This document shows positions 1 to 64,000 of a DNA stretch of 64,000 bases, piece by piece; positions within the stretch are counted from its first letter, which is position 1; every line of letters starts with the position of its first letter. This DNA comes from Rhizobium ruizarguesonis (GTDB lineage Bacteria > Pseudomonadota > Alphaproteobacteria > Rhizobiales > Rhizobiaceae). The notes below the pieces were generated by a model. It saw nothing but the letters and a program-made list of their open reading frames with translations. It made no database searches and was not told the origin of the DNA. Both the position numbers and the translations under genes were made by a program. Location of the stretch: assembly GCF_012349115.1 (NCBI RefSeq), contig NZ_PQIG01000133.1:1-64000 (forward strand). Direction: 5' to 3'.

Positions 1-75
1 CGATTTTTGGAAAGGATTATGCGCAGATTCAAAGTGATAGAGCGTCCTAGCGCGTCCTATCGGACGCGCGGCGCT
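1..75. repeat. RIME-like mosaic intergenic repeat (left part cut by window edge)
   Basis: Bases 1-29 match 53797-53825 at 27 of 29 positions. Bases 27-36 (ATTCAAAGTG) recur exactly at 52154-52163. A stem GCGCGTCC/GGACGCGC (50-57 with 62-69) with a 4-base loop follows, inside AGCGTCC...GGCGCT as in the copy at 52.1 kb. The element lies just downstream of the PhzF-like gene and may act as a transcript 3' end. It resembles the mosaic intergenic elements known from rhizobia; that name is from memory. Confidence 0.7.
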
Positions 76-84
76 CCAGTGAAA

Positions 85-996
85 TCAAAGGTCGAGCGTG
101 CCGCTGGCCAGCCGCACCGCCTGGCCGCCGATCCGCGCGTTGGAGATCGCCCCGCCGTCGACATCGATATGCAGGTGAATGAAGGACGGCCGGCCCATCT
201 CGACGCCCTGCTCGATCATGATCGGGTGATGCCCGTCCGTCAGCCGGTCGAAATGATGGATGGCGCCGGAGAGTGCGGCCGCCGCCGAGCCGGTGGCCGG
301 ATCTTCGACGATGCCCATGCCGCTTGCGAACATGCGCGCGTGAAACTTTGCCACGTGGTTGACGCCGCCACGGCAATAGACATAGGCCGAGGCAAGCGCG
401 CCATCGACGAAGGGCACGATCTTTTCCCAGAGCTGCGGATCGAATTCCACCCGCTGCGTGGCTCCAACATCGTGCACCGGAATGAGCAGGAAGGGAACGC
501 CGGCGCTCCAGACCGACGGGACGTGATTTTCGAAGCCGATCTCGGTCACCTTCAGCGACAGCGCATCGGCGATGCCGAGCTTGTCGAGCGGCATGATGGC
601 CGGCTGCGATTTGCGCGGCAGGTCGAATTCGGCAAAGCTCGCCTCACCCTCTCTCAGCCGCACCGCGCAACGCACCGGCCCGACATTTTCCTCGAGCACC
701 GTGACGAGATCGCGCGTCGCAGCACCATGCGCCCGTTCGGCCAGCGCCACCGCCGTGCCGACCGTCGGATGGCCGGCAAACGGCAGCTCGCGCCCCGGCG
801 TGAATATCCTCAGACGCGCCGCATAGGCGGGGTTGGCCGAAGGCTGCACGAAGACCGTCTCCGAGAGATTGATCTCCCGGGTGATCGCCTGCATCGCCTC
901 GTCGCTGAGATTGTCTCCGTCGAAGATCACCGCCAGCGGGTTGCCCGCAAGCTTTCGATCGGTGAACACGTCATAGACGCTGTAGCTTCGCGCCAC
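85..996 (-). CDS. PhzF family isomerase/epimerase-like protein
   Basis: A 303-residue protein of the PhzF superfamily (diaminopimelate-epimerase fold). Members isomerise small amino-acid-like or phenazine precursors, and most bacterial ones have unknown substrates. Visible hallmarks are the N-terminal motif with the presumed catalytic Glu46 (NLSETVFV), the G-H-P loop near residues 72-78 (PFAGHPTVG), and the C-terminal EDPATGSAA loop. Length is normal for the family. It begins with MARSYSVYDVF, and a RIME-like repeat follows the stop. It is on the same strand as the NUDIX gene upstream but separated from it by 165 bases. Family is clear; substrate is not. Confidence 0.9.
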   Translation of the reverse strand: MARSYSVYDVFTDRKLAGNPLAVIFDGDNLSDEAMQAITREINLSETVFVQPSANPAYAARLRIFTPGRELPFAGHPTVGTAVALAERAHGAATRDLVTVLEENVGPVRCAVRLREGEASFAEFDLPRKSQPAIMPLDKLGIADALSLKVTEIGFENHVPSVWSAGVPFLLIPVHDVGATQRVEFDPQLWEKIVPFVDGALASAYVYCRGGVNHVAKFHARMFASGMGIVEDPATGSAAAALSGAIHHFDRLTDGHHPIMIEQGVEMGRPSFIHLHIDVDGGAISNARIGGQAVRLASGTLDL

Positions 997-1062
997 ATCA
1001 GCCTCCTTGAATCGTCATCGCGCCGCCAACCTGCCCGACCGGGCGAGCGAGTGCAAGGCGCT

Positions 1063-1101
1063 AAAACGCGTCATGCCAACCGGATTCACATGACGCGCTT
1101 T
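1063..1101. repeat. Inverted repeat, AAAaCGCGTCATG arms
   Basis: Thirteen-base arms at 1063-1075 and 1089-1101 (CATGACGCGcTTT) pair with one mismatch around a 13-base spacer, in the gap between the NUDIX and PhzF-like genes. The AT-ended, CGCGTCATG-cored form resembles a dispersed intergenic palindrome of rhizobial genomes (recalled, not searched). It may form a hairpin in the transcript. Confidence 0.55.
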
Positions 1102-1161
1102 CGATCTTTGGGTGATGGATGCCGTTATCCCGAAACGCTACACGGTTTTAGGCGGCATACA

Positions 1162-1935
1162 TCAACTCCGCTCGGCCTTGCCAAAATACCAGTCGATCAC
1201 GGGCAGCATGGCGATGTTATAGGGATGGGCCGAAGGATCGGCCGAGCGGATCGCCACGGCGCCCGCGATCTCCTGGTCCTCGGCGACGAGCATGTGGCTC
1301 TCGATCCGCGCGATCATCTCGTCAGCCGTCATCTCGAAGCGGTAGAGCCGCAGCAGCGTTACCGTGCGCTTGTTACGGGTGGCGAACAGCCCCTGCCCCG
1401 CCACGGATTCGGCAAGATCGAGCCCGGTCTCCTCCTGGACTTCGCGGCGCATGTTTGCCTCAATGTCACAGCGTCCGTCGACGACATCCTCGGGCTCCAG
1501 CGAGCCGGCCGCGAAATAGACCTGGCCGGGATTGGCCGTATGCGCGCCCATGCGGATCGCCACCAGCGCACCGTCGGAGGTTTCGAGCACGGGATAGGCG
1601 AAGAGATGGAGGCCGCCCTGGCGCTGCGGCTGGCGGCGCCACCACATGAAGGCGGAAAAGGGAATGACGTGGCCCTCGCCTGCAATCCCGTCTTCACTGA
1701 GTGATACCAGCCGCTGGAACACCATGCGCCCGTCGAACAGCGCCGGATTGGCGGCAGTCTCTCTGGCCCAGTTCTCCCGGATCGCCGTTTCGTCGGCGAC
1801 GACCAAAGGATGGGGACCGGGCAGGATGCGCAGATCCACGCCGGCAATCGGGAAGACCGTGGCCTCCGGCGGCCAGCCGGCGAAATCGTCAGAAAAATTG
1901 CTGTTTGTGAAATTCGCGTTCAAATTCGCATTCAT
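1162..1935 (-). CDS. NUDIX hydrolase family protein
   Basis: A 257-residue NUDIX-fold protein. The NUDIX core is seen around residues 150-185, where a Gly-rich entry (AAGSLEPED) leads into the metal-binding helix REVQEETGLDL, giving the R-E-x2-E-E-x-G core. The spacing before the helix is longer than in the classical box. NUDIX enzymes cleave nucleoside diphosphates linked to other moieties; the substrate here cannot be read from sequence. The start at 1935 was chosen because its ATG overlaps the TGA of the upstream endonuclease-family gene (ATGA), a sign of translational coupling. A longer reading frame extends upstream through that gene and is rejected. Confidence 0.85.
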   Translation of the reverse strand: MNANLNANFTNSNFSDDFAGWPPEATVFPIAGVDLRILPGPHPLVVADETAIRENWARETAANPALFDGRMVFQRLVSLSEDGIAGEGHVIPFSAFMWWRRQPQRQGGLHLFAYPVLETSDGALVAIRMGAHTANPGQVYFAAGSLEPEDVVDGRCDIEANMRREVQEETGLDLAESVAGQGLFATRNKRTVTLLRLYRFEMTADEMIARIESHMLVAEDQEIAGAVAIRSADPSAHPYNIAMLPVIDWYFGKAERS

Positions 1936-3041
1936 GGGAGATCCAGTGTCATGACGACGGGGCAGTGATCGGACGCCTTCGGCCTGTCCCAGCCGGTGCG
2001 CGGATAACGCTCCACCTCCTGCCCCGGCGGGAAGATGGTGCGGTAAGGCTGGCCGCTGCGGATGATTTCCGGCAGGCGGCCGACATTGTGGGCGGCGAGT
2101 GCTGGCGAAAGCCAGAGATAATCGAGCTGGCAGAGCCACTGCTCCTGCGGCCCGCGCGCGTGATAGAGCGTCCAGCGGTCGAGGACTGCGCGGCGGCGCA
2201 CCACATTTTCGGCAAAGCCATCGCGGCTGAAAACGTCGAGTGCGCTTTCGGCCTCATCCTGATGCTCGAAACGATAGCCGGCGCCGCGGCGGCCGATGAC
2301 ATCGACGCGCTCCTGATAATCATTCATGTCGCCACAGATAGCGAAGCTCTTCGTGCCGGCTTGATCCGCCCCGAAGCGATCCTCGATGATGCGGCGAACG
2401 GCGCGCGCCTCGGCGCGGCGGATCGGCATGGTCGATTGCCGCCCGTCCAGCCCGTCGCGCGGATTGCCCATGGACTTGAAATGTACGACGTAGAGCGAAA
2501 AAGGCCGGCCGCCGATCAGAAGATCGAGCTCCAGACAATCGCGCTTGAAGATCTTGTCGTCGATGCGGTTGGTGAGCGCCAGCTCTTCGTCGAAGAGATC
2601 GAGATCGCGATAGGTCGTCATCGCATGGCTTTTGATGTCCCTGAGCTCGATTTTCTGGCCGTCGCGCGTTTCCTCGCGCATCAGCACAGCAACATCGATG
2701 CCGCGACTGTCATTGCCCTCGACCAGGTATTTCTGCCGGTAACCGTTTCCGACCATGCGGAAGAGATAGCCGTATTCGAAGGCCTGAAGGGCAGCCATGT
2801 TGTCGATTTCCTGCAGGCAGAGGATATCGGCATCCGCGTCGGCGATTGCGAGCGCGGTCATCTGCCTGGTGTCGTCGGTCGCCGCGATGACGCGGGCCTG
2901 CTCGAGCTGCTGGTAGACGCCCTCGCTCGACACCTGGAAAAGCTTGATGACGCGGTCCTGGCGCAGTTGATTGCGGAAGCCGGTGAAATCGAAACGGGTC
3001 AGGAGATTTTCGACATTGAAGGTGGCGAGGCGAAGCGACAT
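1932..3041 (-). CDS. Endonuclease/exonuclease/phosphatase family protein
   Basis: A 369-residue protein of the EEP superfamily (DNase I/exonuclease III/phosphatase fold). Motifs in order are LATFNVENL (residues 5-13, metal-binding Asn), LCLQEIDN near residue 75 (catalytic Glu), YVVHFKSM in the middle, ICGDMNDY (Asp-x-Asn) and the C-terminal SDHCPV (catalytic His). All canonical active-site elements are present, so it should be active on a phosphodiester or phosphomonoester. No signal peptide is evident. It forms an overlapping pair with the NUDIX gene, which suggests joint nucleotide clean-up. Substrate unknown. Confidence 0.88.
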   Translation of the reverse strand: MSLRLATFNVENLLTRFDFTGFRNQLRQDRVIKLFQVSSEGVYQQLEQARVIAATDDTRQMTALAIADADADILCLQEIDNMAALQAFEYGYLFRMVGNGYRQKYLVEGNDSRGIDVAVLMREETRDGQKIELRDIKSHAMTTYRDLDLFDEELALTNRIDDKIFKRDCLELDLLIGGRPFSLYVVHFKSMGNPRDGLDGRQSTMPIRRAEARAVRRIIEDRFGADQAGTKSFAICGDMNDYQERVDVIGRRGAGYRFEHQDEAESALDVFSRDGFAENVVRRRAVLDRWTLYHARGPQEQWLCQLDYLWLSPALAAHNVGRLPEIIRSGQPYRTIFPPGQEVERYPRTGWDRPKASDHCPVVMTLDLP

Positions 3042-3239
3042 GGGAAGGATCCGGTTGCGGGGAGTACCTTAACCAGCAGAAGCCGCAGGAAAAGATGGCG
3101 GAGCCAAGAAATATGCGGACAACCACCCCTCTTACAGCCCCGGACGCGATTACCTGTGACTTCGGCCGCAGACATTCCGCCGCAAGCCTCGAATAGTTCT
3201 TCGCAGAGGACAATCGCCGTTCCGGCGCGGGGGCATTTC

Positions 3240-3602
3240 ATGAAGCGGGTTCTTGCATCGCTTGCGGTTCTGACGTCCCTCGCCGGCTCGGCCCTTGCCG
3301 ACACCTACGGCGCCATCGCCTATTCGCCGTCGACCAGCGCTATCGGCTGGTCCTATGCTTATGACAATCGCGGCGACGCCGAAACCGTTGCCCGGCGCAA
3401 TTGCGACAGCAGCGCCAATGACTGCCGGATCGCCATCTGGTTCCGCAATGGCTGCGGCGCGCTGGCCGTCGGCCATCGCGGCGGCTGGGGCTCCGGCTGG
3501 GGTTACGACAATCGTGAGGCCCAGCGCCAGGCAATCCGCAGCTGTAGAAAACAAACCGGCAGCTGCCGCGTCATCCGCTGGCAATGTTCCGGCAGTGAAT
3601 GA
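3240..3602 (+). CDS. Secreted DUF4189 family protein
   Basis: A 120-residue protein with a Sec signal peptide (MKRVLASLAVLTSLAGSALA, cleavage after ALA). The mature part shows the DUF4189 pattern: YGAIAYSPS, a central acidic-Cys segment (NCDSSANDC), NGCGALAVG, and a C-terminal SCRKQTGSC plus WQC. Six cysteines suggest disulfides in the periplasm. Function is unknown for the family. It is divergent from the endonuclease-family gene and convergent with the ABC transporter ATPase gene, so probably monocistronic. Confidence 0.8.
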   Translation: MKRVLASLAVLTSLAGSALADTYGAIAYSPSTSAIGWSYAYDNRGDAETVARRNCDSSANDCRIAIWFRNGCGALAVGHRGGWGSGWGYDNREAQRQAIRSCRKQTGSCRVIRWQCSGSE

Positions 3603-3622
3603 TTCTGGCTGAGTGCGGCGTC

Positions 3623-4678
3623 TCAAAGCCGCCATGCCGAGCGCACCGATAGCCTGAGGCCGTCACCCGTCCGGACGGGAAAACGGGTATAGGCCCGCAG
3701 TACCTGACTATCGGCGAGGATGAACTTCAGCGCATATCGCTCGCCCTCGAAGAGAATGGATTCGACCGTCGCCGCAATCCCCTCGCCGGCGGCGATATTC
3801 TCGCCGGAGACGATGACATCCTCCGGCCGGACGAGGACGTCCACCCTGTCGCCGCTGGCTGCCCCGGCGGCAGCACCGGCAAACAGCGGCTCCAGCGCAG
3901 GCCAGTCGAGCGCCCTGCCATCGCCGGCGGGACGCGGCAGCGTCACGATCGCGCCTCGCCCGATCAGCCCGCCGACGATGCGCCCTTCCGGCCGCGCGTA
4001 GATCTCGGCGGGAGCCGCCACCTGCAGCAGCCGGCCCTCCGACATCACGGCAACGTCAGTCGCGAGCGCCATCGCTTCGCTCTGGTCGTGGGTGACATAA
4101 ATCATCGTTGCGCCCGAGCGCTGGTGGAACTCGCGAAAAGTCTCTTCCATCTCCTGTTTCAGGTGCCGGTCAAGATTGGCGAGCGGCTCGTCGAGCAATA
4201 CCACGTCAGGCGATGTCACCAGGCAGCGGGCGAGCGCCACGCGCTGGCGCTGGCCGCCGGAGAGATCAGCCGGGCGCCGCTCGGCATAATCGGCAAGCCG
4301 CACGGTGGAAAGCGCGTCGCGCACCTTCGCCCGGTAAGCCTCGCCCGAGATGCCGCGCACCTTGAGGGGATAACCGACATTGTCGGCGACGCTCATATGC
4401 GGCCAGAGCGCATAGGACTGGAAGACCATCGCCATGTTGCGTCTTTCCGGCGACAGCGACTGCGCGGCATCGGCCAGCAGGCGCTCGCCGAGATGGATCG
4501 AGCCGTCGGAGGGCGTCTCGAAACCGGCGATCATGCGCAGCACCGTCGTCTTGCCGCAGCCGGAAGGCCCGAGCAACGCCAGGAAGCCGCCCTCGCGCAC
4601 ATCGAGCGAAAAACCGCTGACGGCGGCGCGCCCGGTACCAAAATCCTTGCCGAGCTGGTTGAGGGTCAGCCTCGCCAT
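3623..4678 (-). CDS. ABC transporter ATP-binding protein (iron/phosphonate type)
   Basis: A 351-residue ATPase that would power the import system encoded just upstream. Walker A is GPSGCGKTT (about residues 38-46), the signature is LSGGQRQR, Walker B is VVLLDEPLANLD, and the switch His is in YVTHDQSEA. The region after residue about 240 looks like a TOBE/OB regulatory domain, as in FbpC, PotA and MalK-type ATPases. Its ATG at 4678 lies inside the 3' end of the permease gene (13-base overlap), so the two are probably translationally coupled. Confidence 0.93.
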   Translation of the reverse strand: MARLTLNQLGKDFGTGRAAVSGFSLDVREGGFLALLGPSGCGKTTVLRMIAGFETPSDGSIHLGERLLADAAQSLSPERRNMAMVFQSYALWPHMSVADNVGYPLKVRGISGEAYRAKVRDALSTVRLADYAERRPADLSGGQRQRVALARCLVTSPDVVLLDEPLANLDRHLKQEMEETFREFHQRSGATMIYVTHDQSEAMALATDVAVMSEGRLLQVAAPAEIYARPEGRIVGGLIGRGAIVTLPRPAGDGRALDWPALEPLFAGAAAGAASGDRVDVLVRPEDVIVSGENIAAGEGIAATVESILFEGERYALKFILADSQVLRAYTRFPVRTGDGLRLSVRSAWRL

Positions 4679-6360
4679 GGGACCACTCCTTTCGGCAGTC
4701 GTTTCGCCAGAAGTTCGAGCAGCAGCATCAGCACGACGACCATGAGCACGACGAGCACCGACAGCGCCGAGGCAAGGTCGGAGCTGCCGCTGTCGTCGAG
4801 ATTGTAGATGGCAACACCGAGCGTCTGCGTGCCGGCAGACCAGAGCAGCGCCGAGATCGTCAGCTCGTTGCAGGCAATCAGGAAGACAAGGATAACGGAG
4901 GCGCCCGCGGCCGGCGCAATCAGCGGCACGATGATATCGGCAAGCCGGCGGAAGAAGCCGGCCCCGGAAAGCCGTGCGGCCTCTTCCAGCGCCGGATCGA
5001 GCTGATGGAAAGCGCTGACCACCGGCTTCAGGCTGACGGCGAAGAACGAGGAGAAATAGGCGATCAGGATGATCCAGATCGTGCCGTAAAGCGAGACGTG
5101 CAGGATCGGGATCGGTGCAGCGAACACCAGGATGAAGGAAACAGCCATGACGATGCCGGGCAGCGAATAGGGTATTTCGATCAGGCTGGAGACGATGCGG
5201 GAAGCCAGATCCCTGCGCCGCGTCAGCGCATAGGCCGCAAGCACTGTCACCACGAGGAGACAAAGCGCGATGGCGGCGGCAAGTGACAGCGAGTTGATGA
5301 AGGCGGTGCGCGTCACCGCCTGCCGGAACAGGATCTCCTGAAAAGCATGCAGTGACATGGTCTTGAAGGTGAGCGGCACGCCATAGGCCGGCACCAGCGC
5401 GCCGGCGATCAGCGCGAAAAAGGGCGCGGCCAGCATGAAGAACAGGATAGTCCAGACGAGTGGCGTGAACACGAAACGCCAGGCGCCGAGCTCGAAGGCG
5501 GCACTCGCCCCGGATAACCCGATGACACGGTAGTCGCGGCCGCGCAGCGCTCGGTCCTGGATCATCAGCCCGACGATCGAGATGATGGCGATGATTGCCG
5601 AGAGCACGGCGACGTCGCCGAAAGTGCGGTTGGTGAAAGCGGAAAACTTGGTGAAGATCAACGTCGGCAACGTGAAGATCGAGGCAGGAATGCCGAGAAT
5701 GGCGGGAATGCCGAAATTGCCGGTGCAGGAGACGAAGGAGATCGCCGCACCCGCGATGATGCCGGGCAGCGACAGCGGCAGGATGATGTCGCGGAACACC
5801 CGCAGGCTGGTAGCGCCTGAAAGCCGTGCTGCCTCGACGCCGTCGCGGGGCAGCGTCATAAGCCCAGCCCGCAGCGCCAGGTAGACCAGCGGCGCATGCT
5901 GCACGCCGTAAAGCAGCGCGATGCCCCCGACAGAATAGAGCGGCTGCGGCGAACCCAGCGGCGGGGCGATATGCAGCGCCTTCAACAACGGGCTGGAGGG
6001 GCCGGACATCTGCACCCAGGCCAGCGCCGTCACCTGCGGTGGGATCATCATCGGCAGCACGAAGAAGAAGCTCAGCGCCCCCTTGGCGCGGATATCGGTC
6101 AGCGTCAGCAGGAAGGCAAAGAGGCAGCCGATGATGAGCGAGATGATTGTGCCCAGAATGGCGGTGACGACCGTGTAATAGGTTGACGACCACAGCGAGG
6201 CGTCGCCGAGAACCGTCATCACCCCGCCGTCGGCAAAGGCCGCGATCCCGACCATAGCCAGGCGGGCGAGCGGCAGCACGCTGAGGATCAGGACGATGAT
6301 GACGACAAAAGGAAACAGCCAGGCGGGCTGGCTGTTTCCGGTTTTGATGTATCCGTGCAT
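4666..6360 (-). CDS. ABC transporter permease, fused two-domain (FbpB/AfuB type)
   Basis: A 564-residue inner-membrane protein with about twelve hydrophobic segments and two copies of the binding-protein-dependent transport permease module. EAA-like loops are seen as EAARLSGATSLRVFRDIILP (first half) and EEAARLSGAGFFRRLADIIVP (second half), where the ATPase docks. A single fused permease is typical of the iron(III) FbpB family and of some 2-aminoethylphosphonate importers. The start is 7 bases after the stop of the binding-protein gene. Substrate is not decided by sequence. Confidence 0.92.
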   Translation of the reverse strand: MHGYIKTGNSQPAWLFPFVVIIVLILSVLPLARLAMVGIAAFADGGVMTVLGDASLWSSTYYTVVTAILGTIISLIIGCLFAFLLTLTDIRAKGALSFFFVLPMMIPPQVTALAWVQMSGPSSPLLKALHIAPPLGSPQPLYSVGGIALLYGVQHAPLVYLALRAGLMTLPRDGVEAARLSGATSLRVFRDIILPLSLPGIIAGAAISFVSCTGNFGIPAILGIPASIFTLPTLIFTKFSAFTNRTFGDVAVLSAIIAIISIVGLMIQDRALRGRDYRVIGLSGASAAFELGAWRFVFTPLVWTILFFMLAAPFFALIAGALVPAYGVPLTFKTMSLHAFQEILFRQAVTRTAFINSLSLAAAIALCLLVVTVLAAYALTRRRDLASRIVSSLIEIPYSLPGIVMAVSFILVFAAPIPILHVSLYGTIWIILIAYFSSFFAVSLKPVVSAFHQLDPALEEAARLSGAGFFRRLADIIVPLIAPAAGASVILVFLIACNELTISALLWSAGTQTLGVAIYNLDDSGSSDLASALSVLVVLMVVVLMLLLELLAKRLPKGVVPWRG

Positions 6361-6367
6361 GAAAGGA

Positions 6368-7345
6368 TCAGTTCGAGCCGTAGATGCCCGAGAAGGTCTT
6401 GAGATCCTGGTCGGTATTCTTCAATGCTTCGGCCGCCTTGATCGGCAGGACCTTGATGGTGTCGCGCGCCGGAAAGCCTTCCGGCAGCTTCATGCCGTTG
6501 CGGGCCGGGATGTAGCCGAGCTTCAGGAAGCCTTCCTGGCCCTTTTCGGAGAGCACGTAATCGACGAACTTCCTGGCGGCATCGGCGTTCTTGGTGCTGG
6601 CGAGGATGCCGACCGGCTCGGTGACGGCCGAAACGCCTTCGCTCGGGAAGACGAACTCGACCGGAGCGCCCTTGGCCTTCTCGCGGATCGGCAGGTAATC
6701 GACGACCATGCCATAAGCCTTTTCGCCCGAGGCAACCGACTTCAGCACGGCGCCGTTGCCGCCGGCGGCGATCGCACCGTTTTCGGCAAGCGACTTGTAG
6801 AAGTCCCAGCCGAGGCCGGGAACGGCGGCAAGCGTCTGGGCGTGGATAAGGGCCGCACCCGAGGCAAGCGGGCTCGGCATGGTGACCAGGCCCTTGGCTT
6901 CCGGCTTCGTCAGGTCCTTCCAGCTCGCAGGCTTCATCGCGGCCGAAGCGTTATACATGATGCCGGTGGTGATCAGCTTGGTCGAGTAGTAATAGCCGTC
7001 GGCGTCATAGAGGGCGGCGTCGTACCCTGCGGCTTCCGGCGACTTGTAGGCCAGGAGTTTGCCGTCTTCCTTGAGGCGCTCCAGCGTCACCACGTCGGCA
7101 ATGAGGAGAACGTCGGCGACCGGGTTGCCGGCCTGGATCTCGGCCTGGAGCTTCGCCATGATCTTCGGCGTTCCGTCGCGCACCCAGTCGACCTTGATAT
7201 CGGGATTGGCGGCCATGAAGCCGTCGACCGTCGCCTGTGCGTCTTCGTTCGGCTGACTGGTGTAGAGAACGAGGTTTGCGGCCGAAGCCGGAATGGCAAA
7301 GAGGCTCGCAGCGACAAGTGTTGCGGCGGAAACGATCGTTTTCAT
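6368..7345 (-). CDS. ABC transporter substrate-binding protein (iron(III)/phosphonate type)
   Basis: A 325-residue periplasmic protein with a signal peptide (cleavage after PASA near residue 22) and the start of the mature chain NLVLYTSQPNEDAQ, typical of the AfuA/FbpA-like extracellular solute-binding family. Length and the central ITTGIMYNASA and C-terminal LGYIPARNGMK segments fit. Tyr residues around 118-120 (YYYS) could be ligands if the cargo is ferric iron, but phosphonate or other anion binding is equally possible. First gene of a three-gene operon with the permease and ATPase. Confidence 0.9.
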   Translation of the reverse strand: MKTIVSAATLVAASLFAIPASAANLVLYTSQPNEDAQATVDGFMAANPDIKVDWVRDGTPKIMAKLQAEIQAGNPVADVLLIADVVTLERLKEDGKLLAYKSPEAAGYDAALYDADGYYYSTKLITTGIMYNASAAMKPASWKDLTKPEAKGLVTMPSPLASGAALIHAQTLAAVPGLGWDFYKSLAENGAIAAGGNGAVLKSVASGEKAYGMVVDYLPIREKAKGAPVEFVFPSEGVSAVTEPVGILASTKNADAARKFVDYVLSEKGQEGFLKLGYIPARNGMKLPEGFPARDTIKVLPIKAAEALKNTDQDLKTFSGIYGSN

Positions 7346-7543
7346 GGGAGGGATCCTCGATTTCGATACCCCTCCCTTATTAGGGGTCCTTTACAGAGAT
7401 GTGACAGCGCGCCGCAGCCGCCGCGGCGCCATTCCCACAACCTTCCTTGGTGGTTCGCCCGCCCTGCCGACAATACAGTTGATCGCCCTTCCGATTTCTG
7501 GAATCGCCTGTGGACGCGGCCTGATCCTGGCCGATTCGAGGGG
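7346..7543. promoter_or_regulatory. Divergent intergenic region between the ABC importer and the channel gene
   Basis: The 198-base region must contain the promoters of both the importer operon (leftward) and the channel gene (rightward). Two near-complementary runs, ACCCCTCCC (7369-7377) and TTAGGGGTCC (7380-7389), flank the importer start. No consensus promoter can be named with confidence. Confidence 0.35.
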
Positions 7544-9451
7544 ATGGCAAGAATGAGACGGGCATCTTGGCGCGCGCGCCTGCGCTACCAGTTCGACAAG
7601 AGCATGGCCGCCGGCCCGATCGCCCTGATCGGCTGGCTGGCGGTGATATCGCTGGTCGCCATCATCGCTGCCGGCCTGGTGCTGGCGCTGACTGGCATTG
7701 CGCCTGATGGCGGCGAGCATCTGAGCTTCGTCGAGGGCGCCTGGGAATCGCTGATGCGCACCATGGATGCCGGCACGATGGGCGGCGATATCGGCTGGCC
7801 CTTCCGCGGCGTCTCCCTTGTCGTCACCATATCGGGCATCTTCGTCTTCTCGGCCCTGATCGGCGTGCTGAGTTCCGGCCTCGAGGAAAAGCTGGACGAC
7901 CTGCGCAAGGGCCGCTCGCAGGTGCTCGAAAACGACCATACGATCATCTTCAACTGGTCGCCCTCAATCTTCGACGTCATCTCCGAACTCGTCATTGCCA
8001 ACACCAGCCGGCGCCGCCCGCGCATTGTCATCATGGCCGCCAAGGACAAGGTGGAGATGGAGGACGAGCTTGCCGACAAGATCGAAAATCTCAGGAACAC
8101 CCGTATCATCTGTCGCAGCGGCGATCCGACTGATCTTTACGACATCAACATCGTCAACCCGCACACCTCGCGCTCGATCATCGTGCTGTCGCCGGAAGGC
8201 GACCATGCCGATTCCGAGGTCATCAAGACGGTGCTCGCCCTCGTCAACGATCCCGGTCGCCGCAAGGAGCCCTACCAGATCGCCGCCGAAATCCGCGACA
8301 CCAGGAATGCAGAGGTGGCGCGCATCGTCGGCGGCAAGGAATTGCAACTGGTGCTTGCCGACGACCTGATCTCGCGCATTGTCGCCCATTCCAGCCGCCA
8401 GTCGGGACTGTCTGGCGTCTATTCCGAACTGCTCGATTTCGAAGGCTGCGAGATCTATACGCTCGAGCAGCCCGAACTCTCCGGTAAAAGCTTCGGCGCC
8501 GCCGTGATGATGTACGAGAGCTCGACGCTGATCGGCTTCTGCGACAACGAGGGCGCGGTACATCTCAACCCGCCGGCAAACCGCATCTTCCTGCCCGGCG
8601 AGCGCGCCATCATCATCGCCGAAGACGATGCCGCGATCAAAAGCGCCGCCGCCGAGATGCGTATCGACAAGGAGGCGATCCGGGCTCCAGTGACACGCGA
8701 GACAAAGGCGGAGCGCACGCTGATGCTCGGCTGGAACCGCCGCGGCCCGATCATCGCCCGCGAGCTGTCGCGTTATGTCGCCCCTGGTTCGCAACTCACC
8801 ATCGCCGCCGATACGCCCGATATCGAAGAGGAGGTTCGTGGCCTGACGCTTGCGAGCGACAACATGGCGGTCACCTGCCGCGTCACCGATACCAGCAGCC
8901 GCGCCGAACTCGACGACCTCGATATTCCCGCCTACGACCACGTGCTTGTGCTCGGCTACTCCGACCACATGGCCGCACAGCCCGCCGACACCCGCACGCT
9001 CGTCACCCTTTTGCAGCTACGCCGGATCGCCGAGAAAACCGGCCGCCACATCGGCATCGTCAGCGAGATGATCGACGTGCGCAACCGTGAGCTTGCCGCC
9101 GTCACCCGCGCCGACGATTTCGTCGTCAGCAACAAGCTCGTCAGCCTGATGCTGGCGCAGGCCTCCGAGAACGGCCAGATGGCGGCGATCTTCGACGAAC
9201 TGCTCGACGAGGACGGCTCGGAAATCTACATGCGCCCCGTCACCGACTATGTTTCGATGGACAAGCCGCTGACCTTCTATACGATCTGCCTTGCGGCGCT
9301 GCGCCGCGGCGAGGTCGCGATCGGCTATCAACGGCAGCGGCAGGGAGAAGCCGACGCCCGCAATCTTTCCGGCGTCGTCGTCAATCCCGGGAAATCGGAT
9401 CTTCTGGCCTTTGCCGAGGCCGATCGCCTGATCATCCTCGCCCGCCAGTGA
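7544..9451 (+). CDS. CASTOR/POLLUX/SYM8-type ion channel protein
   Basis: A 635-residue membrane protein resembling the bacterial relatives of plant CASTOR, POLLUX and SYM8. Two N-terminal hydrophobic segments (about residues 22-50 and 85-107) flank a pore-helix-like stretch with the candidate filter AGTMGGD. They are followed by a charged linker and two large cytosolic RCK/TrkA-N-like halves (about 120-370 and 385-630), as in K+ channel gating rings. The second half starts with LMLGWNRRGP, a Rossmann-like nucleotide loop. The start may be ATG 7544 or the in-frame ATG 7553. Likely role is cation homeostasis; ion selectivity is unknown. Confidence 0.82.
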   Translation: MARMRRASWRARLRYQFDKSMAAGPIALIGWLAVISLVAIIAAGLVLALTGIAPDGGEHLSFVEGAWESLMRTMDAGTMGGDIGWPFRGVSLVVTISGIFVFSALIGVLSSGLEEKLDDLRKGRSQVLENDHTIIFNWSPSIFDVISELVIANTSRRRPRIVIMAAKDKVEMEDELADKIENLRNTRIICRSGDPTDLYDINIVNPHTSRSIIVLSPEGDHADSEVIKTVLALVNDPGRRKEPYQIAAEIRDTRNAEVARIVGGKELQLVLADDLISRIVAHSSRQSGLSGVYSELLDFEGCEIYTLEQPELSGKSFGAAVMMYESSTLIGFCDNEGAVHLNPPANRIFLPGERAIIIAEDDAAIKSAAAEMRIDKEAIRAPVTRETKAERTLMLGWNRRGPIIARELSRYVAPGSQLTIAADTPDIEEEVRGLTLASDNMAVTCRVTDTSSRAELDDLDIPAYDHVLVLGYSDHMAAQPADTRTLVTLLQLRRIAEKTGRHIGIVSEMIDVRNRELAAVTRADDFVVSNKLVSLMLAQASENGQMAAIFDELLDEDGSEIYMRPVTDYVSMDKPLTFYTICLAALRRGEVAIGYQRQRQGEADARNLSGVVVNPGKSDLLAFAEADRLIILARQ

Positions 9452-9455
9452 ACCC

Positions 9456-9521
9456 GCGTGTGAAAGTTCACACGCAAGCGAGCGTGGGAGCTCGCGCAAG
9501 CGAGTTCACGCAGGCGTGAAC
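9456..9521. terminator. Two strong hairpins downstream of the channel gene
   Basis: Two perfect inverted repeats follow the stop codon within 70 bases: GCGTGTGAA-N2-TTCACACGC (9456-9475) and GTTCACGC-N2-GCGTGAAC (9504-9521). A weaker GCTCGC/GCGAGT pairing (9490-9505) lies between them. The two share the core TTCACNCGC, so they can also cross-pair. No T-tract follows, so this is a stem-loop transcript end or repeat rather than a classical terminator. Confidence 0.55.
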
Positions 9522-9588
9522 GCGCGGCGATTTGCCATTGCCGGGCTTTGCGCTACGTCACTCACATTTGGATGAGGGAGGAATTTCA

Positions 9589-10647
9589 ATGGAATATCGT
9601 CTGCTCGGCCGTTCCGGCCTGAAGATTTCGACTTTGACCATGGGCACGATGACCTTCGGTGGCGTCGGCTGGGCAAAGACCGTCGGCGACCTCGGCGTTG
9701 CAGAGGCACGCAAGATGATCGACATGTGCATCGATGCCGGCATCAACCTGATCGACACCGCCAACGCCTATTCATCAGGCGAATGCGAAAACATCATCGG
9801 CGATGTGCTCGGCGGCAAGCGGCCGCAGGGCGTGTTGCTCGCCACCAAGGCCCGCTTCAGCATGGGCGACGGCCCGAACGACCAGGGCCTGTCGCGCTAC
9901 CACCTGATCCGCGAATGCGAGGCGAGCCTCAAGCGGCTGAAGACCGATGTCATCGACCTCTACCAGGTGCATGAATGGGACGGCCAGACGCCGCTGGAAG
10001 AGACGATGGAAGCGCTCGACACCCTGATCAGGCAGGGCAAGGTGCGTTACGTCGGCTGCTCGAATTATTCCGGCTGGCACATCATGAAGGCGCTCGGCAT
10101 CGCCAACGAGCACAGATACCAGCGCTTCGTCAGCCAGCAGATCCACTATACGCTGGAGGCCCGCGACGCCGAATATGAGTTGCTGCCGATCTCGATCGAC
10201 CAGGGCCTCGGCGTGCTGGTCTGGAGCCCGCTCGCCGGCGGCCTGCTCTCCGGCAAGCATCGCCGCAACCAGGCAGCCCCCGAAGGCACGCGCCAGTTCG
10301 CCGGCTGGACCGAACCGCCGATCCGCGATGAGAACCGCCTTTGGAACATCGTCGAGACGTTGGTCGCGATCGGCGAAGAGCGCGGCGTTTCGGCGGCACA
10401 GGTGGCGCTCGCCTGGCTGATCGGCCGCAAGGCCGTGACCTCGGTCATCATCGGCGGCCGCACCGAAGCCCAGTTCCGCGACAACATCGCCGCCGCCGAG
10501 CTGAAACTCACGGACGACGAACGCAAGCGCCTCGACGCGGTCAGCCTGCCGCCGGTGATCTATCCCTATTGGCACCAGCTGAACACGGTTAGCGACAGGC
10601 TTGGTGAAGCCGACCTCGAGCTTTTCGGCCCGCATCTCCAGCAATAG
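9589..10647 (+). CDS. Aldo/keto reductase
   Basis: A 352-residue NADPH-dependent aldo/keto reductase. Seen are the N-terminal LGRSGLKISTLTMGTMTFGG, the catalytic Asp/Tyr segment LIDTANAYSSGECE (Asp about 52, Tyr about 57), the active-site His in DLYQVHEWDG, and the C-terminal coenzyme segment SVIIGGRTEAQFRDN. It belongs to the YajO/Tas-like group that reduces aldehydes and ketones of uncertain physiological identity. The ATG at 9589 follows a good Shine-Dalgarno sequence (GAGGGAGGAA). It stands alone between the hairpins at 9.5 kb and the YukJ-like gene. Confidence 0.9.
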   Translation: MEYRLLGRSGLKISTLTMGTMTFGGVGWAKTVGDLGVAEARKMIDMCIDAGINLIDTANAYSSGECENIIGDVLGGKRPQGVLLATKARFSMGDGPNDQGLSRYHLIRECEASLKRLKTDVIDLYQVHEWDGQTPLEETMEALDTLIRQGKVRYVGCSNYSGWHIMKALGIANEHRYQRFVSQQIHYTLEARDAEYELLPISIDQGLGVLVWSPLAGGLLSGKHRRNQAAPEGTRQFAGWTEPPIRDENRLWNIVETLVAIGEERGVSAAQVALAWLIGRKAVTSVIIGGRTEAQFRDNIAAAELKLTDDERKRLDAVSLPPVIYPYWHQLNTVSDRLGEADLELFGPHLQQ

Positions 10648-10747
10648 GCGATAGCGGATCCGGCATTGCACGGCGAAGACAGGCGTCACAAAAGATGCAC
10701 TTTCGCCGTGTTATCGTCAAACCCCGCCACCCGCCGCGAGGTTCTCC

Positions 10748-11791
10748 ATGCTGAAGAATTACAAGGTCCTGAAGGGTACGGCGAGCGCCCTTGCCCTCGA
10801 CGACGACAATGATCCCCATATCGAAATCCGCATCGAGGCGAATGGCGTCAGCTACCGCATCGCGCTCAACGTCCGCTCCAAGGAATCGCCGCACGACCTG
10901 CTCTACGCCGATATCGTCGATTTCAAGCATCCGGCGCTGACGGAGGCGCTCGAAGCTCTGCCGATGGGCCTGACCGACATCCGCAAGGACCGTCCGGAGC
11001 TCGCAATCGATTATGTCCGCGGCGGGTTGATCGAGCGCGAAGACATGAATGTCGCGCCCTTCCAGCTCTCCGGGCCGAAGAATGACCTGCGTGACTTCAT
11101 CGAGCCGATCGTCCAGGAAGGCATTGCCGATTCCGACGTGCATTTCTACGCCTTCGGCGAGGCCTGGGGGGCCGAGAACAACAAGCCCGACCAATATTTT
11201 CGTTTCGAGCCGGGCAACGGCATTCACGACATCCACATGAACCAAGGCGACGGCGGCAGCTTCAAGGCCACCAACGGGCCGAACCAGGACGGCGCCCTGC
11301 TCGTCCATTTCAACGATACCGACGAATGGGCGGCGATCTTTCTCTGCTTCCAGTCGCAGAACTGGAACACCGATGCGGCGACCGGCCATCCGGTTTCCGA
11401 CAGTCGCGGCGGCCAGGGCCGCGGCGAAGGCACACGCCGGCCGCAGCCGATCGTCGCCTCGTCGCTGCGCATCGTCGCCGCGCTGATCAACCCGGTGAAC
11501 GGTGAAGGCGGCACCGAGGCCGAAACGGTGACGATCATCAACCGCTCCGACATGGAGGCATCGCTCGACGGCTGGAAGCTGGAGGACGAAAACGGCAGGA
11601 CCCATACGCTGTCGGGATCGCTGAGCGCAGGCGAGCTGCGCACCATAGCGCTCGATGCCGCAGTCGGCGGCCCGCAGCTTGCCAACAGGGGCGGCGACAT
11701 CATCCTTCGCAACGCCGACGGCGCCGTGGCCGACCGGGTCGGCTACGGCAAGAGCGAGACGGCGAACGAAGGCTGGACGACGATCTTCTGA
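10748..11791 (+). CDS. YukJ-like DUF2278 protein with lamin-tail domain
   Basis: A 347-residue protein with two parts. Residues 1-225 match the DUF2278/YukJ pattern (MLKNYKVLKG opening, HIEIRIEANG, FRFEPGNGIHDIHMNQGD). Residues about 238-345 look like a lamin-tail (immunoglobulin-like) domain: SLRIVAALINPVN, TVTIINRSD, LDGWKLEDENG and a closing beta-strand. Between them is a Gly/Arg-rich linker. Both domains are of unknown bacterial function; lamin-tail domains often accompany secreted nucleases or surface proteins, but no signal peptide is seen here. Nearest neighbours give no functional hint. Confidence 0.8.
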   Translation: MLKNYKVLKGTASALALDDDNDPHIEIRIEANGVSYRIALNVRSKESPHDLLYADIVDFKHPALTEALEALPMGLTDIRKDRPELAIDYVRGGLIEREDMNVAPFQLSGPKNDLRDFIEPIVQEGIADSDVHFYAFGEAWGAENNKPDQYFRFEPGNGIHDIHMNQGDGGSFKATNGPNQDGALLVHFNDTDEWAAIFLCFQSQNWNTDAATGHPVSDSRGGQGRGEGTRRPQPIVASSLRIVAALINPVNGEGGTEAETVTIINRSDMEASLDGWKLEDENGRTHTLSGSLSAGELRTIALDAAVGGPQLANRGGDIILRNADGAVADRVGYGKSETANEGWTTIF

Positions 11792-11820
11792 TCGGCGCCC
11801 TGCCCTTGATCCGTCAGCCG

Positions 11821-11840
11821 GGCGGCTGGAATCAGCCGCC
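11821..11840. terminator. Hairpin between convergent genes
   Basis: GGCGGCTG-N4-CAGCCGCC, a perfect 8-bp stem, sits between the stops of the YukJ-like gene and the aminotransferase gene and includes the latter's stop codon. No T-tract on either strand. Candidate bidirectional transcript end. Confidence 0.45.
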
Positions 11841-13052
11841 GATTTCGGCCGAGATCAGCGCGCTCAGGCGGCCAATGCCGTCCTCGATCATCTGCTCGTT
11901 GGCGCAGGAGAAGCTGACGCGGAAGGTGTTGGCGCCCGAACCATCGGCGAAGAACGCCTTGCCGGGCACGAAGGCGACCTTGGCGGTTTCGAGCGATTTC
12001 GCCAGCAGCTTGGCGCCGTCCATGCCCTCCGGCAGCGTGATCCAGATGAACATGCCGCCTTCCGGCTTCGTCCAACTGGTGCCTTCCGGCATGTATTTCT
12101 CAAGTGCGGCCAGCATGCAGTCGCGGCGTTGGCTGTAGGCGGCCTTGATCCTGGCGACCTGCGCATCGAACCCGCGCTCGGCGACATCTGATATCGCCAT
12201 CTGGTTGATCGTCGAAGAATGCAGGTCGGCCGCCTGCTTCATCAGCACCAGCTTGCGGATGACGGGCGCGTTGGCGACGATGAAGCCGACGCGAAGACCG
12301 GGTGCCAGCGTCTTCGAGAAGCTGCCGCAATAGATCGTGCGCGTATCGTTGATATGGCCCTTCTCGGCGATCTCGAGCGCCAGGATCGGCGGGAGCGGAT
12401 CGCCGTCGTAACGCAGCGACTGGTAGGCCGCATCCTCGATGACGGCGATGTCGAGATCTTCTGCCAGTGCCAGGACCTTTTTGCGGCCGTCGAGATCGAC
12501 GGTCTCGCCGGTCGGGTTGGAGAAGTCGGCGGAAAGATAGGCGAACTTCACCTTGCCGCCGGCAGCGGAAGCGGCCGCACGGTAGGATTCGGGCGTCCGG
12601 TTGCCGTTCGGCGTCAGCTGATCGTAGGCTGGTTCATAGGCATTGAAGGCCTGCAGCGCGCCGAGATAGGTCGGCCATGTCACGAGTGCGGTGTCATCAG
12701 GCGACAGGAAGAGCTTGCCGAGATAGTCGAGGCCCTGCTGCGAACCGGACACGATGAAGACATTGTCGAGCTCGCAAGGGATGCCGAGAGCCGCCATCTG
12801 CCCGACCAGCCATTCGCGCAGCGGCTTGTAGCCTTCGCTGACCGAATATTGCAGCGCCGAATTGACGGCGGCGCCGTCGAAGATATCGGCATAGGCCTGC
12901 TTGAATTCCTGATCCGGAAACAGCGCCGGATCAGGAATGCCGCCGGCAAAGGAGATGATGTCGGGGCGGTCGAGGAGCTTCAGGAGCTCGCGGATTTCGG
13001 ATGCGCGCATGCGCGACGAGCGCGACGCAAACATGGTGTCCCAGTTCAGCAT
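11832..13052 (-). CDS. PLP-dependent class I aminotransferase (2-aminoadipate/LysN-like)
   Basis: A 406-residue fold-type I aminotransferase. Seen are IISFAGGIPDPALFP (residues 34-48), the cofactor-stacking region SGSQQGLDYLGKL, the Asn and Asp that hold PLP (SNPTGETVDL and DIAVIEDAAYQ), the Schiff-base Lys in GSFSKTLAPGLRVGF, and the C-terminal carboxylate-binding Arg (ANTFRVSFS). The family (LysN, aromatic/2-aminoadipate and MocR-related transaminases) uses 2-oxoglutarate-type acceptors; exact donor unknown. A divergent branched-chain aminotransferase-like gene lies 389 bases away, and the upstream region carries a palindrome also found near a LysE exporter gene at 52 kb. Confidence 0.88.
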   Translation of the reverse strand: MLNWDTMFASRSSRMRASEIRELLKLLDRPDIISFAGGIPDPALFPDQEFKQAYADIFDGAAVNSALQYSVSEGYKPLREWLVGQMAALGIPCELDNVFIVSGSQQGLDYLGKLFLSPDDTALVTWPTYLGALQAFNAYEPAYDQLTPNGNRTPESYRAAASAAGGKVKFAYLSADFSNPTGETVDLDGRKKVLALAEDLDIAVIEDAAYQSLRYDGDPLPPILALEIAEKGHINDTRTIYCGSFSKTLAPGLRVGFIVANAPVIRKLVLMKQAADLHSSTINQMAISDVAERGFDAQVARIKAAYSQRRDCMLAALEKYMPEGTSWTKPEGGMFIWITLPEGMDGAKLLAKSLETAKVAFVPGKAFFADGSGANTFRVSFSCANEQMIEDGIGRLSALISAEIGG

Positions 13053-13441
13053 GGGGTTTCCTCATATTTTCTATACCGCCGACAAACCATGCGGGGAAAA
13101 TTATGTCAATAATACTGACCTATTTTCTTGTCATGGTGACAAGTTGGAGATCTTATATCCCAAAGCCCTAGTGCGGGATTGGCGACCGCCTTTCCCGATA
13201 AGGATGAAATTTCCCGAACCAACCGAATGCTTTTCAGTACCGCCGATGTTCGGGATTCACTTGATGTAGGGGCCATCCAATATCGAAGGCGCTCGATCCC
13301 GATTTTGCTGCTCGACGTCAGCCACATCCAGCGATTATTCCGCTGATCAAAGCCGAAACCGGCTGATTCAGACCTTTCCAAGACCAGCTCGACGGCGGTA
13401 GTGTCGCCGCCACTATTCAATTTACTATCAAGGTGCCAGCA
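13053..13441. promoter_or_regulatory. 389-base divergent intergenic region with TTGTCA palindrome
   Basis: No gene is seen here; short open frames lack a ribosome-binding site and family features. The stretch 13100-13145 is AT-rich and contains CTTGTCA-N3-TGACAAG (13127-13143, perfect 7-3-7) and, just left, TGTCAATAATACTGACC, a second imperfect repeat of the same half-site. It probably holds the promoters of the leftward aminotransferase and rightward ilvE-like genes and an operator for an amino-acid-responsive regulator (inference). Confidence 0.5.
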
Positions 13442-14542
13442 ATGACCGTGACGTCGGCCTCTCCTGAAATCAAAATCGAACTCCACAAGTCTCCCGTCTC
13501 CGACGCCGACCGCATTCAGGCACTGGAGACGCCCGGCTTCGGCAAGGTCTTCACGGATCATATGGTCCTGGCACGATGGACTGCCGACAAGGGCTGGCAC
13601 GATGCGAAGGTTACGCCGAGGCGCCCCCTGGAGCTCGATCCAGCGAGCGCCGTGCTGCACTACGCTCAGGAAATCTTCGAGGGCATGAAAGCCTACAAGG
13701 CAGATGATGGCCGGATTCTGCTCTTTCGGCCTGAAGAGAACGCACGCCGCTTTGCGCAGTCGGCGACCCGCATGGCGATGCCTCCTGTGCCCGAAGAACT
13801 CTTCCTGAAGGCGGTCGAAGAACTGGTCCGCGTTGACAAGGACTGGATTCCGTCCGGCGACGCCAGCCTGTACCTTCGCCCCTTCATGTTCGCCAACGAG
13901 GCGTTTCTCGGCGTTCGTCCGGCTCAGGAATATGTCTTCTGCATCATCGCCTCTCCGGTCGGCGCCTACTTCAAGGGCGGCGCGAAGGCCGTCTCCCTTT
14001 GGGTCGAGACCGAATACACCCGTGCAGCCAGCGGCGGTACTGGCGCGGCAAAATGCGGCGGAAACTACGCAGCCAGCCTCGTGGCGCAAGCCGAGGCGTC
14101 GAAGAAGGGTTGCGATCAGGTCGTCTTCCTGGACGCCGCAGAGCATCGCTGGGTCGAAGAACTCGGCGGCATGAACGTCTTCTTCGTGATGAACGATGGA
14201 TCAGTGGTGACCCCGCCCCTTGGCGGCACGATTCTGCCGGGCATCACCCGGGCCTCAGTGATCGTGCTTGCCGAAGAAAGGGGCTTGCGCGTCGAGCAGC
14301 GCCCCTACTCGTTCGCGGAATGGCAAGACGACGCTGCCAGTGGCAGGCTCGTCGAAGCCTTCGCTTGCGGCACGGCCGCGGTCCTCGCCGGCATCGGCCT
14401 GGTTCGACATGCCGGCGGCGAATTTCCAGTCGGAGACGGACAGACCGGCAAATTGACCAGCGAACTGCGCCAGCAGCTCGTCAGTCTGCAGAAGGGCGTA
14501 ACGAACGATGAGCACGGCTGGACGCGCCTCATCCCGGCCTGA
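13442..14542 (+). CDS. ilvE: Branched-chain amino acid aminotransferase (class IV)
   Basis: A 366-residue class IV (D-fold) aminotransferase that would carry out the last reversible step of valine, leucine and isoleucine synthesis with glutamate as amino donor. Seen are FGKVFTDHMVLARW, LHYAQEIFEGMKAYK, RPEENARRF, the Lys-bearing PLP motif TGAAKCGGNYAASL (mid-protein), VEELGGMNVFFV, and TPPLGGTILPGITR. The long N-terminal form matches the eukaryote-like BCAT group used by many alphaproteobacteria. The ATG at 13442 is used; an in-frame GTG lies 9 bases upstream. Confidence 0.9.
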   Translation: MTVTSASPEIKIELHKSPVSDADRIQALETPGFGKVFTDHMVLARWTADKGWHDAKVTPRRPLELDPASAVLHYAQEIFEGMKAYKADDGRILLFRPEENARRFAQSATRMAMPPVPEELFLKAVEELVRVDKDWIPSGDASLYLRPFMFANEAFLGVRPAQEYVFCIIASPVGAYFKGGAKAVSLWVETEYTRAASGGTGAAKCGGNYAASLVAQAEASKKGCDQVVFLDAAEHRWVEELGGMNVFFVMNDGSVVTPPLGGTILPGITRASVIVLAEERGLRVEQRPYSFAEWQDDAASGRLVEAFACGTAAVLAGIGLVRHAGGEFPVGDGQTGKLTSELRQQLVSLQKGVTNDEHGWTRLIPA

Positions 14543-14604
14543 AATCCGGACGTTCCACACGAACGGCGGCGTCAGCACCGACATGGTGGGGGCGCGCGGC
14601 TCTC

Positions 14605-14790
14605 CGCCTCGCCCGCAAAGCCGTCGGGCCGGCGATCTATTCCGCCCTCGCCGCGGCAACTCATAAACTCGCCACCACCGACGCGATCATTTCTGCGACC
14701 GCGGAGCGCCATGATGCCGATATCCTGACTTGCGACGCCATTTCAAGGATCTCGAATGCGCCGTCCACATCGATAAAAAGACTGATCCGC
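14605..14790 (+). pseudogene. VapC-like PIN-domain toxin remnant, frameshifted
   Basis: Conceptual translation from 14605 gives RLARKAVGPAIY, then LATTDAIISATAERHDADILTCDA up to 14739. After a -1 frame change the next frame reads HFKDLECAVHID. Together they match the C-terminal third of a PIN-domain toxin (conserved TDA-x-IAATA then TxDxxF). The first half and a start codon are missing, and a base appears lost at 14739-14740. It is not a functional gene. It lies directly upstream of an intact parDE pair, pointing to an old toxin-antitoxin site. Confidence 0.6.
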
Positions 14791-14903
14791 ATGTGACCCA
14801 AGCCCTCGACGGCGCAGCACAACGCTTCTATCACAAACTGGGAAATGGTAATCTGGCATCTGAAATGGCTGAAAACCGGCGTGGGCGGGCGGCACCGAAT
14901 CCA

Positions 14904-15155
14904 ATGGCGAAAATGACGATCTCGCTTCCGGATAATCTGGCGGAATATGTCGAAAACCGTGTCGCAAGCGGCAGATACAGCAGTGCTGACGCATTCCTGG
15001 CAGAGCTCATTCTGAAGGATCAGCTCCATCACAAACTTGACGACGAAGAACTGCGCAACATCCTGAGACAGGCTGAGGAAAGCGGCCCGAGCGATCGACG
15101 CATTCCCGACATCCTGTCGGAAACGAAGGCGAAGCTGCGTGACAACAACCTATAG
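14904..15155 (+). CDS. parD: ParD-family antitoxin (ribbon-helix-helix)
   Basis: An 83-residue antitoxin. The N-terminal ribbon-helix-helix is seen in MAKMTISLPDNLAEYVENRVASG and YSSADAFLAELI (residues 1-40), which should bind the operon's own promoter; the acidic, Lys-rich C-terminus (residues 45-83) would wrap the toxin. The ATG at 14904 was chosen because the domain begins there; the open frame continues upstream into the VapC remnant but that part is degenerate. The 3' end overlaps parE by 17 bases, typical for coupled toxin-antitoxin genes. Confidence 0.88.
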   Translation: MAKMTISLPDNLAEYVENRVASGRYSSADAFLAELILKDQLHHKLDDEELRNILRQAEESGPSDRRIPDILSETKAKLRDNNL

Positions 15156-15474
15156 GCTGACCCGAACCGCGGACGCCGTGCTATCAGGCATCGACGAATA
15201 TGCTTGCCTCAACTTCGGCGAGGCGCAGGCAGACGCCTATCTTCTCGACTGGGACAGGATTTTCGTGCTTCTTTCCCACGCTCCCTCCATGGGAGAAGAG
15301 TGCGACGAACTCGGCGCTGGCCTTCGCCGCCTCCTCCACATGCGCCACGTCGCCTTCTACCGGGTGACATCGGAAGGGATTGTCGTCATTGACATCATCG
15401 ACGCGGACCGGCTTCCCGAAAGACATCTTCAATCCAACCGACGCCCCCGATCGGCCGAACAGCATGCCTCTTGA
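15139..15474 (+). CDS. parE: ParE-family toxin (RelE/ParE fold)
   Basis: A 111-residue RelE/ParE-superfamily toxin; ParE proteins classically poison DNA gyrase. The fold signature is seen in YRLTRTADAVLSGIDEYA near the N-terminus, the central LRRLLHMRHVAFYRV with the basic patch, and VVIDIIDADRLPERHL near the end. The start is a GTG at 15139 inside parD. The C-terminal tail after ERHL is about 15 residues longer than usual, and its last codons overlap the next gene. All fold elements are intact, so it is likely functional with ParD. Confidence 0.82.
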   Translation: MTTTYRLTRTADAVLSGIDEYACLNFGEAQADAYLLDWDRIFVLLSHAPSMGEECDELGAGLRRLLHMRHVAFYRVTSEGIVVIDIIDADRLPERHLQSNRRPRSAEQHAS

Positions 15475-16051
15475 GCGCACCTCCGCCTTCTATGAGGAAA
15501 ATGCCGAGACATATGCCAACCGGGCGCGCAGCCTGCCGAAGCAGCGGCTCGATGCCTTCCTCGCCGGGCTTGCCCCGGGTGCTGCAATCCTCGAACTCGG
15601 CTGCGGCGGCGGGCAGGACAGCGCCTACATGCTGTCGCAGGGTTTCGAAGTTATGCCGACGGATGGCTCGGCCGAGCTTGCAAGACAGGCCGAAGCGCTG
15701 ATCGGCAGGCCGGTCAGGGTCATGCTGTTCCAAGAGCTCGACGCCGACAGCGCCTTCGACGGAGTCTGGGCGCAGGCAAGCCTACTCCACGTCCCGAGGC
15801 CCGAGCTGCCCGATGTCTTCGCCCGCATCCGGCGCGCCCTAAGGACGGGCGGCATCATTCATGCGACCTTCAAGGCAGGCGATGCGGAAGGCCATGACGG
15901 CTTCGGTCGTTATTACAACTACCCCTCCGCCGAATGGCTGTCGGAGCTTTTGACGAAAGGCGGCTGGCGGAACATCGCCATCAGCGAGAGCGACGGCGGC
16001 GGCTACGACGGCAAGCCAACCCGCTGGCTGACCGTCAGCGCAGAACGGTAA
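15464..16051 (+). CDS. SAM-dependent class I methyltransferase
   Basis: A 195-residue class I methyltransferase. SAM-binding motif I is ILELGCGGGQDS (about residues 43-54), followed by the acidic loop MPTDGS, motif LDADSAFDGVWAQASLLHV, and a post-motif region LRTGGIIHATFKAG. This small methyltransferase form resembles those of the tellurite/ubiE-like families, but the acceptor is unknown. The ATG at 15464 overlaps the end of parE by 11 bases, so it could be read through from the toxin-antitoxin operon. Confidence 0.85.
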   Translation: MPLERTSAFYEENAETYANRARSLPKQRLDAFLAGLAPGAAILELGCGGGQDSAYMLSQGFEVMPTDGSAELARQAEALIGRPVRVMLFQELDADSAFDGVWAQASLLHVPRPELPDVFARIRRALRTGGIIHATFKAGDAEGHDGFGRYYNYPSAEWLSELLTKGGWRNIAISESDGGGYDGKPTRWLTVSAER

Positions 16052-16076
16052 AGGCCGGAGCTTTCGCCCCGGCCTT
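16051..16076. terminator. Hairpin between convergent methyltransferase and ilvC
   Basis: AAGGCCGG pairs perfectly with CCGGCCTT (16051-16058 and 16069-16076) across a 10-base loop, in the 49-base gap between two convergent stops. No long T-tract. Likely bidirectional transcript end. Confidence 0.55.
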
Positions 16077-16100
16077 AAACTGCAACAGCACAGAAAGTGC

Positions 16101-17835
<1,735 letters not shown>

Positions 17836-17838
17836 ATA

Positions 17839-17854
17839 CGTACCGTACGGTACG
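17839..17854. promoter_or_regulatory. Candidate TetR operator, 16-bp perfect palindrome
   Basis: CGTACCGTACGGTACG is its own reverse complement and lies immediately upstream of the TetR gene. Its core TACCGTACGGTA is the kind of site many TetR repressors bind. Its position against the start codon suggests a short or leaderless transcript whose promoter the repressor would cover. Confidence 0.7.
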
Positions 17855-18009
17855 GTTCGTGAGGTTTATGCGATAAACCGATCAGGTCGTCAAGAAGTCC
17901 AGATAGATTTTTTTAATACGGGAAACCGCGATGAAACACCAGAATGGGATAGGCGCGAATCCTCGGCGATCGCATAATGTCGCGCTACGCCATTTGCCCG
18001 GAGGCTTCG

Positions 18010-18456
18010 ATGTCACGCCTGTCTGCAGCTCTTCTCCTGCTCGGAGCAATTCTCCTTGGCGGCTCAAGCGCTCTCGCGCAGTCCGACAGCGACGTCTATA
18101 ACCGCATCGAGGAACTGCACGGCGATGCCGCAAGCTTCGACCGGTCGCTGCGCCAACTTGTTCGGGCGATGCGCTCAGGCGACGCCGAGACCATCGCCGG
18201 CCTTGCCGAATACCCACTGACGGTCAAGGCCAACGGCGAGACCTACGACGTCGAGAGCGCTGAAGATTTCATCGACAATTTCGACGATCTCGTGACGCCG
18301 GAAACGCGCCGCGCCGTCGGACGCCAGCAATACGAGGATCTCTTCGTCAATAGTGACGGCGTCATGCTCGCCGGCGGCGCCGTCTGGATGGGCGCGATCT
18401 GCGAGGACAACGCCTGCGAGGCGAGTCACTGGGCGATCATCGCGATCAACAATTAA
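18010..18456 (+). CDS. Small secreted protein, unknown function
   Basis: A 148-residue protein with a clear signal peptide (MSRLSAALLLLGAILLGG, cleavage near SALA-QSD). The mature part is acidic and looks like a compact alpha+beta (NTF2/SnoaL-like) fold: an LRQLVRAMRSGDAETIAGLAEYPL helix-strand and a later GAVWMGAICEDNAC strand containing two Cys. The ATG at 18010 follows CGGAGG. A second small exported protein gene follows 23 bases later, probably in the same operon. No family name recognised with confidence. Confidence 0.7.
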   Translation: MSRLSAALLLLGAILLGGSSALAQSDSDVYNRIEELHGDAASFDRSLRQLVRAMRSGDAETIAGLAEYPLTVKANGETYDVESAEDFIDNFDDLVTPETRRAVGRQQYEDLFVNSDGVMLAGGAVWMGAICEDNACEASHWAIIAINN

Positions 18457-18479
18457 AATCTGGCGACGAGGAAAAGCCG

Positions 18480-18845
18480 ATGAAATACCGGATAGCCGCC
18501 GCAGTCATCACCGCAGCTCTCGCCATCGCCGCAAACGCACAGGCCGCCGAAATGCGCTGCGGCTGGATCGAGAATCCGACGCCCGCCAACTGGTGGCTGG
18601 AGGACGCGGAGAACACCTGGACGATCATGACCCAAGGCGACGATGCCGGCGAGGTGGAAGGCATGGAGCTGATCTCCGACATCTCCGAACATGATTATGT
18701 CAAGACCAACGGCAATTACGGCTATGCCTGCGCATGCATGAGTGTGGAAACTGATGGCAAGGACCGCATCACCCGCATCCTCTCCTTCCGCCAGCTAAAG
18801 CTCGCCAAATGCCGTGCCGACAAGGCGCTGAAATTCCCCGGCTGA
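18480..18845 (+). CDS. Secreted DUF4087-like protein
   Basis: A 121-residue exported protein; signal peptide of about 22 residues ending NAQA-A. The mature part has RCGWIENPTPANWWLEDAENTWTI, matching the DUF4087 opening (C-G-W-x-x-N-P-T-P-A-N-W-W-L), then an acidic turn and paired cysteines (YACACMSV, AKCRADK). Function unknown. It follows the other small secreted protein with 23 bases between, suggesting a two-gene operon. Confidence 0.75.
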   Translation: MKYRIAAAVITAALAIAANAQAAEMRCGWIENPTPANWWLEDAENTWTIMTQGDDAGEVEGMELISDISEHDYVKTNGNYGYACACMSVETDGKDRITRILSFRQLKLAKCRADKALKFPG

Positions 18846-18925
18846 CCAACTCATCGCCATACCGGATGGCGGCCGCGATCATGAGCCAATCGTCCGGAGG
18901 CAGTTGATCCGCGAAGAGCCGCAGC

Positions 18926-20608
18926 CTATGACGCCGTAGCGCAACCAGCGGGGATCAAGAGAGGCTCTGCCGGCATCGCCTTGTCGATCGCGTAAAGCTT
19001 CGCGAAACCGGCATCCTCGACCAGCGTCAGGCCCGCCGGCATCAAGGTGCCGACATAGCGGTCGGGGATATCGGCGTTGGCGACAAGGATGAAATCGAAG
19101 CGTCTGCGCCAGTCCGACAGATAGGGCGTGAAGCCTTTATATTCCTGCATCATTGCCGGGCATGAAAGCACGCCGATCGACAGCAGATTGCCCTCGGGAA
19201 CCGCGATCTCAGACCATGGCGACAGAACGGATAGCGGCTGCTTGCCTTTTGCCGTGAAGAGCGTCGGCACGAAAGCTCGCGAGAACGGCACAGCAAGCGT
19301 CGGCAGGTGCCGGAAAGTATCCAATCCCCAGGAAAAATGGCGGTTGGAGTGGGCAAGACCGCTCACTGTCTCGGGTTCGTGTCCCAAGGGCAGCACGGCC
19401 GCGCCGGCAGGCACCTTTTTAAGCACAGTCTCGACGGCTGCAACGTCCTTCTGTGCCAGCCACCAGTTCCAGCCGACCCAGCCGGTGCGGCCGAAGACCG
19501 CGAGATTGATGATGAGCGCCAGCAGAATCGCCTGCCGGCGCGTGAGATTGGCGAAGGGGCACACCATCGCCATGGCGACGAGCGCCGTCATGATCGGAAA
19601 GCGCCAACTGATCCATCCGGTGCCGAGCATGTGGCGAGGCGAAACACAGGACAGAAGCAGCAGGCCGCAGGCGGCGACGGCAAGCCCGGCATGCATGCGG
19701 ATATCGCCCGCGCGGACGGCACGCATGCAGATGAGGATCAGTGGCAGAACCAGCACGACATCCACCACCGGAACATAGGTCGTGATGGCGGAGAGCAGAT
19801 TCAGGGCGATCAGGACGATGCCGTCGTTCCAGGCAAGGCCAAGGCCGTTGCCACCGGCGTTGGGCAAAGCCGCCGTATGGAGATAGAGCGCGAACGGCGG
19901 CAGGACGCAGGCGCCAAGCGCCAGCGCCAACCGGCCGGCGAGCCGCATCAGACCCGCCTTCGATCGCACTATATCGATGCGCCAGGAAAATTCGAGGCCG
20001 CAGACGATCGCCATATAGAAGCCAAGCGCGAAGAGATGCATCACCGTCAGCAGCAGCGCGGCGGCGAGCCGCCAGGCAAAGACCAGGGCGGGATTTCTAC
20101 CCTGCAGCCGGAGATCGATGCAGGCAAAGCCGAGCGCCATGCCGAGGCCGATCTGGAAGTTGATGAAGCCGCCGATCATGGTGGCGCACCAGCTAAGCGA
20201 CAGCATGGCGGTCTGCCAGTGGTGCCGGCCACCGAAAAGCGCGCGGTGCAGGCCGATCGCGCCCAGTGGCGGCAGCACGATCGCCAGGAAAAGCAAAGCC
20301 CGCGCAAGCCTGTCGGCACCGACAAGCGGCCCCAGCCAGGTGGCTAGAAGATCGATCCCGACATTGGTGAAGGTGCGGTTCCAATCGACCGCATAGATCT
20401 CAGGAAACGGCTGCTCGCCGATCCCGCCTGAAAGGAGCCAGATACGGGCGTAATGATTGGGGTAATCGAGAATTGGCGGAAAGGGAAACAGGAGAACCAA
20501 AGCCGCGGCAAGTCCGACGAAAGCGACGATCGCAACGGTGGAGTCCTGTCTGGCAATCAATTTCTCAGGCCCGGCTGCGGCCAAGGCAGGAGCGGCGATC
20601 CGGTCCAT
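18926..20608 (-). CDS. Polytopic membrane protein, probable GT-C-like glycosyltransferase partner
   Basis: A 560-residue integral membrane protein with ten or more hydrophobic helices and a C-terminal soluble part (about 425-560). Near the first helix it has PFPPILDYPNHYARIW, with an Asp/His-containing first loop as in lipid-phosphate-dependent GT-C glycosyltransferases. The ATG overlaps the stop of the polyprenol-phosphate glycosyltransferase-like gene by one base, so the pair is co-translated. Plausible role is transfer of a sugar from a lipid carrier to a cell-surface glycan; this is inference, as no family signature was recognised. Confidence 0.6.
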   Translation of the reverse strand: MDRIAAPALAAAGPEKLIARQDSTVAIVAFVGLAAALVLLFPFPPILDYPNHYARIWLLSGGIGEQPFPEIYAVDWNRTFTNVGIDLLATWLGPLVGADRLARALLFLAIVLPPLGAIGLHRALFGGRHHWQTAMLSLSWCATMIGGFINFQIGLGMALGFACIDLRLQGRNPALVFAWRLAAALLLTVMHLFALGFYMAIVCGLEFSWRIDIVRSKAGLMRLAGRLALALGACVLPPFALYLHTAALPNAGGNGLGLAWNDGIVLIALNLLSAITTYVPVVDVVLVLPLILICMRAVRAGDIRMHAGLAVAACGLLLLSCVSPRHMLGTGWISWRFPIMTALVAMAMVCPFANLTRRQAILLALIINLAVFGRTGWVGWNWWLAQKDVAAVETVLKKVPAGAAVLPLGHEPETVSGLAHSNRHFSWGLDTFRHLPTLAVPFSRAFVPTLFTAKGKQPLSVLSPWSEIAVPEGNLLSIGVLSCPAMMQEYKGFTPYLSDWRRRFDFILVANADIPDRYVGTLMPAGLTLVEDAGFAKLYAIDKAMPAEPLLIPAGCATAS

Positions 20609-21666
20609 TATCCGATCCGGCTGTTCTTTTGCGAGCGCGGTGGCTCTTCGGATGCAAAGGCCGCATCCAGCGCCGTGCGCCTGTCGCTGGCGCTCATCTC
20701 CGAGAAAGCGATCGACAGTTCCGCGTGTTCACTGCCGCGCACGATCGTCTCGACCATGAACATCGGCCGCCTCTTGCTCTCCTGCACCAGACGGCCAAGA
20801 TACTCGCCGATGATGCCGATGCAGATCAGCTGGATGGCGCTGAAGGCGCTGACCGCGGCCATGATCGACGACCAGCCGGTCACCGTCTCGCCCTGCAGCC
20901 AGCGAACGAAGGTGTAGACGAGCAACGAGATCGCGACGCCCGCGCTCATCATGCCAAGCCATGTGGCTATACGCAGCGGTGTCGTTGAAAAGCTGGTGAT
21001 CGCATCCAGGGCAAAATTGATCATCTTGCGCAGAGGATATTTCGTCGTGCCGGCAAAACGGGCGTCACGCTCGTAGGGAAGAGCCACCTGCCTGCCGCCG
21101 ATCCAGCTGACCATGCCACGGATAAAGCGATCGCGCTCCGGCATCGCCAGCAGGATATCGACGACACGCCGGCGCATCAGCCGGAAATCACCGCTATCGC
21201 GCGGGATGGTCACGGAAGCGAGCTTGGACAGGGCGCGATAGAAAAGCGAAGCGGAGGCGAGTTTGAACCAGGTTTCGCCCTGGCGGCGCGTGCGCTGGCC
21301 GTAAACAACGTCGGCGCCGCGCTCCATGATCGGCATCATCATCAAAAGCAGCTCGGGCGGATCCTGAAGATCGGCATCGATCAAAAGCACGCGCTCGCCC
21401 CGCGATGCGGCAAGACCCGCCGTCGATGCCAGCTGGTGGCCATGATTGCGCAGAAGACGAATACCGAGCACCTGCGGCACATCAGCCGCCAGGTTCGAAA
21501 TGATCTCCCAGGTGCGGTCGGACGAGCCGTCATCGACGAGAATGAGCTCGAAGGCATCGCCGGCAACGCTATGAGCCGCGGCGGCGGAGCGGCGGCAGAA
21601 CTCGCGCAGCCCTTCTTCCTCGTTGTGACAAGGTGCGACGATGGAAAGAAAGGGTACTTGCGTCAT
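20608..21666 (-). CDS. GT2 family polyprenyl-phosphate glycosyltransferase (GtrB/DPM1-like)
   Basis: A 352-residue family 2 glycosyltransferase. Seen are LSIVAPCHNEEEGL, ELILVDDGSSDRTWEI, the metal-binding LLIDADLQDPPELL, and the GtrB-type RDSGDFRLMRRRVVD with GMVSWIGGRQVALPYERDARFAGTTKYPLRKM. Two C-terminal membrane segments follow (about 230-255 and 265-295). Such enzymes load a sugar from a nucleotide donor onto polyprenyl phosphate at the cytoplasmic face. It overlaps the start of the membrane protein gene, which may flip or use the product. Confidence 0.9.
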   Translation of the reverse strand: MTQVPFLSIVAPCHNEEEGLREFCRRSAAAAHSVAGDAFELILVDDGSSDRTWEIISNLAADVPQVLGIRLLRNHGHQLASTAGLAASRGERVLLIDADLQDPPELLLMMMPIMERGADVVYGQRTRRQGETWFKLASASLFYRALSKLASVTIPRDSGDFRLMRRRVVDILLAMPERDRFIRGMVSWIGGRQVALPYERDARFAGTTKYPLRKMINFALDAITSFSTTPLRIATWLGMMSAGVAISLLVYTFVRWLQGETVTGWSSIMAAVSAFSAIQLICIGIIGEYLGRLVQESKRRPMFMVETIVRGSEHAELSIAFSEMSASDRRTALDAAFASEEPPRSQKNSRIG

Positions 21667-21846
21667 GCTGACGTCGGTGCCTGCTTGATGTTTGGCGCCA
21701 GACTAGCGACGAAAGGTCAAACATCCTTTAACGATTGGATGCCTGTCGCAGGGCCACCTCTCCCTCCGCAGCCATCGGACTGTAGCTTGCTTCGACCGAT
21801 CAGACGACAAAACTCGACAATACATGGCTTCCAGACGTGCGCTGCT

Positions 21847-22755
21847 CTATTCCGCCGCCATGACGTCGCGGGCGCCGTCGACATCACGGGCCGGCGAGGC
21901 GCCGTAGAGGCGGCTGTATTCACGGCTGAACTGCGACGGGCTTAGATAACCGACGCGGTGGCCGGCCGTGCCCGCATCGAGGCGCTCCACGAGCATCAGA
22001 CGGCGTGCCTCGTGCAGGCGAAGCTGCTTCTGATACTGCACCGGCGTCATCGCCGTGACCGATTTAAAGTGATGATGGAAGGACGACACGCTCATGCTGA
22101 CGCGGTCGGCAAGGTCTTCGATGCGCAGTGGCCGCGCGAAATTCTCCTTCAGCCATGCGACGGCGCGCGCGACCCTGTTGCTGTGGCTGTCTGCAGTGGC
22201 AATATTGATCAGCCGCGCGCCATCCGGCCCGGTCAGCACCCGGTAGAGGATTTCCTGCTCGATCAGCGGCGCCATGGCAGGAATGTCGCCTGGACGATCG
22301 AGCAAGCGCAGCAGGCGGACGGCAGCATCCAGGAGCTCCGGCGGAGCGACGTTCACCGCCATCCCGCGCTGCCCGTCGGTATCCGCGGCCGGGCGCGGAA
22401 TATCGATGCGACTGAGCAACTCCAGCAGCTTTTCGGAATCGATTGCCAGCCCCAGGCAGAGATGCGGAACCTCAGGGCTCGCCTCCGTGACGCGCCAGGC
22501 GACCGGCAGGTCGAGCGAGGTCAGCAGATAGTCACCAGTCCCGTAGCTGATAAGTTCAGTGCCGAGGCGCAAGCTCTTGGCGCCCTGCAGTACAAAGGCA
22601 AAACAGGGCCGGTAGCTGCTATGCAGCGGATCGCTGGGCTTGGACCGACGGCTGATGTGAAGATTGCCGATATCAGTCGCGAACTCACCGTCACCAGCCG
22701 CGAAGCGCATCGCGATATCGACAATTTCCTGATAGGGGCTGAAAGGCAAAGTCAT
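21847..22755 (-). CDS. AraC family transcriptional regulator
   Basis: A 302-residue regulator. The N-terminal cupin-like part (residues 1-170, with YRPCFAFVLQGAKSL and YGTGDYLLTSLDLPV) matches the AraC_N family that usually senses small aldehydes or redox-active compounds; the C-terminal two HTH motifs are seen in RIEDLADRVSMSVSSFHHHFKSVTAMTPVQYQKQLRLHEAR and VGYLSPSQFSREYSRLYG. It is divergent from the alcohol dehydrogenase gene, a common arrangement in which the regulator activates its neighbour. Confidence 0.9.
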   Translation of the reverse strand: MTLPFSPYQEIVDIAMRFAAGDGEFATDIGNLHISRRSKPSDPLHSSYRPCFAFVLQGAKSLRLGTELISYGTGDYLLTSLDLPVAWRVTEASPEVPHLCLGLAIDSEKLLELLSRIDIPRPAADTDGQRGMAVNVAPPELLDAAVRLLRLLDRPGDIPAMAPLIEQEILYRVLTGPDGARLINIATADSHSNRVARAVAWLKENFARPLRIEDLADRVSMSVSSFHHHFKSVTAMTPVQYQKQLRLHEARRLMLVERLDAGTAGHRVGYLSPSQFSREYSRLYGASPARDVDGARDVMAAE

Positions 22756-22958
22756 GCGGCAACTCTTTCTGTCAACTGTCTGACGCCAGCGATACCGCTC
22801 TATCTAGAGTGCCTTGGCCATTTCGCAAACAGGCCGGCGCCTCACTTTTGCAGGATCGTGCAAAAAGCTGAGAGGATCGCTCTAACCCTCTGACGCAGTT
22901 CCGGGCAATAGTCCACCATCTCTTTCAACCCCCACCACAATCGAAAAGGATGGTTCCC

Positions 22959-24005
22959 ATGCCTATTGCAAGAGGCTACGCCGCGACCGACGCTTCCAAG
23001 CCGCTGACCCCTTTCACCTTCGAACGCCGTAACCCGAACCCCGACGACGTCGTTATCGACATCAAGTTTGCCGGCATCTGCCATTCGGACATCCACACTG
23101 TCCGCAACGAATGGAAGAACGCCGTTTATCCGATCGTGCCCGGCCATGAGATCGCCGGCATCGTCTCGGCTGTCGGTTCCGATGTGACCAAATTCAAGGT
23201 CGGCGATCGCGTCGGCGTCGGCTGCTTCGTCGATTCCTGCATCGGCTGCGCCGAGCGCGACCTCGATCGGGAACAGTATATGCCGGGGCTCGCCGGCACC
23301 TACAATGACTTCGAAGCCGACCGCAAGACACGGACCCAGGGCGGCTATTCCGACTCGATCGTCGTCAGGGAAGGCTATGTCATGTCCATTCCGGACAATC
23401 TGCCGCTCGATGCCTCCGCGCCGCTGCTCTGCGCCGGCATCACGCTCTACTCGCCGCTGCGCCACTGGAATGCCGGCCCCGGCAAGAAGGTTGCGATCGT
23501 CGGCATGGGCGGCCTCGGCCACATGGGCGTCAAGCTCGGCGCCGCCATGGGCGCCGATATCACCGTTCTCTCCCAGAGCCTTTCCAAGAAGGAAGACGGG
23601 CTGAAGCTCGGCGCCAAGGAATATTACGCCACCAACGACCCGGAAACCTTCACGAAGCTTGCCGGCACTTTCGACCTGATCATCTGCACCGTCAGCGCCG
23701 AGATCGACTGGAATGCCTATCTCGGCCTCCTGAAGGTGGATGGTTCCTTCGTGGTGGTCGGCGCGCCGGAAAACCCGATCCCCGTGCATGCCTTCTCGAT
23801 CATCCCCGGCCGCAAGAGCATATCCGGCTCGATGATCGGCTCGATCAAGGAAACCCAGGAAATGCTCGACTTCTGCGGCGAGCACAACATCGTCTCCGAG
23901 ATCGAGAAGATCAACATCCAGCAGGTCAACGAAGCCTATGAACGCGTCCTGAAAAGCGACGTCCGCTACCGCTTCGTCATCGACATCGCCTCGCTGGCGG
24001 CTTAA
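22959..24005 (+). CDS. NAD(P)-dependent zinc-type alcohol dehydrogenase (YahK/CAD-like)
   Basis: A 348-residue medium-chain dehydrogenase of the cinnamyl-alcohol/YahK group, reducing aldehydes with NADPH. Catalytic-zinc elements are CHSDIH (about residue 42) and PGHEIAG; the Rossmann loop is [17 protein letters not shown]. The lobe that normally holds four structural-zinc cysteines reads [16 protein letters not shown], so at least two ligands are missing. The ATG at 22959 has AAAGGA eight bases upstream and is preferred to the ATG 9 bases earlier. Divergent from, and probably activated by, the AraC regulator. Confidence 0.9.
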
Positions 24006-24015
24006 GAAAACGACA

Positions 24016-24037
24016 GGCGGCTCTTTCGGGGGCCGCC
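24016..24037. terminator. Hairpin downstream of the alcohol dehydrogenase gene
   Basis: GGCGGC (24016-24021) pairs with GCCGCC (24032-24037) across a loop containing TTTCGGG, shortly after the stop. No strong T-tract; weak candidate terminator between convergent genes. Confidence 0.35.
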
Positions 24038-24115
24038 CACCTGCTCCGGCGCAAGGTGCCCGTGACATCGGCCGTGTCGAAGTGCGCGTAGTCCCCTGTT
24101 GTCAATCTTGGGCGA

Positions 24116-25198
24116 CTAGATAGGCCTCCAACGAAGCCACAACTTTCGGCCAGGGGACTGTATCGAGATGGCAATAAGGTGCGCCATCAACAATGACAGG
24201 GGCAGAACGAATACCACCAAGGGAATTGCATCTCGGTGGCATTCACCGCCCCAAGAGGTGTTTCCGAGCCCTAGATAATTACGCAAAGCAAAGCAATCGC
24301 CCACTCCGTACGTTGCGAGAAGAATAAGCAGCGGGACGTGCACGAGGTAGAGAGGATAGGATATCTCACCCATCCAAGTGGCGATGCGTTCCAACTGTGC
24401 ATTTCTTGCCAGACCCAAGCCAAACCAGATAATCATTGGGTGAGCGGCAAATGTCAGGAGCAGATAGTATTTTCTCTCGGTGAGAACGAATTCCGAATAA
24501 AGCGCCGTGAGAGCGGCCACCAAAATCCAGCCGGGCCAGGCAGCAAGCCTGATGCGCAAGCCTCGTCGCCAAAGACAACTGATAAGCACTCCGCCATAGA
24601 AAGATGCCAGCACCCGGGGAAAGCCCCCGACAATATCGCCCCAAACGGAGCCCGGCGGGTACCGAAAGTACCACAACGCAACGACGAACGCTGGCGCCGA
24701 TAGCACAACGATAGAAACGGCCAGCCGAAGACGAGCCGCGGTGAATAGAAAGACTGCGTTGGCCACGACTTCAAAGAACAACGACCATGCCGGGCCGTTC
24801 AAGGGCAGAATGCCGAGAACGGTGTCCGACGGCGCGGGAAGGACGAGCAGGCTGGTAATCGAGGAAACGGCAAAAGCGCTGACGCTCCAGTTCTCAAGAT
24901 GACCAATCAACGGGAAAACCGAAACAGCGCCTAGCAATGTGCAAACCAGGTAGACAGGATACAATCGCGCAATACGGTGACTAATGAAATTTCGGCGGCC
25001 GTCCTCCTGTAACAGGCTCTCGCCGTATCTTTCCGCCAAAACGAAGCCGCTTAACATGAAGAAAAGATCGACAGCAGCATAAGCGACGGGAAATATATTA
25101 CTGGAATGATAGACGAGTACGAGTATTGCAGACGCCCCACGCAACAAATCGAGCATCCAGAAACGATGCTTTCCATCAGCGTCTACGTCAATTGTCAT
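24116..25198 (-). CDS. Acyltransferase 3 (OafA/YrhL) family membrane protein
   Basis: A 360-residue polytopic protein of acyltransferase family 3, which O-acylates surface polysaccharides or lipids. Seen are the N-terminal FWMLDLLRGASAILVLVYH with the conserved catalytic-type His, VDLFFMLSGFVLAERYG, and FISHRIARLYPVYLVC with the R-x10-R-like basic motif after the first loops. About ten hydrophobic helices follow. Codon and base use look AT-richer than the neighbours (judged by eye), suggesting a later arrival. It lies alone between the alcohol dehydrogenase gene and the ribosomal-protection-like GTPase gene. Confidence 0.88.
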   Translation of the reverse strand: MTIDVDADGKHRFWMLDLLRGASAILVLVYHSSNIFPVAYAAVDLFFMLSGFVLAERYGESLLQEDGRRNFISHRIARLYPVYLVCTLLGAVSVFPLIGHLENWSVSAFAVSSITSLLVLPAPSDTVLGILPLNGPAWSLFFEVVANAVFLFTAARLRLAVSIVVLSAPAFVVALWYFRYPPGSVWGDIVGGFPRVLASFYGGVLISCLWRRGLRIRLAAWPGWILVAALTALYSEFVLTERKYYLLLTFAAHPMIIWFGLGLARNAQLERIATWMGEISYPLYLVHVPLLILLATYGVGDCFALRNYLGLGNTSWGGECHRDAIPLVVFVLPLSLLMAHLIAISIQSPGRKLWLRWRPI

Positions 25199-25327
25199 GC
25201 AAACATCTCACGCTCTATTCCAAGACAGCGAGCTACCATTATTCGATGCAGAGACCTTTGGCGAGGAAATAACTCTGCATCAACGTTCACTATACACCGC
25301 CGGACCACCTCCAGATCAGGGCTGTAC

Positions 25328-27274
25328 TCAAATGGGGACACCCCGCAGACGCAGCAGATATTCGGCACCGTTAAACGGATCGGGGCCGGAGCGCCCACGC
25401 AAGCGCGGCTGGCCGGCAACCGGGGCGTAGTGATCGAAAGAGGTTTCCATGGTTCCGGCCCCGCTCGTCAGGCCCGGCAATTGCTGCTGAACGCTTTGGA
25501 TCACCTGAGACGCCATGGTGCCCTCGAGCCGGGCGACGCCATCGGCGATCACCGAATCCATCGTCGCCGCTGCCGATTTCGCAAGCAAAGTGAGCACACC
25601 GCTCAAGCTCTCCATGGGCGTTTCGAGATGAAAGCGGTCGATCGGCTCGCAGAGGACGGTTTGCGCGGCCGACAGTGCATCTGCCAGCACCCAAGGCGTG
25701 AGCTGCCGGAAATCGGCGGTAGTGCTTGCAGGCGAGCTGTGCCGGGCTGCCGTCATCGCCACGTGGCAATCGATGACCTGCCAGCCGAAAACGCCCTGCT
25801 TCAACGTTTCGAACACGGTTTCTTCGACTGCCCTGTAAAAGCTGGCGGGCATCTGGCCGACATCCACTTCGAGCGCAAAGCTGTTGCCCGCCCCGGGAGG
25901 GCGCGGCTCGACGCGCAGGCCGACGGTTGCCAGGAAGGGATTGGGTTCCTTGAAAAGGATCTGCAGGCCGGCCCCGGTCCCGGCGGGCCTCTCGACCAGG
26001 ATGACAGTGCTTTTCTCGAACCTTGCCTCAAGGTTGAAATCCATCAGCAGGGTCGATTGGATAACCTCCTTCTGCACCTCGCCGTAGAGCGACACGAAGA
26101 CTTCGTCCGCCTCCTCGTTCCGGCGCAGATTGATCAAGGGATCCTGTTCGGCCATCTGGTTCAGCGCCAGCCAGAGCGCCGCCTTGCCGGAAGGCCGCCG
26201 GGCAAGAACCCGGGTTTCGAGCGTAGGTGGCGCGAAATGAGCCCACCCGCCCGCGGGATCTCCGCCCACCGCATCCCCGATGCGGGCACCGACAAGGCCG
26301 CTGATGCGCGCAATCTGCCCGGCGCGGAGGCTCTCGGCGCCATGAACCCGGCCGGCCTCGAACACATGGATGGCGGTCACCCGTTCCGGGCCTCTGGGCA
26401 GGTCCAGATATTGCCGGAGCCGCACCGTGCCTGAGGCCAGGTAGATGTAGGAGAGCTTTTCCCCGCCCCAGCCGCGTTCGATCTTGAAGATCTTGCCCGC
26501 GACCGGACCATCCGGATTGGGGCGCCGCTCGGGCAGGATCTTCGCAATGGCCGATGCCAGGGCGGGGATGCCGACGCCGGTCATCGCGGCTCCTGCGAAG
26601 ACGGGATGCACGAGGCCGCTCGCCACCTGATCGGCTAGGCAGCGCCCGAGCCTTTCCTCCGTCAGCCAATCGGGAGCGAGTACATAGTCATCGAGCAGCG
26701 CCTCATCGTTTTCCCCGAGGGTCTCGCAGAGCGCCGAAAAGAGTGGCTCGTCTCCCAGAGCAAGCGTCTCCACCCGGACAAGCTTGGCTCCCGCATCGAT
26801 GACCGAAGACATGGCGATGGGGCGGACCGCCAGCTGCGCGGCAAGGGCCTCGACAACCTCTTGATATCGCGCGCCGAGACGATCGACCTTGTTGACGAAG
26901 AAGATGAAGGGAACGCCAAGCCGCCGCAGCGCCCGCACCAGCACCCGCGACTGGGCCTGTACGCCTTCGACCGCCGAAACGACGACGACAGCGGCATCCA
27001 GCAATCCGAGCACCCGCTCGACCTCGGCAATGAAATCCGGGTGACCGGGCGTGTCGATGAGATTGACGATCCTGTCGCCGATCGTGAACGACACCACCGC
27101 GGCTCTGATCGTGATGCCACGTTGCCGTTCGAGTTCGAGAGTGTCCGTCTGTGTATTGCCGGTATCGACGCTGCCGAGCTTGTCGATGACGCCGGCGTCA
27201 AAAAGCAGTCTTTCGGTAAGGCTAGTCTTGCCTGCATCCACATGGGCGAGGATGCCCAGATTCAAAGTGCGCAT
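25328..27274 (-). CDS. TetM/TetO/OtrA-like ribosomal protection GTPase
   Basis: A 648-residue translational GTPase resembling tetracycline ribosomal protection proteins and EF-G. G motifs are AHVDAGKTSLTERLL (residues 9-23), the switch II DTPGHPDF, and NKVDR; an RGITIRAAVVSF switch I follows the TM/OtrA pattern. Domain II (about 235-320), an EF-G-like domain III (about 330-430), IV and V follow. Length matches the family (about 640). By analogy it would chase tetracycline or another ligand off the 30S A site. Chromosomal actinobacterial OtrA-like versions are known; whether this one confers resistance cannot be seen. A 5' inverted repeat may regulate it. Confidence 0.85.
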   Translation of the reverse strand: MRTLNLGILAHVDAGKTSLTERLLFDAGVIDKLGSVDTGNTQTDTLELERQRGITIRAAVVSFTIGDRIVNLIDTPGHPDFIAEVERVLGLLDAAVVVVSAVEGVQAQSRVLVRALRRLGVPFIFFVNKVDRLGARYQEVVEALAAQLAVRPIAMSSVIDAGAKLVRVETLALGDEPLFSALCETLGENDEALLDDYVLAPDWLTEERLGRCLADQVASGLVHPVFAGAAMTGVGIPALASAIAKILPERRPNPDGPVAGKIFKIERGWGGEKLSYIYLASGTVRLRQYLDLPRGPERVTAIHVFEAGRVHGAESLRAGQIARISGLVGARIGDAVGGDPAGGWAHFAPPTLETRVLARRPSGKAALWLALNQMAEQDPLINLRRNEEADEVFVSLYGEVQKEVIQSTLLMDFNLEARFEKSTVILVERPAGTGAGLQILFKEPNPFLATVGLRVEPRPPGAGNSFALEVDVGQMPASFYRAVEETVFETLKQGVFGWQVIDCHVAMTAARHSSPASTTADFRQLTPWVLADALSAAQTVLCEPIDRFHLETPMESLSGVLTLLAKSAAATMDSVIADGVARLEGTMASQVIQSVQQQLPGLTSGAGTMETSFDHYAPVAGQPRLRGRSGPDPFNGAEYLLRLRGVPI

Positions 27275-27283
27275 GAACCACCA

Positions 27284-27320
27284 ACTTCTCAGAATTTCGA
27301 ATGTGATTTTCGTGAGAAGT
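27284..27320. promoter_or_regulatory. Inverted repeat in the 5' region of the ribosomal-protection-like gene
   Basis: ACTTCTCA (27284-27291) and TGAGAAGT (27313-27320) are perfectly complementary around a 21-base spacer, starting 9 bases upstream of the ATG. It may be an operator or an mRNA hairpin that controls access to the start. No Shine-Dalgarno-rich stretch was found elsewhere. Confidence 0.45.
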
Positions 27321-27483
27321 GAATCGGCGCATTGGAACCTCTACTCGCTGTAGCTACGGCTGGATGCGTAACCCTGGTGGTTTTCGGAAGACGCGGGGCA
27401 AACCCTAAGGGCGGATCCGAAGATATGTCAAGTTTGGCTACATCGCTGCTTCGAGGCTTGGCCTCTGAAGGACGGGAGAAGAG

Positions 27484-28749
27484 TTACCCCTCCTCCCGCA
27501 TCGTCTCTCGCTGGGTGATTAGCCGGGCGCTGTGCTGGCCGCTCAGATAGATCCACAGCCAGCTCCAGGCGACGGAGAAGCGCGAGCGGGTGCCGATCAG
27601 GAAGTAGATATGGGCAAGTCCCCAGATCCACCAGGCGAGCCAGCCCTTCAGCTTGATCCGGCCGAAATCGATGATCGCAGCACTCTTGCCGATCGTCGCC
27701 AAGCTGCCCTGATGCCAGTAGCGGAAGGGCGCCGGCGCCGGCTTGCCGGATATGCGGGCGCGGATCACCTTGGCGACGTATCCGCCCTGCTGCTTGGCGG
27801 CGGGCGCAATGCCCGGCACCGGCTTGCCGTCCTCGCGCATGACCGATGCGGTATCGCCGACGACGAAGACCTCGGGCAGCCCCGGCGCGCTGAGATCTTT
27901 CTCGACCACGACGCGCCCTGCCCGGTCGGCCGTAACACCCAGCCACTGCGCCGCCGGCGAGGCGGTGACGCCGGCTGCCCAGACGATCGTCCGGCTGGCA
28001 ACGAAGGTCTCGCCGATCTTCACGCCGTCGGCGGTGCACTCGGTCACCGGCTTGCCGAGATGGATCTCGACCCCGAGCTTCTCCAGCGCCTTCTGCGCAT
28101 AGGCCGAAAGCTCTTCGGCGAAGGTCGGCAGCACCCGCGGGCCGGCCTCGACCAGCACGACGCGGGTCTTGCGCGTGTCGATGTTGCGGAACTCCTTGGG
28201 CAGCGTGAAATGCGCGAGCTCGGCAATGATGCCGGCCAACTCGACGCCGGTCGGCCCGGCCCCGACGATGGTGAAGGTCAGCAGCGCGTCGCGCACGGCG
28301 GGATCGCTCTCCATCTCCGCTCGCTCGAAGGCGAGCAGCACGCGCCGGCGAATCGTCGTCGCGTCCTCCAGCGTCTTCAGGCCCGGCGCCACCGGCTCCC
28401 ATTCGTCATGGCCGAAATAGGCATGCGTCGCCCCCGTCGCCAGCACCAGCGTGTCATAACTGAGAGTCATGCCGTTGCGTAGGGAAACCGTCTTGGCGCC
28501 GCTGTCGACGCCCGTGACCTCGCCGAGCAGCACGGTCACGTCAGGCCGGTCGGCATAGAGACGACGGATCGGCCAGGCGATCTCGGAGGTGGACAGAATG
28601 GTGGTCGCCACCTGATAGAGCAGCGGCTGGAAGAGATGGTGATTGCGCCGGTCGACCAGCGTGATCCTGACACCCGCGCCTTTCAAGCCGTTGACGAGCT
28701 GCAGTCCACCGAAACCGCCGCCGACAACGACGACATGATGATCGCTCAT
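27484..28749 (-). CDS. ndh: Type II NADH dehydrogenase (NDH-2)
   Basis: A 421-residue single-subunit, non-proton-pumping NADH:quinone oxidoreductase at the inner membrane face. The first dinucleotide fold is VVVVGGGFGGLQLVNGL (residues 5-21, FAD) and the second is FTIVGAGPTGVELAG (NADH). FVVGDTASV holds the FAD, and KQQGGYVAKVI with a C-terminal amphipathic/hydrophobic segment (about 365-400) fits membrane attachment. Length is typical. It is preceded on the same strand by an Lrp/AsnC regulator gene, which may control it. Confidence 0.93.
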   Translation of the reverse strand: MSDHHVVVVGGGFGGLQLVNGLKGAGVRITLVDRRNHHLFQPLLYQVATTILSTSEIAWPIRRLYADRPDVTVLLGEVTGVDSGAKTVSLRNGMTLSYDTLVLATGATHAYFGHDEWEPVAPGLKTLEDATTIRRRVLLAFERAEMESDPAVRDALLTFTIVGAGPTGVELAGIIAELAHFTLPKEFRNIDTRKTRVVLVEAGPRVLPTFAEELSAYAQKALEKLGVEIHLGKPVTECTADGVKIGETFVASRTIVWAAGVTASPAAQWLGVTADRAGRVVVEKDLSAPGLPEVFVVGDTASVMREDGKPVPGIAPAAKQQGGYVAKVIRARISGKPAPAPFRYWHQGSLATIGKSAAIIDFGRIKLKGWLAWWIWGLAHIYFLIGTRSRFSVAWSWLWIYLSGQHSARLITQRETMREEG

Positions 28750-28857
28750 GACCTACCCCTTTGCGCCATTTCGCTCAAAGCCAATGTGGCCTTCGCCGCG
28801 ATGGTTGCAACCGCCGTTTCGGCATACCTCCCCTGCATCCCGGTCGGTGGAACCGAC

Positions 28858-29322
28858 TCAATCGGCATAGCCCACGGGTATCGCCATTCCATGTTTCAAT
28901 TCTTCCATCGAAATCGACGCGGAGACATCAAAGAGTTCGAGCCGGCGAACGATCTGCTTGTAGATCACATCGTAGTGCTCGACGCGCGGCAGGACGATCT
29001 TCAGGATGTAATCGTGATTGCCGGTCAGCCGGTGCGCCTCGACGATCTCCGGAATGTCGCTGATGATCCTGCGGAAGGTCTCCGTCCAGTCGTCGGAATG
29101 GTGCGCCGTCTTGATGAGTGCGAAGACCGTCGTCGGTACGCCCATTTTTTCCCGGTCGAGCACGATGATCCGCCGGGCGATATGGCCGCTCTCCTCCAGC
29201 CGCTGGATGCGCCGGGAACAGGCCGACACCGAAAGCGCCACACGCTCGGCAAGATCGGTCACGGATATGCCTGCATCCTTCTGCAGCATGTCGAGAATGC
29301 GCCTATCGCGATCGTCAAGCAT
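28858..29322 (-). CDS. Lrp/AsnC family transcriptional regulator
   Basis: A 154-residue Lrp-type regulator: N-terminal winged HTH (LDDRDRRILDMLQKDAGISVTDLAERVALSVSACSRRIQRLEESG, residues 2-46) and a C-terminal ligand-binding RAM/ACT-like domain (about 65-150) with LTGNHDYILKIVLP. The start at 29322 was chosen because the HTH begins there; longer frames upstream do not look coding. It is divergent from an Asp/Glu racemase-like gene, so an amino acid is a plausible ligand. AT-rich intergenic DNA between them could hold Lrp sites. Confidence 0.9.
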   Translation of the reverse strand: MLDDRDRRILDMLQKDAGISVTDLAERVALSVSACSRRIQRLEESGHIARRIIVLDREKMGVPTTVFALIKTAHHSDDWTETFRRIISDIPEIVEAHRLTGNHDYILKIVLPRVEHYDVIYKQIVRRLELFDVSASISMEELKHGMAIPVGYAD

Positions 29323-29479
29323 GTGTCTAAACTGAACCTCTCGCCGAATTTTTGCATAAACTCGTAAAACCACGCAAAATAATATCACGTATTTCACAGA
29401 GATGACAAACAACGCAAACACGTCGCGCCGGAATCGCGGCATCATTCCCGACAGTTGAGAAGCATGGGAGCTTGAAGAA

Positions 29480-30199
29480 ATGGAAATGATCGGACTGATC
29501 GGCGGCATGAGTTTCGAAAGTTCGGCGGTCTATTATCGCCTCGTCAACGAGATGGTGCGCGACCGCAAGGGTGGCCTCGCCTCGGCTGAACTCATCCTGC
29601 ATTCGGTCAATTTCGAAGAGATCGTCGCGCTCCAGAAGGCCGGCGACTGGGATATGGCCGCCTCGCGCCTCGGCGACGTGGCGCTGCGCCTGCAGATCGC
29701 CGGCGCCCGCTGCATCCTCATCTGCACCAACACCATGCACCTGATCGCCGACAAGGTCGCAGACAAGATCTCCGTGCCGCTGATCCACATCATCGACGAG
29801 ACGGCAAAATCGCTGCATGCGAGCGGCCGCAAGCGCCCGCTGCTGCTTGCCACCCGCTACACGATGGAGCACGGCTTCTACGGCGACCGCATGAAGGGCC
29901 TAGGCCTCGACATCATGGTGCCCGATGCCGGCGACCGCACCACCGTGCACGACATCATCTTCAACGAGCTCTGCGCCGGCAAGGTGCTCGACAGTTCGCG
30001 CGACAAGCTGATGGCGGTGATATCACGCGCCATCAATAACGGCGCCGACAGCATCATCCTCGGCTGCACCGAAATCTGTCTGATCCTCGATCCCGACCAC
30101 CTGCCGTTGCCGGGCTTCGACACCACCGCGATCCATGCGCGGGCGGCGGTCGATTTCGCGCTCGGTGCAGACGAAGAGGCAGAAGAGGAAGCGGCCTGA
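29480..30199 (+). CDS. Aspartate/glutamate racemase family protein
   Basis: A 239-residue amino acid racemase of the Asp/Glu/hydantoin racemase superfamily. The two catalytic cysteines are in ICTNTMH (Cys82) and LGCTEI (Cys196), with an N-terminal GLIGGMSFESSAVYYR. It would interconvert L- and D-aspartate (or glutamate) without cofactor. The C-terminal tail is very acidic (DEEAEEEAA). It is divergent from the Lrp regulator gene, the likely controller. A 25-base symmetric operator lies downstream of its stop. Confidence 0.9.
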   Translation: MEMIGLIGGMSFESSAVYYRLVNEMVRDRKGGLASAELILHSVNFEEIVALQKAGDWDMAASRLGDVALRLQIAGARCILICTNTMHLIADKVADKISVPLIHIIDETAKSLHASGRKRPLLLATRYTMEHGFYGDRMKGLGLDIMVPDAGDRTTVHDIIFNELCAGKVLDSSRDKLMAVISRAINNGADSIILGCTEICLILDPDHLPLPGFDTTAIHARAAVDFALGADEEAEEEAA

Positions 30200-30212
30200 A
30201 GGCCTACGGACA

Positions 30213-30237
30213 ATTTAGTTGACCCAGTCAACCAAAT
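30213..30237. promoter_or_regulatory. Candidate MarR-type operator
   Basis: A near-perfect 25-base dyad: ATTT, one base, GTTGAC, CCA, GTCAAC, one base, AAAT. It sits just after the racemase gene and about 195 bases before the MarR-GNAT gene, and the GTTGAC/GTCAAC core has the spacing of MarR-family dimers. The regulator that binds is not known from sequence. Confidence 0.55.
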
Positions 30238-30300
30238 GCACGACAAAGTCTCTGTTCGGAGATTTTTGCCAGTTTGCTGACACCTCGTTCTCTCCTCGGC

Positions 30301-30376
30301 GTCATCCTCGGCCTTGTGCCGAGGATCTGCCACGCATCGACGGGACGCAGATGCTCGGGACAGCCCGAGCATGACG
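30301..30376. repeat. RIME/IMU-like double-hairpin intergenic repeat
   Basis: Ends GTCAT and ATGAC enclose two hairpins: ATCCTCGGC-N5-GCCGAGGAT and ATGCTCGGG-N4-CCCGAGCAT, which are also mutually complementary. This arrangement matches a dispersed palindromic element I recall in rhizobial and related genomes. It is intergenic, between the racemase and MarR-GNAT genes. Confidence 0.65.
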
Positions 30377-30402
30377 AAGGAGGAGTTGGCCGACTTCGTC
30401 TC

Positions 30403-30430
30403 GCAAGAATCTCCATCTGGAGATTCTTGC
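30403..30430 (+). promoter_or_regulatory. Perfect 12-bp hairpin covering the ribosome-binding site of the MarR-GNAT gene
   Basis: GCAAGAATCTCC (30403-30414), loop ATCT, and GGAGATTCTTGC (30419-30430) form an uninterrupted 12-bp stem ending one base before the ATG. The GGAGA in the 3' arm is the only Shine-Dalgarno sequence for this gene, so it would be hidden when folded. Either translational control or a DNA operator for the encoded MarR domain. Confidence 0.6.
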
Positions 30431-30431
30431 C

Positions 30432-31349
30432 ATGCCCGATATCGCCCTCCTCGAAACCGCTCGCGATTTCAACCGGTTCTATACGAACTTCCTCGGCCTC
30501 TTGAACAAGGCCTATCTCGACACCCCCTTCACGCTGACCGATGCCCGCATCCTCTTCGAGGTCGGCTCGCATGATGGCGTCACCGCCGCCGCCCTTGTCC
30601 GCGACCTGCAGCTCGACCCGGCCTATCTCAGCCGCATCCTCAAGCGTTTCCGCGCCGAGGGGTTGATCGAGACCAGCCCCGATCCGGCCGATCTTCGCAG
30701 CCAGGTCATCATTGTCACTGACCAGGGACGCGGGACGTTCGAGGAACTCGGCCGGCGCTCCAATGCGCAGATCGCCGCCCGTTTCGACCGCCTGGCGAGC
30801 GGCGAGCCGGAGGCGGCCGTCTCCGCCATGTGCACGATCCGCGCCCTGCTCGACCCGGCGGCAAAACCTGCGCCGGCAATCATCCGCGCTCACCGGGCCG
30901 GCGATATAGGCTGGATTGTCCAGAGCCAGGGCCGCTTCTATGCCGAGGAATATGGCTGGGATCTGCGCTTCGAGGCGCTGGTCGCCGAGGTCGCCGGCAA
31001 ATTCCTCGCCAATTTCGATCCGGTCAAAGAATATTGCTGGATCGCCGAGCGCGGCGGGGTCAATGTCGGTTCGGTCCTCGTCACCAATGGCGGCGACGGC
31101 GTCGCCAAGCTCCGCCTGCTCTATGTCGACAAATCAGCCCGCGGCCTCGGTCTCGGCAAGCTGCTGGTCGATGAATGCATCCGCTTCTCAAAACAGAAGG
31201 GCTACCGCGAGCTTTCGCTCTGGACCAACGATATGCTGGAGACCGCCCGCGCCATCTACGTCAAGGCGGGTCTCCGACTTGTCTCCGAGGAGAGACATCG
31301 CATGTTCGGCCCCGAAGCGAACGGCCAGAACTGGGTGCTCGATCTCTGA
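30432..31349 (+). CDS. MarR-GNAT fusion transcription factor/acetyltransferase
   Basis: A 305-residue two-domain protein. Residues about 10-140 are a MarR-type winged HTH (FTLTDARILFEVGSHDGVTAAALVRDLQLDPAYLSRILKRFRAEGLI). Residues about 150-305 are a GNAT acetyltransferase with the acetyl-CoA motif LLYVDKSARGLGLGKLLVDECI near residue 235. This fusion is a known family but its substrates are mostly uncharacterised. The start ATG at 30432 follows a hairpin that occludes the Shine-Dalgarno sequence. A TetR gene with its MFS target lies downstream. Confidence 0.9.
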   Translation: MPDIALLETARDFNRFYTNFLGLLNKAYLDTPFTLTDARILFEVGSHDGVTAAALVRDLQLDPAYLSRILKRFRAEGLIETSPDPADLRSQVIIVTDQGRGTFEELGRRSNAQIAARFDRLASGEPEAAVSAMCTIRALLDPAAKPAPAIIRAHRAGDIGWIVQSQGRFYAEEYGWDLRFEALVAEVAGKFLANFDPVKEYCWIAERGGVNVGSVLVTNGGDGVAKLRLLYVDKSARGLGLGKLLVDECIRFSKQKGYRELSLWTNDMLETARAIYVKAGLRLVSEERHRMFGPEANGQNWVLDL

Positions 31350-31395
31350 ATTTGCTGCGTCGCAGAAATTTCACTTGATTTGGAAACGTTCATTC

Positions 31396-31405
31396 CCTAA
31401 TTAGG
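31396..31405. promoter_or_regulatory. Small palindrome at TetR start
   Basis: CCTAATTAGG, a perfect 10-bp palindrome, ends 4 bases before the ATG of the TetR gene at 31410. It is AT-rich and may be a promoter -10 region or part of an operator. Short, so weak. Confidence 0.3.
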
Positions 31406-31409
31406 CGCA

Positions 31410-32033
31410 ATGACCGTTGCCAATCTCACACCAGAAGCAAAGACCCGCAGCCGTGGCCGTCCGCGCGAGTTCGATATGGACGCAGCACTGGATGCGGCGC
31501 TCCGCGTCTTTTCCGAACGCGGCTATCACGCCACCTCCATCAGCGAGTTGACCGAAGCAATGGGCCTTGCTTCGGGGAGCATCTACAAGGCATTCAAGGA
31601 TAAGCGCGGCATCTTTCTTGCTGCTTTCGCCCATTATCGAAAACTCGGCCGACGGCGTCTGGAAGCGATGATCGCGTCTGCGAAGACCGGTCGCGAGAAG
31701 GTCTTCCAGATGGTGATGTATTATACCGAGCTCTCCTATGGCGAGGCCGGCCGCAAAGGCTGTCTCGTCGTCGGCGGCGCCAACGACTTCGCCCTGCTTG
31801 ACGAGGAAGCCGCTGCCCACGTCGTGACTGCCTTTACCGCGGACGAAAAGCTGATGGCCGATCTCATCCGCATCGGCCAGGAAGACGGCAGCATTCCGAA
31901 GACGGCAGACCCGGATGCCGCCGCCCTCGCCTTCCTCTGCTTTACCAAAGGCCTGCGCGTCATCGGCAAAACAGGGCGCAGCAGGGAAGAGATGCAGTCC
32001 GCGGCCGAGGCCGCGATGAAGCTCGTGACCTGA
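31410..32033 (+). CDS. TetR family transcriptional regulator
   Basis: A 207-residue TetR repressor: a basic N-terminal arm (TRSRGRPREFD), HTH in MDAALDAALRVFSERGYHATSISELTEAMGLASGSIYKAFKDKRGIF (about residues 24-66), and a C-terminal ligand domain with the TetR_C-like segment AGRKGCLVVGGANDF. It lies upstream of the MFS transporter gene (110 bases) on the same strand, so it probably controls that efflux pump in response to a toxic ligand. Confidence 0.9.
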   Translation: MTVANLTPEAKTRSRGRPREFDMDAALDAALRVFSERGYHATSISELTEAMGLASGSIYKAFKDKRGIFLAAFAHYRKLGRRRLEAMIASAKTGREKVFQMVMYYTELSYGEAGRKGCLVVGGANDFALLDEEAAAHVVTAFTADEKLMADLIRIGQEDGSIPKTADPDAAALAFLCFTKGLRVIGKTGRSREEMQSAAEAAMKLVT

Positions 32034-32143
32034 ACAGTCCACACCGTGGACGAGAGAAATACCGGCATTCGGTCAAGGATCGGGTGGCCGCAGCCAGCAT
32101 TTTTGCATTCAATCCTTTCAATCTTTGAATACCGGAGTTTCTG

Positions 32144-33352
32144 ATGAGCATTTCAGCCACCACGCCGGATAAGGCCATTCCCAGGGCGCTATCCCCCTGG
32201 CTAACCTTCCTTTTCGCCGCCGCCTGCGGGCTGGTGGCCGCCAATCTCTACTATGGCCAGCCGCTGGCCGGTCCGATCAGTGCCGATCTCGGCTTCACGC
32301 CTGCCGCCACCGGCCTGATCGTCACGTTGACGCAGATCGGCTACGGCCTCGGCCTGCTGCTGATCGTGCCGCTCGGCGATCTCACCGAAAACCGCCGTCT
32401 GGTGTTGATGCTGATCGCCGTCTCCGCCGTTGCGCTCATCGGCGCGGCGCTGTCGTCGACGCCCACGGCCTTCCTCGTCGCTTCGCTCTCTATTGGTCTT
32501 TCATCTGTCGCAGTTCAGGTCCTGGTTCCTTTCGCTGCCAACATGGCGCCGGATGCCACGCGCGGCCAGGTCGTCGGCAACGTCATGAGCGGCCTGCTCT
32601 GCGGCATCATGCTCGCCCGCCCCTTCGCAAGCTTCGTCGCCGAGGCCTCCTCCTGGCACGTGGTCTATTACGTCACCGCAGCGCTCATGCTCGTGCTCGC
32701 CGTCGTCTTGCGCATCAACCTGCCGGTTCGCGTGCCGAAGACGAAGCTGCGCTATGGCGAGTTGCTCGCTTCTATGGGCCATCTGGCGCTCACCTCCCGC
32801 GTGCTGCAGCGCCGGGCGCTCTATCAGGCCGGCATGTTCGGTGCCTTCAGCCTGTTCTGGACGACGACGCCGCTGCTGCTCGCAAGCCCGGCCTTCGGCC
32901 TGACGCAGAACGGCATTGCCCTCTTCGCCCTCGCAGGTGCTGCCGGCGCCGTCGCTTCGCCGATCGCCGGCCGGCTTGCCGATCGCGGCATGACAAAGAT
33001 CGCCTCGACGCTTGCCATGCTGCTCGGCATGGCCGCCTTCCTGATCAGCCATTTCGCCGTAGACGGCTCGCTCACCGCGCTGCTGCTTTTGACGGCAGCG
33101 GCGATCCTCCTCGATTTCGGCGTGACCACCAATCTCGTCTGCGGCCAGCGCGCCATCTATGCGCTAAACCCGGAACACCGCAGCCGGCTCAACGGCCTGT
33201 TCATGGCGACCTTCTTTGCCGGCGGTGCGCTGGGCTCAGCACTCGGCGGCTGGGCCTATGCGACCGGCGGCTGGACGATGACGGCCTGGATCGGCTTCTG
33301 CTTCCCGGCGCTGGCCTTTCTGCTGTTCCTGACGGAAGGACGCGGTGAGTAA
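32144..33352 (+). CDS. MFS transporter (arabinose/multidrug efflux-like)
   Basis: A 402-residue major facilitator with about twelve membrane segments. The N-terminal half has LVAANLYYGQPLAGPISADLGFTPAATGLIVTLTQIGYGLGLLL and the MFS A-motif-like loop PLGDLTENRRLVL between helices 2 and 3. The pattern suits 12-TM efflux of small molecules. Start ATG 32144, preceded by TACCGGAGTT. Regulated, by inference, by the TetR gene upstream. Confidence 0.9.
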   Translation: MSISATTPDKAIPRALSPWLTFLFAAACGLVAANLYYGQPLAGPISADLGFTPAATGLIVTLTQIGYGLGLLLIVPLGDLTENRRLVLMLIAVSAVALIGAALSSTPTAFLVASLSIGLSSVAVQVLVPFAANMAPDATRGQVVGNVMSGLLCGIMLARPFASFVAEASSWHVVYYVTAALMLVLAVVLRINLPVRVPKTKLRYGELLASMGHLALTSRVLQRRALYQAGMFGAFSLFWTTTPLLLASPAFGLTQNGIALFALAGAAGAVASPIAGRLADRGMTKIASTLAMLLGMAAFLISHFAVDGSLTALLLLTAAAILLDFGVTTNLVCGQRAIYALNPEHRSRLNGLFMATFFAGGALGSALGGWAYATGGWTMTAWIGFCFPALAFLLFLTEGRGE

Positions 33353-33483
33353 GGCGCCATCAATCCAGGATCGAACGTCTAAAACCTTGACAGAGCCAAC
33401 TTATGGATGCCCACATCCAGGAAGCAGCGTATGCATCCGTTTGAGAGCTGCAGAATTTTCGCCTTTTTACATGGGATTCTGGC

Positions 33484-33717
33484 ATGGAGATAGACGAAGA
33501 AAAAATCGACGATGCTGTACTCGCATTGTTATGGCTGACGCTACATGACGGAGACCGCGCCTGGAAGGGTTTTGACTGGGGCGTGATGGACCGTTTGCAT
33601 CAGAAGGGTCTGATTGCAAATCCCGCAGGCAAGACCAAGTCTGTCGTTCTGAGCGACGAAGGTTTGCGAAGATCGGAGGAATTGTTCCGCGCTCTGTTCA
33701 TGCGGCCAACCAAATAA
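33484..33717 (+). CDS. DUF6429 family protein
   Basis: A 77-residue protein with no signal peptide or membrane segment, whose opening MEIDEEKIDDAVLALLWLTLHDGDRAWKGFDWGVMDRLHQKGLI and KSVVLSDEGLRRSEELF match a small family (DUF6429 by recall). It is predicted helical, like a winged-helix or regulatory module. Function unknown. Monocistronic, between the MFS and HxlR genes. Confidence 0.7.
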   Translation: MEIDEEKIDDAVLALLWLTLHDGDRAWKGFDWGVMDRLHQKGLIANPAGKTKSVVLSDEGLRRSEELFRALFMRPTK

Positions 33718-33765
33718 TTGCTGTTTCCGTTTCCAGAAAGGCGGAATTCGCTTTTATCAACGGCA

Positions 33766-34182
33766 CTAGCCGCTGACGGAATCGAAATGCGAACGGGCGG
33801 CGCGAACGGCATCATGGTTCGCTTCCGCCCAATTCAGAAGCTGCGACAGCGGTTGGTAGAGCGAACGTCCAAGTTCGGTCATCGAATATTCGACGCTCGG
33901 CGGCTTGGTCGGGAATACCTCGCGGTCGATATAACCATCCCTCTGCAGGTCGCGCAGCGTCTGCGTCAGCATGCGCTGCGAAATATCGGGGATCATCCGC
34001 CGCAGCTCGCCGAAGCGATAAGGCCGATCCGCCAGCACCTCGAGCAGCAACGTCGACCATTTGCCGCCGATCTGCTGCATCATGTCCCTGACCGGGCAAT
34101 TGCCGAAATCGAGGCCGGCGAGATCGATCTCGCGCCGCGCCCCCGGCACCCTGTTCTTCAGACTGACGACCGCACCACTCAT
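33766..34182 (-). CDS. HxlR family transcriptional regulator
   Basis: A 138-residue winged-helix HxlR protein. The redox-type Cys29 is in the GNCPVRDMM motif, followed by [53 protein letters not shown]. The family includes quinone- and thiol-responsive repressors with Cys in this region. It is divergent from an NmrA/QorB-like NAD(P)-binding gene, the same arrangement as E. coli ytfH-ytfG, so that gene is the likely target. Confidence 0.9.
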
Positions 34183-34305
34183 CTGCTGGTTCCCTTTTGG
34201 TAACGTAGAGCTGAAAAACTGCCTCCTTTACACAGCCTAGTCAATTCCTATTCTAGTGTTACTCTCTTTTCGAGACTACCTGCACAACACGGAAGGAAAC
34301 GACGT
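34183..34305. promoter_or_regulatory. Divergent promoter region of HxlR and the QorB-like gene
   Basis: The 123-base region contains GTAAC (34200-34204) and GTTAC (34258-34262) as inverted half-sites, plus CTAGTCAATTCC. One or both sites may bind the HxlR regulator. No spacing matches a single dimer site, so the assignment is weak. Confidence 0.3.
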
Positions 34306-35193
34306 ATGAGCGAAATCATCCTGGTCACCGGCGCTGCGGGGCAGCTCGGCCAGCGTGTCATCCATCACCTCATCGAGACCTACAAGGTTGCCCCCGGCAA
34401 CATCGTCGCGGCGACACGCAGCCCGGAAAAGCTCTCCGAACTCGAAAAGAAGGGCGTCGTCACCCGCAAGGCCGATTTCGATGACGCGGCAGGCCTGGGG
34501 CAGGCTTTCGCCGGCGTCGCTCGCCTGCTGATCATCAGCACCGATGCGCTGGACACTCCCGGCAAGCGCCTCGCCCAGCACAAGGGCGCCGTTGCAGCGG
34601 CCGTCAAGGCTGGCGTCAAGCACATCGCCTACACCTCAATGCCGGCGCCGGACAATTCGCTTGTCACCTTCGCGCCCGATCATCTCGGCAGCGAAAACGC
34701 CATCAAGGCAAGCGGCATCGCCCATACGATCATTCGCGACGCCTGGTATCACGACAATTACCTGCACGGCATGCCGCACAACCTGCAGGGCGGCAAATGG
34801 TATAGCGCCACGGGTGACGGCAAGATCTCGACGATCTCGCGTGACGACTGCGCGCTGGCGATCGCCGCAGCCCTTGCCTCCGGCACCTCGGAGAGCGTCA
34901 CTTATACGCTGACCGGCGCGCAATCGCTGAACAACCGGCAGATCGCCGCCATCGTTTCCGATGTCGCCGACAAGCCGCTCGAGGTGATCGACGTCAATGA
35001 TGAGCAGCTCGGCCAGGGCATGCGCGGCGCCGGCCTTCCCGGTTTCGTCGCCGACATGCTGGTTTCGGCCGACGCCAACACCCGCGCCGGCAAGTTCGAC
35101 ATCGTCACCGAAGACTTCACCAAGCTGACCGGCAAACAGCCGCAGCCGCTGAAGGATTTCTTCGTCGAACACAAGGCGGCTCTGACCGCCTGA
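34306..35193 (+). CDS. NmrA/QorB-like NAD(P)-binding quinone reductase
   Basis: A 295-residue atypical short-chain dehydrogenase: Rossmann loop LVTGAAGQLGQRVI (residues 6-19), AATRSPEKLSEL as the NADP-recognising loop, and SMPAPDNS, DAWYHDNY segments. It resembles E. coli QorB, an NADPH:quinone oxidoreductase. Good Shine-Dalgarno (GGAAGGAAAC). Likely induced by quinones through HxlR. Confidence 0.87.
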   Translation: MSEIILVTGAAGQLGQRVIHHLIETYKVAPGNIVAATRSPEKLSELEKKGVVTRKADFDDAAGLGQAFAGVARLLIISTDALDTPGKRLAQHKGAVAAAVKAGVKHIAYTSMPAPDNSLVTFAPDHLGSENAIKASGIAHTIIRDAWYHDNYLHGMPHNLQGGKWYSATGDGKISTISRDDCALAIAAALASGTSESVTYTLTGAQSLNNRQIAAIVSDVADKPLEVIDVNDEQLGQGMRGAGLPGFVADMLVSADANTRAGKFDIVTEDFTKLTGKQPQPLKDFFVEHKAALTA

Positions 35194-35254
35194 GGCGGGA
35201 TAAGGCCGCCTGGAAAGCTCGCCTTGCACATCAGGGGCGGGCTTTCTTCAATGA

Positions 35255-36007
35255 TCAGATCGTCTGACCGCAGGCCCGGCAGAAGCGCCGCACCGTTTCC
35301 GCCATGCCGTATTCCAGCGCATCGGCGGTCAGCCCATGGCCGATCGAAACCTCGGCAAGAGCGGGAATGCGCTTCACCAGCGCTGGCAGGTTTTCCACTG
35401 TCAGATCATGGCCGGCATTGACGGCAAGGCCGATTGCGACGGCTGCATCCGCCGTCCGTCCAAGCGCTTCAAGGATCGGGCCTGCCCGCTCCGGCGCATC
35501 GAAGCAACCGCCATAGGGGCCGGTATAGAGTTCGATCCGATCGGCGCCGACCGCCTTGGCGATCTCAACCGCCTGTGCGTCCCCGTCACCATCGGCAAAC
35601 AGCGACACCCGGCATCCCATCGTCTTCAGCCGCGCGACGGCATCGGTCAGGAACGCCTGGTGCTTGCGGAAATCCCAGCCGTGATCGGAGGTCGCCTGGG
35701 CGGGATCGTCAGGCACCAGCGTCACCTGCTCGGGTGCCGCGCCGGCGCAGAGTTCGAAGAATTCCTCTGTGGGATAGCCCTCGATATTGAACTCGGCCTT
35801 GGGGAATTCGTCGTCGATCAGGTTGCGGATCACGGGCAGGTCGGAAAAGCGGATGTGCCGCTGGTCGGGGCGCGGATGCACCGTCAGCCCGCTCGCACCG
35901 GATTTCAGCGCGATACGCCCGAGCGCTTCGACGCTCGGCCAGGGCAGGTCGCGCCGGTTGCGCAGCATGGCGACGGCGTTGAGGTTCACGGAGAGCTTGG
36001 CGGGCAT
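35255..36007 (-). CDS. pdxJ: Pyridoxine 5'-phosphate synthase
   Basis: A 250-residue PdxJ that condenses aminoacetone 3-phosphate and 1-deoxyxylulose 5-phosphate to pyridoxine 5'-phosphate, the last ring-forming step of de novo vitamin B6 synthesis. Seen are [15 protein letters not shown] (N-terminus), [50 protein letters not shown], and [11 protein letters not shown]. The start MPAKLSV at 36007 is preferred; another ATG lies 12 bases upstream. Monocistronic. Confidence 0.95.
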
Positions 36008-36019
36008 GGCGAGATCCAT

Positions 36020-36457
36020 CGGTCACGGAAATGGGAGGCCTGCTTTTAAGCCAAGTGCTCCGCGATGGCCAACGAGATTCACAAATGGATGCGATGCCAA
36101 TCGCTGATGGGCACCGAAATTACGCTGAGCATTTGCCGCACGCGTACCGCAGATAGTAAATCCCGTCATCTTTGAAGAGGACCGCGAGATCCCGCAGTGC
36201 AGCACATGTTTTTGTGCAACACACCCAAGAACCCGGCAAAATATGCAGGTAAAGTTGCTATCCCATTTAAAAGAGATTATTTTTAGCACTTATAAAAAAG
36301 ATCGTTCACGCATAACGTGGACATCGTATCGCGTAGAGTACGCCGCGTACTGCTTCTTTCCCACTGAGAAGAACGCCTAGAGGAAACCCCACTCGCCGCG
36401 CATGGGAAGCAACTGGCAAAACCGCATGAGGTGCAACAACATGCCCCAGGAGGGTTC
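36020..36457. promoter_or_regulatory. 438-base region without genes, upstream of MerR-LuxR-type gene
   Basis: Between pdxJ and the MerR-LuxR-type gene, with no gene seen. It includes an AT-rich stretch at 36237-36300 (candidate promoter) and the palindrome AGTACGC-N-GCGTACT (36337-36351, perfect 7-1-7). MerR sites are normally dyads within promoters, so this could be the operator. Confidence 0.4.
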
Positions 36458-37150
36458 ATGCCAGACGGTTCCAAACGCCTGTTTGCCACCGCCGGTATCG
36501 CTTCGGAGGCCCGATCGAAATATCGGTTCCTGCCTTCGGCCGCGCTACCGCCGGATCTACCGGACGGTCCGGTGCCCATTGCCGAGATGGCAAACGCATT
36601 CGGCGTCACACACAGGACACTGCATTTCTATGAAGAGAAAGGGTTGATTTCAGCCAACCGCATCGGTCTGATGCGGGTCTACGGACAGGACGACGTGATG
36701 CGCATGGCCGTGATCACGGTCTGCCGCGATACAGGCATGCCAATCGCCGTCATCCAGGAACTGATGGACGAACTCCGCAACGCTGATTCGCAGGAAGCGG
36801 CCGAGACGATCTTCCGCGAGGCCCTGCAGGTGCGCAAGCGCGAACTGACGGCCGAGATGTCGACGCTGCACCGCCAGCTCCAGCAGGTCGGCGACCTCCT
36901 GGATTACGACGGCAGCATCGAGGAGCCGCCGCTGAACGACAATCAGGACAGCGCAAGCCTGACCCCGCAGGAGCGGCGTTGCCTGGAACTGATGGCGGAG
37001 GGTTATTCCACCCAGCGCATCGCCCGGGCGCTCGACCTGAAACATGACGAAACCCGTGACCTGGAGGCCGGAATCATCCTGAAATTCCGCGCCAACAACC
37101 GCTTCCAGGCCATCGCCAAGGCAGTTCTGCTCGGCATCGTGCAGGCCTGA
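36458..37150 (+). CDS. MerR-type regulator with C-terminal LuxR-type HTH
   Basis: A 230-residue protein with two different DNA-binding motifs. Residues about 34-100 are a MerR-like winged HTH (IAEMANAFGVTHRTLHFYEEKGLI, then GLMRVYGQDDVMRMAVI), then a coiled helix (about 100-145, EALQVRKRELTAEMSTLHRQL), then a C-terminal segment (about 162-228) that looks like a LuxR/GerE HTH (LTPQERRCLELMAEGYSTQRIARALDL). The start at 36458 follows AGGAGG with a short spacing; the open frame extends upstream to a GTG. The combination is unusual. Confidence 0.75.
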   Translation: MPDGSKRLFATAGIASEARSKYRFLPSAALPPDLPDGPVPIAEMANAFGVTHRTLHFYEEKGLISANRIGLMRVYGQDDVMRMAVITVCRDTGMPIAVIQELMDELRNADSQEAAETIFREALQVRKRELTAEMSTLHRQLQQVGDLLDYDGSIEEPPLNDNQDSASLTPQERRCLELMAEGYSTQRIARALDLKHDETRDLEAGIILKFRANNRFQAIAKAVLLGIVQA

Positions 37151-37266
37151 ATCACGCCCCGACGGCCGCCACCGTCTCCTCTTTCTTCTGCCCGATCAGC
37201 AGATACGATCTGGTCGCGGGTGCGACCGGGATCACGAGTGTGATCGAGATCCCGGATGTGATCGGG

Positions 37267-38394
37267 TCAGCGGACGATCGTCAGCGTCTCCGCCGCGCGC
37301 GTGATCGCAGTGTAAAGCCAGCGTTCCCGGGTATCGCGAAACGCCCAGCTCTCGTCGAAGAGCACGACATCATTCCATTGCGAACCCTGCGCCTTGTGAA
37401 CGGTAAGCGCATAGCCGTAGTCGAACTCGTCATAGCGCTTGCGGGTGTTCCAGGGGATCTCACCTTCGACATCCTCGAACGCCTGTTTCAGCAGCTTGAT
37501 CTTGGCAGCTCCCCGGTCCATGTCATCGTCTTCGGGGCGGACGAGCAGATTGATGCCGGGCTTCGTCGTTTCCTTGGATGAGGTCATCACCTGCCAGAGC
37601 GAACCGTTGAGCAGGCCCTTGGCCGGATCGTTCCGCAGGCAGACGAGCTTGTCGCCGGTCTGGGGATAATCGGCATTGAAGCCTTTCAGCTCGCGCAGGC
37701 GCTGATTGTAGCGCCGACGCGTCCTATTGGTGCCGACGAGCACCTGATCGGCGTCGAGGACCAGTTGCTGCGTCACCTCGTTCTTCGAGATCACCTTGGC
37801 CGTGCCGTAGTCGCCGTACATCACCTCATTGCCTTCGCGCACCTGCATGGCGAGCTTGATGATCGGATTGTCGCGCGCCTGGCGGTGGATATCGGTGAGC
37901 AGGTAGTCCGGCTCCTGATTGGTGAAGTAGCCGCCACCTGTCACCGGCGGCAGCTGGCCTGGATCACCGAGCACCAGGATCGGCGTGCCGAAGCTCATCA
38001 GATCCTTGCCGAGTGCTTCGTCGACCATCGAGCATTCGTCGACGATGATCAGCGCCGCTTTCGCGACCGGGCTTTGCCGGTTGATCGAAAACATCGGCGC
38101 AATCGACGTCTTGCCTGTTTCCTCGTCTTCCACCGCCTCCTCACCGCGCGGCCGGTAGATCAGCGAATGGATCGTCCGGGCGTTGGAGGCGCCGCGCGAG
38201 CGCAGCACCTGCGCCGCCTTGCCGGTGAAGGCGGCAAACAACACGTCGCCATCGACATTTTCGGCGAAATGCTTGGCAAGCGTCGTCTTCCCTGTCCCGG
38301 CATAGCCGAACAGGCGAAAGAGTGGCGAGCGCCCTTCCTTCAGCCATTTCGAAACAGCCTTCAGGGCTTCGTCTTGTTGCGGCGCAAATTGCAT
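37267..38394 (-). CDS. RecD/Dda-like ATP-dependent DNA helicase
   Basis: A 375-residue superfamily 1 helicase: Walker A FGYAGTGKTTLAKHF (residues 29-43), Walker B LIIVDECSMVDEALG, motif III ILVLGDPGQLPPV, motif V/VI YALTVHKAQGSQWNDVVLFDES and TAITRAAETLTIV. The size is smaller than RecD2 and nearer to phage Dda. It probably unwinds DNA 5'-3', in repair or fork restart; phage or mobile origin cannot be excluded but the base use looks native. Alone on its strand, convergent with the MerR-LuxR-type gene and followed upstream by a LysR gene. Confidence 0.87.
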   Translation of the reverse strand: MQFAPQQDEALKAVSKWLKEGRSPLFRLFGYAGTGKTTLAKHFAENVDGDVLFAAFTGKAAQVLRSRGASNARTIHSLIYRPRGEEAVEDEETGKTSIAPMFSINRQSPVAKAALIIVDECSMVDEALGKDLMSFGTPILVLGDPGQLPPVTGGGYFTNQEPDYLLTDIHRQARDNPIIKLAMQVREGNEVMYGDYGTAKVISKNEVTQQLVLDADQVLVGTNRTRRRYNQRLRELKGFNADYPQTGDKLVCLRNDPAKGLLNGSLWQVMTSSKETTKPGINLLVRPEDDDMDRGAAKIKLLKQAFEDVEGEIPWNTRKRYDEFDYGYALTVHKAQGSQWNDVVLFDESWAFRDTRERWLYTAITRAAETLTIVR

Positions 38395-38467
38395 GATCGC
38401 AGGACTTGGCAGGATTCGCGGGATTTAGGCAAGGCGGAAAACGGCAAATCGCCCGGCCAGTCGATCA

Positions 38468-39391
38468 TCAGTTCCACTGCGGGTCCGCGCCGCTCGCGCA
38501 CATCGACGGGTCCTGCCCAATAGCGTCGATGAGAAAATCCAGAACCGTCTTGACGCGCAGCGGCATGTTGCGCCGCGAGGGATAGACGACGGTAACCGGC
38601 AGCCGGCTCGGCTGGAAATCCTTCATCACCGGGACCAGCCGGCCGGCGGCGATATCGGGCATGGCGATGATGTGCGAAAGCACCGCAAGACCCGCTCCAG
38701 CAAGGGCTGCCCGGTGAATGGCGACGGCATTGCAGGCGGTCAGCCGCGGTGAGATCCGGACCGATATGTCTTCCGAACCGTTCGAGAAGGACCAGGTATT
38801 GGCCTCACCTGCCCTGTTGTAGCACAGGCATTCATGGTCCTTGATCTCCTTCGGTGCGCGGGGAGCCGCCCTGCGCGCGAGATAAGCGGGAGATGCAACG
38901 AGGAAGGCGGTCGTCCAGCCGATCCGCCGGCAGACGAGGCTGCTGTCGGCAACCTGGCCCAAGCGCACTTCGAGATCCAGGCGCTCCTCGATCATATCCG
39001 AGCCCTGCTCCCTGAAAATGAGTTCGACGGAGAGCTTTGGATGGGCGGCGAGAAGATCGCCGAGCCGCTCGCTGAGACAGAGGCCGAGTGGTGCTGGAAC
39101 GCTGAGCCTGACCTTTCCCGAGGCCATGGCTCCGTCCGATCCGGCCGCATCGCCAAGCTCCTCAACCGCTTCGAGAATCCGCAGCGCCATCGGCAGCATC
39201 CGCTCCCCCTCTGCCGTCAGCGATAGGCCGCTCGTCGTGCGATGCAGCAGGCGGGTGTTGAAATGGCCTTCGAGGGCGGCGACCTGTCGCGAGACCGCCG
39301 GCTGCGTCACGTCGAGATCGTGCGCCGCCGCCGAGAACGAACCCGTCTCCACGACGCGCCGAAACGTCCGCAATGCCGATACGATATCCAT
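38468..39391 (-). CDS. LysR family transcriptional regulator
   Basis: A 307-residue LysR regulator: N-terminal HTH (LRTFRRVVETGSFSAAAHDLDVTQPAVSRQVAALEGHFNTRLLHRTTSGLSLT, residues 6-60) and the periplasmic-binding-like effector domain (90-300). It is divergent from the AhpD-like gene cluster and could co-regulate it, but that intergenic region also has a strong Rrf2-type palindrome nearer the cluster. Effector unknown. Confidence 0.9.
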   Translation of the reverse strand: MDIVSALRTFRRVVETGSFSAAAHDLDVTQPAVSRQVAALEGHFNTRLLHRTTSGLSLTAEGERMLPMALRILEAVEELGDAAGSDGAMASGKVRLSVPAPLGLCLSERLGDLLAAHPKLSVELIFREQGSDMIEERLDLEVRLGQVADSSLVCRRIGWTTAFLVASPAYLARRAAPRAPKEIKDHECLCYNRAGEANTWSFSNGSEDISVRISPRLTACNAVAIHRAALAGAGLAVLSHIIAMPDIAAGRLVPVMKDFQPSRLPVTVVYPSRRNMPLRVKTVLDFLIDAIGQDPSMCASGADPQWN

Positions 39392-39463
39392 CCCCGCCCC
39401 CTCATACTTTTGCGCATAGGCCTTATGCAGCCAGACTAAGCGAGAATGGCTTTACAGTCTAGC

Positions 39464-39509
39464 AATTAAGGATATCTTTTATCCATAAGGATATTTGATA
39501 TCCTTAATT
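39464..39509. promoter_or_regulatory. Candidate Rrf2-type operator upstream of AhpD-like cluster
   Basis: AAGGATAT-N3-ATATCCTT is a perfect 8-3-8 dyad at 39487-39505. A related imperfect dyad AAGGATA-N5-TATCCAT lies just to the left (39468-39486). The outer arms AATTAAGGATATC and GATATCCTTAATT (39464-39476, 39497-39509) are perfectly complementary. It ends 15 bases before the ATG of the first cluster gene and so would block transcription or translation start. The same core and spacing recur upstream of the convergent Rrf2 gene. Confidence 0.75.
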
Positions 39510-39523
39510 AGAGGAGAAGTTAC

Positions 39524-40003
39524 ATGACCCAGCGACTGAACTACGCCCAGCAGTCCCCCGAGCTTTTCAAGAAATTCATGGAATTCAGCATGGCGCTGAA
39601 GAGCAGCGTGATCGACGAGAAGCTGCAGGCCCTCGTCGAGATCCGCGCTTCGCAGATCAATGGATGCGGCTTTTGCCTCGACATGCATGTGAAGCAGGCC
39701 AAGATCCTCGGCGAAACCGAACTCCGGCTTTATCACGTCGCCATCTGGCGGGAATCGACCCTGTTCATCCCCCGCGAGCGCGCAGCGCTTGCCTGGACGG
39801 AAGCTCTGACGAAGTTGCCGGAAGGCGGCATTCCCGATGAGATTTACGAACGGGTTCGCGGCCAGCTTTCCGAGAAGGAAATCTCGGACCTGACTTTCGT
39901 CGTCATGGCGATCAATGCCTGGAACCGCGTCAATGTCGGCTTCAAGACCGTACCCGGCGCGGCCGACAAGGCTTATGGCCTCGACAAGGCCGGCCTGAAC
40001 TAA
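39524..40003 (+). CDS. AhpD-like carboxymuconolactone decarboxylase family protein
   Basis: A 159-residue AhpD-family protein. The peroxidase motif E-x8-C-x2-C-x3-H is intact: Glu39, Cys48, Cys51, His55 in ALVEIRASQINGCGFCLDMH. Such proteins reduce peroxides or protect against redox stress with a disulfide relay. Good Shine-Dalgarno GAGGAG. First gene of a four-gene cluster preceded by the Rrf2-type dyad, which fits redox or metal stress control. Confidence 0.9.
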   Translation: MTQRLNYAQQSPELFKKFMEFSMALKSSVIDEKLQALVEIRASQINGCGFCLDMHVKQAKILGETELRLYHVAIWRESTLFIPRERAALAWTEALTKLPEGGIPDEIYERVRGQLSEKEISDLTFVVMAINAWNRVNVGFKTVPGAADKAYGLDKAGLN

Positions 40004-40071
40004 ACCGCGCAATTCATTGAGAAGATTCACCTTTGACGCTGCCGCACCGCGGCAGTAAACGGAGATCTGTT

Positions 40072-40827
40072 ATGAAAATCGTTGTCATCGGCGGAACCGG
40101 CCTCATCGGTTCGAAGACTGTCGAACGCCTGCGCAAGTACGGCCACGAAGTGATCGCCGCCTCGCCGAACTCCGGCGTCAACACGATCACCGGAGAAGGA
40201 TTGGCGGAGGCGCTCTCGGGCGCCGAAGTCGTGCTCGACCTCGCCAATTCTCCGTCCTTCGAGGACAAGGCCGTGCTCGAATTCTTCGAGACCTCGGGCC
40301 GCAATCTTCTCGCTGCCGAAAAAGTGGCCGGCGTGAAGCATCATATCGCCCTTTCGGTGGTCGGCACCGAGCGTCTGCAGGAAAGCGGCTATTTTCGCGG
40401 CAAGCTCGCCCAGGAAAAGCTGATCAAGCAATCCGGCGTTCCCTACACCATCGTTCACTCGACTCAATTCATGGAATTCCTCGGCGGCATCGCCCAATCG
40501 GGGACGGTCGGCCAGACGGTCCGCCTGTCGCCGGCCTATGTGCAGCCGATCGTTTCCGACGACGTCGCCGATGTCATGGCGGATGTGGCTCTCGCACCGC
40601 CCGCTAATGCGACGATCGAAATATCAGGTCCGGAACGGGCGCGCCTCAGCGAACTCGTCGCCCGGTATTTGAAGGCCATGAAAGATCCGCGCACCGTCGA
40701 GGCCGATGCCGAGGCGAAATATTTCGGCGCGAGACTCAACGACCAGTCGCTTGTTTCGGACAATAACCCGCGGCTCGGCTCGATCACCTTCGAGCAGTGG
40801 TTCGCCAAGTCCGCCCAGCCGAAGTGA
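40072..40827 (+). CDS. NAD(P)-binding SDR-like protein
   Basis: A 251-residue NAD(P)-binding protein of the NmrA/atypical SDR type: Rossmann loop VVIGGTGLIGSKTVERL (residues 4-20), NTITGEGL, VVGTERLQESGYFRGK, and a C-terminal segment (FEQWFAKS). No catalytic Tyr-Lys pair is seen, so it may be a reductase-like sensor or oxidoreductase acting on a small molecule. Second gene of the AhpD cluster, 68 bases after the first. Confidence 0.8.
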   Translation: MKIVVIGGTGLIGSKTVERLRKYGHEVIAASPNSGVNTITGEGLAEALSGAEVVLDLANSPSFEDKAVLEFFETSGRNLLAAEKVAGVKHHIALSVVGTERLQESGYFRGKLAQEKLIKQSGVPYTIVHSTQFMEFLGGIAQSGTVGQTVRLSPAYVQPIVSDDVADVMADVALAPPANATIEISGPERARLSELVARYLKAMKDPRTVEADAEAKYFGARLNDQSLVSDNNPRLGSITFEQWFAKSAQPK

Positions 40828-40896
40828 TGCGACTTGCCCTGAGGACGCGGCCACTCGGGCGCGTCCTGCCCAAACCCTGCAACCATGGAGATTCCG

Positions 40897-41313
40897 ATGA
40901 TCCGAACATCATTCCTCGCCGCTGCGCTCGCCCTTCTGGCTGCCACGGGCGCCAGCGCCGATGAGAGCAGCAAAGCTGCCAAGGTGACGCTCGTCTATGA
41001 ACACGAACTTCCGAACGTACCGGGCAAGAGCATCAAGGGCGTGCTGGTCGAGTACGGCCCAGGCGGCTTCTCCGACGGCCACACCCATCCCGATACGGCC
41101 TTCATCTACGCCACCGTGCTCGAAGGAGCGATCCGCAGCCAGGTCAATGACGGCCCCGTCAAGGTCTATCATGCCGGAGAGAGCTTCTCCGAAATGCCGG
41201 GTGACCGCCATGGTGTCAGCGCCAACGGTAGCGAGACGAAGCCCGCCCGCCTGCTCGCCGTCTTCGTCGTCGATACCAAGCAGAAAGAGCTGACCTATCC
41301 GCTCAAGAAGTGA
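40897..41313 (+). CDS. Secreted cupin-domain protein
   Basis: A 138-residue exported cupin. Signal peptide MIRTSFLAAALALLAATGASA; the cupin core has GVLVEYGPGGFSDGHTHPDTAFIYATVLEGAIRSQV (His ligands in GHTHP) and FSEMPGDRHGVSANGS. The chosen ATG 40897 has GGAG seven bases upstream. Third gene of the AhpD cluster. Substrate unknown; may bind a metal or small toxic compound in the periplasm. Confidence 0.82.
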   Translation: MIRTSFLAAALALLAATGASADESSKAAKVTLVYEHELPNVPGKSIKGVLVEYGPGGFSDGHTHPDTAFIYATVLEGAIRSQVNDGPVKVYHAGESFSEMPGDRHGVSANGSETKPARLLAVFVVDTKQKELTYPLKK

Positions 41314-41407
41314 TGATCCGCCTATACCGCCCGCGCAAGCCCCGAGCTTGCGCGGGCGGCCGAGATGCTGAATCATGTGCGGCCCGCCCTATCCCGGAGA
41401 CAGAGTG

Positions 41408-42889
41408 ATGATTGACGACGTGCTCTTCGGCAAGCCTCTGATATCCCTCATTACAGTTGGATTCGCCGGGATCATCGTTTGGCATCTTCTCTCCCGCCAA
41501 CGGCCGACGACGCGACTGGTGGTGCAAATCCTCTTCTTTGCGGTGATGACGTTGATCCTCGTCATCAGCGGCATCGAACCCCACCGGTTTCAAGGATATG
41601 AGTCCGAGGACCCGCAGGCCCTGCTCGTCATCGTCGCGAAATCGCTCTGGTGGATCCATCTGGCATGGGCCGTCATCGGTTTCATCAGGCTGTATCTGGT
41701 ACTGGAGGGTAGTCCGCGAGAAGCCCGACTGCTCCAGGATCTCGTCATCGGGGTCGTCTATATCGGCATGGCCCTATCGGTTATGGCCTTCGTCTTCGGT
41801 GTGCCGATCGGCACCCTCGTCGCGACCTCGGGCGTGGTCGCCATCATTCTCGGTTTGGCGCTCCAGAATACGCTGGCCGACGTCTTCTCCGGCATCGCGC
41901 TGACACTCGGCCGCCCATACATCATCGGCGACTGGATCCTTCTCAGCGACGGCACGGAGGGGCGCGTCGTCGAAAGCAACTGGCGCGCGACACACATTCT
42001 GACCAGCGCAAACAATGTCGTCGTTCTGCCGAACAGTTTTCTGGCAAAGCTCGGCCTGACGAATGTAAGCCGGCCTGACGAGACCCATCTCCTGGTCCTC
42101 ACCATCCGCATCGCCCCGACGCGGATGCCGGCATCGGTCCGGAACGTCATGGCAACGGCGCTTGCGAGCTGCAATTCGATCGTGCGCGAGCCGCCGCCGG
42201 TCGTGGCACTGAAGGGGCTGGATGCCACGGCGCTGGAGCTCGAGTTGCAGTTCCGGGTGACGAGCCCGAGCCAACGGGTGACGGCACGAAACGAGGTACT
42301 CGATCTCGTCTATCGTCACTGCAAATCAGCCGGCCTGCTTTTGGCTGTTCCGGCGGCGGCCTCAATCCTGACGGGCGATCTGCCGACCGAAGAAAGCGCA
42401 CGGCCGCCCCGTGTGACGCCGCTCGAACTGATCGAGGCCATTCCAATCTTTGCGACGCTGACATCAGATGAAAAGCAGAAACTCGCCGAGACCACGGCTG
42501 TGCGGGAATTCCGCAAGGGCGATGTCATCGTGCGGGAGGGCGAGATGCTCCCGTCGCTGATGATGGTGCGGGCAGGTATCGTCGCGGCGCGGCACGGAGA
42601 TGAGGAACGCGGACGGCTCGCGCCGGGCGATTTTTTTGGAGAGACCGGACTACTCGCCGGCCTGCGGGAAGTCTGCACCCTGGAGGCTCTGACCCCCGTG
42701 ACCGCGTATGAGATCGATCAAGAGGCCTTCGCGCCGCTGCTAAGCGAACGCCCCGCGCTGGCGGAAGAAATCGCCGACCACCTCGCCAGCCGCGCCGAGC
42801 GTTTCCGCAACGGCACCTCTTTGCCCCCGGAACATGCCCGCAGTGCACATGCCATCCTGAAGACCATCAGGACCATCTTCAAGGCGTAG
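41408..42889 (+). CDS. MscS-family channel with C-terminal cyclic-nucleotide-binding-like domain
   Basis: A 493-residue protein: several N-terminal helices, then an MscS pore and beta domain (VATSGVVAIILGLALQNTLADVFSGIAL, then GRPYIIGDWILL; about residues 135-175), a linker with an LSM-like beta fold, and a C-terminal cNMP-binding-like domain (about 355-470, FRKGDVIVREGEMLP, GRLAPGDFFGETGLLAG). It resembles the bacterial cyclic-nucleotide-gated MscS family. The phosphate-binding cassette reads GETGLLAGLREV, without the canonical Arg-Ser/Thr-Ala, so ligand binding may be lost or changed. Last gene of the AhpD cluster. Confidence 0.88.
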   Translation: MIDDVLFGKPLISLITVGFAGIIVWHLLSRQRPTTRLVVQILFFAVMTLILVISGIEPHRFQGYESEDPQALLVIVAKSLWWIHLAWAVIGFIRLYLVLEGSPREARLLQDLVIGVVYIGMALSVMAFVFGVPIGTLVATSGVVAIILGLALQNTLADVFSGIALTLGRPYIIGDWILLSDGTEGRVVESNWRATHILTSANNVVVLPNSFLAKLGLTNVSRPDETHLLVLTIRIAPTRMPASVRNVMATALASCNSIVREPPPVVALKGLDATALELELQFRVTSPSQRVTARNEVLDLVYRHCKSAGLLLAVPAAASILTGDLPTEESARPPRVTPLELIEAIPIFATLTSDEKQKLAETTAVREFRKGDVIVREGEMLPSLMMVRAGIVAARHGDEERGRLAPGDFFGETGLLAGLREVCTLEALTPVTAYEIDQEAFAPLLSERPALAEEIADHLASRAERFRNGTSLPPEHARSAHAILKTIRTIFKA

Positions 42890-42906
42890 AGATCGGCACC
42901 CCCCGC

Positions 42907-43395
42907 TCAGCCGGCGCGCTTGAGCACCCATTCGAACGTGCTCCGCCAAATGTCGGCCGGCACTTCCTCGGACAAGGTGCCGACCAGATCGGAAAGCCGG
43001 ACGCGCCTTAGCGTATCCCGCCAGGCCTCGTCGGCCTCCCACATGATGCGCGCGACCGCGCATGGCTTGCTGTCGCAATATCCTTCCGGTCGGCAGGGAT
43101 TGTTCGCCCGGATGTTCGTACAGGTGAAGCTGCGGGCCTTCCCTTCGACCGCCTCCACGATCTCGAGAAAATTGATGTCCGAGGGGGGCTTGGCAAGCCT
43201 GTAACCGCCACTCGGGCCGAGCGTGGTCTCGACAAGCGATGCCTGCGAAAGGCTCTGCAGTGCTTTGGAGAGATATTCCTTCGGCAGACCATGAAGCTCC
43301 GCGAGCGCCTTGGTGGAAAGATACCTGCCCTTTGGCAGGCCCGCGAGAATGGCGCAGCAGTGAAGCGCCCACTCGACCTGGCTTTTCAGGATCAT
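42907..43395 (-). CDS. Rrf2 family transcriptional regulator
   Basis: A 162-residue Rrf2 regulator of the IscR/NsrR/RsrR class. The HTH is in the N-terminus (YLSTKALAELHGLPKEYLSKALQSLSQASLVETTLGPSGGYRLAKP), and a four-Cys set (Cys92, Cys101, Cys107, Cys112) follows, typical of an Fe-S-binding sensor. It is convergent with the AhpD-cluster MscS gene and its own upstream DNA carries the same palindrome as that cluster, so it is the probable regulator of the cluster and of itself. Confidence 0.9.
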   Translation of the reverse strand: MILKSQVEWALHCCAILAGLPKGRYLSTKALAELHGLPKEYLSKALQSLSQASLVETTLGPSGGYRLAKPPSDINFLEIVEAVEGKARSFTCTNIRANNPCRPEGYCDSKPCAVARIMWEADEAWRDTLRRVRLSDLVGTLSEEVPADIWRSTFEWVLKRAG

Positions 43396-43434
43396 TCAGC
43401 AACTCGTGTGATGGCTGGCTCTGCCGGTGGAATT

Positions 43435-43453
43435 AAGGATATATCATATCCGA
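43435..43453. promoter_or_regulatory. Candidate Rrf2 operator upstream of the Rrf2 gene
   Basis: AAGGATAT-N3-ATATCCGA (AAGGATAT 43435-43442, ATATCC 43446-43451) has the same 8-base half-site and 3-base spacer as the dyad at 39487, with two mismatches in the right arm. The preceding ATTA also matches. It lies about 40 bases upstream of the Rrf2 ATG, which suits autoregulation. Confidence 0.7.
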
Positions 43454-43505
43454 AAACCGACTCGATGTAAACGAGCTGAACGGCGATGCGGACTCCGATC
43501 TCCCC

Positions 43506-44132
43506 TCAGCCCGCGTTCTCGTCCTCCCCCCGCGCCTGCTCACTTTCAATTCCGGCGATCAGCTTGCGCAGCAGCGCTGCGAGCGCCTCGCGCTCGTTTC
43601 CGTCAAGAGCCTGCAGAAACGAAGCTTCGCTCGCCATGTCGGTGCGGAAGGCCTTTTCGGCGAGTGCCGCACCCGCCTCGCTCAATGCCACCAGCACGCT
43701 GCGCCCATCGCGTGGTGATTTCTCCCGGCGGATCAGTCCCGCCTTCTCCAGCCGGTCAAGCCTGTGGGTCAGGCCTCCCGAGGAGATCATCAGCGCCGAA
43801 TACATCTCCGTCGGGGTCAGCCGGTAAGGCGCTCCGGAACGGCGAAGCGTTGCGATCACGTCGAATTCGCCGCGGTCGAGGCCAAAATCGGCAAATGTCG
43901 CCTCGATGCTGGGGCGCACCAGGTTCGACAGCCGGAAGGCCCGCCCCAGGATCGCCATCGGCTCCGTATCGAGGTCGGGCAGTTCCACCGCCCATTGCCG
44001 GCGCAGCCGGTCGACATGGTCATCCCCGGAGCGGTCACTGTCCCTGGGGCGGTCCTCGTCCCCCCGGCGGTCGCGGTCCCCTTCAATCCCATTCATCATT
44101 CTCTGCCTCATATGCCACCACAGCCGAGACAT
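43506..44132 (-). CDS. MarR family transcriptional regulator with charged N-terminal tail
   Basis: A 208-residue MarR protein. Residues about 75-170 hold the winged HTH (LTPTEMYSALMISSGGLTHRLDRLEKAGLIRREKSPRDGRSVLVALSEAGAAL). The first about 45 residues are unusual, rich in Asp and Arg (GDRDRRGDEDRPRDSDRS), and may be a later start's untranslated region: in-frame ATGs lie at 44111, 44099 and 44096 with better Shine-Dalgarno context. Divergent from a cupin/VOC pair, with several repeats of GAAGATA between them. Ligand unknown. Confidence 0.85.
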   Translation of the reverse strand: MSRLWWHMRQRMMNGIEGDRDRRGDEDRPRDSDRSGDDHVDRLRRQWAVELPDLDTEPMAILGRAFRLSNLVRPSIEATFADFGLDRGEFDVIATLRRSGAPYRLTPTEMYSALMISSGGLTHRLDRLEKAGLIRREKSPRDGRSVLVALSEAGAALAEKAFRTDMASEASFLQALDGNEREALAALLRKLIAGIESEQARGEDENAG

Positions 44133-44147
44133 ACACCTTCCATTCGA

Positions 44148-44206
44148 GTCAAGGAAGATATCTTGACAGGAAGATACTTTTAAGAATATATCTTCTCACG
44201 AAGATA
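44148..44206. promoter_or_regulatory. Repeated GAAGATA operator array between MarR and cupin genes
   Basis: The half-site GAAGATA occurs at 44154, 44170 and 44200, and its complement TATCTTC at 44189; AAGATATCTT (44155-44164) is a perfect 10-bp palindrome, TATCTTC-N4-GAAGATA (44189-44206) a perfect 7-4-7 dyad and GTCAAG-N8-CTTGAC (44148-44167) another arm pair. Multiple sites in a 59-base divergent promoter region suggest cooperative MarR binding. Confidence 0.65.
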
Positions 44207-44243
44207 CTTTGCATTCGCAAACGGCACGAGCGGGAGGCACGTG

Positions 44244-44579
44244 ATGTTCAGGATAGTTCGCCACCAGGAGCCACAACCCGATCAGAGCCGGACGGTCCGC
44301 TTCGAGGGCCGCGACTACGGCGGCGAGATCTCGCTCTTCATTGTTGACAATGAACCGGGTCAGGGGCCGGGCCTGCATGTCCACCCCTATTCAGAGACCT
44401 GGGCGGTCAGGAAAGGCGAGGCCGAATTCACCGTGGGTGAGACCACGACTCGCGCCTTTCCGGGCGATATCGTCGTCGTGGCCGCCAACGTTCCGCATCG
44501 TTTCGAGAATGTCGGCATGGGACGGCTCGAAATCGTCTGCATTCATGCCAGTGACACGATCGTGCAAGAGTTCTTGTGA
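44244..44579 (+). CDS. Cupin-domain protein
   Basis: A 111-residue single-domain cupin without signal peptide. Metal-site motif HVHPYSETWAVRKGEAEFTVGE (residues 46-67, His46, His48, Glu52) and second motif FPGDIVVVAANVPHRFENVG (with the last His). The family includes small oxygenases, isomerases and binding proteins. Good Shine-Dalgarno GGGAGG. Followed by a VOC protein gene 45 bases downstream, and divergent from MarR, its likely repressor. Confidence 0.85.
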   Translation: MFRIVRHQEPQPDQSRTVRFEGRDYGGEISLFIVDNEPGQGPGLHVHPYSETWAVRKGEAEFTVGETTTRAFPGDIVVVAANVPHRFENVGMGRLEIVCIHASDTIVQEFL

Positions 44580-44624
44580 GGCGAGACTGTCCCCTGGAAA
44601 ACAACCGAAGAGGAGGAAACTGCA

Positions 44625-45041
44625 ATGCCCAAGATGATCTTTGTGAACCTGCCGGTGAAAGACATTGCTGCTGCGATCCGCTTCTACGAAGCGATCGGAT
44701 GCACGAAGAACGAACAGTTCAGCGACCATCAGGCGTCGAACATGGTGTGGTCCGACGCCATCATCTTCCACTTGCTGACGCGCGATTTTTTCGCGACCTT
44801 CACGCCGAAGCCGGTTGCCGAAGCGCAGAAGACCAGCGAGGTCCTGTTAGCCCTGGCACAGGACAGCCGCGAAACGGTGGACGCCATCGTCGAAGCGGCA
44901 GCAACCGCCGGCGGCAAGGCCGATCCGCGCGCCCCAACCGACATGGGCTGGCTCTACAACCGCGCCTTCGAGGATCCCGATGGCCATATGTTCGAGGCGG
45001 TCTGGGTCGACATGGCGGCAGTGTCCACCACCGGAGAATAG
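44625..45041 (+). CDS. VOC (glyoxalase/bleomycin resistance) superfamily protein
   Basis: A 138-residue VOC-fold protein of the extradiol dioxygenase/glyoxalase type: opening MPKMIFVNLPVKDIAAAIRFYEAIGC and closing YNRAFEDPDGHMFEAVWVD are typical. Lacks some of the metal-binding residues of glyoxalase I, so likely binds or sequesters a small molecule. Shine-Dalgarno GAGGAGG. It is the second gene after the cupin and presumably co-regulated by MarR. Confidence 0.85.
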   Translation: MPKMIFVNLPVKDIAAAIRFYEAIGCTKNEQFSDHQASNMVWSDAIIFHLLTRDFFATFTPKPVAEAQKTSEVLLALAQDSRETVDAIVEAAATAGGKADPRAPTDMGWLYNRAFEDPDGHMFEAVWVDMAAVSTTGE

Positions 45042-45132
45042 CGGCAAGACCGGCCACATTGATCTGCGGCATGGCATCAGGTGCGACGGGCTTCCATCCG
45101 CCTCACTCGTCTTAAAAACTTTTCCCACCCAT

Positions 45133-45159
45133 GGAATAAAGGCGCCTCGGCTCGTGTCT
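45133..45159 (+). promoter_or_regulatory. Candidate ECF-sigma-type promoter
   Basis: GGAATAAA (45133-45140) and CGTGTCT (45153-45159), about 12 bases apart, lie 48 bases upstream of the COG4315 gene that heads the sigma operon. The GGAA box with a CGT-type -10 is how ECF sigmas often read their own promoters. Not a recognised consensus. Confidence 0.35.
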
Positions 45160-45206
45160 CATGTCAGGTACCGCAAGACTGCGTGCCCAATCTGAGGAGA
45201 GACACC

Positions 45207-45587
45207 ATGAAATTCGTGAAATTCCTGTCCGTCGTGGCGGCTGCCGCCTTTGCCGCGACCGCTGCTTTCGCCGCCCCTCCTGTCAAAACAGTCGAATCCG
45301 AAAAGGGCAAGGTGCTTGCCGGCGAAAACGGCATGACGCTCTACACCTTCAAGAAGGACGTGAAGGGCGTTTCCAATTGCAACGGCGACTGCGCAAAGAA
45401 CTGGCCTCCGCTGATGGCTGCTGGCGATGCGAAGGCCGATGGTGCATATTCGATCGTCGAGCGCAAGGATGGCATGAAGCAATGGGCCAAGGACGGCATG
45501 CCGCTCTATTTCTGGGTCAAGGACAAGAAGATGGGCGACATCACCGGCGATGGCGTCGGCGGCAACTGGGATCTCGCCAAGCCTTGA
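45207..45587 (+). CDS. COG4315-like secreted protein with Yx(F/W)xxD repeats
   Basis: A 126-residue exported protein: signal peptide of about 22 residues ending AFA-APP, then two copies of the COG4315 motif, YTFKKD (near residue 46) and YFWVKD (near 101), with a CNGDCAKNWPP segment (paired Cys). No lipobox Cys at the cleavage site. Function unknown; such genes often pair with ECF sigma genes. Shine-Dalgarno GGAGAG. Heads a three-gene operon with the sigma and anti-sigma genes. Confidence 0.85.
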   Translation: MKFVKFLSVVAAAAFAATAAFAAPPVKTVESEKGKVLAGENGMTLYTFKKDVKGVSNCNGDCAKNWPPLMAAGDAKADGAYSIVERKDGMKQWAKDGMPLYFWVKDKKMGDITGDGVGGNWDLAKP

Positions 45588-45621
45588 TCGCCAAGATCCC
45601 GATCACAAGCGAGTTGCCGGC

Positions 45622-46137
45622 GTGAAAACACCCGCACCCGAAACTTTCGAGGGCCAGATCCTGGCCCTCCTGCCCTCGCTCAGACGCTATTCGCGCAGCC
45701 TGACGCGCTCGGATGCGGATGGCGAGGATCTGCTCCAGGATTGCGTCGAGAAGGTTCTCACGCGCCGCGGCCAGTGGCGCGGCCTCAACCTGCGCGGCTG
45801 GGTCCTGACCATCATGACCAATCTCTATCGCAACGGCCGGCGCGGCAAGACCCGCGACGGCCTCGTCGAACTCGACGCCGCAACGGACCTGGCCGCGCCT
45901 GAAGTGCCGGCCGATCCGCAGGAGCGCGCGCGGCTGGACGATGCGCTGAACAGCCTTTCGGAGGAATACCGCGCCGTGCTGATGCTTGTCGTTATTGAGG
46001 GATACACCTACAGCGAGGTCGCAGCCGCTCTCGATATCCCCATCGGCACCGTCATGTCCCGCCTGTCGCGCGCCCGCCAGCGTGTCGCCGAGCGGCTGAA
46101 AGCCGACAATATCATTACGCTCCGGAGACCGAAATGA
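45622..46137 (+). CDS. ECF-type RNA polymerase sigma factor
   Basis: A 171-residue ECF sigma factor. Region 2 includes RYSRSLTRSDADGEDLLQDCVEKVLTRR (about residues 22-50), and region 4 has LNSLSEEYRAVLMLVVIEGYTYSEVAAALDIPIGTVMSRLSRARQRVAERL (about 110-160). The start is a GTG at 45622; upstream candidates are less well placed. It overlaps the anti-sigma gene (ATGA), so it is translationally coupled. Target promoters probably include its own operon. Confidence 0.85.
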   Translation: MKTPAPETFEGQILALLPSLRRYSRSLTRSDADGEDLLQDCVEKVLTRRGQWRGLNLRGWVLTIMTNLYRNGRRGKTRDGLVELDAATDLAAPEVPADPQERARLDDALNSLSEEYRAVLMLVVIEGYTYSEVAAALDIPIGTVMSRLSRARQRVAERLKADNIITLRRPK

Positions 46138-46916
46138 ACGACACCAACCCGAGCGTAACCGAAGCCGACCTCCACGCCTATGCCGACGGCCAGCTGCCGG
46201 AAACGGCACGCGCCCGCATCGATGCCTTCCTGGCAGACAATCCCGACGAGGCGGCGATGGTCGCCGAATGGCAGGCGCAGAATACAGGCATCCGATCGCT
46301 GTTTGCAGGCTATGAAAAAACAAAGGAAACCGACGCTCTCCTGGTTTCGCCGCCCCGCGGCATCTCTTCCGGGCGGAAACGCGCGGCGATCGCCGCAGCC
46401 GCCCTCCTCGTCTTCGCGCTCGGCGCCGTCAGCGGCCATTATGGTCCGGCCCTTCTGGAAAAACCGGAGCTGCAGCTTGCCGGCTCCGAAACCCTGCCCA
46501 AACAGGCTGAGACCGCCTTCATGGTCTATGCCGCCGAGGTTCGCCACCCCGTCGAAGTCTTCGCCAACGAGGAGGCCCATCTGGCCACCTGGCTCGGCAA
46601 ACGCCTGGCGATAGAGAATCTCAAGATCCCGAACCTGCAGTCGCTCGGCTTCAAGCTGGTCGGCGGCCGCTTGCTGCCGGTCGATGGCAGGCCGGGCGCC
46701 ATGTTCATGTATGAAAACCAGGCCGGCGAGCGACTGACCGTCCTGGTCGGCCGCAACACGGAAAATCGCACGACGAGTTTCCGCTTCGCCTCATCCGACA
46801 ATCTCGAGACCTTCTACTGGATCGACGGCGAACTCGGCTACGCCGTCACCGGCGAAATCTCCCGCGAGACACTGCGGGAGGTAGCCGAGGAGTGCTACAA
46901 GCAATTCCCGTCATGA
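46134..46916 (+). CDS. Anti-sigma factor, membrane-anchored
   Basis: A 260-residue anti-sigma: an N-terminal part (about residues 5-60, ADLHAYADGQLPETARARIDAFLADNP) typical of FecR/RsgI-like or ChrR-type N-terminal domains, one membrane helix (about 83-100), and a periplasmic domain (about 115-260) without strong family features. It would hold the sigma at the membrane until an outside signal. The ATG overlaps the sigma gene stop and the 3' end overlaps the nitrile hydratase accessory gene (convergent) by 6 bases. Confidence 0.8.
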   Translation: MNDTNPSVTEADLHAYADGQLPETARARIDAFLADNPDEAAMVAEWQAQNTGIRSLFAGYEKTKETDALLVSPPRGISSGRKRAAIAAAALLVFALGAVSGHYGPALLEKPELQLAGSETLPKQAETAFMVYAAEVRHPVEVFANEEAHLATWLGKRLAIENLKIPNLQSLGFKLVGGRLLPVDGRPGAMFMYENQAGERLTVLVGRNTENRTTSFRFASSDNLETFYWIDGELGYAVTGEISRETLREVAEECYKQFPS

Positions 46917-47273
46917 GGATCCGCGCGAGGGATCGTTGCCGAGCTCGATCGGCCGTCCGTGCGGTGTCGCTTCCGCCGCCCGCTGCCAACTCTGTTGCAG
47001 TGCCAGGATCGTTTCCACATCGGCGATGCCGTTGTCGACGATGAGGTCGGAGAGTGCCGCCACCCAGCAGTCAAAATAGTCGCTGCCATCTTCAGCCCGG
47101 CCAGGCTTGTGCAATTGCGCGGAAAGCGTTTCAGCCCATTCGCTCCAGCTGAACAGGCCCTTTGCATGCAGGTGCACGGTCATGGCAAAGGCTTCGGCGG
47201 CCCATGGCTCGGGAAAGACCGGCTCGCCCTCCAATGACCTCGGCAGGCTGGGCGATTGAGTCAGCGGCGACAT
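46911..47273 (-). CDS. Nitrile hydratase accessory protein
   Basis: A 120-residue homologue of the nitrile hydratase activator/beta-like accessory proteins, with FPEPWAAEAFAMTVHLHAKGLFSWSEWAETLSAQL near the N-terminus. It helps insert cobalt in the alpha subunit. The start at 47273 follows TGAAATG just after the beta subunit stop, so the three genes form one operon. The 3' end overlaps the convergent anti-sigma gene. Confidence 0.82.
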   Translation of the reverse strand: MSPLTQSPSLPRSLEGEPVFPEPWAAEAFAMTVHLHAKGLFSWSEWAETLSAQLHKPGRAEDGSDYFDCWVAALSDLIVDNGIADVETILALQQSWQRAAEATPHGRPIELGNDPSRGSS

Positions 47274-47274
47274 T

Positions 47275-47934
47275 TCATGCAGGCTCAAGATAGCTCTCCC
47301 AGGCATCGATCGACACGGTCAGCGTCCGATCGGCATCCTCGCCCCAGATCTCCGCGCCGTCGAAAACGACCGTATAGAGCCATTGCGGGCTCTCGCCCTT
47401 GCCATGCGCGTTGTCGTCGGGAAAGACGAACGAACCCTGCACCGCCTCGACCACACCGGTCCTGGCCCTGGCATAACGCGGCAGGCGCGTATGCGTCGCC
47501 GGATTGAAATTCTTCGTCCTCACCGTCTCACCGACCACGAAGAGCGGCGCTGCCTCGACGGGACGATCGCAAGGCCCACCCTTGGCCAGCACGGCGGGCA
47601 CCATGTCCGCCTTCAGCACCCGCTTCGGCACCGCGCCGTCTTGCAGCTTCCGCCCAGAAAGCAGCTCCTCATGCGTCGCAAAGCCGTGCCGTTCGAGCAG
47701 CTTGTCGATGCCGCGGATCCAGATCTCGTAGTAGCTGGCGGCGAGGTAATCGGCCGGCGGAATATTCTCGCGCGCATGCCGGCTTTCATCGATCGTCCAT
47801 GCGCCGAAAGCGCCGCAGGAAAGGGTAATTCCGAGCGCCCGCTTTTCCCATTCGGCATGGAAATAGGGCTCGTCCTTTTCCGGCGCGACAGGACCGAAGC
47901 CCATCTGCCCGCCGAGATCGTGCGGTCCGTTCAT
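47275..47934 (-). CDS. nthB: Nitrile hydratase subunit beta
   Basis: A 219-residue beta subunit of nitrile hydratase, which hydrates nitriles to amides. Seen are [43 protein letters not shown], and a C-terminal SH3-like half ([29 protein letters not shown] and [31 protein letters not shown]). The ATG overlaps the stop of the alpha subunit gene (ATGA). Second gene of the operon. Confidence 0.92.
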
Positions 47935-48575
47935 GTGGCGCTCTCCGGCTTGCGGGCAACGGCCGTGCCGATCATCGCATCGCGGCTGACGAGGTCGGCG
48001 AGCGTCTGCTCGTCCATTCCCTCTGTCCCTTCGGGCCGCTCGGGAATGACGAGATAACGCAGCTCCGCCGTCGAATCCCAGACGCGGACCTTCTTGTCCT
48101 CTGGCAGCGTCAGCCCGAATTCGGCCAGCACGCCGCGTGGATCGATGACGGCGCGTGAGCGATAGGCCGGCGCCTTGTACCAGACCGGCGGCAGGCCGAG
48201 CACCGACCACGGATAACAGGAGCAGAGCGTGCAGACGACGAGGTTATGGGTCTCGGCCGTGTTGAAGACGGCGCGCATGTGCTCGCCCTGCCGGCCGGTG
48301 TAACCGAGGCTTGATATCGCCGCCGTCGCATCGCGCTTCAGCCAGTCGGCGAAATCGGCATCGCTCCAGGCTCTGGCGACGACATGGGCGCCGTTTCTCG
48401 GTCCCACCTTCGTCTCGTAGGTCTCGACGATCGCATCGATCGCCGCCGGATCGATCAGCCCCTTCTCCGTCAGCAGCGTTTCCAGCGCCTTCACGCGGGC
48501 TTGCATGTCGGAGTAGTGATTGTCGTGGTGATGGTCGTCGTGGTCATGACCCGCATGATCGTCGCTGTACCGCAT
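47931..48575 (-). CDS. nthA: Cobalt-type nitrile hydratase subunit alpha
   Basis: A 214-residue alpha subunit. The metal motif is VCTLCSC (Cys115, Cys118, Ser119, Cys120), and Thr116 is the mark of cobalt-type enzymes (iron types have Ser). Residues 5-20 ([16 protein letters not shown]) form a His/Asp-rich tail that could bind metal. The start at 48575 has GGGAGGGAG upstream and is preferred; an in-frame ATG lies 54 bases further up. Operon with beta and accessory genes. In rhizobia and agrobacteria such enzymes are reported for nitriles such as indole-3-acetonitrile. Confidence 0.93.
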
Positions 48576-48740
48576 AACTCCCTCCCGAATAGGCGGCTCG
48601 ATCTTAGGTGCTGGCCGGATGGCCGCCAAGTGCGTTTCTCGTAAAGATGCGGCCAGACGAATAGGGATTGGTTAAGCAAGCCGTCCTTCGCGCCGCCGAT
48701 ATAACCAAACGTTAATGGCTTCATCTTCAGATTGCATGCC

Positions 48741-49523
48741 ATGAAAACTCCGACATTCGGCCGAAGAACCACTCCGCCCGCCTCCGCCTCCTCGCCTCAC
48801 GCAGAGGAAATGAAGACCCGTGCGCAAAGCGCTGTGCGGGACGATCCGCGCCGGAGCGAAGCCGGCAATCCCTTGCAAGGCCCGAGGCTCGTGGCCCGCG
48901 CCCTCCTCCACCGGATTCATCAGGAAATCGCCGAAGACGGCCGTTTTCGGATGATCGATCTGCTGGCGGCGCTCGGAGCGATCGGTGGATTTTCCTGTGT
49001 TATTGCCGCCCTCGATGTTGCTGAAGCAGGACAGTGCCGCGACGGCGCCGATCTAGTCATCGTGGAAACAAGGGATGGATCTCGCTACTACGCCGGCAAT
49101 CTGCCGAATGCTTTTCTGCTGGAAGGCCATGATTCTCTGCTGGAAGGCCATGATTCTCTGCTGGCGCTGACCTATGGCGCCGCTAGAAACCAGGGCGCGG
49201 TCCTGCCGCAAGAGACGGTCCTCAGTACGTTTCGCCATGTCGCGGCCACCATCGGCGATCAGCAGTTCGGCAGGCCACGGCTGGCGGATGACGATCAGCC
49301 CGGCGCCCTGCCCATCAGCTATGTCAGGCGCCTCTGGCCGATCGTCCGGCAGATTCTGGACATGAACCATGTCCCGGTCCGGCGGCGGCCGCTGGCGATC
49401 GGCATGGCAATCGAGCTTGCTTTCGCGATCGACGAGCAAAGGATAGACCCGCTACTGGCAGCGCAGGTCGTGACCGAATGTGCAGTTCCCATGGCAAAAA
49501 TCGATCCGCGTAAAATTCCTTGA
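48741..49523 (+). CDS. Hypothetical protein with 21-bp internal duplication
   Basis: A 260-residue soluble protein of unknown family, with no signal peptide seen. An acidic, mixed alpha/beta look. A perfect tandem duplication of 21 bases (49119-49160) repeats LEGHDSL in the middle of the protein in frame, so translation is kept. Start chosen at ATG 48741; a TTG at 48732 is in frame. It lies alone between the nitrile hydratase operon and the epimerase-DoxX genes; function cannot be named. Confidence 0.6.
   Translation: MKTPTFGRRTTPPASASSPHAEEMKTRAQSAVRDDPRRSEAGNPLQGPRLVARALLHRIHQEIAEDGRFRMIDLLAALGAIGGFSCVIAALDVAEAGQCRDGADLVIVETRDGSRYYAGNLPNAFLLEGHDSLLEGHDSLLALTYGAARNQGAVLPQETVLSTFRHVAATIGDQQFGRPRLADDDQPGALPISYVRRLWPIVRQILDMNHVPVRRRPLAIGMAIELAFAIDEQRIDPLLAAQVVTECAVPMAKIDPRKIP
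49119..49160 (+). repeat. 21-bp perfect tandem duplication in the hypothetical protein gene
   Basis: Two identical 21-base units (start CTGGAAGGCC, end ATTCTCTG) head to tail, encoding LEGHDSL twice. Being in frame and exact, it is a recent slip-strand duplication and may vary between strains. Confidence 0.9.
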
Positions 49524-49620
49524 GGCATCAGGGTCAAGACGGGTTATTGTCCTTGCCGCGCATGACGACAACTCCTGACCTCAAAGACACCGTCTCCGAT
49601 TTTTCGATAACCTCCTCCTT

Positions 49621-50904
49621 ATGAATATCCTCATTCTCGGTGCTACAGGCTTTATCGGTTCAGCGGTCGCCGCAAGATTGCTAGAGGACGGCCATGTCAT
49701 CACCGGGCTTGGCCGCAATCCCGGCCGGGCGCGCTTCCGCCAGCCCGGCATCCGCTGGATCAGCGCAAATCTGGATAAGATGACCGACGCGGCCGACTGG
49801 GCGACGGTGCTTGAAGGCCAACAGATTGTCGTCAACAGCGCTGGCGCCTTGCAAGACGGCCTGTCTGACGACCTTGCCGCCACGCAGGAACGGGCGATGA
49901 TCGCGCTGCAGGGAGCAGCGCGCATGGCCGGCTTGAAGTTGATCATACAGATATCGGCGCGCACCGACGGCGCCGGTCGTGACCGGCCCTTTCTGGCGAC
50001 CAAGCGCGCCGCCGATCTGGCGCTTGCCGCAAGCGGCATTCCCTACGTGATCCTGCGCCCGGCGCTAGTGCTTGGCCGAAACGCCCATGGCGGTACGGCG
50101 CTGCTGCGTTCCCTCGCTGCCTTCCCCCTCGTCCTGCCGTTCGTCCACGCCGACAGCCCGGTCGAAACCGTCGCCGTCGAAGATGTCGCCGCCGGAGTCT
50201 CAGCCGCAATCTCCGGTACGCTGCCCTCCGGCAGCGATATCGAACTGGCGGCCGAGGAACGGCACTCGCTCGCGAGCCTCGTCAAACTCCACCGCGCCTG
50301 GCTCGGCCTGCCGGATGCACCAGTCATTTCCCTTCCGTCCATTCTTGCAAGGCCGGTCACATGGCTTGCGGATATGGCCGGTCATCTCGGCTGGCGCTCG
50401 CCGCTGCGCTCCACCGCCATAACCGTTATGTCCGAAGGTATCAGCATAGATCGCGCGACACCGTCAGGCCTGCCGACTCTCTCGGCCCGAGCAACGCTCG
50501 CGGCCAATCCGTCCGGCGTACAGGATCTCTGGTTTGCCAGGCTGTATCTTCTGAAGCCGCTCGTCATATCTGGCCTGTCCGTTTTCTGGCTGCTCTCAGG
50601 TTTGATCCCGCTGCTGGCGCTGGAGAAGACGTCCGCGCACTTCCTGCCGTTCATGCCTGAGGCCGCGGCAACAGCGCTGACGCTTGCAACCTGCCTGATC
50701 GACATCGCTCTCGGTGCTGCCGTCCTCCTTCGCCCGCTGGCGCAACGTGCCCTTCTCGGCATGCTGGCCGTGTCGTTCACCTATCTTGCCGGCGCCAGCC
50801 TGCTCGAACCTGCACTCTGGCTCGATCCGCTCGGTCCCCTCGTCAAGGTGCTGCCGTCGATCCTGCTGACACTCACCGCACTTGCCACCCTGGATGAACG
50901 CTGA
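49621..50904 (+). CDS. NAD(P)-binding epimerase-like protein fused to DoxX-like membrane domain
   Basis: A 427-residue fusion. Residues 1-220 are an atypical SDR/NAD(P)H-binding domain (ILGATGFIGSAVAARLLEDGHVI, NSAGALQDGLSDDL). Residues about 300-425 hold four hydrophobic helices of the DoxX/DUF4281-like kind. It would couple a soluble redox part to a membrane carrier of unknown substrate. The stop overlaps the next gene's start (TGATG). Monocistronic otherwise. Confidence 0.8.
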   Translation: MNILILGATGFIGSAVAARLLEDGHVITGLGRNPGRARFRQPGIRWISANLDKMTDAADWATVLEGQQIVVNSAGALQDGLSDDLAATQERAMIALQGAARMAGLKLIIQISARTDGAGRDRPFLATKRAADLALAASGIPYVILRPALVLGRNAHGGTALLRSLAAFPLVLPFVHADSPVETVAVEDVAAGVSAAISGTLPSGSDIELAAEERHSLASLVKLHRAWLGLPDAPVISLPSILARPVTWLADMAGHLGWRSPLRSTAITVMSEGISIDRATPSGLPTLSARATLAANPSGVQDLWFARLYLLKPLVISGLSVFWLLSGLIPLLALEKTSAHFLPFMPEAAATALTLATCLIDIALGAAVLLRPLAQRALLGMLAVSFTYLAGASLLEPALWLDPLGPLVKVLPSILLTLTALATLDER

Positions 50905-51380
50905 TGCTTGAGCAATGGCTGCTGCTTGCCCATGTCATCGGCGCGACGGTGCTCTTCGGCACCGGCGCCGGCATCGCCTTCTTCATGGTGATGGCACACC
51001 GGACGCGCGATCCCCGGTTGATCGCCCATGTCGCCAGCACGGTTGTCATCGCTGACACGATCTTCACCGCCACCGCAGCCCTTCTCCAGCCGGCAACCGG
51101 CTATCTGTTGGCCCGGTCGATCGGCTGGGACCTGTCGGAGGGATGGATTGCGCTGTCGCTGCTGCTTTATGTCGTGACCGGCCTGTTCTGGCTGCCGGTC
51201 GTCTGGATCCAGATCCGGCTGCGCGATCTCGCCCGGGCCGCAGCGGCGGCGGGAAAAGCCCTGCCGCCGGCCTATTTCAGCCTCTACCGCATCTGGTTCG
51301 CCTGCGGCTTTCCGGCCTTCTCAGCCGTCATCGGCATTCTCTGGCTGATGCTAACGAAGCCGTCGATCGCTCTATTTTAG
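50904..51380 (+). CDS. DUF2269 family membrane protein
   Basis: A 158-residue integral membrane protein with about four hydrophobic helices (MLEQWLLLAHVIGATVLFGTGAGIAFFMVMAHRT opening). DUF2269 proteins are mostly uncharacterised. The ATG overlaps the stop of the epimerase-DoxX gene by one base (TGATG), so the two are translated together; the 3' end overlaps the convergent LysE gene by 9 bases. Confidence 0.78.
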   Translation: MLEQWLLLAHVIGATVLFGTGAGIAFFMVMAHRTRDPRLIAHVASTVVIADTIFTATAALLQPATGYLLARSIGWDLSEGWIALSLLLYVVTGLFWLPVVWIQIRLRDLARAAAAAGKALPPAYFSLYRIWFACGFPAFSAVIGILWLMLTKPSIALF

Positions 51381-51965
51381 CATCGGCCAGAGGCTTAGCA
51401 CCAAGAGTGTCGCCATGCTGATATTGAACCATTTCAGCCGCACCGGATCGGAAAGCCACTCCCTCAGCGCCGAGCCGAAGCCTGCCCATGTCGAAACGCT
51501 GGGCACATTGACCGCCGCGAAGGCGAGACCGACGATCAGCACGCTCACGAGGTAGAGTTGCGGATTGGTATAGGTCGCCATCGCGGTGACCGCCATCACC
51601 CAGGCTTTCGGGTTGACCCACTGGAAGGCGGCCGCCGCGAAGAAGGACATCGGCTCGACGCCGCTCCTGCCTTCGCTGAGTGAGCGCGACGAGGCGATCT
51701 TCCAGGCGATCCAGACGAGATAGGCACCGCCCGCAAATTTCAGCGCCGTATAGACCATTGGCACCGTGTGCAGCAGCGCGCCGAGCCCAAGGCCGACGCC
51801 GATGAGCAGTGAGAAGAAACCGACGCCGATGCCGAACATATGCGGGATCGTCCTGCGGAAGCCGAAATTCACGCCCGATGCGAAGAGCATCATATTATTC
51901 GGCCCCGGCGTGATCGAGGTCGTGAAGGCGAACAGAACGAGGGCGAGAAATGTATCCAGCGGCAT
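51372..51965 (-). CDS. LysE/RhtB family amino acid exporter
   Basis: A 197-residue exporter with six hydrophobic helices and the family start (FAFTTSITPGPNNMMLFASGVNFGFRRTIPHMFGI). Likely exports an amino acid or homoserine-lactone-like compound; substrate unknown. The upstream region (52003-52062) has two dyads, one (TTGTCA-N3-TGACA) shared with the aminotransferase promoter region at 13.1 kb, so an amino-acid regulator may control both. Confidence 0.9.
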   Translation of the reverse strand: MPLDTFLALVLFAFTTSITPGPNNMMLFASGVNFGFRRTIPHMFGIGVGFFSLLIGVGLGLGALLHTVPMVYTALKFAGGAYLVWIAWKIASSRSLSEGRSGVEPMSFFAAAAFQWVNPKAWVMAVTAMATYTNPQLYLVSVLIVGLAFAAVNVPSVSTWAGFGSALREWLSDPVRLKWFNISMATLLVLSLWPMLK

Positions 51966-52002
51966 GCGACCTCCCGAAGCCAGCTTTTCCGCGGCCCGTT
52001 TA

Positions 52003-52062
52003 TTTAGGTCAGGATAACTGTCCTAAACCGCCGATACCATTGCATCATTGTCATGGTGACAG
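52003..52062. promoter_or_regulatory. Two dyads upstream of the LysE exporter gene
   Basis: TTTAGGTCA-N7-TGTCCTAAA (52003-52027, 8 of 9 pairs) and TTGTCA-N3-TGACAG (52048-52062). The latter matches the 7-3-7 palindrome at 13127-13143 over 14 bases (TTGTCATGGTGACA). The same order of half-sites (GGTCAG/CTGACC near TTGTCA) occurs in both places. Confidence 0.5.
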
Positions 52063-52103
52063 GATTACTTGAAAGATGGAGACCCGGCCCAATCTCTTGC
52101 CGA

Positions 52104-52199
52104 CTGCATAATTCCCTAAATCGCCATCGATTTAAGGATAAAATCATGCAGCCATTCAAAGTGCTACAGCGTCCGTCTCAAGGACGCGCGGCGCTGTAG
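52104..52199. repeat. RIME-like mosaic repeat, near-complete copy
   Basis: A left module (GCATAATTCC...ATCG and CGATTTAAGG...ATGC, 52106-52149) pairs as an imperfect dyad, and a right module holds ATTCAAAGTG (52154-52163) then CTACAGCG/CGCTGTAG (52164-52171 with 52192-52199) and GCGTCC/GGACGC. The right module matches bases 27-75; the left module matches 53775-53818 in layout. It ends 10 bases before the aldo/keto reductase start. Confidence 0.65.
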
Positions 52200-52209
52200 G
52201 AAGAAACCC

Positions 52210-53058
52210 ATGCAGAACGACCCGATTCCATCGATCACATTTCCGAACGGCACTGAGGTGCCGGCGCTCGGCCAGGGCACCTGGGCCATGGGCGAGGATG
52301 CCGGCCATGCCAAGGCCGAAATCGAAAGCCTCAAGGCCGGCATCGATCTCGGCATGACGCTGATCGACACCGCCGAAATGTACGGCGACGGTGGCGCTGA
52401 AGAGATCGTCGGCCAGGCGATCAGGGGGCGGCGCGACGAAGTCTTCATCGTCAGCAAAGTCTATCCCTGGAATGCCAGCCTGAAAGGCACGATCGAAGCC
52501 TGCGAGCGCAGTCTCGAACGGCTCGGCACCGATCGTATCGATCTCTATCTGCTGCACTGGCGCGGCAACTATCCGCTCACTGAGACTGTCGCGGCCTTCG
52601 AAACGTTGAAGGCATCGGGCAAGATCGGCGCCTGGGGCGTCTCCAACTTCGACACCGACGATATGGAGGAATTGCTTAGAGTGCCCGATGGCGCCAATGT
52701 CGCCGCCAACCAGGTGCTCTACAATCTCTCCCGCCGCGGCATCGAATTCGATTTGCTGCCCTGGTGCCAGAGCCGCGGCATTCCCGTCATGGCCTATTCG
52801 CCGATCGAACAGGGAAATATCCTGCACCATCCCGAGCTGATCCACATCGCCAAGGCCTATCAGGCAACACCTGCCCAACTGGCGCTCGCCTTCCTGCTGG
52901 AACGCGACGGCGTCATCGTCATCCCGAAGACCTCGAATGCCGAACGCGCGGCGGAGAACCGCGACTGCGTCTCGCTTGATATCACCGACGACGACTGGGA
53001 TGCCCTCGACGCCGCCTTTCCGCCGCCCACAAAGAAAAAACCGCTGGAGATGCTCTGA
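52210..53058 (+). CDS. Aldo/keto reductase
   Basis: A 282-residue AKR of the YeaE/Tas-like or AKR5-like type: [14 protein letters not shown] near residue 20, [15 protein letters not shown] (Asp and Tyr), [14 protein letters not shown] (His), [14 protein letters not shown], and [16 protein letters not shown] near the end. NADPH-dependent carbonyl reductase of unknown physiological role. It lies alone, with a RIME-like repeat just upstream. Confidence 0.9.
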
Positions 53059-53068
53059 CCTTCAGCGG
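53035..53068 (-). terminator. Candidate Rho-independent terminator downstream of ilvN
   Basis: Reading leftward, GCCGCTG...CCAGCGG (53063-53068 paired with 53041-53046, loop about 16 bases) is followed by a run of T (AAAAAA at 53035-53040 on the plus strand). The terminator lies inside the 3' end of the aldo/keto reductase gene and would end the ilvI-ilvN transcript. Confidence 0.55.
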
Positions 53069-53096
53069 CTTTCCCAATTATCAGCATCGGGCTTAG

Positions 53097-53180
53097 ATGC
53101 CCGGGCTGTAATCCTACATGCCCGGGCTGTAATCTTACATGCCCGGGCTGTGATCTTACATGCCCGGGCTGTATCTTTAC
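53097..53180. repeat. Four 21-bp tandem repeats spanning the ilvN stop codon
   Basis: Units of 21 bases (core ATGCCCGGGCTGT) at 53097, 53118, 53139 and 53160, differing by one to three bases. The ilvN stop (TAA, 53177-53179) is in the fourth unit; each unit contains a GCCCGGGC palindrome. Copy number would be expected to vary between strains. Confidence 0.9.
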
Positions 53181-53749
53181 ATGCCCTGCACGCCGCGGTT
53201 CATCGCCGCAATCCCGGTACGGCACACCTCGATGAGGCCAAGCGGCTTCATGATCGCCACGAATTGATCGATCTTCGACGATTTGCCGGTGATCTCCAGA
53301 ATGAAGTGACCGACCGTCGCATCCACTACCTTGGCATGGAAGGCATCGGCAAGGCGCAGCGTCTCGGCACGCATCTCGCCCTCGCCGATCACCTTGACCA
53401 GCGCCACCTCGCGCTCGATCGGCCGGTCCTGGCCGAGCTCGCGGGCACGCACCGTCAGGTCGACGACGCGATGCACCGGCACGATGCGCTCGAGCTGCGC
53501 CTTGATCTGTTCCAGCACCTGCGGCGTGCCGCGTGTGACGACGGTGATGCGGGAAAGATGCGCCTGATGCTCGGTCTCGGAGACCGTCAGGCTCTCGATA
53601 TTGTAGCCGCGGCCGGAAAATAGGCCGATGACCCGGGCAAGAACCCCCGGCTCGTTGTCGACGAGAACCGAAAGCGTGTGGCTTTCGACGGCCGCCGTTT
53701 CCGGCGAGATGAAGTAAGCGGAGCCCGTGGGCTGTAGGTGAGCGTTCAT
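53177..53749 (-). CDS. ilvN: Acetolactate synthase small (regulatory) subunit
   Basis: A 190-residue regulatory subunit (also named ilvH). The N-terminal ACT domain (TLSVLVDNEPGVLARVIGLFSGRGYNIESLTVSETEHQAHLSRITVVTRG, about 24-75) binds valine for feedback inhibition; a C-terminal ACT-like half follows with VGHFILEITGKSSKIDQFVAIMKPLGLIEVCRTG. It assembles with IlvI. Start ATG 53749; the 84-base gap to ilvI contains a RIME-like hairpin, and the stop lies in the tandem repeats. Confidence 0.96.
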   Translation of the reverse strand: MNAHLQPTGSAYFISPETAAVESHTLSVLVDNEPGVLARVIGLFSGRGYNIESLTVSETEHQAHLSRITVVTRGTPQVLEQIKAQLERIVPVHRVVDLTVRARELGQDRPIEREVALVKVIGEGEMRAETLRLADAFHAKVVDATVGHFILEITGKSSKIDQFVAIMKPLGLIEVCRTGIAAMNRGVQGM

Positions 53750-53774
53750 GGTCCTGAGTTTCCTCTTCCCTGCC

Positions 53775-53825
53775 GCATAACCCCGAAAATCGGAAACGAT
53801 TTTCGGAAAGGATTATGCGCAAATT
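53775..53825. repeat. RIME-like dyad between ilvI and ilvN
   Basis: CCGAAAATCG-N4-CGATTTTCGG (53783-53806) forms a 10-bp stem, flanked by GCATAA and TTATGC (53775-53780 and 53813-53818). Bases 53797-53825 match the start of the window at 27 of 29 positions. It sits within the ilvI-ilvN operon and may modulate the ratio of the two subunits through mRNA processing (inference). Confidence 0.6.
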
Positions 53826-53832
53826 AAAAATG

Positions 53833-55623
53833 TCAGACGAGCGCGCGACCCTTGGCATCGATCGCATTGGCGACCGCTTCGTCGGTGGCTTCGTCCGGCA
53901 GCAGCATTTCGTTATGGGCCTTGCCCGAGGGGATCATCGGGAAGCAATTGGCGAGATTGGCGACGCGGCAATCGAAGATGACAGGCTTTCTGACCTCGAT
54001 CATCTCCAGAATGGTGTCGTCGAGCGCATCCGGCTTTTCGCAGCGCAGGCCGACGGCGCCATAGGCTTCCGCCAGCTTGACGAAGTCGGGCATCGCCTCG
54101 GTATAGGAATTCGACAGGCGGTTGCCGTGAAGCAGCTGCTGCCACTGGCGCACCATGCCCATATACTGGTTGTTCATGATGAAGATCTTGATCGGCGCAT
54201 CGTGCTGGATCGCCGCCGACATTTCCTGGATGCACATCTGGATCGAGGCGTCGCCGGCAATGTCGATGACGAGGCTGTCGGGGTGGGCGATCTGCACGCC
54301 GAGCGCTGCCGGCAGGCCGTAACCCATCGTGCCGAGACCGCCCGAGGTCATCCAGCGGTTCGGCTGCTCGAAACCGAAGAACTGCGCCGCCCACATCTGG
54401 TGCTGGCCGACTTCGGTGGTGATGTAGGTGTCGCGATCCTTGGTATGCGCAAAGAGCCGCTCCAGCGCATATTGCGGCATGATGACGTCGCTGCTCTTCG
54501 TATAGGCGAAGGAATTGCGCGCGCGCCAGCGGGCGATATCGGTCCACCAGTCTTCCAGGCGACCCTTCTCCGGCTTCTTCGGCAGCGCCCGCCACAGGCG
54601 GACCATGTCTTCGAGGACATGGCCGACATCGCCGCGGATGCCGATATCAACACGGACGTTCTTGTTGATCGAGGACGGATCGATATCGATATGGATCTTC
54701 TTCGAATTCGGCGAAAAGGCATTGAGACGGCCGGTGATGCGGTCGTCGAAGCGGGCGCCGATGCAGACCATGACATCGCAGTCGTGCATCGCCATGTTGG
54801 CCTCGTAGGAGCCGTGCATGCCGAGCATCTTCAGCCAGTTCTTGCCTGAAGCAGGATAGGCGCCGAGGCCCATCAGCGTCGAGGTGATCGGGAAATCGGT
54901 GAGCTCGACCAGCTCGCGCAGCAGCTTGGAAGCCTCGGGGCCGGAATTGATGACGCCTCCGCCGGAATAGATGATCGGACGGCGCGCATTCGCCATCAGT
55001 TCGATCGCGGCATGGATCTGGTTGAGGTCGCCCTGGATCTTCGGCTGGTAGCTCTTCTGGATCGCGTAATCGGCGGGCGGTGTGTAGGTGCCGGTCGCAA
55101 ACTGCACGTCTTTCGGAATATCGACGACGACGGGGCCCGGACGGCCGGACTGGGCGATGCGGAAGGCCTCGTGAATGACGGCGGCAAGCTGGTTGACATC
55201 CTTGACCAGCCAGTTGTGCTTGGTGCAGGGCCGGGTGATGCCGACCGTATCGCATTCCTGGAAGGCGTCGGAGCCGATCAGTGGGGTCGGAACCTGTCCG
55301 GTCAGGCAGACGAGCGGGATCGAATCCATCAGCGCGTCCTGCAGCGGCGTGACCGCATTGGTAGCGCCCGGACCCGAGGTCACCAGCATGACGCCGACCT
55401 TGCCGGTGGAGCGGGCGTAACCTTCGGCCGCATGGCCTGCCCCCTGCTCGTGGCGGACGAGGATGTGCTTGACATCCTCCTGCTGGAAGATCTCGTCGTA
55501 GATCGGCAGGACCGCGCCGCCCGGATAGCCGAAAATATGTTCGACACCGTTGTCCTTCAGCGCCTTGAGAACGATCTCCGCTCCCGTCATCCGATTGCCT
55601 GCCGCCTGATTGTCCGTGCTCAT
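53833..55623 (-). CDS. ilvI: Acetolactate synthase large (catalytic) subunit
   Basis: A 596-residue catalytic subunit (biosynthetic AHAS), making 2-acetolactate or 2-aceto-2-hydroxybutyrate with TPP, FAD and Mg2+. Seen are LVRHEQGAGHAAEGYARSTGKVGV (Glu for TPP), the FAD and substrate region, and the TPP signature GDASIQMCIQEMS...NNQYMGMV. The start MSTDNQAAG at 55623 is preferred; the frame continues up through the attenuator terminator, which cannot be translated. Preceded by a leader peptide gene and hairpins. Confidence 0.96.
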   Translation of the reverse strand: MSTDNQAAGNRMTGAEIVLKALKDNGVEHIFGYPGGAVLPIYDEIFQQEDVKHILVRHEQGAGHAAEGYARSTGKVGVMLVTSGPGATNAVTPLQDALMDSIPLVCLTGQVPTPLIGSDAFQECDTVGITRPCTKHNWLVKDVNQLAAVIHEAFRIAQSGRPGPVVVDIPKDVQFATGTYTPPADYAIQKSYQPKIQGDLNQIHAAIELMANARRPIIYSGGGVINSGPEASKLLRELVELTDFPITSTLMGLGAYPASGKNWLKMLGMHGSYEANMAMHDCDVMVCIGARFDDRITGRLNAFSPNSKKIHIDIDPSSINKNVRVDIGIRGDVGHVLEDMVRLWRALPKKPEKGRLEDWWTDIARWRARNSFAYTKSSDVIMPQYALERLFAHTKDRDTYITTEVGQHQMWAAQFFGFEQPNRWMTSGGLGTMGYGLPAALGVQIAHPDSLVIDIAGDASIQMCIQEMSAAIQHDAPIKIFIMNNQYMGMVRQWQQLLHGNRLSNSYTEAMPDFVKLAEAYGAVGLRCEKPDALDDTILEMIEVRKPVIFDCRVANLANCFPMIPSGKAHNEMLLPDEATDEAVANAIDAKGRALV

Positions 55624-55683
55624 CTGTCTGTTCCGTTTGATGCTGGGATTGCGTTTGTGGCCGGAAGCCCGAATTTCGGGCAT

Positions 55684-55706
55684 AAAAAAAGGCCCCTGAG
55701 GAGCCT
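55684..55706 (-). terminator. Attenuator terminator of the ilvI leader
   Basis: Leftward, AGGCTCC-TCA-GGGGCCT pairs (one mismatch) and is followed by seven T (A run at 55684-55690 on the plus strand). It sits 60 bases before the ilvI start and downstream of the leader peptide, the classic place for an attenuation terminator. Confidence 0.75.
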
Positions 55707-55714
55707 GTCATCTA

Positions 55715-55762
55715 GCGCATGGGTGGCTATCGCCGGATGGTTACACCATCCTGCCCATGCGC
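55715..55762 (-). promoter_or_regulatory. Alternative hairpins (antiterminator) of the ilvI leader
   Basis: GCGCATGGG (55715-55723) pairs perfectly with CCCATGCGC (55754-55762), and inside it GGATGGT (55735-55741) pairs with ACCATCC (55745-55751). The inner arm overlaps the end of the leader peptide, so a stalled ribosome would prevent one fold and permit another. Confidence 0.65.
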
Positions 55763-55797
55763 TTTCCCACCACGATAAGAGCCGTTGCGATTTTCAT
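55741..55797 (-). CDS. ilvL: ilv leader peptide, branched-chain-rich
   Basis: An 18-codon reading frame in the ilvI leader: MKIATALIVVGKRMGRMV. It is rich in the regulatory residues Ile, Leu and Val (Ile3, Leu7, Ile8, Val9, Val10, Val18). Shortage of these charged tRNAs would stall the ribosome and prevent the terminator fold. It lies upstream of ilvI in the same orientation and is followed by hairpins and a T-tract terminator. Too short for standard ORF calling. Confidence 0.75.
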   Translation of the reverse strand: MKIATALIVVGKRMGRMV

Positions 55798-55946
55798 GGT
55801 CGGAAGTGATAGACAGAAAATTTCGCAGCGTCAACGCATGCCGCAATAAAAAACTGCCCCACGCCTGCATCCCCGAAAATCGATAGGATGAAGGATTTGT
55901 TAAAGGATCGACTTTATTCTTCTACGCTACCGCAGGGAGTAGCCCT

Positions 55947-57986
55947 TTGCTCAACAACGACTTGCGCACGCCTGGCAAGGCAGGCGAGCATGATCGCCGC
56001 GATGGCCATGCGCCGGGAAATCGCTTTCTCGGCCGCGTCGTCGCATGCAGCGGTTCGCGGGCGACGATTGCCGCCGTTGCCGAACAGGGCGGCACCGACC
56101 TGACCGAACTCTGGTCCGTGGGGCGGTTGATTTCGATCAGCGTCGGCCGCAACCGCGTCGTCGCGCTCGTCTATCAGATGAACACCGGCAGCCATGCCTG
56201 GGGCGAAGGCGAAGACAATATTTTCAAGATCGAGACCGAGCTGCTTGGCGAAGTCCGTGTCGACGAGGACGGGCGCGAGGAATTCTCGACCGGCATCTCG
56301 CGTTATCCCTATCTCGGCGCCATCGCCCACCGCATCCGATCCGCCGACCTGATGCGCATCTACGATGCCGGCGAAGGTACAACCGCCGTCATTGGCAAGC
56401 TGACGCAGGACGAAAGCATCGATGCGGCGATCCATATCCCCACGATGCTCTCCAAGCATTTCGCCGTCGTCGGCTCCACCGGCGTCGGCAAGTCGACGGC
56501 CGTGTCGCTGCTCCTGCACAAGGCAATCGCGGCGGATCCGAAGCTGCGCGTCCTGATCCTCGATCCGCATAATGAATTCGCCGCCGCCTTTCCCGAGCAC
56601 GCCGTCACAATCGATACCGATACGCTCGACCTGCCCTTCTGGCTGATGCGGCTGGAGGAATTTGCCGAGGTCGTGTTTCGCGGCCGCCCGCCGGTGCCCG
56701 AAGAGCTTGACATGTTGCGCGATATCCTGCCGGAGGCCAAGCGCGCCTTCCGCGGCAGCGACAACTCGCTGGTGCGCCGCACGACGGAAAAGAGTTCGAT
56801 CACCGCCGACACGCCGGTTCCCTACCGCATGGCCGATCTACTGGCGCTGATCGACGAGCGCATCGGCCGCCTGGAAGGCCGCTCGGAAAAGCCCTTCCTG
56901 CGGTCGCTGAAGATGCGCCTCATCGCTGCGATCAACGATCCGCGCTATCACTTCATGTTCTCCAACAACACGATCAGCGACACGATCACCGAAACCATCG
57001 CGCAGATCTTCCGCATCCCCGGCGAGAACCGGCCGATCTGCACTTTCCAGCTTGCCGGCATCCCCTCCGAGGTCGTCAATTCTGTCGCCTCCGTACTCTG
57101 CCGCATGGCCTTCGAGGTGGCGCTGTGGAGCGACGGCGCCATCCACATGCTCGTCGTCTGCGAGGAAGCTCACCGCTATATCCCCTCCGATCCAAGCCTC
57201 GGCTTCGTGCCGACGCGCCAGGCGATCGCCCGCATCGCCAAGGAGGGCCGCAAATACGGCGTCTCGCTCGGCATCATCACCCAGCGGCCGGGCGAGCTCG
57301 ATCAGACGATCCTGTCGCAATGTTCGACGCTCTTTGCCATGCGCCTCGCCAACGACCGAGACCAGGAAATCATCCGCTCGGCCATTCCGAACTCGTCGAT
57401 CTCGACGACCAGCTTCATCTCCTCGATCGGCAACGGCGAGGCGATCGCCTTCGGCGAGGCGATCAGCGTGCCGATGCGCATGCGCTTTTCTCGCGTCGAC
57501 GAAAAGCTCCTGCCGAAGGCGAGCAGCGCCAACAGCAAGAACAGCGAGGAAGATCCGGATACGGTCGATCTGCGCAAGATCGTCACCCGCATGCGGGCGG
57601 TGACCGTCGGACCCGACATTTCGAATTTCCAGCAGAGCTATGCCGCGTCCGCGGCAGGTTTCGACGAGACTGACGCAGCCGACGAGGATCTTGACGCGAA
57701 GCCATACACGCCGCCCGCCTCTTCCGCCGCGCCGCCCGCCTCCGCGCCGCTCGAATCCTACCGCCGCGAACTGCTGCCGCAGACGCCGCGGCTGGACCCG
57801 GCCACGTCACCCGCGATCGATCCCCGGCTGGACGCGCTTCGCCGCGAGATGCGCCGCGATGAGCCAGTCTTTCCCCGGCCGGCACCACCGGCGGATCAGC
57901 CAGCGATCTCCCGCCGGGAGCCCGGCACGTCGCTGCGCGAAAGCATTCTGAAAAAACCGCTGAGCAGCCTTTACAACAAGGAATAA
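55947..57986 (+). CDS. HerA-like ATPase (DUF87)
   Basis: A 679-residue HerA/FtsK-type ATPase: Walker A VVGSTGVGKSTAVSLLL (near residue 175), Walker B HMLVVCEEAHRYIPS (near 400), and the C-terminal arm IITQRPGELDQTILSQCSTLFAMRL typical of the HerA family. An N-terminal HAS-barrel-like part precedes the core; the last 120 residues are Pro/Ala-rich and disordered. Initiates at TTG 55947. HerA partners the NurA nuclease in archaeal recombination; no nuclease partner is seen nearby. The 3' end overlaps the DapA-like gene convergently by 16 bases. Confidence 0.85.
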   Translation: MLNNDLRTPGKAGEHDRRDGHAPGNRFLGRVVACSGSRATIAAVAEQGGTDLTELWSVGRLISISVGRNRVVALVYQMNTGSHAWGEGEDNIFKIETELLGEVRVDEDGREEFSTGISRYPYLGAIAHRIRSADLMRIYDAGEGTTAVIGKLTQDESIDAAIHIPTMLSKHFAVVGSTGVGKSTAVSLLLHKAIAADPKLRVLILDPHNEFAAAFPEHAVTIDTDTLDLPFWLMRLEEFAEVVFRGRPPVPEELDMLRDILPEAKRAFRGSDNSLVRRTTEKSSITADTPVPYRMADLLALIDERIGRLEGRSEKPFLRSLKMRLIAAINDPRYHFMFSNNTISDTITETIAQIFRIPGENRPICTFQLAGIPSEVVNSVASVLCRMAFEVALWSDGAIHMLVVCEEAHRYIPSDPSLGFVPTRQAIARIAKEGRKYGVSLGIITQRPGELDQTILSQCSTLFAMRLANDRDQEIIRSAIPNSSISTTSFISSIGNGEAIAFGEAISVPMRMRFSRVDEKLLPKASSANSKNSEEDPDTVDLRKIVTRMRAVTVGPDISNFQQSYAASAAGFDETDAADEDLDAKPYTPPASSAAPPASAPLESYRRELLPQTPRLDPATSPAIDPRLDALRREMRRDEPVFPRPAPPADQPAISRREPGTSLRESILKKPLSSLYNKE

Positions 57987-58900
57987 GCCTTCCACTCGCT
58001 CTCCAGTGCGATCAGAGGCTCGACGGCCTCGAGCACCCTTTGCCGGTCCATCGGTCCGAGCGGCAAGAGAGGGCGTGGGAGCTCTGCCCTGGCGAGTGAG
58101 AGAAGGTCGATCAGCGTATAGATCACACGAAGGCTTCCGAACGCCTTGAACGTTTGCCAGAGCGGCTCGAGAAGACCATCGAGCCGACGCACTTCCCCAT
58201 CCTCGCCTGCAGTCGCGGCCTTGGTCAGGGCAACTGCGACGCGCGGAAGCAAGCCGCCGATGACGCTGTACCAGGCGTCGGCACCTGAAAGCAGCGCTTC
58301 GGCAGCGCCCCAGTCGCCGCTGTAGCCGATCGCAAGCTTGGTCTTCTCACGCAATGTCGCCAGTTCGCCTGCGAAATCGCCGTCAACTGGCAGAGGCATC
58401 TTCACTGCCCTGATCGTCTCGATGTCAGACAGGCGCTGCAGAAGGTCCCGGCTGAAGGTGAAGTGGGTCGTGCCGGGATTGTTGTAGATGCAAAGCGGCA
58501 GCTTCGCCGCATCCGTGACGGCAAGGAAATGCTGATAGGCCTCTTCCTGAGTAAGCGGCGTGTAGGACACCGGCGCAAGCAGAAGCGCATCCGCACCAGC
58601 CGCATCCGCATCCCTCGCCAGGGTCCGGGCGTGGTCTGTCCTCAGAGCACCGACACCGACGACGATCGGAACACGACCGCGAACGCACTCGACCGCGGCC
58701 TCAACGGCTCGCCGTCGCTCCTCGCGTGCGAGAAAGGCGTAGATCCCAGTGCTGCCAAGAAGGCCTATCGAAGCGACGCCTGCATCGCACAGGGGTTCCA
58801 GCAGGCGGCAGAGAGCTTCGGTGTCGACCCGGCCATCCCTATCGGCGGGAGTTGGCGGAAAGGCCGAAAGACCATGAAACGGAGAGGCGACAGACATCAT
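57971..58900 (-). CDS. DapA-like dihydrodipicolinate synthase/lyase family protein
   Basis: A 309-residue aldolase-like protein of the DapA/NanA family with the Schiff-base Lys167 (IRAVKMPLP), Tyr139 (IYNNPG), and the GSTG substrate motif near residue 49 (LLGSTGIYAFL). The family includes DHDPS, KDG aldolases and others; the loop differs from canonical DapA, so the actual substrate is unclear. It follows a LysE exporter gene (18 bases) on the same strand, and that pair is divergent from a MocR regulator, a common catabolic/export arrangement. Confidence 0.85.
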   Translation of the reverse strand: MMSVASPFHGLSAFPPTPADRDGRVDTEALCRLLEPLCDAGVASIGLLGSTGIYAFLAREERRRAVEAAVECVRGRVPIVVGVGALRTDHARTLARDADAAGADALLLAPVSYTPLTQEEAYQHFLAVTDAAKLPLCIYNNPGTTHFTFSRDLLQRLSDIETIRAVKMPLPVDGDFAGELATLREKTKLAIGYSGDWGAAEALLSGADAWYSVIGGLLPRVAVALTKAATAGEDGEVRRLDGLLEPLWQTFKAFGSLRVIYTLIDLLSLARAELPRPLLPLGPMDRQRVLEAVEPLIALESEWKAYSLL

Positions 58901-58918
58901 GCGATCCTGAAAATCTGG

Positions 58919-59533
58919 TCAATGTGAGAACAGCAGGCGCGATCCGGCGCCCGCGAAAAAGACGGCGAGACTTCCCTCGATCCATCGCCGCGCACGGGTG
59001 TAGCCGCGCACCATCGGTGCCGTCGAGAAGAGCATGGCATAGCCGGTAAATATCAAGATCCCGAGAAGCACGCAGCCGCCGAAAGCTGTGACGGCCATCT
59101 CCAGCGAAGCGCCGGGCTTGAGGCCGAGCGACATGATCGCGACCCAGGCCAGAACCGCCTTCGGATTGCCGAGATGCATCAGGACGCCGCGACGATAGAG
59201 CATGCCGAGTTGCACGGCGGGTCGAACGACCTCGCTTGCCGGCATATCAGACATGGTTGCCGAGCGAGCCGCCCTCCAGGCGAGCCAGAGGAGGTACAGC
59301 CCACCTCCGATTTTGAGAAGCAGCAGGGCATGAGCATAGCGGACCAGGAGTGTCGAGATGCCGGTGACCGCGACCAACCCCCAGCATGTCGACATCGTGA
59401 TAACCCCGGCGGCAAGAACCAGCGCCGGTCGACGCCCCTGCCGCATCGCCACGTTCATGATGGCCATGTTGCTTGGTCCAGGACTGCCTGCAGCGATTGC
59501 GTAGGCGATGTAGACGACGAGAAGATCCTGCAT
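58919..59533 (-). CDS. LysE/RhtB family exporter
   Basis: A 204-residue LysE-type exporter: VVYIAYAIAAGSPGPSNMAIMNVAMRQGRRPALVLAAGVITMS near the N-terminus and about six hydrophobic helices. Substrate unknown; the association with a DapA-like gene and a MocR regulator suggests an amino acid or amine. Start ATG 59533. Confidence 0.9.
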   Translation of the reverse strand: MQDLLVVYIAYAIAAGSPGPSNMAIMNVAMRQGRRPALVLAAGVITMSTCWGLVAVTGISTLLVRYAHALLLLKIGGGLYLLWLAWRAARSATMSDMPASEVVRPAVQLGMLYRRGVLMHLGNPKAVLAWVAIMSLGLKPGASLEMAVTAFGGCVLLGILIFTGYAMLFSTAPMVRGYTRARRWIEGSLAVFFAGAGSRLLFSH

Positions 59534-59627
59534 TTACCTGTTTCCAGAAGTTTGCGCACACGCACGGCACACCCGAAGACGAAGAGTGCGCCATCGCGAA
59601 GCCACCAATTCGCTTCCTTTTCCTCAA

Positions 59628-59677
59628 TAATTGGTCCATCATGAAGCGCCATTTTGAAGAATTTCAATAGACCATTT
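59628..59677. promoter_or_regulatory. Candidate MocR binding region
   Basis: AATTGGTCCAT (59629-59639) and AATAGACCATTT (59666-59677) are repeated, partly inverted half-sites (TGGTC and AGACC) about 28 bases apart, in the divergent region between the LysE-DapA genes and the MocR gene. MocR regulators usually bind such spaced half-sites. Confidence 0.4.
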
Positions 59678-59681
59678 TGCG

Positions 59682-61190
59682 ATGTCCAAACGGCGCAGCA
59701 TCATCGAGATACCATCGCTGAACGCGATCGATCGAACGGCTAATGTCGGTCGCCAGCTTGCGCAGGCCCTGCGGAACGGAATCGCCCGCGGTGAGCTGAG
59801 GTCGGGAGAACGCCTTCCTTCGACGCGTAGCCTTGCGACTTCGCTGAAAATCGCACGCGGCACTGTCGTCGAGGTGTTCGATCAGTTGACCGCCGAAGGT
59901 TATGTCGAAGCGCGGGTCGGTGCCGGAACCCATGTTGCCGCTGACCTGATCGACGCCACGCCAGCGCTCCCATCTGCACCGCCAGTGCCGCCAGGCGCGG
60001 AGACTGTCGATCTGCCTTCCCAGGCTGCCCGGCTGATCGCCATCGCCCGTGCGCTCACCCCGCACCCGGCCGTTCCCTTTGCCATCGCCGTCCCGGCTTG
60101 CGGTATTGCGCCCGACGACAACTGGCGCCGTCTCGGCAATCGCGTCCGCGCGTCGCGACAGGCCGCACCCTCGGGTTATCACGACCCCATGGGCTTGCTC
60201 GAACTCAGGCTTGCCATTGCCGACCACGTCCGGCGCGCGCGGGCCGTTCATTGCGAGCCGGAACAGGTCATCGTCACGTCAGGCACCCAGCAAGGCCTCT
60301 ATATGGCGGGCCGGGTCCTTCTCTCGCGTGACGATCCGGTATGGGCTGAGGACCCGGCCTATCCCGGCTTGACGGCAGTGCTCGACGATCTCGGCGTACG
60401 AATGCACCGCCTGCCGGTCGACGCACAGGGAATGAACGTGGAACGCGGCCTCGAGCTATGTCCGCAGGCCCGCGCCGCATTCGTCACCCCTTCGCACCAA
60501 TATCCGATCGGGATGCCGCTCAGCATGGCGCGGCGTAATGCCTTGATCGCCTGGGCTGACCAAAATCGCGCCTGGATCGTCGAGGACGACTACGACAGTG
60601 AGCTGCGTTATGCCGGACACCCATTTCCCTCGATGCAGGGATTGCGTCCGTCACGCGTCATCTATCTCGGCACGTTCAGCAAGGTGCTCTTTCCTTCCCT
60701 GCGCCTCGGCTACGTCATCGCCCCTTCTCCGCTCGCAGAAGCCTTTGCCGGCGCCCGTGCCATTCTCGACCGGCATTCGCCGATCGCCGAACAGCACGTT
60801 CTGGCGGCCTATATGCGGGAAGGTTATTTCGAAGCGCATATCCGGCGCATCCGCGGCCTCTATGCCGAACGCCGCGCTGTTCTGCTCTCGGCGCTCGATC
60901 GGCCCTTGCCTGAGGGCTGCCGCGTCCAGGAGAGCGACCAGGGCATGCATATACTTCTATGGCTGCCCGACGAAGTCGACGACGTGCAACTCGCAGCCCG
61001 CGCCCTCTCGGCCGGCCTCGCCGTGCGGGCGATCTCCCCGATGTATGCCACGCGGCCGGCGCGCCCCGGCCTGATGCTGGGCTTCGGCGGATTTCTGCCG
61101 GAACAGCTGCAGGCGGCGGTTAGCGAACTCGTCAAACTGCTGAGCCAGCAGATGTTTCAAGCAGGAGGCCCGCAACGAGCTGAAGCCTAA
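59682..61190 (+). CDS. MocR/PdxR-like GntR-aminotransferase regulator
   Basis: A 502-residue fusion of a GntR winged HTH (about 20-90, QLAQALRNGIARGELRSGERLPSTRSLATSLKIARGTVVEVFDQLTAEGYVEARVGAGTHVA) with a fold-type I aminotransferase-like domain (about 120-495) carrying the PLP Lys in LGTFSKVLFPSLRLGYV and the Asp in WIVEDDYDSELRY. MocR proteins sense PLP-linked amino compounds and control divergent genes. Here the LysE-DapA pair is divergent. The stop overlaps the miaA end on the other strand by 4 bases. Confidence 0.92.
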   Translation: MSKRRSIIEIPSLNAIDRTANVGRQLAQALRNGIARGELRSGERLPSTRSLATSLKIARGTVVEVFDQLTAEGYVEARVGAGTHVAADLIDATPALPSAPPVPPGAETVDLPSQAARLIAIARALTPHPAVPFAIAVPACGIAPDDNWRRLGNRVRASRQAAPSGYHDPMGLLELRLAIADHVRRARAVHCEPEQVIVTSGTQQGLYMAGRVLLSRDDPVWAEDPAYPGLTAVLDDLGVRMHRLPVDAQGMNVERGLELCPQARAAFVTPSHQYPIGMPLSMARRNALIAWADQNRAWIVEDDYDSELRYAGHPFPSMQGLRPSRVIYLGTFSKVLFPSLRLGYVIAPSPLAEAFAGARAILDRHSPIAEQHVLAAYMREGYFEAHIRRIRGLYAERRAVLLSALDRPLPEGCRVQESDQGMHILLWLPDEVDDVQLAARALSAGLAVRAISPMYATRPARPGLMLGFGGFLPEQLQAAVSELVKLLSQQMFQAGGPQRAEA

Positions 61191-62083
61191 ACCGTCAGCC
61201 GCTCCCAGCTATCGTCCATCTGGTTGCGAAACCATGTCATTTGCCGCTTGGCATATTGCCGCGTCGCCGCAGCCCCCTTCTCCAGCACCTCGTCGCGCGT
61301 CATCTCGCCCCGGACCATCGCCGTAATCTGCGACACGCCGATTGCCTTCATCACAGGCGCCTCGGCCGGCAGATCGAGCGCAAGCAGCGCCCTTACCTCA
61401 TCTTCCGCACCTTGCTGCAGCATCTTTTCGAAACGCCCGTTGATGCGCTGATGCAGTACCGCCCTATCCGGCAGCACGACGATCTTGCGGGCCTCATCGG
61501 CGTCGATGATCACCGGTCCCGACTGGCCCTGGAAATCGGCGATCGACCGCCCCGTCGCCTTCACCACCTCCAGCGCCCGGACGATCCGCTGCCCGTCCTG
61601 GCGGTTGAGGCTTGCCGCCATGGCGGGATCGGCCGCGGCGAGTTCGCCATAGAGCCCGTCCAGGCCCTCCTCCAGCAGCCGCGTCCTGAGGGTCTCCCGC
61701 AGCGCCTCCGGTATCGCGGGCATATCGGAGAGACCACCGGTCAACGCCTTGAAATAAAGCCCTGTGCCGCCGACGAAGACCGGCAGCCGCCCGGCGGCCC
61801 TGAGCGCCGGCAGCAATGCCGAGACATCCCGCAGCCAGGCGCCGGTGGAATAGGCCGCACCGGCGGGCACGTGGCCGTAGAGATGATGCGGCACGCCCTG
61901 CATCTCCTCCTCCGACGGGCGCGCAGTGAGCACCCGCAGCGTGTCGTAGACCTGCATGCTGTCGGCGTTGACGACTGCGCCGTCATGGCGCCTGGCCAAT
62001 TCGACGGCGAGCGCGGACTTGCCGCTGGCGGTCGGCCCGGTTATCAGGATCGCATTCACTGTGCTCAGAAGGTTTTCCATCAT
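61187..62083 (-). CDS. miaA: tRNA dimethylallyltransferase
   Basis: A 298-residue MiaA that adds dimethylallyl to A37 of tRNAs reading codons starting with U. P-loop ILITGPTASGKSALAVELARR (about 13-33), NADSMQVYDTLRVLTARPS, the GGTGLYFKAL substrate loop, and QYAKRQMTWFRNQ near the end. The start ATG 62083 (or 62080) overlaps the serB start on the opposite strand, so both 5' ends must lie inside the partner's coding region. Confidence 0.95.
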   Translation of the reverse strand: MMENLLSTVNAILITGPTASGKSALAVELARRHDGAVVNADSMQVYDTLRVLTARPSEEEMQGVPHHLYGHVPAGAAYSTGAWLRDVSALLPALRAAGRLPVFVGGTGLYFKALTGGLSDMPAIPEALRETLRTRLLEEGLDGLYGELAAADPAMAASLNRQDGQRIVRALEVVKATGRSIADFQGQSGPVIIDADEARKIVVLPDRAVLHQRINGRFEKMLQQGAEDEVRALLALDLPAEAPVMKAIGVSQITAMVRGEMTRDEVLEKGAAATRQYAKRQMTWFRNQMDDSWERLTV

Positions 62084-62972
62084 GGCCCTCGTTGCCACGC
62101 TTGTTGCCAATCCGTCAAATCCCGTGCTGACACCCGAAATCGCCGAGCAGGCGGCCAAGGCCGTGAACGCTTCCGGTCTCTACTGGCTGGCCGACGGCAT
62201 CGCCTGCGATATCGCGCTGCGTGACGGCACGGACGTGCAAACGGCCGAGGCCAATATCCTTGCCGTCATATCAAGCGCGCCGATCGACCTCGTCATCCAG
62301 GAGCAGGAGACCCGCCGCAAGAAGCTGCTGATCGCCGACATGGATTCGACGATGATCGGCCAGGAATGCATCGACGAGCTCGCCGCCGAAGTCGGCCTGA
62401 AGGAGAAGGTCGCCACCATCACCGCCCGCGCCATGAACGGCGAGATCGCCTTCGAGCCTGCCCTGCGTGAGCGTGTCGCCCTGCTGAAGGGCTTGCCGAT
62501 ATCCGTCGTCGACGAGGTGATCGCCAAGCGCATCACGCTCACCCCGGGCGGCCCGGAACTGATCGCCACCATGAAGTCGAAAGGCCATTACACGGCGCTT
62601 GTCTCCGGCGGTTTCACGGTTTTCACCAGCCGCATCGCCGCCACCCTCGGTTTCGACGAGAACCGCGCCAACACGCTGCTCGAAGACGGCGGCATTCTCT
62701 CCGGCTTCGTCGCCGAACCGATCCTCGGCAAGCAGGCGAAGGTCGATGCGCTGAACGAGATTTCGGCCCGCCTCGGCATTTCGCCGGAAGAAGCGATCGC
62801 CGTCGGTGACGGCGCCAACGATCTCGGCATGCTGCACCTCGCCGGCGCCGGCGTCGCCCTCCACGCCAAGCCGGCCGTCGCCGCCGAGGCGCAGATGCGC
62901 ATCAACCACGGCGATCTGACCGCGCTGCTCTACATCCAGGGCTACCGGAAGACGGACTTCGTTTCCAGGTAA
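62082..62972 (+). CDS. serB: Phosphoserine phosphatase
   Basis: A 296-residue phosphoserine phosphatase, the last step of serine synthesis. HAD motif I is LIADMDSTMI (Asp86, Asp88), motif II in LVSGGFTVFTSRIA, and motif III/IV AVGDGANDLGML. The N-terminal about 75 residues precede the HAD core. The start codon at 62082 overlaps the divergent miaA ATG. The end is followed by about 190 bases without a convincing gene. Confidence 0.95.
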   Translation: MALVATLVANPSNPVLTPEIAEQAAKAVNASGLYWLADGIACDIALRDGTDVQTAEANILAVISSAPIDLVIQEQETRRKKLLIADMDSTMIGQECIDELAAEVGLKEKVATITARAMNGEIAFEPALRERVALLKGLPISVVDEVIAKRITLTPGGPELIATMKSKGHYTALVSGGFTVFTSRIAATLGFDENRANTLLEDGGILSGFVAEPILGKQAKVDALNEISARLGISPEEAIAVGDGANDLGMLHLAGAGVALHAKPAVAAEAQMRINHGDLTALLYIQGYRKTDFVSR

Positions 62973-63126
62973 ACCGGTCGGACGACCTTTGATTGATAAG
63001 CAGTTGGACGAACTCCAGGCGCTGGAAAAGCGTCACGACGAGAATATCGACATCAGCGGATTTCTGAGGTGACCGACGAACCGTAGCGAATTGCGCGCAA
63101 AGGCAATCTGTACCGGCCTGGAAATC

Positions 63127-63154
63127 AAAAAAGAGCGGCTGACCGCTCCTTTTT
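63127..63154. terminator. Bidirectional Rho-independent terminator
   Basis: GAGCGG-CTGA-CCGCTC (63133-63148) with an A-run on the left (63127-63132) and C-TTTTT on the right, a good terminator for both strands. It separates the convergent serB and DegP-type protease genes. Confidence 0.8.
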
Positions 63155-63157
63155 CGC

Positions 63158-64000
63158 TTATTCCATCGGCACCGCAACGAACCGCAGATCGCCATTCGCC
63201 GATGCGATCATCAGCTGGGCGTTGCGGCGCCCTTCCTGTTTCAGCGCCTGCACCTTGGCGGCGACCGCATCCGGTGACTTCATGAACTCCTGCGCCACCT
63301 CGACGATCACGTCGCCGGGCTTCAACCCCTTTTCGGCCGAGGCCGAGCCGGGCGTCACCTCTGTCACGACGACGCCGTCGACGCTCTCGGCGATGCCGAA
63401 GGCCTTGCGCGTCTCGGCGCTCAACAGCGACAGCGACAGCCCGAGCACGTTCTTCGGCGTTGCCGCATCCGGCGACACCTGGCCCTTATGCTGGTCGGGC
63501 GTACCCGGCGCTGGTTGGACCTGATCGCCGGTGTCAGGCTGGTCCATGTCGTTGTTCTCGCTAGGATCCGGGGTGATCACGCCGTCATCCTGCGAACCAT
63601 CGGGTCCTGAATCGTCGGATGCTGCCGCCTGATCGCTGTCCTCGAGCCGGCCGAGCTTCACCTTGACGGTCTGCTCCTTGCCGTCGCGCAGCACCACCAC
63701 GTCGACTTCCTTGCCGACCGTGCTTTCCGCCACGACGCGCGGCAGGTCGCGCATTTCGCTGACGGTCTTGCCGTCAAATTTCAAAATGACGTCGCCCGCC
63801 TTGATCGAGCCGTCATCAACCGGTCCACCCTTGATGACGCCGGCGACCAGCGCTCCCTTTGCTGTGTCGAGCCCGAGGCTGTCGGCGATATCGTCGGTCA
63901 CCGGCTGGATGCGCACGCCGAGCCAGCCGCGCCGCGTCTCGCCATATTCGCGCAGCTGGTCGACGACGCCGGAAGCAAGCTCCGACGGCACCGAGAAGCC
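63158..64000 (-). CDS. degP: DegP/HtrA-type serine protease, C-terminal part (cut by window end)
   Basis: The 3' 843 bases of a periplasmic DegP-like protease/chaperone; the catalytic domain lies beyond the window end, where the frame is open. The visible part has the end of the protease domain (FSVPSE), the first PDZ (about 20-110, RGWLGVRIQPVTDDIADSLGL and GDVILKFDGKTV), an Asp/Gly-rich linker, and the second PDZ (VTEVTPGSASAEKGLKPGDVIVEV). DegP degrades or refolds misfolded envelope proteins. The stop is near a strong bidirectional terminator. Confidence 0.9.
   Translation of the reverse strand, partial: GFSVPSELASGVVDQLREYGETRRGWLGVRIQPVTDDIADSLGLDTAKGALVAGVIKGGPVDDGSIKAGDVILKFDGKTVSEMRDLPRVVAESTVGKEVDVVVLRDGKEQTVKVKLGRLEDSDQAAASDDSGPDGSQDDGVITPDPSENNDMDQPDTGDQVQPAPGTPDQHKGQVSPDAATPKNVLGLSLSLLSAETRKAFGIAESVDGVVVTEVTPGSASAEKGLKPGDVIVEVAQEFMKSPDAVAAKVQALKQEGRRNAQLMIASANGDLRFVAVPME

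Follow-up and report, generated by a model that had tools for sequence, protein, structure and literature searches.

What does a single palindrome do when it stands before both an Rrf2 regulator gene and a neighbouring operon of AhpD-like, oxidoreductase, cupin and channel genes? The question is raised by a locus of the root-nodule bacterium Rhizobium ruizarguesonis (assembly GCF_012349115.1, contig NZ_PQIG01000133.1, positions 1–64,000 of the forward strand; this whole stretch of 64,000 nucleotides is the window). Most likely, judging from the sequence, the regulator shuts off itself and the neighbouring detoxification genes via matching palindromes. The gene identities given in an earlier note were right by profile search (CMD/AhpD-like, NAD(P)H-binding/NmrA, Cupin_2, MscS beta-domain with a cNMP domain, and Rrf2), and the features are as follows.

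38,468–39,391, minus strand: LysR-family regulator, divergent from the AhpD-like gene (PF00126/PF03466)
39,451–39,478, plus strand: predicted promoter of the AhpD-like operon; −35 TTTACA (39,451–39,456), 16 nt, −10 TATCTT (39,473–39,478)
39,468–39,486, no strand: distal dyad, two mismatches, covering the predicted −10 box (pattern search)
39,487–39,505, no strand: proximal dyad, perfect, AAGGATAT-TTG-ATATCCTT, before the AhpD-like gene (pattern search)
39,524–40,003, plus strand: AhpD-like protein of the CMD family, containing CXXC and His (CGFCLDMH); scores above cut-off for PF02627 and TIGR00778
40,072–40,827, plus strand: NmrA-like oxidoreductase that binds NAD(P)H; scores above cut-off for PF13460 and PF05368
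40,897–41,313 (alternative start 40,885), plus strand: small cupin (PF07883) with an N-terminal secretion-signal-like stretch, judged by eye
41,328–41,358, plus strand: 13-bp G+C-rich hairpin without a T tract, between the cupin and channel genes (fold z-score −3.25 for 41,311–41,420)
41,408–42,889 (alternative start 41,375), plus strand: MscS-superfamily channel with a C-terminal cNMP-binding-like domain; PF00924 and PF00027 above cut-off
42,907–43,395, minus strand: RsrR-type Rrf2 regulator with putative [2Fe-2S] ligands E8, H12, C92 and C112 and switch residue W9 (profile, alignment, structure comparison)
43,435–43,453, no strand: putative autoregulatory dyad in front of the Rrf2 gene, with two mismatches and a 3-bp spacer (pattern search)
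43,443–43,471, minus strand: predicted Rrf2 promoter; −35 TTTACA (43,471–43,466), 17 nt, −10 TATGAT (43,448–43,443, within the dyad)

The earlier note described a palindrome that is perfect before the AhpD-like gene and reappears before the Rrf2 gene, its spacer unchanged but two of its bases mismatched. Both copies were recovered, the first as AAGGATAT-N3-ATATCCTT at 39,487–39,505 and the second at 43,435–43,453. The copy at 39,468–39,486, which directly abuts the perfect one, had been overlooked, so that two dyads stand in tandem at the AhpD-like promoter, offset by 19 bp. With their arms extended, the dyads read ATTAAGGATAT-N3-ATATCCTTAAT, an 11-3-11 layout. The palindrome was confirmed and lies well outside what chance would give: at up to three mismatches, four matches were found in the whole window, against a mean of 0.02 in dinucleotide shuffles. 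A genome search for the 19-bp dyad had been proposed as a check. The 7.7-Mb genome holds 14 sites with up to three mismatches, against three for a control pattern read backwards, and five with up to two, three of which lie at the present locus. Scored by a matrix built from the conserved sites, the three locus dyads reached 41.8, 39.4 and 32.2 and the other eleven sites at most 7.9. When 15 sites with the exact core were scored along with these 14 (the lists overlap), only four exceeded 20: the three locus dyads and a site that precedes a second Rrf2 gene of the RsrR type. Among the scored sites, the dyad appears essentially confined to the present locus.

The dyads are also conserved. Using the Rrf2 protein alone, 80 named loci were retrieved; many of these, like some of the 30 distant loci considered below, are close relatives, so that counts over either set are not independent. 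The dyad at the Rrf2 promoter (up to three mismatches) is kept in 75 of the 80, where shuffles predict 0.04. Of the 79 loci that have the AhpD-like gene, 78 retain the tandem pair, which shuffles predict in none. The 19-bp offset of the pair is a sharp optimum: mismatches sum to 3.8 there and to more than 8 at all other offsets from 14 to 31. Both predicted −10 boxes fall within dyads; the promoter predictions are weak (three found, 1.3 in shuffles), and the −35 hexamer of the AhpD-like promoter is TTTACT, TTTACA or TTTACC in 71/79 loci. The proposal that the Rrf2 gene and the AhpD-like operon are linked by a shared dyad is supported by this conservation at both promoters in nearly all loci, by the overlap with both predicted promoters and by the near-confinement of the dyad to the locus among the scored sites.

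The protein that would bind these sites carries a clear Rrf2 domain (PF02082, 113 bits; cut-off 30) and is, by sequence and structure model, of the RsrR type. E8, W9, H12, C92 and C112 are invariant in 80/80 orthologues and align with E8, W9, H12, C90 and C110 of RsrR, whose ligands are reported as E8, H12, C90 and C110 (PMC9218516). The closest solved structure by sequence is RsrR (E 4e-32), all others being at 3e-9 or worse. A fold search of the PDB placed RsrR at ranks 1–11 (TM about 0.8), using a model with a mean pLDDT of 82.6 that is weak (53–63) at residues 91–110, where three cysteines lie. A protein tree put the window Rrf2 and RsrR in a 15-row group without the five control Rrf2 proteins, with support of 85/99, below the tool's star, an inner order that is not resolved and long control branches. 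The suggestion of an Fe-S- or redox-sensing Rrf2 protein is supported by the RsrR ligand set and by the sequence and fold matches. The description of the protein as 'four-Cys' needs correction: six cysteines were counted (13, 14, 92, 101, 107 and 112), and it is E8, H12, C92 and C112 that are informative.

In the operon, the AhpD core domain is supported by TIGR00778 (51.5 bits; cut-off 27.8) and by CGFC-LDM-H in the sequence. The closest relatives with a solved structure include Pseudomonas PA0269 (E about 1e-37), for which weak peroxidase activity has been reported (PMC3141380). The NmrA-type gene, a predicted target, is second in the operon and present in 77/80 loci. From the protein family, ligand residues, operators, their conservation, their overlap with predicted promoters and the absence of another strong scored site, all read from the sequence, we infer with good confidence that an RsrR-type homodimeric repressor with a [2Fe-2S] cluster occupies the dyad at its own promoter and the two at the AhpD-like promoter, and that loss of binding turns the detoxification operon on. 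The cluster would bridge the subunits, with E8 and H12 from one chain and C92 and C112 from the other. In the DNA-binding state, the one dyad at the Rrf2 promoter and the two abutting dyads at the AhpD-like promoter would be occupied. Since these cover the predicted −10 boxes and the transcript start, RNA polymerase would be blocked and both units kept off. Reduction, damage or loss of the cluster would free Rrf2 from the DNA. The operon would then supply a thiol peroxidase of the AhpD-like kind, an NmrA-like reductase that uses NAD(P)H and probably acts on quinones, a small exported cupin and, probably in smaller amount, the MscS-type channel. The divergent LysR protein may supply a second input.

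The system, unfamiliar to the earlier reader, has a known core, since RsrR of Streptomyces venezuelae already combines a redox [2Fe-2S] switch, 11-3-11 operators with a 3-bp spacer (its class 1 sites), tandem sites and a repressed NmrA target (PMC5015018). RsrR (Sven6563) and nmrA (sven6562) share with the window the Rrf2 fold, the residues E8/H12/C90/C110 and W9, autoregulation, the 11-3-11 layout, two tandem sites and an NmrA-type target, the window operators being predicted ones. There are differences. The tandem sites of the window lie 19 bp apart centre to centre, whereas those of RsrR are two 25-bp sites separated by 1 bp; the window operon adds AhpD-like, cupin and channel genes, and its Rrf2 protein two extra invariant cysteines; few strong sites occur among those scored in this genome, against 630 ChIP-exo sites for RsrR. 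Oxidised RsrR binds DNA tightly and reduction releases it (PMC5015018); by analogy, that direction would be odd for a peroxide-defence operon unless cluster loss is the real trigger.

Other systems resemble parts of the locus. In YwnA/YwnB of Bacillus and SifR/YwnB of Streptococcus, an Rrf2 regulator is likewise linked to an NAD(P)H-dependent oxidoreductase, but YwnA and SifR are single-cysteine thiol sensors without an Fe-S cluster, and the pneumococcal SifR regulon, unlike the window operon, includes iron uptake genes. RclR/RclX of Pseudomonas aeruginosa likewise joins a dedicated regulator to an AhpD-like gene, but RclR is an AraC-family and not an Rrf2 protein. IscR, NsrR and RirA are Fe-S-binding Rrf2 repressors, as is predicted here, with different ligand sets and operators; IscR and NsrR match the window protein far more weakly than RsrR in sequence and fold.

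The earlier note had a redox or Fe-S signal feeding a mechanosensitive-type channel. The sensor half agrees with the RsrR ligands; the channel half fares worse. It is possible, at somewhat less than an even chance, that the channel gene lies outside the effective regulon, has its own expression and merely sits downstream. The strong hairpin before it points this way, as do stems of at least 10 bp in that gap in 21/71 relatives (4/68 and 0/55 in the other two operon gaps); no dyad with up to three mismatches appears between the cupin and channel genes in the locus site lists. In five of the 80 loci an MscS-type gene was not detected. Nine other matches to related MscS-cNMP genes were listed, and in the five stretches examined around them no AhpD, NmrA or Rrf2 match occurred. 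Against it, the gene is on the operon strand with gaps of 4–177 bp by aligned ends and is linked in 75/80 loci; the hairpin lacks a T tract and was not called as a terminator, and 50/71 relatives have no 10-bp stem there; and an MscS-type gene also lies near two Rrf2 relatives that lost cluster ligands (L168, L169). The linkage is found mainly in Rhizobiales, and MscS versions in other lineages are short, two that were scanned having no cNMP domain. The window channel has an MscS beta-domain (PF00924, 49.7 bits; cut-off 20.2) followed by a cNMP-type domain, as in the MscS-superfamily channels called bCNG. This domain, present in long versions only, departs from the norm in the phosphate-binding cassette, where ligand-competent domains usually have an Arg, seen as PRSAT/QRSAT in aligned cGMP-dependent kinases: the Arg is replaced by Glu in 29/29 sequences matched by motif search. 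The channel gene is probably a local extra of the arrangement.

The term 'self-contained regulon' calls for one reservation: the dyad is essentially confined to the locus among the scored sites, but the second RsrR-type Rrf2 gene (contig C74) has an operator with the same core. Of the seven Rrf2 genes that exceed the Pfam cut-off in the genome, the two of the RsrR type lie beside an AhpD-like gene and the other five do not. That the two regulators share operators and form one cross-wired regulon is unlikely. The C74 promoter does carry GGATA-N5-TATCC with a score of 23.1, within the range of conserved sites (21.1–43.1), and its Rrf2 gene is followed by an AhpD-like gene of its own; however, its outer arms are ATCATGG/CCACGAA against ATTAAGG/CCTTAAT at the window dyad, and the recognition-helix stretch reads GVSTSYLLKHLQA against GLPKEYLSKALQS in the window Rrf2.

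A different sensor chemistry is rather improbable, although the protein shares only 39% identity with RsrR over 157 columns (counted on orthologue L035). The six cysteines would then either form a thiol switch that responds to quinones or hypochlorite (compare SifR, YwnA and HypR) or hold a labile [4Fe-4S] cluster that senses NO or iron (compare NsrR and RirA). C13, C92, C101, C107 and C112 are invariant in 80/80 orthologues (C14 in 79/80), and C101 and C107 are not cysteines in RsrR, so that with such modest identity the cluster could differ. Partner genes also lend themselves to this reading: SifR is paired with YwnB, a demonstrated quinone reductase (PMC9218516), and the AhpD-like RclX protects Pseudomonas against hypochlorous and hypothiocyanous acid (PMC7950407). 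Yet the four RsrR ligands and W9 are all invariant, the closest fold is RsrR and not NsrR, IscR or YwnA (1xd7). The NCBIfam IscR, NsrR and RirA models all scored far below cut-off on this protein, and its six cysteines differ from the single conserved one of SifR/YwnA.

LysR proteins usually control a divergent neighbour, and the LysR gene lies opposite the AhpD-like gene in 79/79 loci where tblastn found both (within 300 bp in 78/79; the L080 match is weak), but it is very unlikely that the dyads are LysR sites with the Rrf2 gene a bystander or LysR target, as a dyad also precedes the Rrf2 gene 4 kb from the LysR-side copies, the 11-3-11 layout is that of RsrR, and the core GGAYA-N5-TRTCC precedes RsrR-type genes with no LysR profile match in the stretch (e.g., L130, L154, L155 and L156).

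Repression by the RsrR-type protein is also in keeping with distant loci. This core, together with AhpD, NmrA or cupin neighbours, recurs beside many RsrR-type regulators. Among the 30 distant loci, 19 match the core operator at 9/10 bases or more in the 120 bp upstream, where 0.41 would be expected, and 21 show an AhpD- or NmrA-like gene in the stretch examined. Pointing the other way, nine showed no such profile match, the core was absent from the two Bacillota loci, and one (L165) of three loci without the full ligand set has an NmrA-like match. The arrangement of regulator plus detoxification gene recurs in widely separated bacteria. Tentatively, RsrR-type [2Fe-2S] repressors might form one widespread family with a shared core and lineage-specific outer arms, whose ancestral job was guarding AhpD-like, NmrA and cupin detoxification genes; in Rhizobiales, an MscS-type channel with a cyclic-nucleotide domain that no longer binds ligand would also have come under this switch, and redox state or electrophile stress would set ion efflux via gene expression. 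The electrophile-gated Kef systems offer an analogy.

Deletion of RsrR in S. venezuelae had no phenotype, and the NmrA gene was the sole direct target to show a significant change (PMC5015018). The window offers a compact operon with few predicted sites and precise operators in a tractable soil bacterium, and its recurring partner genes point to detoxification of oxidants or quinones, so that the signal, the direction of switching and the physiological output are directly testable here. The operator core may also be used to predict RsrR-type regulons in other bacteria.

Among proteins of solved structure, the Rrf2 protein encoded at the locus most resembles RsrR, the [2Fe-2S] redox regulator of Streptomyces venezuelae. 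RsrR was the closest match among solved structures by sequence (E 4e-32), and the next protein followed at 3e-9. A structure model was built from 23 aligned sequences; its mean pLDDT is 82.6, and residues 91-110 are modelled weakly. In a fold search it retrieved RsrR chains at ranks 1-11, with CymR, NsrR and IscR only below. RsrR is reported to hold its cluster through E8, H12, C90 and C110, while W9 carries the redox switch (PMC9218516, PMC11138216). The matching residues E8, W9, H12, C92 and C112 are invariant in all 80 orthologues compared, as are C101 and C107, which are not cysteines in RsrR. An IscR-, NsrR- or RirA-type protein is ruled out by ligands, sequence and fold. In a tree of 25 rows, the window protein grouped with those of four other loci (L151, L165, L168 and L169; 87/99), and it fell together with RsrR in a 15-row group without the five control Rrf2 proteins (85/99). 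Both supports were left unstarred by the tool and the controls are very long-branched; the classification therefore leans on the ligands and not on the tree.

The genes and putative sites of the locus and its flank are:

38468-39391, minus strand: LysR gene
39414-39428: near-palindrome GCATAGGCCTTATGC, which may be a site of the divergent LysR protein; by eye, its CTTATG recurs upstream in many relatives
39468-39486: dyad with two mismatches, AhpD-like promoter
39487-39505: perfect dyad AAGGATAT-N3-ATATCCTT, AhpD-like promoter
between the dyad pair and the Rrf2 gene, plus strand: operon of AhpD-like, NmrA-like, cupin and MscS-cNMP genes
41328-41358: 13-bp G+C-rich hairpin without a T tract, parting the cupin and channel genes
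42907-43395, minus strand: Rrf2 gene
43435-43453: dyad with two mismatches, Rrf2 promoter
43506-45041 region: MarR gene, divergent from a second cupin gene and a VOC-family gene
about 44147-44212: repeated GAAGATA/AAGATATCTT elements upstream of the MarR gene (by eye)

The earlier note had described the perfect dyad and the copy before the Rrf2 gene; both are borne out, and the third copy, at 39468-39486, directly adjoins the perfect dyad. With three mismatches allowed, four matches were found in the window against 0.02 in shuffles of it, the fourth (23371-23389, three mismatches) being situated away from the locus genes. A search of the whole genome (7.7 Mb) gave 14 sites at up to three mismatches, five of them with two or fewer (the reversed control pattern gave three sites), and the exact core operator GGAYA-N5-TRTCC was found in 15 places against nine for the control; these counts come from pattern searches, which divergent sites can escape. 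A scoring matrix built from the conserved dyad sites was applied to both lists. The three locus dyads scored 41.8, 39.4 and 32.2, and a site on contig C74 of the same genome, ahead of a second Rrf2 gene, scored 23.1, inside the span of 21.1-43.1 covered by the conserved sites of 80 loci. All remaining places on both lists scored 7.9 or less. In those stretches elsewhere for which frames were checked, the best-scoring position falls within an open frame 80 codons long or longer, a weak sign of coding in G+C-rich DNA. Among the sites scored, strong scores are thus confined to the locus and the C74 site.

The 80 named loci, retrieved by the Rrf2 protein alone, are the top-ranking ones of 181 and include many close relatives. 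They come from Rhizobium, Mesorhizobium, Sinorhizobium/Ensifer, Neorhizobium, Phyllobacterium, Labrys, Shinella and other Rhizobiales, with Rrf2 identities of 78-99%. An AhpD-like gene is nearby in 79 of 80, and LysR, AhpD-like, NmrA-like, cupin and MscS genes were all found in 71; in one locus (L111), none of the five was found nearby. The locus of R. johnstonii 3841, formerly R. leguminosarum (L039), is laid out as in the window. The Rrf2-promoter dyad is present at up to three mismatches in 75/80 loci, where shuffles predict 0.04. For the abutting pair, with six summed mismatches allowed, the figures are 78/79 and 0, and its spacing is sharply fixed at 19 bp. The consensus widens to ATTAAGGATAT-N3-ATATCCTTAAT, that is, 11-3-11. 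The distance from dyad to start codon is 14-22 bp for the AhpD-like gene in 78 of 79 loci and 32-42 bp for the Rrf2 gene in 72 of 80. That the dyads are sites of the divergent LysR protein is unlikely, as one of them stands before the Rrf2 gene, 4 kb away. A chance match or a widespread element is ruled out by shuffles, genome counts, matrix scores and conservation.

Two gene-content variations were also seen among these relatives. The AhpD-like gene is separated from the NmrA-like one by a gene of about 305-350 aa in 17 of the 80 loci (L063, L066-L068, L070, L072, L089, L093, L094, L096, L101, L102, L104, L106, L108, L110 and L113); the product scanned, from L066, is a metallo-beta-lactamase-fold protein. 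The MarR gene is found beside the locus in 12/80 (tblastn).

Predicted -10 boxes fall inside the dyads at both window promoters (the scan gave three promoter-like sites against 1.3 in shuffles), and in 71 of 79 loci the -35 hexamer at the AhpD-like promoter reads TTTACT, TTTACA or TTTACC. With the Rrf2 protein as the ligand of the dyads, the holo form would cover the -10 region and keep RNA polymerase off both promoters, and a reduced, damaged or missing cluster would free them.

Much of this has a precedent. In S. venezuelae (PMC5015018), RsrR binds 11-3-11 repeats, and two of them lie 1 bp apart in the stretch that separates rsrR from sven6562, an NmrA-type gene that is strongly induced on RsrR loss; DNA binding is tight with the oxidised cluster, weak with the reduced one and absent in the apo form, and the deletion showed no phenotype. 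Because RsrR has these same features, the core system, in which a redox Fe-S Rrf2 protein would repress itself and an NmrA gene via tandem dyads, is by analogy of an already known kind. The earlier note's observation stands, with a dyad added, and its interpretation is partly supported. A homologue on a Streptomyces cyaneofuscatus plasmid is divergent from a gene for an NAD(P)H-binding protein and comes with two complete core operators at a distance of 27 bp, so that the RsrR and window systems are linked by operator too, through this homologue. No description of a rhizobial RsrR or of an Rrf2-AhpD-NmrA-MscS operon was found among the titles and abstract openings listed from the open-licence literature.

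Seven Rrf2 genes of the own genome are above the Pfam cut-off. The two that bear the ligands each stand next to an AhpD-like gene; no such neighbour was found for the other five (one stretch is shortened by a contig end), near which the core is matched at 6 to 8 of 10 bases at best. The second RsrR-type gene (G000 contig C74:50300-50750; L130, about 5729-6760) encodes a protein 43% identical over the matched stretch, with Q at position 9. A GGATA-N5-TATCC operator is located upstream of it and an AhpD-like gene directly downstream.

Beyond the close relatives, 33 distant loci were compared: this own-genome paralogue, 13 other genomes (all of those matched), seven hand-chosen same-genus loci and 12 plasmid records, hand-chosen for diversity out of 60 listed among 105 matches. 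Two of the 33, L150 and L181, are closely orthologous to the window protein (about 76-77%). The ligand set is present in 30; L165, L168 and L169 do not have it in full and are excluded from the figures for the 30. Within stretches of 7-14 kb, an AhpD- or NmrA-like profile match was obtained for 21 of the 30 and none for nine; L165 also has an NmrA-like match. In 19/30 loci, the 120 bp preceding the Rrf2 gene contain at least nine of ten core operator bases, against 0.41 expected, and the core operator is absent from both Bacillota loci. For the 13 unchosen genomes, the neighbour match and the upstream operator were each found in 8/13, and a further two, L151 and L152, carry the core operator in tandem, 19 bp apart, ahead of the AhpD-like gene. 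On plasmids, the neighbours are CMD, NAD(P)H-binding, oxidoreductase or cupin genes in a varying set; annotated sources are Leisingera, Metabacillus, Microvirga, Streptomyces, Deinococcus, Priestia and Azospirillum. Judged by gene neighbourhood, the tie of RsrR-type regulators to AhpD/NmrA/cupin genes is a recurring one.

In related Rrf2 proteins (L160, L161, L162, L167, L173, L177, L179 and L180), Tyr replaces W9. Their genes carry AACGCGGA-like palindromes upstream, one of which directly abuts the start codon in L160, L167, L179 and L180. The outer arms of the operator may thus co-vary with the recognition helix.

The MscS-type gene ends the operon in most of the 80 loci. It is long (493-526 aa) in 31 (L035-L065), short (325-395 aa) in 41 and only 110 aa in one; no intact ORF was recovered in seven, and tblastn found no such gene in 5/80. 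Of the versions tested with Pfam, both long ones (the window protein and one more) have a cNMP domain and both short ones lack it. Its role as a working cyclic-nucleotide gate is doubted, as the Arg of the phosphate-binding cassette is replaced by Glu in 29 of 29 sequences matched by motif search. The channel model (mean pLDDT 56.3) was set aside. Perfect stems of at least 10 bp were found in the cupin-channel gap of 21/71 relatives against 4/68 and 0/55 in two other gaps; with stems of at least 8 bp (31/71 against 18/68 and 23/55) the contrast fades, so the hairpin holds only in part as a general trait of this gap. The long stems of relatives differ in sequence. The hairpin is possibly an RNA processing or attenuation element. 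AhpD, NmrA and Rrf2 gave no match in five of the nine other MscS-cNMP stretches listed, namely the own-genome paralogue and four of eight other genomes. In L168 (about 3337-9887) and L169 (about 2554-7413), ligand-lacking Rrf2 genes are flanked by LysR genes, and an MscS-type gene is close by; L168 also has nitroreductase-like and glutathione-transferase-like genes alongside (families by eye). Their Rrf2 proteins are two of those that group with the window's in the tree at the unstarred 87/99. The channel is a plausible candidate member of the regulon.

The AhpD-like, NmrA-like and cupin products of the operon suggest a defence against oxidants or quinones, a reading by analogy. For the AhpD-like protein, PA0269 is reported to have weak peroxidase activity (PMC3141380) and the AhpD-like RclX of Pseudomonas to protect against hypochlorous acid (PMC7950407); for the NmrA-like protein, YwnB is reported to be a quinone reductase (PMC9218516). 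The cupin had no match at E 0.01 among solved structures. The chief value of the locus lies in its operator code, in a compact predicted regulon and in the repeated pairing of RsrR-type regulators with AhpD/NmrA/cupin genes.
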